Below, in pieces: positions 1 to 25,002 of a stretch of 25,002 nt of DNA (its first letter is position 1; the number at the start of each line of letters is the position of its first letter). The stretch comes from a virus. The position numbers and the translations under genes were made by a program. The stretch spans positions 1 through 25,002 of IMG/VR virus record IMGVR_UViG_3300044732_000842. The stretch is one strand, 5' to 3'. The notes under the pieces were generated by a model. That model was not told the DNA's origin. It worked only from the letters and a program-made list of their open reading frames with translations, and made no database searches.

Positions 1-1
1 G

Positions 2-451
2 TGTAATACAGATGTGCAACATTGGCTTGATCACACAGTGGCACGAATTAGAAAATTTACCGATAGACCTATTGTAGTTAGAAAACATCCTGGTGATCGG
101 CGACAAGAACATTTAAAATTTTCTAATTTGTATTCAGTTAGTACCAATGTCTCGCTGTTACAAGATTTAGAAAACTGTTGGGCAACAGTGACATTCAACA
201 GCAGTCCCGGTGTGGCCAGTTTGGTACACGGAGTTCCGGTATTTGTTACTGACCCTGTGCCTCAGCAAAGTCAGACATGGCCAATATGCAATACAGATTT
301 GTCAATGATTACAACACCAGTATTGCATGATCGAGAAGAATGGATCAACAGACTAAGTCAAAGTCACTGGAACGACGAAGAAATTGAATCAGGCGTAGGT
401 TGGCAATTTATGCGAGAAAGACTCAGCATTTTAAAACCCAATCTTTGCTGA
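2..451 (+). CDS. Capsule/surface-polysaccharide biosynthesis protein, 3' part
   Basis: This is the C-terminal part of a gene that runs off the left edge; the frame is open from base 2, so the GTG at 14 need not be a start. About 149 residues are visible. The segment with VRKHPGDRR followed some 40 residues later by TFNSSPGVASLVHGVPVFV resembles the C-terminal half of capsule-export or GT-B-like proteins (KpsC/KpsS type), in which a conserved Ser-Ser-x-x-x-E/A loop before a GxPV strand lies in the nucleotide-sugar binding half. A role in adding or modifying a surface glycan is inferred from that pattern and from the adjacent glycosyltransferase and methyltransferase. Its stop overlaps the convergent FkbM gene by 29 nt. 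The family assignment is by pattern only. Confidence 0.6.
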   Translation, partial: CNTDVQHWLDHTVARIRKFTDRPIVVRKHPGDRRQEHLKFSNLYSVSTNVSLLQDLENCWATVTFNSSPGVASLVHGVPVFVTDPVPQQSQTWPICNTDLSMITTPVLHDREEWINRLSQSHWNDEEIESGVGWQFMRERLSILKPNLC

Positions 452-1067
452 TTTGTGTAACAACGTTGTATCCCCAACTTTGCAAAATCTTAATAGCAGG
501 AGTATCTATCATATCATCTTGATACTCGTGTTTCTGTTGTTCAATCACTAGTACTGGTTTATTTAATTTAATAGTTTCCATAGCGCCTGCTAGTATTTCT
601 TCTTCAAAACCTTCAACATCGATTTTTATCATATCGATATTTGTAAAATTAAAACTGTCTAGTGTTTTCAACGGAATAGCACCCTGGCCAAATGATTCTT
701 TGTTGATATGACTGTGTCCAGTATTACCTTGAACAATGTTCATGTTGATAAAAGATTCAGTTCTACCTAGGGCCATACGATGCATGGTGTAGTTTGTTGC
801 AACTACATTTTTTTCAAAGCAATCAATAAATTCTTGCACTGGTTCAAAGGCAATTACCTGATCAAAATGTTTGACTAAATCACAACTCCACAATCCCACG
901 TTGGCCCCTATATCAATGCATATTCTTTTCTGTTCACACGCCGCAACAGCAGCATCTCTGGCACGCCATTGATAACGTGCTACTCCGTCATTTTTTAAAC
1001 TTTTTGTCAACAATCTAGGAAAATGAGTGTCGTAGTCAGGAAACCAAAAACCATGAGTTTGTTTCAT
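423..1067 (-). CDS. FkbM-family SAM-dependent methyltransferase
   Basis: The product is about 214 residues. A SAM-binding motif I is clear (CIDIGANVGLWS, about residues 50-61), followed by the acidic strand end IAFEPV and, later, IDMIKIDVEGFEEEIL, the signature of the FkbM family, whose members O-methylate sugars and other small hydroxyl groups. I chose the ATG at 1067 rather than the upstream TTG at 1073 because an AAGGA Shine-Dalgarno sits 8 nt before the ATG but only 2 nt before the TTG. The start overlaps the TGA stop of the upstream glycosyltransferase as ATGA, so the two are probably co-translated. The likely job is methylation of a phage- or host-surface sugar; the substrate cannot be read from the sequence. 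Confidence 0.85.
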   Translation of the reverse strand: MKQTHGFWFPDYDTHFPRLLTKSLKNDGVARYQWRARDAAVAACEQKRICIDIGANVGLWSCDLVKHFDQVIAFEPVQEFIDCFEKNVVATNYTMHRMALGRTESFINMNIVQGNTGHSHINKESFGQGAIPLKTLDSFNFTNIDMIKIDVEGFEEEILAGAMETIKLNKPVLVIEQQKHEYQDDMIDTPAIKILQSWGYNVVTQISKDWVLKC

Positions 1068-1873
1068 TGCCAATATCCTTCTGTTCTTTTTATTTTTAAA
1101 TCAGTGGTTAGACTTTTACCGTATTCTTTTCTTTTTCCCTTGAGATGATCAAGATACGCACCCCAAATGCTGTTGATCAACGGATGACCTTCTCCTGTTA
1201 TGAGATGACTACTCCAGTCAACTTCTTTTAACTGAATTTGTGTTCTAACAACATCAAAAATAAAACTGTCATGCCATTCTTGTTGTAAAAAAATGCCGTC
1301 TTCTGCATGATCATACATCCATTGAAACTTTTCTAAGAACAGTTGAGTTGCAGACGATGTTAAATTCATAGAATATAATCCACATTCTGAAAATTTACCT
1401 TTGCGTCCTAAAAAACACAAATCTGCACCTGGATTACACATGCTATCTATCTGTGGGTGACTGATACTGCTGTGACAGATCATATCTGCATCCATCCACA
1501 ACAACAGATCAGTATTGCACACTGTTGCACAGTGAAAAATTGAATAGACTTTGTGACTAAATCTCACAGCGTCCCATTTAAATGGTTTATGACTGTCTTT
1601 TCGATTGGACAATCGTGGTACATTGCGAATGTCACCGTTGGCTTTGGGCTCATTCCGCCACTTGTTTTTAAAACACATCAATTTTTCAGATACTTGATGT
1701 AAATCAAACACTGTGAGATTTTCTGCTGACTGTGTCACTTGACAGTTTTCCGCATAGACAAATAATTTAACAGTTTTTGGCCAATTGGCTAAAAATGTAT
1801 CAATCATTTTTGATCCATAGTCTTCATAACCTTTTTTATGGAACGTGGTAACTACTGATATTGTTCGGGTCAT
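1064..1873 (-). CDS. GT-A-type glycosyltransferase-like protein
   Basis: The product is 269 residues. The N-terminus (ISVVTTFHKKGYEDYGSKM) has the first beta strand and loop of a GT-A fold, and LLLWMDADMICHS (residues 123-135) carries a DxD metal/nucleotide-sugar motif (Asp128, Asp130). Further acidic and aromatic segments (LCFLGRKGKFSECGLYSMN) resemble acceptor-side regions of similar phage and capsule glycosyltransferases. It is the first gene of a two-gene - strand unit with the FkbM methyltransferase (ATGA overlap). A sigma70-like promoter lies just upstream at 1913-1885. Donor and acceptor sugars are unknown. Confidence 0.75.
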   Translation of the reverse strand: MTRTISVVTTFHKKGYEDYGSKMIDTFLANWPKTVKLFVYAENCQVTQSAENLTVFDLHQVSEKLMCFKNKWRNEPKANGDIRNVPRLSNRKDSHKPFKWDAVRFSHKVYSIFHCATVCNTDLLLWMDADMICHSSISHPQIDSMCNPGADLCFLGRKGKFSECGLYSMNLTSSATQLFLEKFQWMYDHAEDGIFLQQEWHDSFIFDVVRTQIQLKEVDWSSHLITGEGHPLINSIWGAYLDHLKGKRKEYGKSLTTDLKIKRTEGYWQ

Positions 1874-1884
1874 AGTAAAAATAT

Positions 1885-1913
1885 ATTATATTGATATTTA
1901 ATGCATTTATCAG
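1885..1913 (-). promoter_or_regulatory. Sigma70-like promoter of the leftward glycosyltransferase unit
   Basis: On the - strand the -35 box CTGATA (1913-1908, 4 of 6 to consensus) and the -10 box TATAAT (1890-1885, 6 of 6) are 17 bp apart. The predicted start, about 7 nt after the -10, is near 1878, leaving about a 5-nt leader before the ATG at 1873. It abuts the oppositely directed promoter at 1914-1942. Confidence 0.55.
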
Positions 1914-1942
1914 TTGACAAAATATTTTTACATGTGTATAAT
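1914..1942 (+). promoter_or_regulatory. Consensus sigma70 promoter, leaderless start predicted
   Basis: TTGACA (1914-1919) and TATAAT (1937-1942) are both perfect consensus boxes with a 17-bp spacer. The predicted +1 (7 nt past the -10) falls on the A of the ATG at 1949. It is the only strong promoter I see ahead of the tightly packed + strand run up to 13900. Confidence 0.8.
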
Positions 1943-1948
1943 TGTACT

Positions 1949-3130
1949 ATGACGCATGCTATAGATCAAATCCTTAATGAATATTATCAAAGAAGAACAT
2001 TGCGAGAAATAAATCGTCGAAATGATGAAATTCTAAGCAGTCTGTCCAAACAGATTGCACACAATGTATATCTCACACAGCGCCAGGCCGATCTTGCGTT
2101 GAAAATTTTCAAAGACAATCATCAACATTTTCCTAGCCTTCAGGGACTATTGGAAAATCCTGTATGGAGTCATGAATTTAGAACCATTGAATATTTCAAA
2201 TACCTACATCTAATTAAACCACCAACTCAAGATCGATATTTGTTGGAATTGGGCTTCAATCACAACAAGTCATTGTCAAAAAAATTAGATGAGTTAAAGA
2301 AACAAAGTTTAACAAATCCGTTGATCAGAATCAAAAATAATGTTTGGCAAATAGTGTATTGTGAAAAAGATCTATACAGTTTGGTCAATCTGGTGTCTGG
2401 TCATAATTTTGACATTTCACCTGAAATTTTGGAAGTTTACCAAGAAATTGACAATATCTTAAAAACTCCAAATCATGATCAAATCTATATTGATGTCAAC
2501 GGATCTGAATATTTGAAAAATTCAGTGGTGAACGACATTGGCACTTTAGACAAAACTAATATTTTGTTAGAGGACCGAAAAATCAAGTTTCAATATGAAA
2601 TTTTTGACAGTTTTTTCCAAAAAACACCAGCGGTGTCACTAGAGGAAAAAATTGCTGTTAGACCAACATCACAAGTTTACATTAGTCCTACAGATTTTTC
2701 ATTGACTGAAATTGTCAGTGCGTTGCAAAAATTGCAAAGATTTCCTACGTTGATAGTGTTTGACAACAACATCGAAAAATCCATGAAAATTCTGGAAAAA
2801 CTCAATACTGCATTAACTGTTAACAATGTTGTTGATTCGGTTGGAATCTATTTTAGATATGACAACGATAAAGACGGCAAACCTTTTAATGAGATGGTCA
2901 ACCAATTGGCCTATAACAAACCATTAAATAATAATACAGCCATAGTAGGCATTACCAACTGGAAAATTCCTAAATTTTTGCTAAAAATGCAGTGGCACCC
3001 ACGCAGTGTGATAGTGATGTCATCGGTGTTCGGTTCCAATCGGGTGAACCTATATACCAAGAGTTGTGACCTAGTTATTTTTCATCAAGACAAGAAACCC
3101 TTAACAGAGGCTATAAAAGAAATTGTGTAA
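1949..3130 (+). CDS. Unrecognised protein encoded upstream of uvsW
   Basis: The product is 393 residues from the ATG at 1949. A start at 1901 would give 409 residues, but the perfect -35/-10 pair lies between the two, so the 1901 start would be upstream of the transcript. I do not recognise the family. The first 60 residues are charged and helical (LTQRQADLALKIFKDNH resembles a helical linker seen in phage DNA-metabolism proteins). The C-terminal 150 residues alternate hydrophobic strands and helices (FPTLIVFDNN, NTAIVGITNWKIP, RSVIVMSSVFG, CDLVIFHQD), like a Rossmann or RecA-type alpha/beta fold, but without a Walker A motif. It overlaps the uvsW start by 8 nt, so coupling to recombination or replication is likely. 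No function is claimed. Confidence 0.8.
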   Translation: MTHAIDQILNEYYQRRTLREINRRNDEILSSLSKQIAHNVYLTQRQADLALKIFKDNHQHFPSLQGLLENPVWSHEFRTIEYFKYLHLIKPPTQDRYLLELGFNHNKSLSKKLDELKKQSLTNPLIRIKNNVWQIVYCEKDLYSLVNLVSGHNFDISPEILEVYQEIDNILKTPNHDQIYIDVNGSEYLKNSVVNDIGTLDKTNILLEDRKIKFQYEIFDSFFQKTPAVSLEEKIAVRPTSQVYISPTDFSLTEIVSALQKLQRFPTLIVFDNNIEKSMKILEKLNTALTVNNVVDSVGIYFRYDNDKDGKPFNEMVNQLAYNKPLNNNTAIVGITNWKIPKFLLKMQWHPRSVIVMSSVFGSNRVNLYTKSCDLVIFHQDKKPLTEAIKEIV

Positions 3131-4577
3131 ATTAATTATCAAAGACGAAGTTAATATCAAGATAGAAGGTCTCAGTTTAGAAATGAGACGAAAACTCAGT
3201 AACTCGTTCAAATACGAAATTCCCTATGCTAAATTCATGCCACGGTATCGGCTTGGCCGCTGGGACGGTACCACAACCTTGTTTGGGTTAGGCGGCAATG
3301 GATACTTGAATCAATTAGAAAAAGTGTTGCAAATTCTCGAAGACAGCAATGTCGAAGTTAGCGAAGTTGAAGATTTAAGAACACCTATAAATATTTCATT
3401 TCCTGTAATAAAAGAAGATTTTTGGGGAGAACTGTGCTGGCCTGTGGGGCATAGATTTGCAGGGCAACCAATTCGTTTGCGAGACGACCAAGTCGAAGTA
3501 GTCAGTAAATTTTTAGAAAATCCACAATGCCTACAAGAAATTGCCACCGGATTTGGCAAAACTATTATCACTGCCACTTTGGCCAAATGTTGCGAATCAT
3601 TTGGCAGAACTATCTGTATTGTGCCAAATAAAAGTCTTGTGGAGCAAACTGAAGAAGATTTTATTAACTGTGGGTTGGACGTGGGAGTATATTACGGTGA
3701 TCGTAAAGAACTAGGAAAAACACATACAATCTGCACTTGGCAAAGTCTAAATATTTTAGATAAAAAAAGTAAAAATGCTGAACGAGAAATTCTTACTCTT
3801 GCTGAATTTCTCGACGGAGTAAAAACTGTGATGGTTGACGAAGTACACATGGCCAAAGCCGAAGTACTGAAAAATTTACTCACACAGAATTTTTGTAATG
3901 CTCCGGTACGTTGGGGATTGACCGGCACTGTGCCTAAAGAAGATTTCGAAAGTCAAGCAATCTTTGCCAGCCTTGGTCCAGTAGTACATCGTATCCAAGC
4001 ACACGAATTGCAGGAAAAGGGAGTGTTGTCTAACTGTCATGTCAATGTGGTCCAACTGTTGGATTTGCCTGAGTTTAGATCCTATGCAGAAGAATTAAGT
4101 TATCTAGTCACTGACGAAGACCGCATGATTTATATCAGTAAACTGATTAAAAAAATTGCCGAATCTGGCAACACACTGGTGCTGGTAAATCGAATTGACT
4201 CTGGAAAATTTATTGTTAATGAATTGCCAGACAGTGTGTTTATTTCGGGCGCAGTAAAAACCAAAGATAGAAAAGAAGAATATGACGATGTTAAAACAAG
4301 TACTAACAAGGTTATTGTGGCGACTTATGGTGTGGCCGCTGTGGGTATTAATATTCCTCGTATTTTTAATCTGGTTCTTTTGGAGCCCGGAAAGAGCTTT
4401 GTCCGAGTTATACAAAGTATTGGGCGGGGCATTAGAAAAGCAGACGACAAAGACCATGTCATGATATGGGATATTACCAGTACATGCAAATACGCAAAGC
4501 GACACTTGACTGCTAGAAAAAAATTCTATAAAGACGCCAAGTATCCTTTTACACAAGAAAAAATTGATTGGAAATAA
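3123..4577 (+). CDS. uvsW: UvsW-like SF2 DNA/RNA helicase
   Basis: The product is 484 residues, close to T4 UvsW (about 500), a helicase that unwinds branched DNA and R-loops and helps switch from origin- to recombination-driven replication. Visible motifs are motif I ATGFGKT (141-147), motif II DEVH (239-242), motif III GLTGT (265-269) and motif VI QSIGRGIRK (about 431-439). The N-terminal block with RYRLGRWDGTTTLF (41-54) matches the UvsW N-terminal domain, where T4 has a similar NPRFRYGNWDG segment. The start is TTG at 3123, overlapping the previous stop by 8 nt; no ATG lies early enough to keep the N-terminal domain. It is preceded by an unrecognised protein and followed 1 nt later by a conserved phage protein. 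Confidence 0.93.
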   Translation: MCKLIIKDEVNIKIEGLSLEMRRKLSNSFKYEIPYAKFMPRYRLGRWDGTTTLFGLGGNGYLNQLEKVLQILEDSNVEVSEVEDLRTPINISFPVIKEDFWGELCWPVGHRFAGQPIRLRDDQVEVVSKFLENPQCLQEIATGFGKTIITATLAKCCESFGRTICIVPNKSLVEQTEEDFINCGLDVGVYYGDRKELGKTHTICTWQSLNILDKKSKNAEREILTLAEFLDGVKTVMVDEVHMAKAEVLKNLLTQNFCNAPVRWGLTGTVPKEDFESQAIFASLGPVVHRIQAHELQEKGVLSNCHVNVVQLLDLPEFRSYAEELSYLVTDEDRMIYISKLIKKIAESGNTLVLVNRIDSGKFIVNELPDSVFISGAVKTKDRKEEYDDVKTSTNKVIVATYGVAAVGINIPRIFNLVLLEPGKSFVRVIQSIGRGIRKADDKDHVMIWDITSTCKYAKRHLTARKKFYKDAKYPFTQEKIDWK

Positions 4578-4578
4578 C

Positions 4579-5085
4579 ATGTACATTTTAACATTAGATA
4601 ACAAAGGTTTTGATTTAAACAACCTACCAGAAGAAGTAGATGACGACATGCGATTCGCAGTGTTGGACAATAGTGACCCAAAAGAACCAGATTTCTTTTT
4701 TGTTCCTTTGATATTCTTAGAAAGTTTCAACAGTCCGGCTATGGTGTTGAGAATAGACAACCATGAAATTACCATGCCCATTGATTGGAGCATAGCAGTA
4801 GGTGACAGTCAAACAGGAGCAGACATTGAAGTGTTGCCACTGACTAGTTTAAATGATCGTGGATTTGAAGCATTTTGTTTTAACCCACTTAGCAGTTTTA
4901 AAATTGATTTTCGCAAAATCGAAATTGTAAATTTTTATAATGATGTTAAATGGTTTTTTCCCAAATTAAAAAACAATCATTTGTTGTCAGTGCCGTTACA
5001 CGAAGGTCCCAAACCGTCCTGTGTCTATTTTACAAAAGAGATAAGTAGACAGAGCGAAATAATTGACATGAGTAAAATATTATGA
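4579..5085 (+). CDS. Conserved T4-like phage hypothetical protein
   Basis: The product is 168 residues from the ATG at 4579, one base after the uvsW stop; the longer frame from TTG at 4564 would overlap uvsW and is less likely because a GGAA ribosome-site-like run sits just before the ATG. The sequence (EITMPIDWSIAVGDSQTGADIEVLPLTSLNDRGFEAF, then DVKWFFPKLKNNHLLSVPL and FTKEISRQSEII) fits, from memory, a conserved protein of marine T4-like phages with no assigned function. It is acidic, with no signal peptide or membrane segment. Its last codons overlap the cupin gene as ATGA, which ties the core genes to the sugar island. Confidence 0.85.
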   Translation: MYILTLDNKGFDLNNLPEEVDDDMRFAVLDNSDPKEPDFFFVPLIFLESFNSPAMVLRIDNHEITMPIDWSIAVGDSQTGADIEVLPLTSLNDRGFEAFCFNPLSSFKIDFRKIEIVNFYNDVKWFFPKLKNNHLLSVPLHEGPKPSCVYFTKEISRQSEIIDMSKIL

Positions 5086-5426
5086 AACAAGGTAAAATAT
5101 GGGGCCAAACAGAATTGTTAGAGGCCAACGGAGTATTAGAATTTCATCGAATCGAGGCCAAGGCGGGTGGTGTGTGTTCAAAACACAAACATGAATTTAA
5201 ATGGAACGGATTCTTTGTTGAATCTGGAGAGATGATCATTCGTGTTTGGAAAAATAATTATGACCTAGTGGATGAAACTGTATTGACTGCTGGGCAGTAT
5301 ACAAAAGTTGCACCCGGCGAATATCATCAGTTCGAATCTGTCACTGACTGTATAGCCTTTGAACTGTATTGGGCAGAATTTGATCACAACGATATAGAAA
5401 GAGAGACTGTGGGATTTAGTAAATGA
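5082..5426 (+). CDS. Small cupin-domain protein
   Basis: The product is 114 residues, the size of a single cupin barrel. The first cupin motif is seen in KAGGVCSKHKHEFKWNGFFVESGEM (residues 27-51), with His35, His37 and Glu50 as likely metal ligands or pocket residues; the second is PGEYHQFE (78-85) with His82. Cupins of this type often accompany nucleotide-sugar genes as 3,5- or 3,4-isomerases or as sensors. Here the protein is small and soluble and opens the sugar island, overlapping both neighbours as ATGA. A sugar-isomerase or sugar-binding role is inferred only from context; the fold is well supported. Confidence 0.85.
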   Translation: MKQGKIWGQTELLEANGVLEFHRIEAKAGGVCSKHKHEFKWNGFFVESGEMIIRVWKNNYDLVDETVLTAGQYTKVAPGEYHQFESVTDCIAFELYWAEFDHNDIERETVGFSK

Positions 5427-6367
5427 AAACCCGTATAGTTTATGTTACAGGCTGTCTAGGATTTATAGGAGTTCATATAACCCGACATTGTTTAAGTCTC
5501 GGTTGGTATGTTATCGGTGTAGATAAGATGACATATGCTAGTAATGAAACTTTTTTAACAGAATTTAAAAATTATCCAAATTTTAAATTTATTAAATCAG
5601 ACATAAATGACCTAGATATGTTATATGATTGTGATTATATTGTTAACACTGCCGCCGAAACTCATGTAGATAACTCAATCGAACGCAGTGATCATTTTGT
5701 GCATTCAAACATCGAAGGTGTTCATCACATTCTAAAACTAATTAATCAAAAACAAAAGCATAGAATTCCTGTACTATTGCATTTTAGTACCGACGAAGTT
5801 TACGGAGATATTTTAGAAGGTTCACACACTGAAACTGATCTATTAAAACCTAGTAATCCGTATTCGGCAACCAAGGCGGCCGCGGATATGTTGGTGCTAG
5901 CATGGAACAGAACTTATGGATTACCTTATGTAATTTTAAGGCCTACAAATAATTATGGCATAGGTCAATATGTTGAAAAATTAATCCCTAAAAGTGTAAA
6001 ATATTTGTCGGTCGGTCGTAAGATTGATCTACATAATAAAGGAACCCCGGTACGTACATGGTTACATGCGGAAGATACTGCCAGAGCTGTAATTACCATT
6101 ATTGAATCAGGTGTTACAAACGAAATTTTTAATATATCAGGCAATTACGAAGAAAAAAATATCGAAGTAGTTAAAAAGATTATTAAGTTAGTTAACGGTG
6201 ATACAGAAATTGAAAAATATTTGACTGATATGATTCGACCTGGCCAAGATTTAAGATATAGCATTGACGACACTAAATTAAAAAGTTTAGGTTGGTCAGC
6301 AAACGCAGATTTTGATACAGAGTTAGAAAAAGTTGTTAGGTACTATCAAAATAATTTTATTTGGTGA
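5423..6367 (+). CDS. rmlB: dTDP-glucose 4,6-dehydratase-like (RmlB-type SDR)
   Basis: The product is 314 residues, slightly shorter than usual RmlB (about 340-360). It has the NAD-binding GCLGFIG loop (10-16 region), the RmlB-type DKMTYASN stretch (34-41), the active-site STDEVYGD (122-129; Thr123, Asp124, Glu125) and YSATK (147-151; Tyr147, Lys151). The TDE triad is the form found in dTDP-glucose dehydratases and suggests a dTDP rather than CDP substrate. The reaction would give the 4-keto-6-deoxy sugar, the entry point for 6-deoxy and 3,6-dideoxy sugars. It is followed 3 nt later by an E1/RfbH-like dehydratase, the expected next step. Confidence 0.9.
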   Translation: MKTRIVYVTGCLGFIGVHITRHCLSLGWYVIGVDKMTYASNETFLTEFKNYPNFKFIKSDINDLDMLYDCDYIVNTAAETHVDNSIERSDHFVHSNIEGVHHILKLINQKQKHRIPVLLHFSTDEVYGDILEGSHTETDLLKPSNPYSATKAAADMLVLAWNRTYGLPYVILRPTNNYGIGQYVEKLIPKSVKYLSVGRKIDLHNKGTPVRTWLHAEDTARAVITIIESGVTNEIFNISGNYEEKNIEVVKKIIKLVNGDTEIEKYLTDMIRPGQDLRYSIDDTKLKSLGWSANADFDTELEKVVRYYQNNFIW

Positions 6368-6370
6368 TTT

Positions 6371-7690
6371 ATGAAAGAAATTTTAGAACAGATTCGCATT
6401 CTTATAGAACAAAAACAAGCAGAAAAGACATGGATAGCCAGTAAGGACTTTGTCAACTATGCCGGCCCATATTTTGATGCCAATGAATATGTAGCAGCGG
6501 CTGAAGCTCTACTCAACGGCTGGTTAGTTATGGGTAATAAGAGCTTGCAATTCGAAAAAACATTTCCTAGAGAATTTGGTAAGACTCGAGGTGTATTGAC
6601 TAATTCTGGAAGCAGTGCCAACTTGTTGATGATGGCTGCTATGAAATCGAAACGCGGCCATAATTTTCCACCTGGGACAAAAGTATTGATGCCTATTGCA
6701 GGGTTTCCAACTACACTCAATCCAACTATACAAAATGGCTTTACTCCTGTATTCTGTGACATTGAAATTGATACTTTAAACATCGATTTAACTCAGGCAG
6801 AACAGATACTTGCCAGTGACCCAGACATTAAAATTATAACGTTTGCTCATGTATTAGGGAATCCACCTAATATGGATAAAGTAATGGAACTGGTTAACAA
6901 ATACAACTTAATTCTATTAGAAGATTGTTGTGATGGACTAGGCACTACCTATGATAGCAAGCCGTTGGGATCGTTTGGCGAAATGGCATCGTGCTCTTTT
7001 TATCCAGCACACCATATGACAATGGGCGAAGGTGGCTTTGTTGCCATGAACGATCCTCAACAAGAAATTATTGTGCGTAGTTTGCGCGAATGGGGCCGCG
7101 GATGTTACTGTGTTGGTCCAGAAGCAAACAAGTTAAAGTGCGGTACTTGTGGCAAACGCTTTAACGAGTGGATTCCGGAGATGCCGGGTGAAATATTTGA
7201 TCACAAATATGTATACGATGAAATTGGTTACAACCTAAAGCCAATTGAACTGCAGGCCGCAATGGGTCTTGAACAGATTAAAAAACTTCCAGAGATTCAT
7301 GCCTTGCGTCAACGCAATTACAATCTATTGTTTGCTATCTATGAAAAGTATGAAGAGTTTTTCCACTTGCCTAGAGCCAGAGAAAAAGCAGATGTCAGTT
7401 GGTTTGCTTTTCCTTTGACTATCCGTGAAGGTGCTCCATTTACTCGTATGGATATAGTTGATTACTTAGAAGAAAATCTAATTCAAACTCGTCCTTATTT
7501 TGCGGGCAATATTATGTTGCAACCTGCATATTCTCATTTAATGAATCCTGCAGATGCCCGTGATAACTATCCTATAGCAACCTACACTATGAAGAATACT
7601 TTCTTTCATGGTTGTAGTCCGGTAATTACTCCAGACCAAATATCTTACATAGGTGAGAAAGTTGATGGGTTTATGAGTTTATTTGTATAA
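6371..7690 (+). CDS. rfbH: RfbH/E1-type PLP-dependent 3-dehydratase (DegT fold, His in place of Lys)
   Basis: The product is 439 residues, the usual size for RfbH/E1. The fold is DegT/DnrJ/EryC1, but the PLP-lysine position is occupied by histidine: SFYPAHHMTMGEGG (209-222; His214 aligns with the aminotransferase Lys). This is the hallmark of C-3 dehydratases that make 3-deoxy sugars instead of amino sugars. Cys187, Cys245 and Cys247 give C-x57-C-x-C spacing, and Cys257/Cys260 follow. This is close to the [2Fe-2S] cysteine pattern reported for Yersinia E1 (C-x57-C-x-C-x7-C). So a 4-keto-3,6-dideoxy product is likely. E1 needs a reductase (E3); none is visible here, so a host reductase or a gene outside the window would be needed. 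Confidence 0.9.
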   Translation: MKEILEQIRILIEQKQAEKTWIASKDFVNYAGPYFDANEYVAAAEALLNGWLVMGNKSLQFEKTFPREFGKTRGVLTNSGSSANLLMMAAMKSKRGHNFPPGTKVLMPIAGFPTTLNPTIQNGFTPVFCDIEIDTLNIDLTQAEQILASDPDIKIITFAHVLGNPPNMDKVMELVNKYNLILLEDCCDGLGTTYDSKPLGSFGEMASCSFYPAHHMTMGEGGFVAMNDPQQEIIVRSLREWGRGCYCVGPEANKLKCGTCGKRFNEWIPEMPGEIFDHKYVYDEIGYNLKPIELQAAMGLEQIKKLPEIHALRQRNYNLLFAIYEKYEEFFHLPRAREKADVSWFAFPLTIREGAPFTRMDIVDYLEENLIQTRPYFAGNIMLQPAYSHLMNPADARDNYPIATYTMKNTFFHGCSPVITPDQISYIGEKVDGFMSLFV

Positions 7691-7700
7691 AGAGAGAAAA

Positions 7701-8804
7701 ATGATTTCACAAAAAGATAGAGATTTATTTGAAAATTTGTTTGTCCTAGAGGCAGCAAATAATCATTGGGGCAAATTAGACCGTGGTCTTAAAATTATTC
7801 GCGATCATGCGGCAGTTATTAAATTTAACAATGTTAAGGCCGCAATTAAACTACAATTTAGAGATGTAGACGAATTTATTCATCCTGAGTTTAAGGGTAA
7901 TCAAGAAAATCGTTATATTAAGAAAACCGAAGCTACTAAACTTAGCAAAGCAGATTTTGCTCGGATGATTGAAGAAATTCGAAATGTAAGCTGTATTCCG
8001 ATGGCAACACCGTTTGATGAAAAGAGTGTTGACCTGTGCGTTGAGTTTAACATGCCAATTATCAAACTGGCTAGTTCGGATGTTAATGACTGGGTATTGA
8101 TTGATAAAATTGCATCAACCCGTCGTCCTGTTATTGCTAGTACAGGTGGCGCAAGTGAAAAAGATCTTGATGATCTAGTTCGTTATTTTGAAAAGCGTAA
8201 TATTCCACTTGCAATCAATCATTGCATTTCTTTGTATCCGTCAGAAGACGATATCCTACAGTTAGATCAAATTGATTATCTAAAAGCACGTTATCCAGAT
8301 CATGTTGTCGGTCTAAGTACACACGAATATCACGATTGGCATTCAAGTATGCTTCTCAGTTATGGTAAAGGTGCTAGAACTTGGGAACGCCATGTGGACA
8401 TTAACTATGAAGGTGTGCCAGTTTCAAACTACTGCTCATTACCAGAACAATGTGATCAATGGTTTAAAGCATTTCATAAAGCCAAAGAAATGTGCGGAGG
8501 CAATAGTACATCACGCCGTGTTATTACACGAAGCGAAACAGAATACCTTGACGCATTAGTCCGCGGGGCATACGCAAAAAAAGATCTTCCAGAAGGTTAT
8601 GTTTTTACCAAAGAAGGTTTCTTAAAGGATTTCTATTTGTCAATCCCATTAAAAAAAGGTCAGTTGAGTTGCAGAGAAATTATAAATGGTGAAACTTTGA
8701 TTAAATCAATTAAAGCAGACAATCCATTAACTATTAATGACATCAACGGTCCGTACAATGAAAACGAATCGTTAAGGAACTTGATACTACATCGTGGTTT
8801 ATAA
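7701..8804 (+). CDS. NeuB-like sialic-acid/nonulosonate synthase-family protein
   Basis: The product is 367 residues, the normal NeuB length. I chose the ATG at 7701 (AGAGAG run 4 nt upstream) over the TTG at 7683, which lies inside the previous gene. The NeuB barrel is seen in LEAANNHWGKL (near the start), KLQFRD, IPMATPFDEKSVD, IKLASSDVNDW, PVIASTGGAS and CISLYPS, then GLSTHE and WERHVDI. These fit a PEP-condensing TIM barrel, and the last 85 residues look like the SAF/antifreeze domain that closes the NeuB dimer. The family condenses PEP with an aldose to a nonulosonate-type acid. No NeuC, NeuA or PseB relatives are nearby, so the substrate is unclear; it may act on a product of the neighbouring genes. 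Confidence 0.88.
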   Translation: MISQKDRDLFENLFVLEAANNHWGKLDRGLKIIRDHAAVIKFNNVKAAIKLQFRDVDEFIHPEFKGNQENRYIKKTEATKLSKADFARMIEEIRNVSCIPMATPFDEKSVDLCVEFNMPIIKLASSDVNDWVLIDKIASTRRPVIASTGGASEKDLDDLVRYFEKRNIPLAINHCISLYPSEDDILQLDQIDYLKARYPDHVVGLSTHEYHDWHSSMLLSYGKGARTWERHVDINYEGVPVSNYCSLPEQCDQWFKAFHKAKEMCGGNSTSRRVITRSETEYLDALVRGAYAKKDLPEGYVFTKEGFLKDFYLSIPLKKGQLSCREIINGETLIKSIKADNPLTINDINGPYNENESLRNLILHRGL

Positions 8805-9448
8805 TGTCTGTAAAACTTGTGGTATATGATCTAGACGGCACACTAATAGATTCTGCACCCTCAACCATTTATGTACTAAATCAACTTCGTCAAGAATTGG
8901 GCAGAGCCCCTCTTCCTAATTCTGCATTTGTGCCTTGGTTAAGTTTAGGTGGTACTAGTTTAATTTCTAACTCTTTAGAATTTGAAGATGAAGGCACTGC
9001 TAAGATTTATCTACAAGAATTTCGCAAAAGGTTAAGAAAACTTGAACTAGGTCATATACCTTTGTATAAAAATGTAGACCAAACTTTATCTTTACTGTAT
9101 AATAGTAATATTAAATTGTCTATTTGTACAAGCAAGGTACGTGACCTAACTGACAAGATACTTCACGAATTAAACATAAGTTCGTATTTTTCGTATGTTG
9201 TTGCAGGGGGTGATTTACTAACTACAAAACCAGACCCTAGAAATTTATTGGCCTGTTGCGATAATTTAAATATTAGCAAGCAGGACACAATATTTGTAGG
9301 CGACAGCACAGTCGATCGAGCAACTGCTAAAAACGCAGATGTTAAATTTGCCTTATTTGAGGGCGGATACAATGATGGTGTAGACACAACTGGTATAACA
9401 ACATTTAGCGATCATTTAGAATTAGCAAATAAGGTATTAAATGGATAA
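8804..9448 (+). CDS. HAD-family phosphatase (phosphoglycolate phosphatase-like)
   Basis: The product is 214 residues. HAD motif I is DLDGTLIDS (9-17; Asp9 nucleophile, Asp11), motif II is in LSICTSK, motif III is the Lys in TTKPDPRN and motif IV is FVGDSTVDRATAKNA. The helical cap between motif I and II is that of the Gph/beta-phosphoglucomutase subgroup. Beside NeuB it is a natural candidate for the 9-phosphate phosphatase step of nonulosonate synthesis (NanP-like), or for removing phosphate from another sugar phosphate. The start overlaps the previous stop by one base (TAATG) and the end overlaps the TPP enzyme by 8 nt. Confidence 0.88.
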   Translation: MSVKLVVYDLDGTLIDSAPSTIYVLNQLRQELGRAPLPNSAFVPWLSLGGTSLISNSLEFEDEGTAKIYLQEFRKRLRKLELGHIPLYKNVDQTLSLLYNSNIKLSICTSKVRDLTDKILHELNISSYFSYVVAGGDLLTTKPDPRNLLACCDNLNISKQDTIFVGDSTVDRATAKNADVKFALFEGGYNDGVDTTGITTFSDHLELANKVLNG

Positions 9449-11240
9449 TAAGAAAATTAGAGTATCGAAACAAATTGCAGACTGGTTAGTTAAACACGGT
9501 ATTGAGCAAGTTTTTTCTGTAACTGGTGGCGGGTCAATGTTTTTGAACTACGACCTTGGCTCTCATCCAAAACTAAAATGTACATTTATGCATCATGAAC
9601 AAGCATGTGCTATGGCTGCAGAAGGGTATGCTAGAATAACTGGTAAACCTGCGCTTGTTATGGTAACTACTGGTCCAGGTCCCATCAATGCTATGAACGG
9701 AGTATACGGTGCGTTTACAGACTCTATTCCAATGATAGTAATTTCAGGACAAATTAAAAGAGATACGTGTGTGTCATTCTACGATTTACCCAATCTTAGA
9801 CAATTAGGTGATCAAGAAGGTCCGACTATTGCTATGGTATCTCCAATATGTAAATACGCAAAATTAGTTAGAGAATCTTCGGATCTAAAAACTATGTTAC
9901 CCGAAGCATACGCTCAAGCCATTGGTGGCCGCCCTGGGCCTGTTTGGTTAGACATACCTTTAGATATACAAAATTCTATAGAAGAATTAAATATTCCTTC
10001 ATACTGCCCAATAGCAGATCCCCAGGAAACAGATCTTCGTAAAGAATGTCAGATATTAATTGAAAAATTAAAATCTAGCAAACGACCTTTAATACTAGGT
10101 GGGACCGGGGTTCGTTTGGCAGGAGCCAAAGATAGGTTACTTGCATTAATAGAAAGACTAGGCATCCCGTTGTCAACTGCATGGACACATGATTTGATTC
10201 GTTCTAATCATCCGTTGTTTGCCGGCCGCCCCGGAGCAATCGGAACTAGGGCTGGCAATTTTTGTCTTCAGGGCTCGGATTTTGTACTTGTATTAGGATC
10301 TAGATTAAATATTCGTCAGACCGGATACAACTGGAATGCGTTTGCTCAAGATGCATGGTTGGCGCAAGTTGATGTTGATCCTGCTGAATTAGGTAAGCCA
10401 ACTATTAGACCAGACCAGCCTATTGTAGCAGATATTAATCAATTTCTAGATTGTTTTGAAACTATGATATTAGAAACAAAATTACCTAGTTATAACAAAT
10501 GGGCAGTATGGTGTAGAGATATCGGTAACAAATATGCAGCCATTAACGATCATTCTCAAATACCGGGCGCCCCTCTAAATCCATACATTGTTGTTGACCG
10601 CATTTTTCAACAATTAAGAGATAATGATATAATTGCCTGTGGCAACGCATCTGCTTGTATACTACCCTTTCAGGTAGGGAACTTAAAATCAGAACAACGA
10701 TTGTTTAGTAATTCAGGTTCGGCATCAATGGGATACGATCTTCCTGCGGCAATTGGATCTTCTGTAGCAGATAAAGGACGTGTGATTTGTTTTGCTGGGG
10801 ATGGTAGTTTACAAATGAACATTCAAGAATTACAAACATTAAAAACTGCTGGCACTAATCTTATTGTGGTGGTCTTGAATAATAAAGGATACCTATCTAT
10901 AAAACAAACACACGAAAATTTCTTTGGAAAGATCATTGGGGCAACTCCGGAGTCTGGTGTAGACTTTCCTGACTTTGCCGCAGTAGCAGAGGCATATGGT
11001 ATAAAGTCAGCAACTATAAGTAATGAACAAGATCTTACAACACTAGATGATCTTATTCAAAGTAACGGTCCGCTTTTAATTAATATTATGGTAGACCCTG
11101 ATCAAAGTTTTGCTCCTAGAATGAAAGCTAGATTAGATGACAATGGTAACTTTATACCGCAGTACCTTGATGACATGTTTCCATTTTTAGATCCTCAAGA
11201 AATTAAATCAGTAAGAGAATCCGCAAAGACTATAAAATGA
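9441..11240 (+). CDS. TPP-dependent acetolactate-synthase-like enzyme (candidate YerE-type)
   Basis: The product is 599 residues with the three-domain layout of acetolactate synthases. The catalytic glutamate is Glu53 in HHEQACAMAAEGYARI, the N-terminal loop VTTGPGPINAMNGVYGA is typical, and the TPP/Mg site is GDGSLQMNIQEL through LNNKGY (about residues 450-480). Amino-acid ALS normally sits with ilv genes; here it lies inside a sugar operon. The closest functional parallel I know is YerE, the TPP/flavin enzyme that transfers a two-carbon unit from pyruvate to the C-4 keto group of a 3,6-dideoxy sugar in yersiniose synthesis. That role fits the preceding RmlB and RfbH genes but is inferred from context; plain acetolactate synthesis or another carboligation is possible. 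Confidence 0.9.
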   Translation: MDNKKIRVSKQIADWLVKHGIEQVFSVTGGGSMFLNYDLGSHPKLKCTFMHHEQACAMAAEGYARITGKPALVMVTTGPGPINAMNGVYGAFTDSIPMIVISGQIKRDTCVSFYDLPNLRQLGDQEGPTIAMVSPICKYAKLVRESSDLKTMLPEAYAQAIGGRPGPVWLDIPLDIQNSIEELNIPSYCPIADPQETDLRKECQILIEKLKSSKRPLILGGTGVRLAGAKDRLLALIERLGIPLSTAWTHDLIRSNHPLFAGRPGAIGTRAGNFCLQGSDFVLVLGSRLNIRQTGYNWNAFAQDAWLAQVDVDPAELGKPTIRPDQPIVADINQFLDCFETMILETKLPSYNKWAVWCRDIGNKYAAINDHSQIPGAPLNPYIVVDRIFQQLRDNDIIACGNASACILPFQVGNLKSEQRLFSNSGSASMGYDLPAAIGSSVADKGRVICFAGDGSLQMNIQELQTLKTAGTNLIVVVLNNKGYLSIKQTHENFFGKIIGATPESGVDFPDFAAVAEAYGIKSATISNEQDLTTLDDLIQSNGPLLINIMVDPDQSFAPRMKARLDDNGNFIPQYLDDMFPFLDPQEIKSVRESAKTIK

Positions 11241-12313
11241 ATTTTGAATTTTTAGGTGAACAATGTAATAATATTGAAGTTTGTAACTTAGATCACAGAC
11301 CAGTTTGGATATTTGGTACAGGTACATTCGGTCGTTCACTTGCTAAAATATTGTTAGAAGAAGGATTTGATCTACAGGGATTTGTAGAAACTAATCCAAC
11401 AACAGATAGCATCATGGGGTTATCTGTTAAATCACTAATTGATGTTCCTAATACAACGCAATTAGCTATAGGAATTTTTAATGGGGGTGTGCCATTTAGT
11501 AATCTAAAAAAACAGGCTAACGATTTAGGGTTTACAGACATTTATATGCCTTGGAATCTTTATACACAATTTCAAAAAAAATTAGGTTGGAGATATTGGT
11601 TGAGCCATCCAGATGTAATTATTAAAAATCTCGATCGCATACAAACAGTATATGATTTATTATCTGATGAACGCAGTAAACAATGCCTAATTGATATTTG
11701 TTTGTTTAGACTGGGAAAGAAGATTTCATATGCAGAAGATGTAGACACCGATGCTCAGTATTTTAATTATCTAACGTTAGATAATCTTCCAAAAGAAATT
11801 GTTTATCTAGACGGTGGAGCATATGATGGCGATACATATTTAGATCTAAGCAATAGACTTACCGTTAAACATGCTTATCTCTTTGAACCAGACCCTGCTA
11901 ATTTTAGCAAATTAATTAAAAATGTTGAGAATCATTCTTTAACATGTATGCCAATGGCATTAACAGATTCCTACAAGATTTTAAGATTTAACGCAGCCGG
12001 CGGCGAAGGCAGTTCAGTATCAGATGATGGAAAAATGCATATAGCGGCAGTAGCACTTGACGAATTGTTACATAACCAATCTGTTGACTTTATTAAACTT
12101 GATGTAGAGGGTTCTGAAATAAGTGCCATCAAAGGTGCTTACAATACTATCAAACAGAATAGACCGGTACTAACTATATCGCTATATCATAAGCCAGATG
12201 ACCTATGGGAGATTCCTTTAGAATTATTATCTGTATGTACTGATTATAAATTTTATATAAGACAACACTACTATAATAGTTTTGACTGTGTATTGTATGG
12301 GATCCCAACATGA
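11237..12313 (+). CDS. FkbM methyltransferase with N-terminal Rossmann-like domain
   Basis: The product is 358 residues, longer than a lone FkbM domain. The N-terminus (RPVWIFGTGTFGRSLAKILL, residues 21-40) is a GxGxxG-type nucleotide-binding unit with a following FVETNP strand, similar to the small sugar-O-acyltransferase/PglD-like or NAD-binding modules fused to glycan enzymes. The C-terminal half carries SAM motif I VYLDGGAYDGDTYLDL (189-204), AYLFEPD and VDFIKLDVEGSEISAIKG, clear FkbM signatures. It probably O-methylates the sugar made by the cluster. It overlaps the TPP gene and the SDR gene by 4 nt each (ATGA). Confidence 0.85.
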   Translation: MNFEFLGEQCNNIEVCNLDHRPVWIFGTGTFGRSLAKILLEEGFDLQGFVETNPTTDSIMGLSVKSLIDVPNTTQLAIGIFNGGVPFSNLKKQANDLGFTDIYMPWNLYTQFQKKLGWRYWLSHPDVIIKNLDRIQTVYDLLSDERSKQCLIDICLFRLGKKISYAEDVDTDAQYFNYLTLDNLPKEIVYLDGGAYDGDTYLDLSNRLTVKHAYLFEPDPANFSKLIKNVENHSLTCMPMALTDSYKILRFNAAGGEGSSVSDDGKMHIAAVALDELLHNQSVDFIKLDVEGSEISAIKGAYNTIKQNRPVLTISLYHKPDDLWEIPLELLSVCTDYKFYIRQHYYNSFDCVLYGIPT

Positions 12314-13128
12314 AAATAGCAGTATTAGGAGCCAAGGGATTTGTTGGGTCATCAATAGTAGGAAACCTATCTAACAAACACGAGGTTGTTCCAGTTTCCA
12401 GAGAAACATTAAATTTGTTGGATACCGTTAAAGTAGTCGAATTTCTCAAAACAAATAAATTTGATGTTGTTGTTAATGCCGCTGCCACAATGGCAGATCC
12501 TAATGGAATAAAAGATACGTGGAATAATCTCGGTATGTTTATGAATTTTTATAATAACTCGGATTTGTTTGGCAAATTTATTAATATGGCTTCTGGGGCT
12601 GAGTATGACAGATCCAGAGATATATGCAAGGCCAAAGAATTGGAGATATTTGATCGAATACCAACGGACAGTTACGGGTTTGGTCAAAACTTAAAAAGTC
12701 GGTTATGTTACGATCGCAATAATTTTTTTACAATAAGAATTTTTAATTGTTTCGGACAAGGTGAAATCCCTACTAGAGTTTTTCCAAAATTCCTATCTAA
12801 AGGAAATCAAAAATTACAGATCACCGATGATAGATTTTTTGATTACTTTAGTGTTCAAGATTTACTGAAGATAGTTAATCACTGTATTGACAACACGTGG
12901 GCAGTTAAGGATGTTAATGCAGTATATAAAGAAAAGTTTAAGATTAGTCAGGTGTTATCTATGTTTTGCGAGTTGAATAACATTAGTCCAGATTTTGAAA
13001 TTGTGTCTCATGGTACAAACAATTATACAGGTGATAACAATAATTTAGCATCTCTAGAAATTAAATTAAATGGCATGAAACACGGATTATCAACATACAT
13101 AAAGGAAACTAATAATGTACACTATTGA
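12310..13128 (+). CDS. NAD-dependent epimerase/reductase-like SDR with altered active site
   Basis: The product is 272 residues, an extended-SDR size. The nucleotide-binding loop is VLGAKGFVGSS (5-15), and VVNAAATMADP and INMASGAEYDRS follow as in RmlD/epimerase proteins. The usual catalytic YxxxK is replaced: the segment reads DSYGFGQN, so the position of the Lys holds Gln, with a Lys three residues later. The enzyme may therefore use a shifted Lys or have lost catalysis while still binding a nucleotide sugar. In a yersiniose-like pathway a reductase is needed after the TPP step (YerF in Yersinia), and this is the only candidate in the cluster. It overlaps the following gene by 14 nt. Confidence 0.82.
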   Translation: MKIAVLGAKGFVGSSIVGNLSNKHEVVPVSRETLNLLDTVKVVEFLKTNKFDVVVNAAATMADPNGIKDTWNNLGMFMNFYNNSDLFGKFINMASGAEYDRSRDICKAKELEIFDRIPTDSYGFGQNLKSRLCYDRNNFFTIRIFNCFGQGEIPTRVFPKFLSKGNQKLQITDDRFFDYFSVQDLLKIVNHCIDNTWAVKDVNAVYKEKFKISQVLSMFCELNNISPDFEIVSHGTNNYTGDNNNLASLEIKLNGMKHGLSTYIKETNNVHY

Positions 13129-13900
13129 TCACTGTGCAGGGTGCGGGTCAACTAATGTTTCTAAAAAAACTGCGTATCTATCTCAATTTGTTTCGTGGAG
13201 AACAACAGGAAATAAACCGATGATTAATATGCCCAACTTGTTAGTTACCTGTAATGATTGCGGATTCTCAGCTTCTCGAATTCGTTTTACTAATGAAGAA
13301 GAAGCAAACTTATATAAAGACTACAGGGGTGAAAAATACAATAGGATGAGATTAGAGTGCGAACCAAAGTATGAAACTAGTTCTATTTTTAATACAAATT
13401 ATATTAACGATAGATTAGAGTTTATTACAGAAATGATTGGACGAAACATTGACTCTAATAAAATAAATTCAGTATTAGATTATGGTGGGGGTGCTGGAGA
13501 ACTAATTCCTCCAGCGTTCACAAAAGCCATTAAATATGTTTACGATATTAGTGGTGTAGAACCCTTAGACGGAATTAAAAAATTAAATCCAACAATTGAT
13601 AAAGATCCTATGGATTTTATCATGTGCTGTCAGGTACTAGAACATAAATCGGATATGGATGAATTAATTAATATTTTAAAATCATACATGGTTACAGACA
13701 GCTGGATTTATATAGAGGTTCCGGTATATAGGAATCCTCCGCCAGATGATGTTATAATAGGGGAGCATATAAACTTTTTTAACGAACAATCGCTTGTAGC
13801 AATATTAGATAGACACGGTATATGTGCAATAGATACTACAAAAAATTATATGTTAGGGGCAATGGCTGTATTAGGAAAATTTAATTCAAAAAGCTGTTAG
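13115..13900 (+). CDS. SAM methyltransferase with N-terminal zinc ribbon
   Basis: The product is 261 residues. Two CxxC pairs (Cys7/Cys10 and Cys46/Cys49) form a zinc ribbon at the N-terminus, as in sugar C-methyltransferases and related class I enzymes. SAM motif I is VLDYGGGAGEL (120-130) and a post-motif with MCCQVLEHKSDMDELIN (about 170-186) is typical of Methyltransf_12-like folds. Full sugar C-methyltransferases (about 400 residues) have an extra C-terminal domain, which is absent. Methylation of a nucleotide sugar or glycan is inferred from position. It is the last gene of the coupled run that began at 5082. Confidence 0.83.
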   Translation: MYTIDHCAGCGSTNVSKKTAYLSQFVSWRTTGNKPMINMPNLLVTCNDCGFSASRIRFTNEEEANLYKDYRGEKYNRMRLECEPKYETSSIFNTNYINDRLEFITEMIGRNIDSNKINSVLDYGGGAGELIPPAFTKAIKYVYDISGVEPLDGIKKLNPTIDKDPMDFIMCCQVLEHKSDMDELINILKSYMVTDSWIYIEVPVYRNPPPDDVIIGEHINFFNEQSLVAILDRHGICAIDTTKNYMLGAMAVLGKFNSKSC

Positions 13901-13929
13901 TAGAATATTTATTTGTATTTTATTAAGTT

Positions 13930-13937
13930 TATAAATA
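13930..13937 (+). promoter_or_regulatory. T4-type late promoter TATAAATA
   Basis: TATAAATAATCA starts at 13930. The first 8 bases are the T4 late-promoter box, normally at -13 to -6, which predicts +1 near 13943, one base before the ATG at 13944. The same 12-mer recurs at 24329. Confidence 0.8.
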
Positions 13938-13943
13938 ATCAAT

Positions 13944-14642
13944 ATGATACCATTAAATTTAAAAAACAAAATAAACAAACACGGGTTTATGTTAGCCTGT
14001 GATACTGTATACCTCAATAATTGGACTAAACCTTTATTTTTTTCAATTCAAAAATACTGTCCCTGGGCTCACATACATATTCATGTGTTTGATCCAACTC
14101 CTTCAGACATTGTCTGGCTTTCTTCTCATAACTGCTCGTACTCGACAGAAAATACTCCTTCTGAATTTACCGACTGGGCATCAAAAGGATTGTATTGGTC
14201 AGTAGCTCGGTATGCTAGAGTTTTAGAAATTTATACAGACGATACTCTAGTTATTGATTTAGATGTTGATAGTGTTGTAGTTAACCCCATTCCTCAAACA
14301 GAATTTCTTAAAGATTTAGAATCAAGTTGGGTTCCCACAAGACTTAAAGGTGGACAAATAAAAAGTTTAGCTAGTGCAGTAGGATTTGGAGCAGATCGAA
14401 CAAGATACATATTGGCCGAATTATTAATGGATGCATACAAAAATAATAAATTAGTATTTGCCGCGGATCAAGCAATACTAAATGGTATGATTGGAAGAAA
14501 CGAAATTAAAAAAATGGATTTAAGATATACTGATTATAAATTTGGTAAAAACGGAGTTTCTTATATCTGGACCGGAAAAGGCGACAGAGTTAAAGAGCCT
14601 AAATTTGTTAAAATGATTGATCAATATAGACATATGAAATAA
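13944..14642 (+). CDS. Glycosyltransferase-like protein (GT-A, DxD)
   Basis: The product is 232 residues from the ATG at 13944, six bases after the late-promoter box; an internal Met16 is a weaker alternative. The sequence opens with GFMLACDTVYLNNWTKPLFFSI, the first strand and helix of a GT-A fold, and TLVIDLDVDSVVVNPI (101-116) carries a DxDxD run (Asp105, Asp107, Asp109) as the nucleotide-sugar/metal motif. AADQAILNGMI near residue 175 matches the acceptor-side DQ..N motif of related GT8/GT77-like proteins. With its own late promoter it is likely expressed with virion genes, so it may glycosylate a virion protein or attach the cluster sugar. Donor unknown. Confidence 0.8.
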   Translation: MIPLNLKNKINKHGFMLACDTVYLNNWTKPLFFSIQKYCPWAHIHIHVFDPTPSDIVWLSSHNCSYSTENTPSEFTDWASKGLYWSVARYARVLEIYTDDTLVIDLDVDSVVVNPIPQTEFLKDLESSWVPTRLKGGQIKSLASAVGFGADRTRYILAELLMDAYKNNKLVFAADQAILNGMIGRNEIKKMDLRYTDYKFGKNGVSYIWTGKGDRVKEPKFVKMIDQYRHMK

Positions 14643-14644
14643 TT

Positions 14645-14875
14645 TTTCTAGAACAAGCAATTGATAGGTCAACTAATCAAATAGAAAACTTAGGCCATGG
14701 AGTTGGAACATCAGTTAAACAAATGATTAACCTATATAAGAAAGTCAATAACTGTGAATTTGATGTTAGGGTATGCCCTAGAAGAGCAGGCGATCTTGAG
14801 CGTAGTGTACTTGACAATCCGTCTTCTTTTATGCAACAGTTGTATACTATGGAAGATTTATTATGGGTTCCTTAA
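14645..14875 (+). pseudogene. galE: 3' remnant of a GalE-type UDP-glucose 4-epimerase
   Basis: An open frame of about 76 codons with no usable start reads ENLGHGVGTSVKQMINLYKK, then CEFDVRVCPRRAGDLERSV, then LYTMEDLLWVP and a TAA at 14873-14875. This is the C-terminal end of UDP-galactose 4-epimerases: the N-L-G-x-G-x-G-x-S-V helix start, the PRRxGD motif and the final amphipathic helix are all there. The first three quarters of the enzyme, with the NAD site and YxxxK, are missing, and the frame closes with a TAG at 14627-14629, inside the preceding gene. The remnant marks a recombination or deletion scar at the right edge of the sugar island. Its end overlaps the next gene in another frame by 13 nt. 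Confidence 0.85.
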
Positions 14876-15141
14876 CTCCAGGCGCAACTTATATATACGA
14901 GCGAAATGGTGAGGAAATATACGCTAGAGAGTTTGGTTCTGACTCGAGCACACGCCAAATAATTGGTTATGATCACAAACTAGATTCTCGCACTAATGAT
15001 GGAAGACCCTTATATGATCGCATTATGGAAGACAAGATGTGGGGTGAAATTCGCCGTATGGCTCCCACCAATCCTGCTTTACAAAAGGCCTTGGATCGTG
15101 CTATAATGATATACAGACTAAGCAAGGATAATCCGCAGTGA
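14863..15141 (+). CDS. Small conserved T4-like phage protein
   Basis: The product is 92 residues (GSLTPGATYIYERNGEEIYAREFG near the start, DHKLDSRTNDGRPLYDRIMEDKMW in the middle). It fits, from memory, a small protein conserved in marine T4-like phages, with no known function. The start is ATG at 14863 with a GGAAG run 7 nt upstream; that region also encodes the end of the GalE remnant in another frame, so the ribosome site now depends on a decayed gene. It is charged and soluble, without a signal peptide. It overlaps the next gene by 4 nt (GTGA). Confidence 0.82.
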   Translation: MGSLTPGATYIYERNGEEIYAREFGSDSSTRQIIGYDHKLDSRTNDGRPLYDRIMEDKMWGEIRRMAPTNPALQKALDRAIMIYRLSKDNPQ

Positions 15142-15617
15142 GTGAAAAACTCGAACTCAAAGAAAAATTAGCAGCCATTGATCTCGGGGCAAGATCTCTA
15201 TGGGATGATGTTAACGAAGACGAACGCAAACGTATTAAAGGTGAATTTTTCATCCTCAATCGATACATCAGCAGTGTTAAAAGCAACAATAGGGATGTTG
15301 CAGAACATTATGTGTTGGCAGTGAATGAGTACTTTAACAAACACTGGTACACATTACAACAACATCCAAAACTGTTGTGGCAACTGTTGTGTCTATGCGG
15401 CCATGATAGCAAACAAGTATTTTTTCATGAGTGGATTGGTTTTAAGAAAAAAGAAAAAGCCACTAACAAAAAAACTAAATTTTTATCCGAGGCATTTCCC
15501 AATGCTAAATTAACCGATATAGAATTGATGAGTAAGATAATGCCTATTGCAGAATTGAAATTACATGCTGAACGGTTGGGATATGATGATCAACAAATTA
15601 AAAAATTGCTTGACTGA
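15138..15617 (+). CDS. Conserved T4-like phage protein, possibly replication related
   Basis: The product is 159 residues from a GTG start at 15138 that overlaps the previous stop. It is mostly helical: GEFFILNRYISSVK, AEHYVLAVNEYFNKHW, HPKLLWQLLCLCG, HEWIGFKKKEKATNKKTKFL, then a C-terminal helix pair (FPNAKLTDIELMSKI, LGYDDQQIKKLL). In size and in the aromatic N-terminal/basic middle pattern it recalls small clamp-loader subunits (T4 gp62), but key gp62 features such as the KR-x-x-x-W-x-K stretch are not clear, so I do not assign it. It lies 8 nt before the zinc-finger protein, and these small genes look co-transcribed. Confidence 0.78.
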   Translation: MSEKLELKEKLAAIDLGARSLWDDVNEDERKRIKGEFFILNRYISSVKSNNRDVAEHYVLAVNEYFNKHWYTLQQHPKLLWQLLCLCGHDSKQVFFHEWIGFKKKEKATNKKTKFLSEAFPNAKLTDIELMSKIMPIAELKLHAERLGYDDQQIKKLLD

Positions 15618-15625
15618 AATAAGGT

Positions 15626-16330
15626 ATGTTAAAATTGTTAGATCAACCAGTTAGTCAACTGTATGTGTGTGAACACTGCGGAACCAAGTTTACCAAAGAA
15701 AAAACTCTGGTTGTGCATATGTGCGAGCAAAAACGTAGATATCTTGCCAAGGATGAAAAACATGTTATCTTAGGATATACGGTATACAATCGATTCTATA
15801 GACTAACACAAAAACAAAAGCATGACAAAACATATTTAGAGTTTGCCAAGAGCCCCTATTACAATGCATTTGTAAAATTTGGCAGTTTCATGCACAATGT
15901 TAATCCTCTGTATCCAGATCAATACATTGACTTCGTGGTAATCAGCGGTGTCAAACTGGATCATTGGTGTAGAGAAGAATTGTATGAAAAATTTGTACTG
16001 CATCTAATTAAAACAGAATCGGTAGAGATTGCCTTAGAGAGATCTATTGATACCATGTCAAAGTGGGCTGTAGAAAACAATGCTGTATGGAATCATTATT
16101 TCAATTACATCAGCCCCAGCAGAGCCATGTTTAATATTAAAGATGGAAAGATATCTCCATGGCTGTTGTTGAACTGCAATTCTGGTAGAAATTTATTAAA
16201 TACATTTAATGACGAACAATTGGCAGCAGTAGCAACAATGATTGATCCACCGTTCTGGAAGAAAAAGTTTCGTGATAAAAAGTTCGACATGGAACTGATT
16301 ACGCAGGTAGTCAAGGAGTCAAATTTATAA
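15626..16330 (+). CDS. Zinc-finger protein conserved in T4-like phages
   Basis: The product is 234 residues. Cys15, Cys18, His31 and Cys33 (CEHC...VHMCEQ) make a C2HC zinc finger at the N-terminus, which suggests nucleic-acid or protein binding. The rest (SPYYNAFVKFGSFMHNVNPLYP, SGVKLDHWC, YISPSRAMFNIKDGKISPWLLLNC, MIDPPFWKKKF) fits, from memory, a conserved marine T4-like phage family of unknown function. The A of its TAA stop is the first base of the ATG of the polymerase-III-like gene, so the two are translated together and may act together in DNA metabolism. An AAGG lies only 1 nt before the ATG, an unusually short spacing. Confidence 0.85.
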   Translation: MLKLLDQPVSQLYVCEHCGTKFTKEKTLVVHMCEQKRRYLAKDEKHVILGYTVYNRFYRLTQKQKHDKTYLEFAKSPYYNAFVKFGSFMHNVNPLYPDQYIDFVVISGVKLDHWCREELYEKFVLHLIKTESVEIALERSIDTMSKWAVENNAVWNHYFNYISPSRAMFNIKDGKISPWLLLNCNSGRNLLNTFNDEQLAAVATMIDPPFWKKKFRDKKFDMELITQVVKESNL

Positions 16331-16908
16331 TGCCAGATATCGACATTGATTTCTACGATCGCACCAAAGCACTAGAACATTTCACTCATGTGCGATCTAG
16401 TCGTGTAGACGGTGACAAGTTAGTGGCACATAACACAGGCATTTATGTAACTGACATACCACATGATCCTATTACTAATCTAGCCAACATTGATTACAAC
16501 GAGGCAGAAAATCGAGGTTATTTTAAATTAGATTTTCTCAATGTTGGTATCTATAAAGATGTAAGAGATGAAGAGCATCTTAAAACTTTAATGGAGGCTG
16601 AGCCACTATGGGACCTTTTAGAGCAGGACGATTTCAGCAATTTACTGTTTCATGTCAACGGCCATGGCGCCATTCTGCGGCAGATGAAACCCACGAGTAT
16701 ACTCCAACTAGCGGCAATTTTGGCTATGATAAGACCAGCCAAGAGACATTTGATTGGGAAGGACTGGACGACAGTGATGACGACTATTTGGACAAAGCCC
16801 GAGGATGGTGAGTACTACTTTAAGAAGAGTCATGCTGTGGCCTATGCACAGGCAGTGGTAGTACAAATGAACTTGATATGCGAGCAGATCAGTTACGGTT
16901 ACAGTTAA
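16330..16908 (+). CDS. Mini DNA polymerase III alpha (DnaE palm)-like protein
   Basis: The product is 192 residues, against about 1,100 for bacterial DnaE. It starts at ATG 16330 with AAGGAG about 11 nt upstream. Three blocks follow DnaE order: MPDIDIDFYDR (1-11; Asp3, Asp5, Asp7) matches the catalytic PDxDxDF; NTGIYVTDIP to NRGYFKLDFLNVGIY (35-75; Asp68) matches the HAxGVVI...GxxKxDFLGL block that carries the third catalytic Asp; LFHVNGHGAILRQMKPTSILQLAAILAMIRPAK (106-138) and YYFKKSHAVAYAQAVVVQMNLI (162-183) match the FQ-x-ES-G-M-x-x-x-x-x-xxP...LIAL-RPG and FNKSHAxAYA segments. The PHP, most of the fingers, and the clamp- and tau-binding domains are missing. Function is unknown; polymerase activity is not implied. 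Confidence 0.85.
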   Translation: MPDIDIDFYDRTKALEHFTHVRSSRVDGDKLVAHNTGIYVTDIPHDPITNLANIDYNEAENRGYFKLDFLNVGIYKDVRDEEHLKTLMEAEPLWDLLEQDDFSNLLFHVNGHGAILRQMKPTSILQLAAILAMIRPAKRHLIGKDWTTVMTTIWTKPEDGEYYFKKSHAVAYAQAVVVQMNLICEQISYGYS

Positions 16909-16930
16909 CGTTTTCTTACTAACTGTACCG
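16896..16930. terminator. Hairpin across convergent stop codons, possible bidirectional terminator
   Basis: CGGTTACAGTTA (16896-16907) can pair with TAACTGTACCG (16920-16930), with one bulged T and a 12-nt loop. The left arm and loop edge hold GTTAAC, in which both convergent genes end: TAA at 16906-16908 on the + strand and TAA as the complement of 16905-16907. There is no strong T-run on either side, so termination is a guess. Confidence 0.4.
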
Positions 16931-17276
16931 ATTTACGTTTAACTCGTCTCAGCGTTAAACTTAATATGTTAACCACTGGGCCTAGAATTATCACTACATC
17001 TTTACTGTTGAATGTTTTAATAGCATATTTAAAAGGCTCTAAATCTTTCTTGAGAAAAATATTAATGGGGACTTGACGATTACTTTCCCACCACCATATT
17101 TCACCTTGCTCTAACAGAGCGGTTTTTTCGTCTGGTGTTTTGATAGCACTGAGATCGTAAAAACTGGTAACGTATTGATCTTGATTTATCATCATGCCAA
17201 CATACTCTTGCTCACCGTAGGTCAGCACAGTAATGAAAGGGAGGGTTTGTTCTATGTTTTCTCTTAATTTAACCAT
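16905..17276 (-). CDS. Small - strand phage protein of unknown function
   Basis: The product is 123 residues from the ATG at 17276 (MVKLRENIEQTLPFITVLTYG); the frame extends upstream to a TTG at 17303, but the ATG is the natural start and lies under a late-type promoter on this strand. It has the segment GEQEYVGMMINQDQYVTSFYD, then a Trp-rich stretch WWWESNR and a basic C-terminus ending in RRVKRKSVQLVRKR. No membrane segment or known domain is visible, though the final hydrophobic stretch (DVVIILGPVVNILSL) could be a short buried helix. It seems to be a conserved small phage protein. It is the only - strand gene between 1.9 and 24.9 kb and converges on the polymerase-III-like gene. Confidence 0.75.
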   Translation of the reverse strand: MVKLRENIEQTLPFITVLTYGEQEYVGMMINQDQYVTSFYDLSAIKTPDEKTALLEQGEIWWWESNRQVPINIFLKKDLEPFKYAIKTFNSKDVVIILGPVVNILSLTLRRVKRKSVQLVRKR

Positions 17277-17283
17277 ATAAATA
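17276..17283 (+). promoter_or_regulatory. T4-type late promoter TATAAATA of the 17298 gene
   Basis: The perfect late box at 17276-17283 predicts +1 near 17289. An AAAGGGGA ribosome site (17285-17292) and the ATG at 17298 follow. The T of the box is also the last base of the reverse start codon (CAT 17274-17276) of the leftward gene. Confidence 0.75.
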
Positions 17284-17297
17284 CAAAGGGGATCCAA

Positions 17298-18050
17298 ATG
17301 CAAAAAATTTCAAGTTATTTATATCCAAACCGTGTGATAGTCATAGCGGATTTGGTTTCCTTTCCTGTGGAGATGCAAATCGTGTATCAGCGTATAATAA
17401 AAATTTATAAAAATATTGACAACGTCATCGAATTTGATGTAAAAAATGCTGATCAAAAACGTATCAGTTTAACCAACTACACTATTAAATTTGTCATGAC
17501 AGATTTGAATAATGCATTGATTACAGAAAAGATCGCAACACTGTCTGAGATCACAGGCATATGTTCTGTGAACATAGACGAAAACGACACACTAAATCTA
17601 GACCGTGGATTTTATAATTTTGCAGTGTATATTGAAACAGACAGCGGTGTCAAAACGCTGTTGTATGCAGATGCTAATTTTGGCGGCAAAGGCAAGATTG
17701 AATTGGTTGGGGACTTGATGCCAGTGCCCAGGCCAGTGATCAATATTGCCAGTTTCTTAGAGGAACAAAGTGTACTATACAGCAGTGCGGTCACTGCAGA
17801 ACCAGGCATCAATGGAGACCAAGCACTGCATACCTTTGCTTTTTATCCTACAGCATTGAATGGTACAGTGTACATTGATGCCAGCCTTAGTGAAACCAGC
17901 CAAAGTGTACAATGGGTAGAATTGGACGACTTTGCTGTGGTTCCGGGGGACACAACCTTTTACAAAAACTACACAGGTGTGTACAGTTGGTTTAGAATTA
18001 GATACACCAAGACAGCCGGAACACTTGACAAAGTACTACTGAGAAACTAA
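17298..18050 (+). CDS. Probable virion/baseplate-type structural protein
   Basis: The product is 250 residues. The N-terminal 150 residues (VYQRIIKIYKNIDNVIEFDVKNADQKRISLTNYTIKFVMTD, about 28-68) match the pattern of the N-terminal module of phage baseplate upper proteins (BppU-like): an Ig-like sandwich that starts with a repeated hydrophobic D-N-x-x-x-F-x-V-K strand. The C-terminal half (VYIDASLSETSQSVQWVELDDF, YSWFRIRYTK) is a second beta-rich domain, perhaps carbohydrate-binding. There is no signal peptide. It is expressed from its own late promoter with a good ribosome site, as expected for a virion part, while the adjacent replication genes have sigma70-like promoters. The exact T4 equivalent is not identified. 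Confidence 0.75.
   Translation: MQKISSYLYPNRVIVIADLVSFPVEMQIVYQRIIKIYKNIDNVIEFDVKNADQKRISLTNYTIKFVMTDLNNALITEKIATLSEITGICSVNIDENDTLNLDRGFYNFAVYIETDSGVKTLLYADANFGGKGKIELVGDLMPVPRPVINIASFLEEQSVLYSSAVTAEPGINGDQALHTFAFYPTALNGTVYIDASLSETSQSVQWVELDDFAVVPGDTTFYKNYTGVYSWFRIRYTKTAGTLDKVLLRN
17316..17323 (-). promoter_or_regulatory. T4-type late promoter on the - strand, inside the 17298 gene
   Basis: TATTTATA at 17316-17323 is the reverse complement of TATAAATA. It predicts a leftward transcript from about 17310, giving the gene starting at 17276 a leader of about 34 nt. It lies over codons 7-9 of the rightward gene, so the two late promoters are crossed. Confidence 0.55.
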
Positions 18051-18053
18051 AAT
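18025..18053 (+). promoter_or_regulatory. Sigma70-like promoter of the primase gene, leaderless start predicted
   Basis: TTGACA (18025-18030) and TAAAAT (18048-18053, 5 of 6) are 17 bp apart, and the -10 box overlaps the TAA stop of the previous gene. The predicted +1 is at 18060, one base before the ATG at 18061. Confidence 0.65.
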
Positions 18054-18060
18054 AAGACTA

Positions 18061-19041
18061 ATGAGTCTTATCTTAGAAACCGTACAACAACATTTACCGG
18101 CAAAGCGAAAATCAACCCCTAGTGGGTGGATCAGTTTCAATGCGGTGTGCTGTCATCACAATGGCACCAGTGCTGACAATAGACAGCGTGGCGGCATCAT
18201 GTTGAATGAAGGAGTCAGTTATCATTGTTTCAACTGTGGATTTAAATCTAGTTGGCAACCTGGCCGACACGTCAGTGTAAAGTTTAAAAAACTTCTGCGA
18301 TGGTTGAATGTTTCTGACAGTGACATCAATAAGTGCATGTTAGATGCTCTGAGACGTCACGAAGGTATCGAAGACACTGGAATTAAAAATCCAATTCCTA
18401 CCTTTATAGACAAAGCATTGCCCAGAGGCGCTGAACCCATCGTAAGTTATCTGGATAATCCTCCTGCTGAACTAATGCCAGTATTGCAGTATCTAACTGA
18501 GAGAAAACTGTATTTGGAGGATTATGACTTTTACTGGACAGATGAAGATGGATTCCAAAATAGATTAATTATTCCCTTTTACTTTCAAAATCGTATTGTG
18601 GGATACACTGCTAGAAAAATCACAGAAGGCAAACCCAAATACATCAGTGAACAACAGCCGGGGTATGTGTTTAATTTGGATCAACAAGGTCTCGATCAAA
18701 AGTTTGTCATAGTTGTAGAAGGACCAATTGATGCAATCTGTATCAAAGGTGTGGCCTTGACCAGCGCCGAAGTTGGAGACAGTCAGCGAGCGTTGATCAA
18801 TCGATTACAGCGTCAAGTGATAGTGTTGCCTGATCGAGATCAAGCCGGATGTCGTTTGATAGATCAGGCATTGGAGTTCGGGTGGAGTGTGAGTTTTCCC
18901 GAGTGGGGAGACGATGTCAAAGATGTAAATGATGCTGTGAAAAAATTCGGCAGACTATATACATTGTGGAGCATTGTGCATCACTGTGAGAGCAATGCTC
19001 TTAAAATACAATTGAGGATGAAAAAATGGTTAGTAAAATAA
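18061..19041 (+). CDS. 61: DNA primase (T4 gp61-like)
   Basis: The product is 326 residues, close to T4 gp61 (342), the DnaG-type primase that makes RNA primers with the gp41 helicase. The N-terminal zinc ribbon uses Cys/His residues at 30-33 (CCHH) and Cys56/Cys59 (HCFNCG). The TOPRIM domain shows FVIVVEGPIDAI (215-226; catalytic Glu220) and VIVLPDRDQAG (253-263; Asp258, Asp260). The middle segment NRLIIPFYFQNRIVGYTARKI is the DnaG-family basic region before TOPRIM. It lies under its own sigma70-like promoter. Its end overlaps a 38-residue gene, and the helicase gene is about 1.7 kb downstream on the same strand. Confidence 0.93.
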   Translation: MSLILETVQQHLPAKRKSTPSGWISFNAVCCHHNGTSADNRQRGGIMLNEGVSYHCFNCGFKSSWQPGRHVSVKFKKLLRWLNVSDSDINKCMLDALRRHEGIEDTGIKNPIPTFIDKALPRGAEPIVSYLDNPPAELMPVLQYLTERKLYLEDYDFYWTDEDGFQNRLIIPFYFQNRIVGYTARKITEGKPKYISEQQPGYVFNLDQQGLDQKFVIVVEGPIDAICIKGVALTSAEVGDSQRALINRLQRQVIVLPDRDQAGCRLIDQALEFGWSVSFPEWGDDVKDVNDAVKKFGRLYTLWSIVHHCESNALKIQLRMKKWLVK

Positions 19042-19142
19042 TTTATTGGTTGTCTACACCGTGGCGTAGATATCAGCAACGACGAGCCCTAGCACGACGA
19101 ATTGAAGAATTACGCAAACGTGACCCGTTTATTTACAAATGA
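19026..19142 (+). CDS. 38-residue basic microprotein
   Basis: This short gene starts at ATG 19026, inside the last codons of the primase gene in another frame (16-nt overlap), and ends at TGA 19140-19142, which overlaps the next ATG as ATGA. The product opens MVSKIIYWLSTPWRRYQQRR and ends ARRIEELRKRDPFIYK: a short hydrophobic start, then a very basic helix. The same C-terminal run (EELRKRDPFIYK) recurs, from memory, in small proteins of T4-like marine phages, which supports it being real. The amphipathic start could lie on a membrane; the rest could bind nucleic acid. No function is known. Confidence 0.7.
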   Translation: MVSKIIYWLSTPWRRYQQRRALARRIEELRKRDPFIYK

Positions 19143-19738
19143 CCATACTAGCAGTAGGATGTAGTTTTTTATGCGATAGATCTGAGGTGCGGCCCCAGTG
19201 TGCTGTCATGGCCGAACGACTTGATCAGCCGCTGGACAATCGCAGTATCCCCGGCAACGGAAACACACACATCCTGTACAACACAATGACAGCCATAATC
19301 GAAAATCCCAACAAGTATTCCTTGGTTTTAATCGGATGGAGCAATCCTGGTAGATGGGATTTTGTAACTGCTCCACACAAGTGGTTTGCCTTAAAGATGG
19401 GTAACGTCATAGGAACAGCCACTGATAAAAAAATAAATTTTGAATTAACATTATTTAAACATTGGGCTCCTCAAGTGCTTTTGTTATCTTCTTGGCTGAG
19501 ATCGAGAAACATTCCTTTTATAATGTGGAACAGTTTAGAATGTTGGTTAGAAGGAGAAAGCACGTTACATAAAGAAATTTTGTCTATACCCGAATTTTAT
19601 AAACCAAAAATAAATCATATTGCTGATCTAAGAGAAAGAGAACAATGGATTTCAAATGATGATCATCATCCAAATCAACAGAGTCATGATCTGTGGGCTC
19701 AAGAATTATTAGACTTTAATAGGACTTTATATAAATGA
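19139..19738 (+). CDS. SGNH/GDSL-hydrolase-like protein
   Basis: The product is 199 residues. Block I is VGCSF (6-10; nucleophile Ser9), a GNGNTH stretch near 39-44 supplies the block II/III Gly and Asn, and NDDHHPNQQSHDLWAQEL (173-190) carries the DxxH of block V (Asp174, His177). That is the SGNH esterase layout, used by carbohydrate deacetylases and acyl esterases. There is no signal peptide. It lies between primase and carbamoyltransferase, overlapping both neighbours by 4 nt, so it is in the same coupled string. Removal or transfer of an acyl group on a phage or host glycan is the likely role, inferred from the fold. Confidence 0.82.
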   Translation: MTILAVGCSFLCDRSEVRPQCAVMAERLDQPLDNRSIPGNGNTHILYNTMTAIIENPNKYSLVLIGWSNPGRWDFVTAPHKWFALKMGNVIGTATDKKINFELTLFKHWAPQVLLLSSWLRSRNIPFIMWNSLECWLEGESTLHKEILSIPEFYKPKINHIADLREREQWISNDDHHPNQQSHDLWAQELLDFNRTLYK

Positions 19739-20685
19739 TTGAATGGGGCATCAACGCTCTTAATCACGGCAGCAGCCTGGCGGTGTTCAAGGATGGCGTA
19801 TTTCAGCAGGCCACATTCAGCACTGACGACGAACTGCCTAGCGATGTTATTCGCACAGCACTGGATTTTAGTGCTCCTGATCGCATCTATTGGTATGAAA
19901 ATCCATGGCTTAAGAAGGCAAGACAAATACGTGCCAAACAATACAGCACAGCATTTGACTTAACCAACTTGCCTTCACGCTATCTTAAACAAGCAAGATT
20001 AGGATATGCTCCAATAACCTATACGCAACATCACACCAGTCATGCTGCCGCAGGTTATTACACAAGTCCTTTTAATCATTGTGCTATTGTGGTGCTGGAT
20101 GCCATAGGTGAGTTTGAATGTGCTACTATATGGGAAGGTCGGTACGGGGAAATGAAGAAAGTGTGGAGTAGAAGTTATCCACATAGTTTGGGATTGTTTT
20201 ATAGTGCATTTACTCAGTTTGTTGGCCTAACACCAATCCGCGACGAACACTTATTTCAAAAGATGGCTGCTCAAGGAACTCCAAATAGATTTCGTAGAGA
20301 AGTAGGCAATTACTTTGGTGTTGGACCAGTTGAATTAACTGAAAACTTTCATAGAGGTGTACGGACGTGGGATCAAAATATGTTAAGCACATTGCAAGAA
20401 CAATGTGATCTTGCTGCCGCAGTTCAGGAACGCTTTGAAATTGAAATAAGCAAAGTGATGTGCGAGGCTCAACGATTAGTCAATACCGATTGTCTAGTGT
20501 ACATGGGCGGGTGTGCTATGAATAGTGCCGCTAACAAACAAGAAGTAGAACCCAAGTTTAAATATCGTTGGAGTTTGCCAAATCCTGGAGACCCTAGCAG
20601 CGCAATAGGTGCTGTGGCCTATCATCGTAAACAACGAATACATCACGACTGGGCACCAGTCAAACACCTTGCAATTAATGTATAA
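19735..20685 (+). CDS. Carbamoyltransferase, N-terminal domain only (NodU/TobZ-like)
   Basis: The product is 316 residues against about 550-600 for NodU/TobZ. The HSP70/actin-like first domain is present: GINALNHGSSLAVF (5-18), QHHTSHAAAGYYTSPF (98-113; His99, His103 as metal ligands), VVLDAIGEFECATIW (Asp122), GGCAMNSAANK (near 258) and LPNPGDPSSAIGA. The second domain, which in TobZ forms carbamoyl phosphate-derived adenylate or completes transfer, is absent, and the gene ends in a normal stop with no remnant downstream. So this is either a minimal enzyme or one needing a partner. It is placed among DNA replication genes but probably decorates a sugar or a nucleoside. Confidence 0.88.
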   Translation: MIEWGINALNHGSSLAVFKDGVFQQATFSTDDELPSDVIRTALDFSAPDRIYWYENPWLKKARQIRAKQYSTAFDLTNLPSRYLKQARLGYAPITYTQHHTSHAAAGYYTSPFNHCAIVVLDAIGEFECATIWEGRYGEMKKVWSRSYPHSLGLFYSAFTQFVGLTPIRDEHLFQKMAAQGTPNRFRREVGNYFGVGPVELTENFHRGVRTWDQNMLSTLQEQCDLAAAVQERFEIEISKVMCEAQRLVNTDCLVYMGGCAMNSAANKQEVEPKFKYRWSLPNPGDPSSAIGAVAYHRKQRIHHDWAPVKHLAINV

Positions 20686-20697
20686 AGAAAGTATAAT
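20669..20697 (+). promoter_or_regulatory. Sigma70-like promoter of the helicase gene, leaderless start predicted
   Basis: TTGCAA (20669-20674, 5 of 6) and TATAAT (20692-20697) are 17 bp apart. The -35 box lies in the last codons of the carbamoyltransferase. The predicted +1 is the A of the ATG at 20704. Confidence 0.7.
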
Positions 20698-20703
20698 AGA
20701 ACA

Positions 20704-22194
20704 ATGACCACAAGACAAAACGCAGACTATGGATATGATATCCAAAAACTTTATTTAGAAATGATGCTCTCTGATGCAGAGACATTTGTACGCTGTCAAA
20801 GCATCTTTGATCACGAACTGTTTGACAGAAAACTACAAAGTACTGCCAAGTTTGTCAATGACTATGTAACAGATCACAGTGTATTGCCCACGTATGATAT
20901 TGTCAATGCTGCCACTGGCAGTAAACTACAGCGAGCAGATGATTTAAAAGAAGAACATTATGATTGGTTATTGACAGACTTTGAAACATTTATTCGACAC
21001 AAAGGTTTGGAAAAAGCCATTCTTGAAAGCGCAGATTTATTGGAAAAGGGCGAGTATGGCCCAGTTGAGGATCTAGTCAAACGAGCAGTGCAAATTGGCT
21101 TGACCAAAGACATGGGCACAGACTACTTTTTAGATCCTCGCGCTCGTTTAATGAGGATCAAAGACAACAACGGCCAAATGAAAACTGGTTGGGAGACTGT
21201 GGACAAGCGACTGTTCGGGGGTATGAATCGCGGAGAACTCAATATCTTTGCCGGCGGTTCGGGTGCGGGCAAAAGTCTGTTTCTAGCCAACTTGGGAGTC
21301 AACTGGGCACTGCAAGGACTCAACGTAGTATACTTGACATTAGAACTCAGCGAGGAATTGGTCAGTATGCGTATTGACAGTATGATTACTGAAATTCCTG
21401 TGCGAGAGATTTTCAAGCAGATCGACGATGTAGAAATGCGGGTTAAAATTATCGGCAAGAAGTCGGGCACATATCAAGTAAAATATCTTGCCAGTGGCAA
21501 AACTGCCAACGATGTGCGCAGTTACTTGAAAGAATATGAAATCAAATTGGGTCGTAAAGTTGACATACTGTTAGTGGACTACTTGGATCTGTTGATGCCC
21601 ATCAGCAAAAAGATCTCCGCAGAAAATCTGTTTATCAAGGACAAGTATGTCAGTGAAGAACTGCGTAATTTGGCAGTAGAGAAAAACTGTGTGCTGGTCA
21701 CGGCAGCACAGTTGAATCGTGGTGCAGTTGAAGAAGTAGAATTTGATCACAGCCATATTTCAGGTGGACTTAGCAAGATTCAAACAGCAGACAACGTGTT
21801 TGGTATCTTTACCAGTCGAGCCATGCGTGAACGGGGCAAGTATCAAATACAGTTGATGAAAACTCGCAGTTCAAGCGGTGTGGGCATGAAGATTGATCTA
21901 GATTTTGACATTGACACATTGCGTATTACAGATCCAGGAGAAGATGAATATCAAGCCCAAAGTGGCACAAGTTCACCGTCACAAATCTATAATCAGATCA
22001 AACAAAAATCTAACATACAATCCGGTGACAGTGACACTGCCGCTACTGCTTCTGGGACTGCATGGCAACGTGGACAACCGCGAGCGGGAGTGGATCCTTT
22101 GGCTGGCATCAGCGTGGCAAAACCCAAAGCCACTGTGGAAAGTAGCAAACTACGTGAACTGATCAACAACATTGGCAACGATGATTCACTGTGA
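20704..22194 (+). CDS. 41: Replicative DNA helicase (T4 gp41/DnaB-like)
   Basis: The product is 496 residues (T4 gp41 is 475). The N-terminal 130 residues are the helical collar; FAGGSGAGKSLFLANLGVNWALQG (182-205) is Walker A, VVYLTLELSEEL follows it, VDILLVDYLDLL (about 280-291) is Walker B, and VTAAQLNRGA and HISGGLSKIQTADNVF are the DnaB-family motifs H3 and H4. The last 65 residues are low-complexity (SGTSSPSQ, AATASGTAWQRGQP), a likely flexible tail. It drives the replication fork with the gp61-like primase encoded just upstream. A strong sigma70-like promoter directly precedes it. Confidence 0.95.
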   Translation: MTTRQNADYGYDIQKLYLEMMLSDAETFVRCQSIFDHELFDRKLQSTAKFVNDYVTDHSVLPTYDIVNAATGSKLQRADDLKEEHYDWLLTDFETFIRHKGLEKAILESADLLEKGEYGPVEDLVKRAVQIGLTKDMGTDYFLDPRARLMRIKDNNGQMKTGWETVDKRLFGGMNRGELNIFAGGSGAGKSLFLANLGVNWALQGLNVVYLTLELSEELVSMRIDSMITEIPVREIFKQIDDVEMRVKIIGKKSGTYQVKYLASGKTANDVRSYLKEYEIKLGRKVDILLVDYLDLLMPISKKISAENLFIKDKYVSEELRNLAVEKNCVLVTAAQLNRGAVEEVEFDHSHISGGLSKIQTADNVFGIFTSRAMRERGKYQIQLMKTRSSSGVGMKIDLDFDIDTLRITDPGEDEYQAQSGTSSPSQIYNQIKQKSNIQSGDSDTAATASGTAWQRGQPRAGVDPLAGISVAKPKATVESSKLRELINNIGNDDSL

Positions 22195-22233
22195 TCCGTG
22201 CTGTATGGTAAATAACAGCATGGAGTATCTAAC

Positions 22234-23820
22234 ATGGATTTAGCAGGCAAATTTCGGCAACTGGTGGAACAACAACCATTTGATCAGTTTCAAACTACTC
22301 GTGATCGCGACGCGGCCAAGTGGATTAGTCAACACGGTGGTGCTGCCATTGCCCTAGTGGGTGACAGCATAGCATTTGGTATCAGCAGTCAATTGAATCA
22401 AGGAGTGGTTGCAGATGCTGCCAAGGGATTGACCAGCACAGCAGTGTTGAGTCGTATCAAAGCCAATGTAAAACTGAAAAATGCCACTACTGCTGTGATC
22501 AGTGTGGGCAGCAACGACATTGTGGGCGGTCGAGGCAATGCTGCCATGTTGACTGCCAATGCACAAAAAATACGTAACGAACTCAATGCCAAGCAGTATA
22601 TTTGGATTGTGCCCTACGATTCAGTAGCCGCTGATGCTATTGACAAAGCCAAGGGCGCAGGAGATCAACTGATTACGCTGAAAGATTTCAGCACCAATGA
22701 CGGTGTACATCCCAGTAGTTACACTGCTGTGGCCAATGCTATTAGAAGCATGGTCAAAACCACTGCACAGCCCCGAGCAGACGCTGCTCCAACTACACAG
22801 AAATTTTCTGGCATTACAGTAGCCGATGAGCCTGTGATACCTGGTCAACCGTTAAGTCCACGACAGATGGCAGTGGTAGACATGAGCAAGTCCATGGGCA
22901 ACACACCCGGGCCAGAAGTGCAAGCAGCCTATGATCTAGCCAAACAGTCTACTGCGGCCAGTGGTGGCGCCGCACAGCCACAGAGTCAAACTCAGCCCGA
23001 GGATGTTGAAACACTGCAAAAGGCTTTGATGGCAGCAGGGTTTGACCTGCCTAAATATGGTGCAGACGGCAAAATGGGTCCCGAGACCAAGCAGGCTATA
23101 TTGCGAGCAGAACAGAAGTTGGGTCGCAGTCCCACTGGATCGATTACCACTCAAGAATTGGCCAAACTGAAAGGCACAACAGCAACAACACCGGCACCAG
23201 CAGCCACAGCAGCCAAACCCATGGATGCTGACAAATTGGCCAAATTGACTCAGTCCGTTGCCAACATGGAACAGGCACTGAGCAGAATCAAAAAAGAAAG
23301 CATACAGCGAGATCCAGTGTCAGAAATGGCGCAGTGGCGCACAATGATCGAAGCAGGACCCAGGACTGCTGCACAACAGGCTTCAATGCAGGCGGCAGCC
23401 ACTGGAGTTAATCCGCCTAATGATCCCTTTGGATTGGCTGCTGGCAGAACAGCACCAACAACACCACCAACAACTGGTAAATTGCAGCGACTGGGTCAAA
23501 ATTTAGCCAAGCGTGTGGTAGGCAGTGGGGGCGGAGCAGCAGGCGCTGCCAAGGCTGCAGGCAAGTTGGGCTTGCGAGCAATACCCTATTTGACCTTGCC
23601 TTTGTTGGCCTATGACCTGTATGGCGCATGGCGAGACGGTGTTGAAGAAGATGAACTAGCCCTTGATGCTGAAGTTCGTGCTGTGGTAGAACGAGAAATG
23701 GAAGCCATAATGACCATGGCAGATGATGCCGAAGCCATGGGCACCATACCAAAAGAACTGCAAGATCGAATTGCAAAAATCAAGCAACAATTAGAAGACT
23801 ACAAAAACAAAAACCGATAA
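22234..23820 (+). CDS. SGNH hydrolase fused to peptidoglycan-binding domain, large C-terminal tail
   Basis: The product is 528 residues. An SGNH hydrolase occupies about 38-170: VGDSIAFG (42-49; Ser45), VGSNDIVGG (91-99; Asn94) and TNDGVHPSSY (154-163; Asp156, His159). A PGRP1/PG_binding_1-like domain follows at 256-312 (DVETLQKALMAAGF, GADGKMGPETKQAILRAEQKLG). After Ala/Pro/Thr-rich linkers there is a Gly/Ala-rich run and one hydrophobic segment (about 437-452, LRAIPYLTLPLLAYDLYGAW), then an acidic coil. No signal peptide is seen. ATG 22234 has a GGAG run upstream. The likely role is a virion or lysis-related enzyme acting at the host cell wall; the composition is noticeably more G+C- and Ala-rich than the genes to the left. 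Confidence 0.85.
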   Translation: MDLAGKFRQLVEQQPFDQFQTTRDRDAAKWISQHGGAAIALVGDSIAFGISSQLNQGVVADAAKGLTSTAVLSRIKANVKLKNATTAVISVGSNDIVGGRGNAAMLTANAQKIRNELNAKQYIWIVPYDSVAADAIDKAKGAGDQLITLKDFSTNDGVHPSSYTAVANAIRSMVKTTAQPRADAAPTTQKFSGITVADEPVIPGQPLSPRQMAVVDMSKSMGNTPGPEVQAAYDLAKQSTAASGGAAQPQSQTQPEDVETLQKALMAAGFDLPKYGADGKMGPETKQAILRAEQKLGRSPTGSITTQELAKLKGTTATTPAPAATAAKPMDADKLAKLTQSVANMEQALSRIKKESIQRDPVSEMAQWRTMIEAGPRTAAQQASMQAAATGVNPPNDPFGLAAGRTAPTTPPTTGKLQRLGQNLAKRVVGSGGGAAGAAKAAGKLGLRAIPYLTLPLLAYDLYGAWRDGVEEDELALDAEVRAVVEREMEAIMTMADDAEAMGTIPKELQDRIAKIKQQLEDYKNKNR

Positions 23821-23830
23821 CGAGCAAAAC

Positions 23831-24301
23831 ATGTTAGTAGAAATAACAGACACAGATCTAGACCTCACACTAGAAGATCCCGTGAGACCAATGGTGCCCA
23901 TGTCATGGCGTCGTGAGCACACTGTTTGGGCATGGATGGAGAATCAACAGCGAGCAGCCACAGTGTGTGTTGCTTGGTTGGATTCAGTGCCCGACAGTGA
24001 AGAAGGCATGTTGATCATGCCCCGTGGATTCAAAGCAGTGGCCTACACTATTTGGAGCACAGCACCGGGTGCGGGCAAACGATTGATACTGGCACTGCAG
24101 GAAATGGTCAAAGAAAATCCTCTGTGTGAAGGCATGTATACACTGAGTCCCCCAACTGAGATGGCTCGTAAATTCCACATCAGCAACGGTGCTCGTGTGT
24201 ACAGAATCAACGAGCAGACCATCAACTATCAATACCAGCACGACAAAACCGCGGAACCCACAGCCCAACAGCGCGAAGCGCAGCGAAGCAAAAATTTGTA
24301 A
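23831..24301 (+). CDS. GNAT-like fold protein of T4-like phages
   Basis: The product is 156 residues. FKAVAYTIWSTAPGAGKRLILALQEMV resembles the GNAT acetyl-CoA loop and helix (AGAGKRL in place of the R/Q-x-x-G-x-G/A motif), and TEMARKFHISNGARVYRIN matches the final GNAT beta-bulge strand (a-x-x-F-h-x-x-N-G). The N-terminus is short for a full GNAT protein. From memory, similar proteins are conserved in marine T4-like phages and unannotated. The C-terminal tail is polar, with Gln and basic residues, and is encoded partly by a GCGAAGC direct repeat (24273-24279, 24283-24289). Acyltransferase activity is possible but unproven. Confidence 0.75.
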   Translation: MLVEITDTDLDLTLEDPVRPMVPMSWRREHTVWAWMENQQRAATVCVAWLDSVPDSEEGMLIMPRGFKAVAYTIWSTAPGAGKRLILALQEMVKENPLCEGMYTLSPPTEMARKFHISNGARVYRINEQTINYQYQHDKTAEPTAQQREAQRSKNL

Positions 24302-24310
24302 GCAATTTTT
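24290..24310 (+). terminator. Weak AT hairpin at the end of the GNAT-like gene
   Basis: AAAAATT (24290-24296) can pair with AATTTTT (24304-24310) around a 7-nt loop that includes the TAA stop. It is A-T only, so it would be weak; it may just reflect base composition. Confidence 0.25.
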
Positions 24311-24328
24311 TAGGTCATTAAACTAGCA

Positions 24329-24336
24329 TATAAATA
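24329..24336 (+). promoter_or_regulatory. T4-type late promoter TATAAATA of the DUF454 gene
   Basis: TATAAATAATCA begins at 24329, the same 12-mer as at 13930. The box predicts +1 at 24342, the A of the ATG. Confidence 0.8.
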
Positions 24337-24341
24337 ATCAC

Positions 24342-24773
24342 ATGCTGACCAATATTAAAAAATTCTTATACTTCACACTGGGATGCTTCTGCATCGTGAT
24401 GGCCTACATTGGCGTCGTCACTCCGGGCATTCCCTATAGTCCATTTGTAGTAGCAGCCGCATTCTGCTTTGCACGTAGCAGTGAACGAGCACATCGTTGG
24501 ATTATGACGCACCCAATCTTCGGACCGTTCTTAACCAACTGGAGCACCAAACGTGTGTTCCCACAGCGTATGAAATACTTGATGATTGGCATGATGTCAC
24601 TGAGTCTAGTGTTGATGACTGTGTCGGGCGTTAAACCAATTGGCATCCTAAGCACTGGTATCTTTATGCTGTTGGTAGCAGTGTGGGCATGGCGCTATCC
24701 CAGCACAGTGGATGAACATGATCAACGTGTAGCCAACGGTAAAAAGATTGGCTGGTTCAACAATAAAATTTAA
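24342..24773 (+). CDS. DUF454 (YbaN-like) inner-membrane protein
   Basis: The product is 143 residues, a little longer than E. coli YbaN (about 125). It has the DUF454 layout: a first membrane segment FLYFTLGCFCIVMAYIGVVTPGIPYSPFVVAAAFCFARSSER (8-49, containing the TPGIPxxPF and CFARSS motifs), a cytoplasmic HPIFGPFLTNW turn, and two further hydrophobic segments (about 79-93 and 98-120). From memory, similar proteins are common in marine T4-like phages; the role is unknown. With a late promoter it is probably made with virion proteins, so a role in the host membrane late in infection is plausible but inferred. A strong terminator follows 50 nt downstream. Confidence 0.88.
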   Translation: MLTNIKKFLYFTLGCFCIVMAYIGVVTPGIPYSPFVVAAAFCFARSSERAHRWIMTHPIFGPFLTNWSTKRVFPQRMKYLMIGMMSLSLVLMTVSGVKPIGILSTGIFMLLVAVWAWRYPSTVDEHDQRVANGKKIGWFNNKI

Positions 24774-24823
24774 CACAGTGTGTGACTGTGTAAACTAGAG
24801 TGAAACTGTGATAATATCATAGA

Positions 24824-24850
24824 AAAAGGACCGGGAGGTCCTTTTAGTTT
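24824..24850 (+). terminator. Rho-independent terminator
   Basis: AAAAGGACC (24824-24832), loop GGGA, then GGTCCTTTT (24837-24845) form a 9-bp perfect stem flanked by A and T runs, the layout of an intrinsic terminator. It closes the rightward transcription unit that includes the DUF454 gene. The A-run on the left lets it also work on the - strand. Confidence 0.85.
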
Positions 24851-24919
24851 GGCAGCGAGAAGAGAAATAATCTAGCCCGAAATGGGTCCTGCAGAGTAAA
24901 AAATTTGCCGCGCAAAAAA

Positions 24920-25002
24920 TTAAGGTGGAGTACTTTTCGTTTCAAGGTGGTGATTTTTACCCATAAGCGTGTAAAAATAGCGTTTACAAAATTGTATTTG
25001 TA
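24920..25002 (-). CDS. Possible 3' end of a leftward gene cut by the right edge
   Basis: On the - strand an open frame enters from the right edge and ends at TAA (complement of 24920-24922), giving 26 visible residues that finish MGKNHHLETKSTPP. No stop occurs between 24923 and the edge. At this length the frame may be chance. The same stretch also holds an AAGGTGG direct repeat (+ strand, 24922-24928 and 24945-24951) and a TACAAA/TTTGTA inverted repeat (24985-25002), which could instead be regulatory. If real, this gene converges on the DUF454 gene with the terminator between them. Confidence 0.25.
   Translation of the reverse strand, partial: QIQFCKRYFYTLMGKNHHLETKSTPP

Follow-up and report, generated by a model that had tools for sequence, protein, structure and literature searches.

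A viral gene cassette predicted to build a C-4-branched 3,6-dideoxy sugar, with a NeuB-fold enzyme as proposed donor maker

Why would a virus carry an acetolactate-synthase-like gene and a sialic-acid-synthase-like gene among genes for a deoxy sugar? The question is raised by positions 1 to 25,002 of IMGVR_UViG_3300044732_000842 (the window, i.e., the whole stretch of 25,002 nucleotides that was analysed), the source of which is a large virus of bacteria. Between 5423 and 13128, genes for an RmlB-type 4,6-dehydratase, an E1/RfbH 3-dehydrase, a NeuB-fold enzyme, a HAD phosphatase, a ThDP enzyme, an FkbM protein and an SDR follow each other on the plus strand. The genes are co-directional, and the intergenic gaps measure only -14 to +10 bp from a small cupin gene (starting at 5082) through the junction of the SDR with a methyltransferase gene. 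A previous sequence-only reading had described this stretch as one coupled run and named its enzymes, and all of them were found where it had placed them. Comparison with a relative locus (L004) gave dN/dS values of 0.04-0.16 for RmlB, RfbH, NeuB, TPP and SDR. This purifying selection on the core genes and the recurrence of the gene set in many viral contigs argue against a chance association.

We propose, with a probability of roughly 60%, that the locus encodes a phage pathway to a nucleotide-linked C-4-branched 3,6-dideoxyhexose, the branch of which would be long and probably hydroxylated. The gene content, the enzyme families, their catalytic residues, the conserved linkage, the position in the tree and the mutually exclusive donor enzymes were observed; which nucleotide is used, what sugar results and what it serves for are predictions. 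RmlB would convert host dTDP-glucose into a 4-keto-6-deoxy sugar, and RfbH/E1 would deoxygenate it at C-3, electrons being supplied by the host in place of E3. From phosphoenolpyruvate and a small aldehyde, probably a phosphorylated one, NeuB would form a 4-hydroxy-2-oxo acid by condensation, and the HAD enzyme may take off a phosphate. The YerE-like ThDP enzyme would decarboxylate this acid and attach the remaining acyl unit at the ketone carbon C-4, which would thereby become a tertiary alcohol. Tailoring of the branched sugar would fall to the SDR and the methyltransferases, and the product would serve to glycosylate either the virion or the surface of the host.

The enzymes for the dideoxy sugar are readily recognised. 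The 4,6-dehydratase (5423..6367, +) scored 312 bits with TIGR01181, under its cut-off of 365, and 70 bits with the CDP-type model TIGR02622. Its nearest PDB entries are dTDP-glucose 4,6-dehydratases (2hun, 259 bits), and the STDEVYG and YSATK motifs are present. The enzyme is probably RmlB-like in function, and dTDP-glucose is its predicted substrate, in agreement with the previous assignment as dTDP- rather than CDP-type. The E1/RfbH-type 3-dehydrase, PMP- and [2Fe-2S]-dependent and predicted to act in C-3 deoxygenation (6371..7690, +), passed the NCBIfam RfbH cut-off (432.9 against 423) and matched the PDB E1 entry 3bcx with 328 bits. The histidine and cysteine marks reported before are in place: the Fe-S cysteines are complete (equivalents of C193, C251, C253 and C261), and the equivalent of the catalytic H220 replaces the PLP lysine. 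This His220 is kept in 116/116 aligned relatives from viral loci. The SDR (12310..13128, +) showed a weak RmlD/epimerase family match (Pfam Epimerase, E 4e-13), and its family was seen in 116 loci. It is proposed as the reductase of the branch ketone, in a YerF-like role, or as an epimerase. Its catalytic motif is Y-x3-Q, without the usual lysine of Y-x3-K, which counts against the proposed pathway. As had been noted before, neither an E3 reductase nor a nucleotidyltransferase or cytidylyltransferase is recognisable, here by Pfam and NCBIfam scans of proteins of the region; the window is a fragment. The missing E3 likewise counts against the proposed pathway.

The ThDP enzyme (9441..11240, +; 599 aa, three Pfam ThDP domains) is the proposed C-4 branching enzyme. 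Its top PDB sequence match is JanthE of Janthinobacterium sp. HH01 (322 bits vs 240 for AHAS), which also ranked first in the fold search (E 1.3e-53 vs 3.6e-44). JanthE (PDB 8rph/8rpi/8rpj), a characterised ketone-accepting carboligase termed YerE-like (PMC12188165), is the nearest solved structure, and both proteins have the fold and a C-terminal region beyond the IlvB alignment in common. In a quick tree, in which JanthE, as in the sequence comparisons, was the sole YerE-like reference and stood for the family, the window enzyme and bacterial NeuB-linked enzymes fell together into a clade of 22 rows (SH-aLRT 100). The whole set and JanthE were separated from IlvB/IlvI/Gcl (SH-aLRT 98), i.e., the clustering with IlvB that had been named beforehand as refuting was not what the tree gave. 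The acetolactate-synthase model TIGR00118 reached 325 bits, under the cut-off of 538. These comparisons, with JanthE as the only reference, support membership in the YerE-like carboligases and not IlvB, as the previous doubt about an amino-acid-type enzyme had suggested. Since sequence and fold comparisons both rank JanthE first and the tree sets the enzyme apart from IlvB/IlvI/Gcl, a C-4-branched 3,6-dideoxy sugar is a well supported prediction for the locus. The matches in cultured phages all lay under 60% identity (best 31.8%), many being annotated as ALS or resembling bacterial ALS, and the plasmid search returned ALS matches only.

The bacterial relatives point in the same direction. Among 80 bacterial NeuB loci, 74 carry the ThDP gene, and RfbF, RfbG and RfbH occur in 53, 51 and 52, respectively. 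The locus L209, for instance, reads RfbF-RfbG-RfbH-flavin reductase-SDR-methyltransferase-TPP-NeuB. An E3-like protein was matched in only 2/80, using a single E3-like query, and FkbM in 40/80. As the ThDP enzyme is YerE-like and its bacterial relatives lie in CDP-3,6-dideoxyhexose clusters, the best reading is that a 4-keto-3,6-dideoxy sugar is branched at C-4.

A clue to the donor comes from the NeuB-fold enzyme (7701..8804, +; Pfam NeuB, E 1.6e-33), a PEP-dependent synthase. The metal-binding His pair of NeuB/PseI/SpsE aligns with its His208 and His231. Its best PDB match is the structural genomics entry 3g8r (197 bits), with true NeuB/PseI at about 70 bits, and it reached neither the NeuB (99 bits, cut-off 400) nor the PseI equivalog model (103 bits, cut-off 340). 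The CMP-sugar synthetase family PF02348 was found on 1/44 viral NeuB/ThDP contigs and on 4/4 contigs with an ordinary NeuB (Fisher p 2.6e-5), in a search set which included fragments and did not comprise the window itself. An ordinary sialic or pseudaminic acid synthase was rejected on the equivalog scores and the mostly missing CMP-synthetase. The protein shares the NeuB fold but forms its own subfamily, linked to the ThDP gene and usually without a CMP-sugar synthetase on the contig. In viral loci with this NeuB, 54/56 carry the ThDP gene, 52 of them within 150 bp, and the other two end soon after NeuB. Cultured phages held no close relative (a single match at 24%), and a search of the available literature found no link between NeuB and a YerE-like enzyme. 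The HAD-family phosphatase (8804..9448, +; HAD_2, E 2e-34, phosphoglycolate-phosphatase-like) may dephosphorylate the donor; its gene is missing between NeuB and TPP in L004-L006.

Other putative donor makers take the place of NeuB in related cassettes. NeuB lies within two genes of the ThDP gene in 48/87 distinct viral relatives, many of which are related and thus not independent, the viral and bacterial sets having been gathered by NeuB or ThDP queries. Instead of NeuB, an HpcH/HpaI aldolase is present in 8/87 and a TIGR03217-like protein (4-hydroxy-2-oxovalerate-aldolase-like) in 5/87; NeuB was found together with either aldolase in 0/87. The other cassettes encode a PfpI protein, a family-32 protein or both (10/87), or show no recognised donor maker (16/87), and count against the proposal. 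HpcH-linked ThDP enzymes are nested in the tree among the NeuB-linked ones. NeuB, HpcH/HpaI and 4-hydroxy-2-oxovalerate-aldolase-type enzymes all produce 4-hydroxy-2-oxo acids. NeuB being almost always linked to the ThDP gene and exchanged for such aldolases, we infer that it supplies a longer, hydroxylated keto-acid donor for a long branch, as in erwiniose and caryophyllose and not as in yersiniose; the direction of its reaction, its substrates and the use of its product are part of this prediction. The interleaved position of NeuB and HAD had been described correctly, but their role as bystanders is probably not tenable.

A yersiniose-type pathway is an unlikely alternative. Pyruvate would be the donor of a two-carbon acetyl branch, and NeuB and HAD would make a separate nonulosonic-type acid. 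The enzyme types match those of the yersiniose A pathway of Yersinia (YerE, YerF, RfbF/RfbG/E1/E3), which likewise uses a 4,6-dehydratase, an E1 3-dehydrase, a YerE-like carboligase and an SDR, and has the same predicted acceptor, an NDP-4-keto-3,6-dideoxyhexose. Phage enzymes that resemble JanthE but have no donor maker beside them (L067-L072, L075, L081, L082) could take host pyruvate. However, NeuB is nearly always linked to this ThDP clade, it never co-occurs with the alternative aldolases, and its CMP-synthetase partner is missing on 43/44 viral contigs. The phage dehydratase differs from that of the yersiniose pathway in being RmlB-type and not CDP-type, and neither E3 nor a cytidylyltransferase was recognised among the scanned proteins of the window, which is a fragment. 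A dedicated phage NeuB (with HAD) linked to the ThDP gene makes pyruvate an improbable donor, unlike in yersiniose A. Of the yersiniose-like branching suggested before, the C-4 branching is thus retained, given the YerE-like enzyme and the Rfb-type bacterial contexts, but the two-carbon pyruvate branch is disfavoured by the NeuB linkage and the aldolase swaps.

Rather more doubtful is an AHAS-like variant, in which pyruvate would act as donor and the 2-keto acid made by NeuB as acceptor, leading to a C-2-branched ulosonic acid, with the 3,6-dideoxy sugar as a separate product. Arg292 retains the AHAS arginine that contacts the acceptor keto acid; it is Arg or Lys in most NeuB-linked enzymes of the clade and Pro (Pro293) in JanthE. 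A keto-acid acceptor therefore fits too, which was counted against ketone branching. On the other hand, the acceptor-side aromatic residues are replaced: the Trp of IlvI, which we take to be the equivalent of E. coli AHAS II W464, is Thr490 (IlvB itself also has no Trp), and the AHAS Phe at the position of JanthE Val121 is Asp124. The top structural match is a ketone-accepting carboligase, and genes for 4-keto-3,6-dideoxy sugars consistently accompany the cassette in phages and bacteria. The window enzyme, 32% identical to JanthE, further differs from it by Ile267 for Tyr268 and a GDG instead of a CDG motif. It is highly improbable that the ThDP gene encodes a housekeeping acetolactate synthase and serves the virus as an auxiliary metabolic gene in branched-chain amino acid synthesis, its glycan neighbours being accidental: the best NCBIfam names are acetolactate synthases, but all are far under cut-off, an IlvB identity is rejected by tree, fold and key residues, a regulatory-subunit gene was not recognised beside the ThDP gene, and the linkage to RfbH, RmlB and NeuB extends across many contigs and phyla.

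The C-4-branching pathway with a long branch finds a close parallel in ErwE and MMAR_2332 (erwiniose, caryophyllose). According to the review PMC12247030, these YerE-like enzymes prefer 4-hydroxy-2-oxo acids as donors, the class that NeuB would produce; the likeness lies in this reported preference. The passages considered make no mention of a NeuB-type donor maker for these systems. Within the decarboxylase superfamily, coupling to isolated ketones is known only from the YerE-like subclass, and of the YerE-like enzymes predicted in bacterial clusters, by far the most have no known sugar structure (PMC12247030).

Dozens of other viral fragments and many bacteria contain the gene set as well, with keto-acid makers that are exchanged from one cassette to another. 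We lean slightly towards regarding the shared core (4,6-dehydratase, 3-dehydrase, YerE-like ThDP enzyme, SDR) and the interchangeable 2-oxo-acid makers (NeuB, HpcH/HpaI, 4-hydroxy-2-oxovalerate-aldolase type) as a widespread modular branching family of phages and bacteria, in which NeuB would be the donor maker of the carboligase and not a sialic-acid synthase, and which would enable phages to make branched sugars with a higher number of carbons. Of the 33 contigs searched for each of the capsid, terminase, portal and sheath families, only three had matches (G008, G037, G040), so the viral status of many others rests on the IMG/VR call. If the proposal is true, the presence of NeuB-type genes in YerE-like clusters has a testable reason, and the donor class can be predicted from the gene adjoining the ThDP gene. 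Phages would then carry rare branched-sugar pathways, with which they presumably alter either their virions or the glycans on the surface of the host. The automatic labels 'sialic acid synthase' and 'acetolactate synthase' appear misleading for these genes.

In the protein encoded at 11237..12313 (+), the C-terminal half contains an FkbM methyltransferase domain (Pfam Methyltransf_21, E 2e-15). A SAM methyltransferase (13115..13900, +; Methyltransf_23, E 6.5e-13), probably for sugar tailoring, is represented by relatives in 26 of the viral loci. Downstream, the protein of unknown function at 13944..14642 (+), kept in L002-L004, is possibly a glycosyltransferase, judged by sequence and position; Pfam and NCBIfam scans gave no match, and the proposed pathway does not need it. 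The first gene of the coupled run encodes a small cupin protein of uncertain role (5082..5426, +; Pfam Cupin_2, E 9e-6, just below cut-off). In some bacterial clusters (L246, L249), a cupin is fused to NeuB.

The window probably derives from a jumbo phage, because the protein encoded at 15626-16330 has relatives of about 30-39% identity in large phages, e.g., Salicola phage SCTP-2, PA5oct and Atu_ph07. Phage replication genes flank the sugar region of this 25,002-base IMG/VR record: a UvsW-like helicase gene (3123-4577) lies before it, and genes for DNA primase (18061-19041) and DnaB-like helicase (20704-22194) lie after it. A Nol-like carbamoyltransferase (PHROG 1601, 19735-20685) is a further possible glycan-modifying phage gene. 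From 5082 to 13900, nine co-directional genes with intergenic gaps of -14 to +10 bp encode, in order, a cupin, an RmlB-type dehydratase, RfbH/E1, NeuB, a HAD protein, a ThDP enzyme, an FkbM protein, an SDR and a methyltransferase. The operon proposed in the sequence-only reading, with dehydratase, RfbH/E1, ThDP enzyme and SDR, is thus borne out. From the gene content, families, residues, linkage, exclusivity and phylogeny observed, we infer what each enzyme acts on, in which order the steps run, and what is made and for what use; a pathway to a nucleotide-linked C-4-branched 3,6-dideoxyhexose whose branch is long and probably hydroxylated would explain them best.

The dehydratase had been read as dTDP- rather than CDP-type, and both model scores and structures agree: it reaches 312 bits with the dTDP-glucose model (below the 365 cut-off) versus 70 bits with the CDP-glucose model, and its nearest solved structures are dTDP-glucose 4,6-dehydratases. 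RfbH scores above its curated cut-off, and the expected marks of C-3 deoxygenation, the four Fe-S cysteines and catalytic His of E1, all align. Among 116 aligned relatives from viral loci, the His is kept in every one and the full cysteine set in 84; the remaining 32 (e.g., loci L068-L082) are ColD-like. 3-Deoxygenation is thus conserved among these viral loci, be the enzyme E1 or ColD-like.

The ThDP enzyme (9441-11240) has as its top PDB match JanthE (8rph, 322 bits; AHAS at most 240), a YerE-like carboligase (PMC12188165). A fold search with its AlphaFold model (mean pLDDT 91.6) also ranked JanthE first (E 1.3e-53; top AHAS 3.6e-44). The phylogeny called for by the earlier reading sided with this placement: in a 122-row tree built by a quick method with PoxB as outgroup and some long branches flagged, IlvB, IlvI and Gcl separate from JanthE and all others at 98. 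The window enzyme falls in a NeuB-linked clade of 18 bacterial and four viral rows (SH-aLRT 100). Both Glu53, the catalytic residue, and the GDG...N motif are preserved. Thr490 replaces the Trp of IlvI, and Asp124, invariant among 50 bacterial NeuB-linked rows, replaces the AHAS Phe (V121 in JanthE). Arg292 of the AHAS 'DDR' motif, Pro in JanthE, is retained and fits less well with a YerE-like placement.

NeuB scans gave 61 viral and 80 bacterial loci. Among the 56 viral loci with NeuB of at least 50% identity, 54 carry a ThDP gene, within 150 bp in 52 (median gap 6 bp); the other two end directly after NeuB. A ThDP gene was found in 74 of the 80 bacterial loci; out of all 80, RfbF occurs in 53, RfbG in 51 and RfbH in 52, marking the CDP-3,6-dideoxyhexose route. 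One of them, L209, reads RfbF, RfbG, RfbH, a flavin-reductase-like protein, SDR, methyltransferase, ThDP enzyme and NeuB. Loci L246-L249 and L251 form a second lineage: there a NeuB relative immediately precedes a ThDP gene, and of the queries used JanthE matched that gene best. In the two of these loci scanned, NeuB has a fused C-terminal cupin (L246:7388-8893, L249:6814-8337); the window has a stand-alone cupin (5082-5426). Both fusions come from genomes of the same order as the Acidovorax locus L147.

A sialic acid pathway was rejected as the role of NeuB: the CMP-sugar synthetase family occurs on one of the 44 viral contigs that carry NeuB together with the ThDP gene, versus four of four with ordinary NeuB (Fisher p 2.6e-5, with rows not wholly independent and several contigs fragmentary).

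NeuB makes 4-hydroxy-2-oxo acids, and so do the HpcH/HpaI and HMGL-type aldolases. The proposal of NeuB as donor maker for the ThDP enzyme was prompted by the review PMC12247030, which states that ErwE and MMAR_2332 prefer these acids. Viral cassettes without NeuB have, beside the ThDP gene, an HpcH/HpaI aldolase (family 30), an HMGL-like protein (family 66; top equivalog 4-hydroxy-2-oxovalerate aldolase), a DJ-1/PfpI protein and/or a family 32 protein, or nothing recognisable as a donor maker. Across 87 distinct viral ThDP sequences the counts are NeuB 48, HpcH 8, HMGL 5, PfpI/32 10 and none 16, and NeuB never occurs with another donor maker. The tree places the HpcH-linked clade among the NeuB-linked enzymes, nested there, and groups five enzymes of the 'none' class with JanthE; nine viral enzymes lacking a donor maker share 42-45% identity with it. 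Bacterial locus L254 combines RfbH, HpcH, SDR, AroB-like and ThDP genes.

The core belongs to a known kind, the yersiniose/erwiniose/caryophyllose branching. As far as the incompletely covered literature shows, its spread in viral contigs, a dTDP-type dehydratase in such a pathway and NeuB as proposed donor maker appear new; PMC12247030 cites a survey of over 200 YerE-like clusters in which NeuB may already be recorded.

Compared with locus L004, dN/dS is low for RmlB (0.04), RfbH (0.04), NeuB (0.05), ThDP (0.13) and SDR (0.16), and looser for FkbM (0.45) and the methyltransferase (0.51). dS is about 2 for NeuB and drops to 0.14 for the ThDP gene, making the cassette a recombination mosaic.

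The window SDR (12310-13128) has Y-x3-Q where Y-x3-K is usual, and about 20 relatives with a recognised motif also have a non-Lys residue. In L021, L022, L024-L026, L029, L030, L054 and L080, the DJ-1/PfpI and weakly cupin-like family 32 genes precede the ThDP gene. Many cassettes continue after NeuB and the ThDP gene with a putative cyclase resembling AroB (TIGR04425, scoring below cut-off) together with a FabG-like SDR and a protein of unknown function; the set follows the ThDP gene in L009, L049, L057, L103-L106 and others. It may build a carbocyclic branch, for which caryose and bradyrhizose are comparisons. In locus L006 (1542-6892), three ORFs whose sequences resemble a TRAP transporter precede another ThDP enzyme (35% identity); this enzyme is accompanied by an SDR of its own and lies just before the NeuB/ThDP cassette.

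What the first reader, a model, noticed from the sequence alone, without database searches (positions are those of the whole stretch)
16330..16908. A 192-residue condensed DNA polymerase III alpha core in a T4-like virus
The protein carries, in DnaE order, the PDxDxDF acidic motif at its extreme N-terminus, the KxDFL block with the third acidic residue, the FxVxGHxxxLxxMKPTSxxxLAAxLAxxRPA segment and the final FKKSHAxAYA segment. Everything else of DnaE (PHP, most of the fingers, clamp- and tau-binding parts) is missing. T4 uses a family B polymerase, so a family C palm remnant that keeps all the catalytic-type acids is unexpected. It is encoded directly after a zinc-finger protein with a shared TAATG junction, which suggests the two form a functional pair. 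It could be a small nucleotidyltransferase, a decoy for the host replisome, or a structural scaffold. Bacterial-like DnaE motifs and order are seen; the function is inference.
Basis: partly seen in the sequence, partly recalled or inferred. Interest (0 to 1): 0.85.

Follow-up and report, generated by a model that had tools for sequence, protein, structure and literature searches.

The report
Catalytic half of split phage polymerase
This gene makes one half of a miniature bacterial-style DNA polymerase that giant phages encode as two separate proteins from distant genes, a design already predicted in print in 2021 but whose job in the phage is still unknown.

Summary
The ORF at 16330-16908 is a real, conserved gene whose product carries the DnaE acidic triad and later DnaE motifs in order. 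It is not a whole polymerase core, however. It is the C-terminal subunit of a two-gene, minimal family C polymerase. In each of the 11 named jumbo phages I searched, a second gene encodes the missing first part of the palm (GxGRGS motif) and stops where the window gene's DnaE homology starts. The two genes lie about 14-224 kb apart, and all 11 phages also have a family B polymerase. D3, D5, D7, K66 and D68 are unchanged in 12 of 12 diverse sequences and 119 of 119 metagenomic/phage ORFs. AlphaFold models of the two pieces match only family C polymerases above background (Z up to 9.3 and 12.0). PHP is absent, and about 100 residues at the thumb position are missing. This split form was described by Iyer et al. 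in 2021 (PMC7824862), so the window is a new member of a known, biochemically uncharacterised kind. The zinc-finger gene is a conserved neighbour, but the TAATG junction occurs in only 8 of 66 relatives; the better-supported partner is the N-piece. Most likely role (inferred): an auxiliary polymerase beside PolB.

The parts
16330..16908 (+). C-terminal subunit of the split minimal DnaE-like (family C) polymerase, 192 aa
   Evidence: phrog_11778 E 1e-69; model pLDDT 88.4; VIA Z 5.7-9.3 to 14 family C entries
16336..16350 (+). Catalytic-type acids D3, D5 and the DnaE-type third Asp D7 (equivalents of E. coli D401, D403, D405)
   Evidence: invariant in 12 of 12 named/window sequences and 119 of 119 distinct ORFs; E. 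coli numbering and the DnaE-versus-PolC D405 rule from passages of PMC3919608
16429..16449 (+). HNTGIYV, aligned by eye with DnaE HAGGVVI (DnaE motif recalled); H34 invariant
   Evidence: H34 119 of 119, 12 of 12
16525..16533 (+). K66 and D68 of the K-x-D-F-L block (D68 = E. coli D555 equivalent)
   Evidence: 119 of 119, 12 of 12; aligned to the Mtb DnaE KMDFL block
16684..16743 (+). Fingers fragment MKPTS...RPAK (residues 119-138)
   Evidence: matches DNA_pol3_finger positions 50-78 weakly and the Mtb DnaE block ending at chain residue 664; P121, R135, P136, K138 119 of 119
16819..16833 (+). FKKSH block (residues 164-168), DnaE FNKSH equivalent
15626..16330 (+). CCHC-type zinc-finger protein (phrog_11058), conserved neighbour; not shown to be the functional partner
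   Evidence: C15, C18, H31, C33 invariant in 5 sequences; upstream in 66 of 67 loci, TAATG overlap in 8 of 66
15138..15617 (+). Conserved module gene, 159 aa (phrog_11758), unknown function
16905..17303 (-). Conserved convergent gene, 132 aa (phrog_11637), overlapping the 3' end of the polymerase gene
   Evidence: on the opposite strand in 79 of 80 loci
18061..19041 (+). DnaG/T4 gp61-like primase
   Evidence: phrog_47 E 1.7e-39
20704..22194 (+). DnaB/T4 gp41-like replicative helicase
   Evidence: PF03796 E 6.8e-19; phrog_19 E 1.1e-67
3123..4577 (+). UvsW-like helicase, upstream end of the conserved module

Best explanation
The gene encodes the C-terminal subunit of a two-gene minimal DNA polymerase III alpha. 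It supplies the Mg-binding acids (D3, D5, D68), one part of the palm and a short fingers region. A second phage protein of about 170 aa, encoded far away in relatives near clamp-loader, chaperonin and PhoH genes, supplies the first part of the palm with the GxGRGS motif expected to hold the incoming nucleotide's phosphates. The two fold together, without covalent joining as far as the sequences show, to complete one Pol-beta-like active site. The complex most likely acts as a short-range auxiliary DNA polymerase (repair, gap filling or primer extension) while the family B enzyme is the main replicase. Shown: homology, cut point, conserved acids, co-occurrence, missing PHP. Inferred: assembly of the halves, catalysis, and the auxiliary role.
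For: C-piece: profile match to DnaE; structural match from residue 1, in register with Taq 461 and Mtb 419, so that D3/D5 fall on PDxDxDF; acids invariant. N-piece: found in 11 of 11 named phages (W01-W04, W05-W11); its profile hits in the PDB are led by 9 DnaE sequences, the three printed alignments ending at FLN of FERFLN; model Z 7.4-12.0 to family C enzymes, ending at E. coli 392 and Taq 454. 65 of 72 distinct N ORFs stop exactly 35 residues after the first G of GxGRGS, and no ORF holds both halves. PolB in 11 of 11. PHP in 0 of 11, control 14 of 14. Conserved replication-module position. Low dN/dS in both pieces (N from only 7 pairs). Prior independent prediction: PMC7824862 passages.
Against: No biochemical or interaction data, and the complex was not modelled. 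The window is a 25 kb fragment, so its own N-piece and PolB are not seen. One 349 kb metagenomic record (G009) has N and PolB but no detectable C, and 4 of 7 metagenomic records chosen for C lack N, though those 4 are 141-199 kb and also lack PolB. Without a thumb the complex might bind DNA poorly. Sequence similarity to DnaE is weak without profiles.
Confidence: 0.7

Rival explanations
1. The N+C complex is an active nucleotidyltransferase but not a template-directed DNA polymerase: for example a terminal transferase, an RNA- or nucleotide-modifying enzyme, or an enzyme acting with a nuclease in end repair.
For: The Pol-beta palm superfamily holds many non-polymerase enzymes (established knowledge). 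Thumb and most fingers positions are missing relative to DnaE, and PolB is present for replication.
Against: The DnaE-specific fingers blocks (KPxS...RP, FKKSH) remain conserved, which suggests template/dNTP contacts are still used; the gene sits between UvsW and primase/helicase genes in a conserved module.
Confidence: 0.14
2. A catalytically dead decoy or scaffold that binds the host replisome or a phage replication protein.
For: No PHP, and the protein ends at the equivalent of E. coli residue 781-784, so it could not act as a full alpha subunit.
Against: All catalytic-type acids and the GRGS motif are invariant across very divergent phages; a decoy would not need them. The regions of alpha that bind clamp and tau, which a decoy would be expected to keep, lie beyond its end (domain positions recalled).
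Confidence: 0.06
3. The split family C enzyme is the main replicase, with PolB auxiliary.
For: The C gene sits in the primase/helicase module and the N gene near clamp-loader genes.
Against: PolB matches above cut-off are present in 11 of 11 named phages; a thumbless, PHP-less enzyme with no recognised clamp-binding part is a poor processive replicase.
Confidence: 0.05
4. The functional pair is C-piece plus the upstream zinc-finger protein.
For: The zinc-finger gene is upstream in 66 of 67 distinct loci and present upstream in the four named phages checked (L001-L004).
Against: The TAATG overlap is in only 8 of 66; most gaps are 166-425 bases and some exceed 2.6 kb. The N-piece supplies a precisely complementary segment of the same fold. 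An additional zinc-finger partner is not excluded.
Confidence: 0.05

Closest known systems
Split minimal DNA polymerase III alpha of group 2.2 jumbo phages (Iyer et al. 2021, PMC7824862; passages read)
   Same: [quoted passage not shown] Atu_ph07, a named group 2.2 member, carries a homologue of the window gene.
   Different: Nothing essential. The window is an unnamed metagenomic relative, 55% identical to Atu_ph07, seen only as a 25 kb fragment.
PHROG 11778 'DNA polymerase' and its members (Atu_ph07 gp074, RaK2 gp411, Phosso XYS97594)
   Same: Full-length homologues; Phosso's annotators name both pieces 'DnaE-like DNA polymerase III alpha'.
   Different: Sequence divergence only (34-55% identity in the rows listed).
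Bacterial DnaE (E. coli, T. aquaticus, M. tuberculosis Pol III alpha)
   Same: Palm acids, KxDFL, fingers blocks and fold; D7 is Asp as in DnaE, not Asn as in PolC (rule from PMC3919608).
   Different: One chain of over 1100 aa with PHP, thumb, full fingers, HhH, OB and clamp/tau parts in bacteria; here about 192 + 170 aa in two chains.
Split PolB with intein in Pseudomonas phage MIJ3 (PMC6892783, passages)
   Same: A polymerase gene in several pieces in a jumbo phage of the same group.
   Different: Family B enzyme split around an intein; no intein sequence was seen by eye at the ends of the N or C pieces here.

Membership tests
Family C DNA polymerase (DnaE type) | Three catalytic Asp (E. 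coli D401, D403, D555) | tested here: met
   D3, D5, D68 aligned to DnaE and invariant
Family C DNA polymerase (DnaE type) | Additional Asp at E. coli D405 position (Asn in PolC) | tested here: met
   D7 119 of 119; rule from PMC3919608
Family C DNA polymerase (DnaE type) | Pol-beta-like palm/fingers fold | tested here: met
   C model Z 5.7-9.3 to 14 family C entries, next other match 2.8; N model Z 7.4-12.0
Family C DNA polymerase (DnaE type) | GxGRGS nucleotide-binding motif in the same chain | tested here: not met
   Absent from P0001; present in a separate gene of relatives
Family C DNA polymerase (DnaE type) | PHP domain | tested here: not met
   Not in P0001; 0 of 11 named phage genomes, control 14 of 14
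Family C DNA polymerase (DnaE type) | Thumb and full-length fingers | tested here: not met
   41 residues (13-54) face Mtb 425-567 and 22 residues (138-160) face Mtb 664-773 (alignment); DNA_pol3_finger found elsewhere only once, weakly
Family C DNA polymerase (DnaE type) | DNA polymerase activity | not testable with these tools
   needs biochemistry
Split minimal Pol III alpha (Iyer et al. 2021) | N and C parts as separate, distantly located genes | tested here: met
   11 of 11 named phages, about 14-224 kb apart. For the window's own genome the N gene would lie outside the fragment
Split minimal Pol III alpha (Iyer et al. 2021) | Co-occurrence with family B polymerase | tested here: met
   11 of 11 named phages; not visible in the 25 kb window
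Split minimal Pol III alpha (Iyer et al. 2021) | Identity of the window's relatives with the accessions in their figure | not tested
   Figure and supplement not held; matched by text description and by Atu_ph07

The most novel reading that the evidence does not exclude
A polymerase active site is kept permanently divided between two genes, at a cut conserved nearly to the residue, in a phage lineage that also keeps PolB. It could be a dedicated enzyme with an activity that neither PolB nor bacterial DnaE has (for example thumbless gap filling or priming-linked synthesis, switched on by subunit assembly), and might preserve the minimal ancestral form of family C rather than a reduced one, as Iyer et al. 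suggest.
Probability: 0.25. Interest if true: 0.75.

Novelty: new member of a known kind. Interest (0 to 1): 0.45.

Why it matters
If active, it would be among the smallest family C polymerases and one whose catalytic centre is built in trans, giving a direct way to ask what the thumb, PHP and most of the fingers are for. It would also test whether large T4-like phages need two unrelated DNA polymerases, and whether the minimal form is ancestral or reduced. The family is large (at least 557 relatives in one capped scan of viral contigs) and cultured phages in laboratory hosts carry it, so the test is practical.

Tried and rejected
Chance motif match: rejected. Degenerate pseudogene: rejected (all 165 C ORFs are bounded by stops inside their loci; dN/dS median 0.11). 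Natural N-C fusion: none among 165 C ORFs and 99 N ORFs. Rest of DnaE elsewhere in the phages: PHP none in 11; DNA_pol3_finger hits fall on the C gene itself except one weak hit in GAP32; the HhH/OB/clamp-binding parts (e.g. PF14579) were not searched for. Intein or trans-splicing remnant at the cut: none seen by eye in the N tails or C starts; no intein search was run. First 67 residues of the N-piece: no structural match among the rows listed, which is not evidence of a new fold. Virion role: in PA5oct neither piece carries the ESI-MS/MS note that some neighbours carry, weak evidence against a structural protein. Literature: five searches listed no experimental study of the split enzyme; subscription journals and preprints are not held.

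Bias told: the loci behind the 119-ORF count were retrieved with peptide patterns, some of which contain the DxDxD motif, so that count overstates acid conservation. The 12-sequence test (window plus 11 named phages reached by tblastn) does not have that bias but covers 11 of 63 phage records. Of the 80 loci, one per distinct C protein and only those with about 1 kb upstream (67) were used for the zinc-finger count.

Full report
Check of the observation. The ORF at 16330-16908 exists as described, with an ATG start, a TAA stop and the TAATG junction with the zinc-finger ORF 15626-16330. The motifs are present at the stated places. Alone, the protein gives only weak hits to curated domains (DNA_pol3_finger E 0.13; PDB DnaE E 0.33), but it matches PHROG family 11778, annotated 'DNA polymerase', over its full length (E 1e-69) and phrog_405 (E 2e-9). 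tblastn against phage records finds 63 records, every one covering at least 80% of the query; the 60 listed, all large or jumbo-type phages or fragments of them, are 34-55% identical.

What it is. Searching the whole genomes of four of those phages with DnaE families showed a second gene in each (4 of 4) matching the start of the DnaE palm. These N-pieces are 169-177 aa and end in a GxGRGS block followed by EFL(x) or EFLxx and a stop. A profile of four N-pieces finds DnaE of Thermus, Mycobacterium and E. coli as its nine best PDB sequences, and the three printed alignments end at the FLN of FERFLN; the C-piece profile starts at the PDIDIDF that follows a few residues later. In 72 distinct, 3'-closed N ORFs, 65 stop exactly 35 residues after the first G of GxGRGS, the others 36-41; no ORF of 165 C and 99 N hits carries both. 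Thus the family C palm is cut between FERFLN and PDxDxDF, and the window gene is the part after the cut.

Co-occurrence. All 11 named phages examined (Atu_ph07, Phosso, PA5oct, RaK2, SCTP-2, Stenotrophomonas CM1, Vibrio 2.275.O, XaC1, GAP32, PBECO4, BF) have both pieces, about 14 to 224 kb apart, and a PolB match above cut-off. Of 7 metagenomic records picked for C, 3 have N and PolB; the other 4 (141-199 kb) have neither. Of 5 further metagenomic records, one picked for C has all three; of four picked for N, 3 have C and one 349 kb record (G009) does not, all four with PolB. The window's own record is only 25,002 bases, so its N-piece is expected but not seen.

Conservation and structure. Across the window and 11 named phages, 24 positions are invariant, including D3, D5, D7, K66, D68, R135, P136, K138, H168 and Y172. 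In 119 distinct ORFs from all loci then held, D3, D5, D7, H34, K66 and D68 are 119 of 119, with the retrieval bias told under Tried and rejected. dN/dS has a median of 0.11 over 313 C pairs and 0.09 over 7 N pairs. The AF2 model of the window protein (68 sequences, mean pLDDT 88.4, first ten residues 67) aligns from residue 1 to about 190 with Mtb 419-811, Taq 461-841 and E. coli 400-784 at Z up to 9.3; the 14 best rows are all DNA polymerases of the DnaE/PolC kind (two are titled only 'DNA polymerase') and the next row has Z 2.8. With M1 on Taq 461 and on Mtb M419, D3 and D5 fall on the PDxDxDF acids; E. coli rows that start at 400/401 are shifted by one residue at that end. The N model (50 sequences, pLDDT 90.1) aligns over residues 65-167 with E. 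coli 278-392 and Taq 293-454 at Z 7.4-12.0 over its rows. Foldseek alone gave E 4.6e-4 for C and 0.05 for N. Relative to Mtb DnaE, about 100 residues are missing between PDxDxDF and the KxDFL block (the thumb position; domain placement recalled) and about 87 inside the fingers (alignment).

Neighbourhood. In relatives with enough flanking DNA the order is uvsW, p92, p159, zinc finger, C-piece, a convergent 132 aa gene, p250, primase, helicase: 46 of the 80 loci show all nine and the rest are truncations or lack single members. The zinc-finger gene is upstream in 66 of 67 loci, but directly overlapping by TAATG in 8 of 66. So the adjacency is a module, not evidence of a private pair. In four named phages the N gene lies with MazG, GroES/chaperonin, clamp-loader or PhoH annotations.

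How it probably works. The C-piece carries metal-binding acids and fingers, the N-piece the GxGRGS loop; in DnaE these are neighbours in one active site (established knowledge of family C structures), so the simplest reading is a non-covalent heterodimer. The lower confidence of the C model's first ten residues, the strand with D3-D7, fits a part that needs its partner, but this is inference. With PolB in 11 of 11 named phages, the heterodimer is more likely auxiliary: gap filling, repair or primer extension. Absence of thumb and PHP suggests short-range synthesis.

Comparison with what is known. Iyer et al. 2021 (PMC7824862; [quoted passage not shown] Attai et al. 2018 (PMC6102473; passages) had already named the Atu_ph07 N-piece (gp316) a Pol III alpha subunit. 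The window is therefore a new member of a published kind. I found no biochemical study in five literature searches.

Verdict. Observation confirmed; interpretation partly supported; ordinary for its phage group but biologically unresolved.

Noticed in passing
window 5082-14642: A sugar-biosynthesis cassette (cupin, NAD-dependent sugar dehydratase, DegT aminotransferase, NeuB-family synthase, HAD phosphatase, TPP enzyme, FkbM and other methyltransferases, epimerase) sits between uvsW and p159. That gap is about 10.6 kb here against 0.5-7.1 kb in 66 relatives (the 10 kb flank caps what could be seen), so it looks like an inserted surface-glycan or nonulosonic-acid-type island inside the replication module.
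   Followed up: partly
window 19139-20685: Two ORFs lie between primase and helicase, which are adjacent in PA5oct, RaK2 and Phosso; by eye one looks like an SGNH-type hydrolase and the other like a carbamoyltransferase N-terminal half. No family search was run.
   Followed up: no
L308:1-3733: A contig binned with a Natrialbaceae (haloarchaeal) MAG carries the C-piece (58%), zinc finger, convergent gene, p250 and primase start in the same order: probably a misbinned phage contig, otherwise a first archaeal-associated member.
   Followed up: partly
L101:5848-6048 (N-piece residues 1-67): The first 67 residues of the N-piece (block pLDDT 83-93) matched nothing in the rows listed; it stands where DnaE has PHP and is not identified.
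   Followed up: no
L003:7983-8585 (PA5oct C-piece P0007, last residues): The C-terminus ends in a short DPFKLFS tail that by eye resembles a clamp-binding peptide; it is not shared by the other named phages aligned.
   Followed up: no
GAP32 record (handle W09) 201372-201467: A second weak DNA_pol3_finger match in a 558 aa frame (E 0.016), probably chance.
   Followed up: no

Follow-up and report, generated by a model that had tools for sequence, protein, structure and literature searches.

Leaderless transcripts in phages and bacteria

Leaderless mRNA is already known in phages, from lambda cI and from phiYS40. In lambda, the cI mRNA made from pRM in a proteobacterial host is leaderless and begins with AUG, the start codon that leaderless mRNAs strongly prefer, as in E. 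coli; it represents a single gene, whereas the phages described here would have a conserved class. For the Thermus phage phiYS40, middle and late mRNAs have been reported as leaderless (Sevostyanova et al., 2007, via PMC3594737). By this account, phiYS40 resembles the present phages in being large and in having many leaderless transcripts (reported there, predicted here) that lack a ribosome-binding site; most of its middle and late mRNAs are leaderless, however, as against a predicted minority here (about 19% and 28% for the two promoter classes described below), its host phylum is rich in leaderless genes, and changes in host IF2 and IF3 are reported. It also sets a precedent for what the original prediction had proposed as a distinct mode of viral gene expression. 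Unlike phiYS40, the present phages are T4-related, with full -35 and -10 elements in a sigma70-type class and, in addition, a late class; a majority of leaderless middle and late transcripts, as in phiYS40, is not seen among their relatives.

In Deinococcus-Thermus, genes whose -10 region is adjacent to the ORF have been shown experimentally to produce leaderless mRNA (PMC12340547). As in the present phages, a -10 element stands a short, constant distance ahead of the start codon, but these genes belong to bacterial chromosomes (about one third of the genes of D. radiodurans), and their TANNNT element often occurs without a -35 (PMC12340547), whereas the phages have a -35 and, besides, a class with late promoters. 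T4 has the ATAAATA late element in common with the relatives, and its gp55 has a counterpart in a gp55-like sigma of four of the five; in its genome, however, ATAAATA lies 4–8 nt before a gene start in no case, and at 15–33 nt in 20.

Promoters adjoining start codons in the window

With its 25,002 nt, the window covers a fragment of the genome of an uncultured T4-related jumbo phage. All five promoter-to-ATG sites of the original prediction (ATGs 18061, 20704, 1949, 13944, and 24342) are present where it had placed them (Table 1).

Table 1. Promoter elements and genes in the window; k is the number of bases separating the end of the -10 element from the start codon.
Feature	Position	Strand	Details
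Sigma70-type promoter of the 393-aa protein gene, TTGACA-17-TATAAT	1914..1942	+	TTGACA 1914-1919, TATAAT 1937-1942; 12/12 consensus
393-aa protein gene, predicted leaderless	1949..3130	+	k=6, ATG 1949; no PHROG hit
T4-type late element TATAAATA	13930..13937	+	k=6 to ATG 13944
Late gene, predicted leaderless	13944..14642	+	without PHROG or Pfam hit
Late promoter and leader, leadered contrast	17277..17297	+	ATAAATA 17277-17283, SD run AAAGGGG 17285-17291, k=14, ATG 17298
Sigma70-type primase promoter, TTGACA-17-TAAAAT	18025..18053	+	TTGACA 18025-18030, TAAAAT 18048-18053
DnaG-like primase gene, predicted leaderless	18061..19041	+	k=7; phrog_47, E=1.7e-39
Sigma70-type helicase promoter, TTGCAA-17-TATAAT	20669..20697	+	TTGCAA 20669-20674, TATAAT 20692-20697
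DnaB-like replicative helicase gene, predicted leaderless	20704..22194	+	k=6; phrog_19, E=1.1e-67
T4-type late element TATAAATA	24329..24336	+	k=5 to ATG 24342
Late gene for a DUF454 membrane protein, predicted leaderless	24342..24773	+	PF04304, E=1.5e-29

The primase promoter overlaps the gene upstream: its -35 sits within the final codons of gene 17298, whose TAA stop codon (18048-18050) supplies the first three bases of the -10. The ATG at 1949 is internal to an ORF listed from 1901; as the promoter falls inside this longer ORF, 1949 is the better start. The 393-aa product, which had been counted among the replication-side genes, was not recognized as a replication protein in either PHROG, where it had no hit, or Pfam, where the one hit was sub-threshold. 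On its own the window proves little, because promoter-like sites in it are not in excess over shuffled sequence (77 against 75.4 in 1-20000, 42 against 36.4 in 12000-25002).

Two distance classes of promoters across related genomes

Distances were compared genome-wide in five long relatives (G001–G005, 265–383 kb, 1,766 genes), with gene starts predicted by our own caller, which chose them by coding potential only. Strong TTGACA-17-TATAAT promoters precede 35 genes at k=5–7, one at k=8–16, and 152 at k of at least 17, a close class that departs from even placement over the short range with a binomial P of 2e-20. Close and distant genes differ in their match to the Shine-Dalgarno (SD) sequence, found in 4/35 of the former and 114/152 of the latter (p=3e-12); all 35 close genes start with ATG, and 30 of them (86%) have a pyrimidine at -1, compared to 49% of other genes (p=9e-6). 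This pyrimidine, which was not used to select sites, is what transcripts beginning with the A of the start codon would leave as their signature. The promoters themselves are well supported: TTGACA/TATAAT pairs 16–18 nt apart number 193, against 16 in shuffled upstream regions, and the spacer is 17 nt long in 112 of 136 promoters in a three-genome set.

T4-type late promoters, whose ATAAATA element is enriched in the relatives, show the same division, with 50 genes at k=4–8, 2 at k=9–14, and 128 at k=15–33 (binomial P for the close class 3e-15). An SD match is found in 6/50 close but 87/128 distant late genes (p=8e-12), a pyrimidine at -1 in 46/50 and 78/128, respectively (p=2e-5), and ATG is the start codon in 49 of the 50 close ones. 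The flanking logo of the late element is much alike in both classes, which points to a single late promoter element used at two positions. A gp55-like sigma (phrog_234) is encoded by G001–G004, by the cultured Pseudomonas phage PA5oct, and by Atu_ph07 and Phosso; the same search did not find it in G005, and a Pfam search for Sigma70 region 4 returned no late sigma in the relatives.

The original prediction of a systematic leaderless class thus gains strong comparative support for both sigma70-type and T4-type late promoters. As a rule for promoter-proximal genes, which it had also suggested, leaderless expression does not hold: close sites make up about 19% of the strong sigma70-type promoters (35/187) and about 28% of the near-gene late ones (50/178), and the remaining genes have leaders, mostly with an SD site. 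T4 and Atu_ph07 have neither close class. The scan of spacings that had been proposed gave a divided outcome, as the raw count of TATAAT-N5-7-ATG does not exceed that of the reversed pattern, while the gene-anchored count exceeds that in shuffled sequence (35 real sites at k=5–7 against 1); the signal is thus visible only with real gene starts and -35 boxes. Raw counting was dropped as a test, since most ATGs are not gene starts.

Conservation at orthologous loci

The primase promoter geometry is present in 28 of 34 non-redundant relatives, where 0.16 would be expected, so that the spacing is enriched across relatives as the original prediction demanded. The layout is preserved in G001–G004, and among primases of 36–53% identity it is still found in 20/33 (strict), with an SD in 1/33. 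At many primase loci TTGACA lies within conserved codons of the upstream gene, and the conservation of the -35 is thus partly a protein constraint. For DnaB, the full strict promoter occurs at 14 of 37 non-redundant loci (0.22 expected); the spacing between -10 and ATG is kept among relatives, and the -35 is weak in G001. Orthologues of the 1949 gene show the geometry in 21 of 29 non-redundant relatives (0.26 expected); the layout is kept in G001, G003, G004, and G005, and distant homologues of 22–41% amino acid identity have the geometry in common. The layout is further preserved for a DNA polymerase III alpha fragment in G001–G004 and for a PD-(D/E)XK exonuclease in G001, G003, G005, and PA5oct, in which the primase has it as well. 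The PA5oct primase start would be GTG, near position 145890 of that genome, unlike the ATG seen elsewhere in the class; the PA5oct exonuclease has its ATG at 158242. Where the gene upstream has been exchanged for another, the geometry persists. Five neighboring operon genes have it in 0 of 32–39 relatives.

Among the late genes, two keep the close layout in all five genomes, and among the 21 late families for which a second genome holds an orthologue, that orthologue is of the leaderless type in 7. Late orthologues change class at times. For the window's own late genes, 13944 has no usable orthologue at its locus among the relatives, and the 24342 orthologue is absent from their loci. Gene 17298 is conserved as leadered, with ATAAATA at 12–30 nt in 27 of 32 non-redundant relatives and an SD in 22 of the 32.

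Alternative explanations

The layout could mirror a host rich in leaderless genes, for example one of the Actinomycetota or Caulobacterales, and would then be an adaptation to host translation, not a trait of the phages. Leaderless genes are indeed frequent in some bacteria (PMC12340547, PMC4117421, PMC4633059), and we consider this explanation unlikely, though worth keeping in mind; PA5oct infects Pseudomonas aeruginosa, yet its primase and exonuclease show the layout. It accounts for tolerance of the layout and does not deny leaderless mRNA. A search of the genome contigs for homologues of the DUF454 protein and of an aminotransferase, intended to identify the host, found none.

It is much less probable that TATAAT and ATAAATA near the ATG are AT-rich elements that enhance translation or avoid structure, with transcripts beginning further upstream. 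The genomes are AT-rich (GC 36–42%), regions around start codons are A-rich, and internal genes without SD do occur; however, the -10 is accompanied by a -35 hexamer 16–18 nt away, the late element also occurs with much the same flanks at leader distance, the base before the ATG is T or C where other genes typically have A, and the SD-poor internal gene 15626 (SD 1/36) has the element in 0/36. A further reading takes the promoters as genuine but assigns them to starts inside or downstream of the genes, which would be mis-sized and have ordinary leaders; it is hardly credible. Start codons were predictions, and the annotated start of the PA5oct primase abuts its -10, but starts match the alignments of distant orthologues, the spacing has a sharp peak at 5–7 nt, starts were chosen by coding potential only, and for the PA5oct primase a GTG located 6 nt past the -10 suits the alignment better. 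Chance occurrence of TATAAT near ATG in AT-rich sequence, with which the unenriched raw counts and the window taken alone agree, is already refuted by the comparative counts, namely the gene-anchored shuffles, the conservation at primase orthologues, and the empty close classes of T4 and Atu_ph07.

A predicted minority of leaderless mRNAs

The best explanation, and on comparative sequence evidence a highly probable one, is that host-type and late promoters alike give rise to leaderless mRNAs for a conserved minority of the genes. Most promoter-proximal genes have their -10 or ATAAATA about 17–36 nt ahead of the start codon, leaving space for an SD leader, whereas in the conserved minority the element lies 4–8 nt ahead of the ATG, so that transcription should begin at its A or within 1–2 bases. 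The mRNA would then be translated from its 5'-terminal AUG by direct binding of 70S ribosomes, which is known biochemistry for leaderless mRNA. The sequences show the geometry, its conservation, the two distance classes, the lack of SD, the near-exclusive ATG, and the pyrimidine at -1; where transcription begins, how ribosomes engage, and why the layout exists are what we infer here. The sigma70-type minority includes primase, DnaB, the DNA polymerase III alpha fragment, the PD-(D/E)XK exonuclease, and the 393-aa protein, and the late minority some conserved genes; some virion genes also have the close layout. At k=5 (7/35 genes), a sigma70 start 7 nt past the -10 lands inside the ATG, and a 5-nt discriminator would thus be needed; some genes at k=7–8 would have leaders of 1–2 nt instead of none, and read-through mRNA from upstream could carry close-class genes too. 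Compactness is a likely benefit, as the preceding gene can accommodate an entire early or middle promoter at its 3' end, and its TAA stop at times doubles as the first bases of the -10 (TAAAAT).

A wider proposal, which we regard as doubtful, is that these T4-related jumbo phages, as a deep and abundant clade, maintain a two-channel program, in which replication and some late virion genes bypass SD initiation, supported by the phages' own translation parts (bS21, an initiator-like tRNA), and key proteins are favored when infection alters ribosomes. As clade markers, bS21 and the initiator-like tRNA were rejected, both being found also in Atu_ph07, which lacks the close class. IF3 discriminates against leaderless mRNA; it is encoded by Atu_ph07 and Phosso and absent from the five relatives. 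That IF3-encoding phages lack the close class was nevertheless discarded, as Phosso has two weak candidate sites, and the absence of IF3 is thus not a clean rule.

Should mapped 5' ends agree with the prediction, leaderless expression would be a conserved layout in very common aquatic giant phages, served by host-type and late promoters, and no mere curiosity of lambda cI or Thermus phages, and PA5oct on P. aeruginosa would offer a test bed for the competition of leaderless mRNA during infection. Promoter prediction ought to permit -10 elements that adjoin, or are built from, stop or start codons; gene finders that rely on SD sequences misplace starts, as in the PA5oct primase and the window's 1949 gene.

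Promoter distances in the window and five long relatives

The window (25,002 bases) makes up the whole assembly of its virus record and encodes a UvsW-like helicase, a DNA polymerase fragment, a DnaG-like primase and a DnaB-like helicase. By DnaB, its nearest cultured phages are Pseudomonas phage PA5oct and kin (55%), Agrobacterium phage Atu_ph07 (51%) and Sinorhizobium phage Phosso (49%), and some of its numerous IMG/VR relatives are contigs of 265-383 kb; it is thus treated as a piece of an uncultured T4-related jumbo phage genome. Between or beside the replication genes lies, judging from translations, a surface-polysaccharide-type block (14-13900) with a sugar epimerase, an aminotransferase, a NeuB-like synthase, a TPP enzyme and methyltransferases.

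The original prediction placed promoters so close to the starts of several genes that their mRNAs should begin on the start codon or one base before it; all its motifs and distances were found as stated (see table; k is the number of bases separating the start codon from the -10 or late element before it). Promoter-like matches in the window alone are not commoner than in shuffled sequence, and relatives were therefore needed to decide. In five long ones (G001-G005; 1,766 genes, called on coding potential only, with predicted starts), the 90 nt before each start were scored with a -35/-10 matrix trained on three of the five. Above a score of 12 there are 193 real and 16 shuffled promoters, and the sigma70-type distances are bimodal: k is 5-7 in 35 genes, 8-16 in one and at least 17 in 152. 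All 35 close genes start with ATG. A Shine-Dalgarno (SD) match precedes 4/35 of them versus 114/152 of the distant ones (Fisher p = 3e-12), and T or C stands directly before the ATG in 30/35, versus 49% elsewhere (p = 9e-6); like all p-values pooled over genes here, these are optimistic, because the relatives are not independent samples, and what carries the argument is the count over non-redundant orthologous loci, together with the controls. This pyrimidine, which played no part in site selection, is what would be favored if transcripts began with the A of the ATG; cases with k = 5 require a short discriminator for such a start.

The T4-type late element, in the relatives of the form ATAAATA, lies at k 4-8 in 50 genes, 9-14 in 2 and 15-33 in 128; its reverse complement never occurs at 4-8. 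ATG is the start in 49 of the 50 close genes, with SD in 6/50 versus 87/128 leadered ones (p = 8e-12) and a pyrimidine at -1 in 46/50 versus 78/128 (p = 2e-5). The flanking logos of both classes are much alike, so a single late promoter element serves at two distances. Two conserved late-promoter genes are leaderless-type in all five genomes, and other late genes change layout between them. Four of the five relatives carry a gene for a gp55-like late sigma, as do PA5oct, Atu_ph07 and Phosso.

Orthologous loci

Loci with at least 80% identity in the upstream 45 nt were merged, and the layout was defined by at least 4/6 matches at -35, at least 5/6 at -10, and k 5-8. The predicted enrichment over shuffled sequence was borne out: the layout occurs at 28/34 non-redundant primase loci, 21/29 of the 393-aa gene and 14/37 of DnaB, with about 0.2 expected for each, and at none of the 32-39 loci of each of the neighboring genes 17298, 14863, 15626, 16330 and UvsW. 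Across 80 relatives, TATAAT stands 5-8 nt ahead of the DnaB ATG in most loci, including those with a different upstream gene. The 393-aa gene maintains the layout at protein identities of 22-41%. Among primases only 36-53% identical to that of the window, from many other IMG/VR contigs, 20/33 non-redundant loci show the strict layout and 1/33 an SD; several of the other 13 fail by a single -10 base. Conservation of the primase -35 partly reflects protein constraint on the upstream gene; the layout is nevertheless retained at loci where another gene has taken its place.

DNA polymerase III alpha (DnaE-like) appears split into separate small genes; the Phosso annotation has a comparable short piece.

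Close and leadered promoters and associated features
Feature	Genome	Position	Promoter or family	k	Remarks
Primase	window	ATG 18061	sigma70-type	7	close in G001-G004
DnaB	window	ATG 20704	sigma70-type	6	close, clearly, in G002-G004
393-aa gene	window	ATG 1949	sigma70-type	6	within longer ORF listed at 1901; close in G001, G003, G004, weaker in G005
Late-promoter gene	window	13944	late	6	
Late-promoter gene	window	24342	late	5	
Gene 17298	window	17298	late, leadered		SD run; kept leadered in relatives
DNA polymerase III alpha fragment	G001-G004		sigma70-type, close		
PD-(D/E)XK exonuclease	G001, G003, G005		sigma70-type, close		
DnaJ-like, UvdE-like, AcpS-like proteins			sigma70-type, close		
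TAA stop within -10 TAAAAT	window	18048-18053			
TAA stop within -10 TAAAAT	G001	9506-10474			
TAA stop within -10 TAAAAT	G004	4294-5289			
DnaE-like piece, 192 aa	window	16330-16908	phrog_11778		
DnaE-like piece, 161-170 aa	G001	191877-192362	phrog_11127, PF07733		leaderless-type; distant locus
DnaE-like piece, 161-170 aa	G002	288283-288783	phrog_11127, PF07733		as above
DnaE-like piece, 161-170 aa	G003	184641-185153	phrog_11127, PF07733		as above
DnaE-like piece, 161-170 aa	G004	191418-191924	phrog_11127, PF07733		as above
Exonuclease	PA5oct	annotated start 158242		7	
Primase	PA5oct	L139 4938-4952 = NC_071039.1 145878-145892	TTGACA-17-TATAAT-GTGCGC-GTG		

Cultured phages

In PA5oct, no base separates the annotated GTG start of the primase (145884) from the -10 TATAAT; the following GTG in that frame, 6 nt on, agrees with both the homologue alignment and leaderless spacing, and the annotated start is probably wrong. 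Phosso has two weak close candidates. Neither close class occurs in T4. In the 320 kb of Atu_ph07 that were examined, the 43 promoters with scores over 12 include no close one, apart from one with k = 9 and a TTG start, and the late close class is absent; compared with the clade, p = 6e-4 for the sigma70-type class in Atu_ph07 and 7e-6 for the late class in Atu_ph07 and T4 pooled.

Proposed initiation and gene layout

Transcription, by the host RNA polymerase or by polymerase carrying the late sigma, would begin with the A of the ATG or one to two bases upstream, and the message would be translated via its 5'-terminal AUG. Lambda cI is an established leaderless phage mRNA. In Thermus phage phiYS40, most middle and late transcripts are leaderless, with IF2 up and IF3 down (PMC3594737); in Deinococcus-Thermus, a -10 adjoining the ORF yields leaderless mRNA, as experiments have shown (PMC12340547). 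The paper on jumbo phage AR9 calls phage transcripts often leaderless, and gives leaders of 26-491 nt for AR9 itself (PMC5312081). Searches of the openly accessible literature turned up no description of such a leaderless class for T4-related jumbo phages.

The close layout is compact: a median of 32 nt separates the gene from its upstream neighbor, against 61.5 nt for leadered promoters (p = 2e-5), and at the primase and the polymerase fragment the neighbor's TAA stop codon supplies the first three bases of the -10 TAAAAT. A replication promoter can thus be accommodated where a late gene ends and only about 10 bases are to spare.

In E. coli, leaderless mRNA is bound chiefly by 70S ribosomes, with AUG strongly preferred; high-level IF3 discriminates against it and additional initiator tRNA favors it (PMC9031893). 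bS21 is encoded by G001, G002, G003 and G005, PA5oct, Atu_ph07 and Phosso, and a tRNA with the initiator-type C1-A72 mismatch by G002-G004 (a CAT tRNA), PA5oct and Atu_ph07. Both are possible helpers of leaderless translation; both also occur in Atu_ph07, without the leaderless class. An IF3 homologue is present in Atu_ph07 and Phosso, and was not found in G001, G002, G003, G005 or PA5oct. The five relatives carry 28-41 tRNA genes each, two of them including a tRNA whose CTA anticodon would read UAG.
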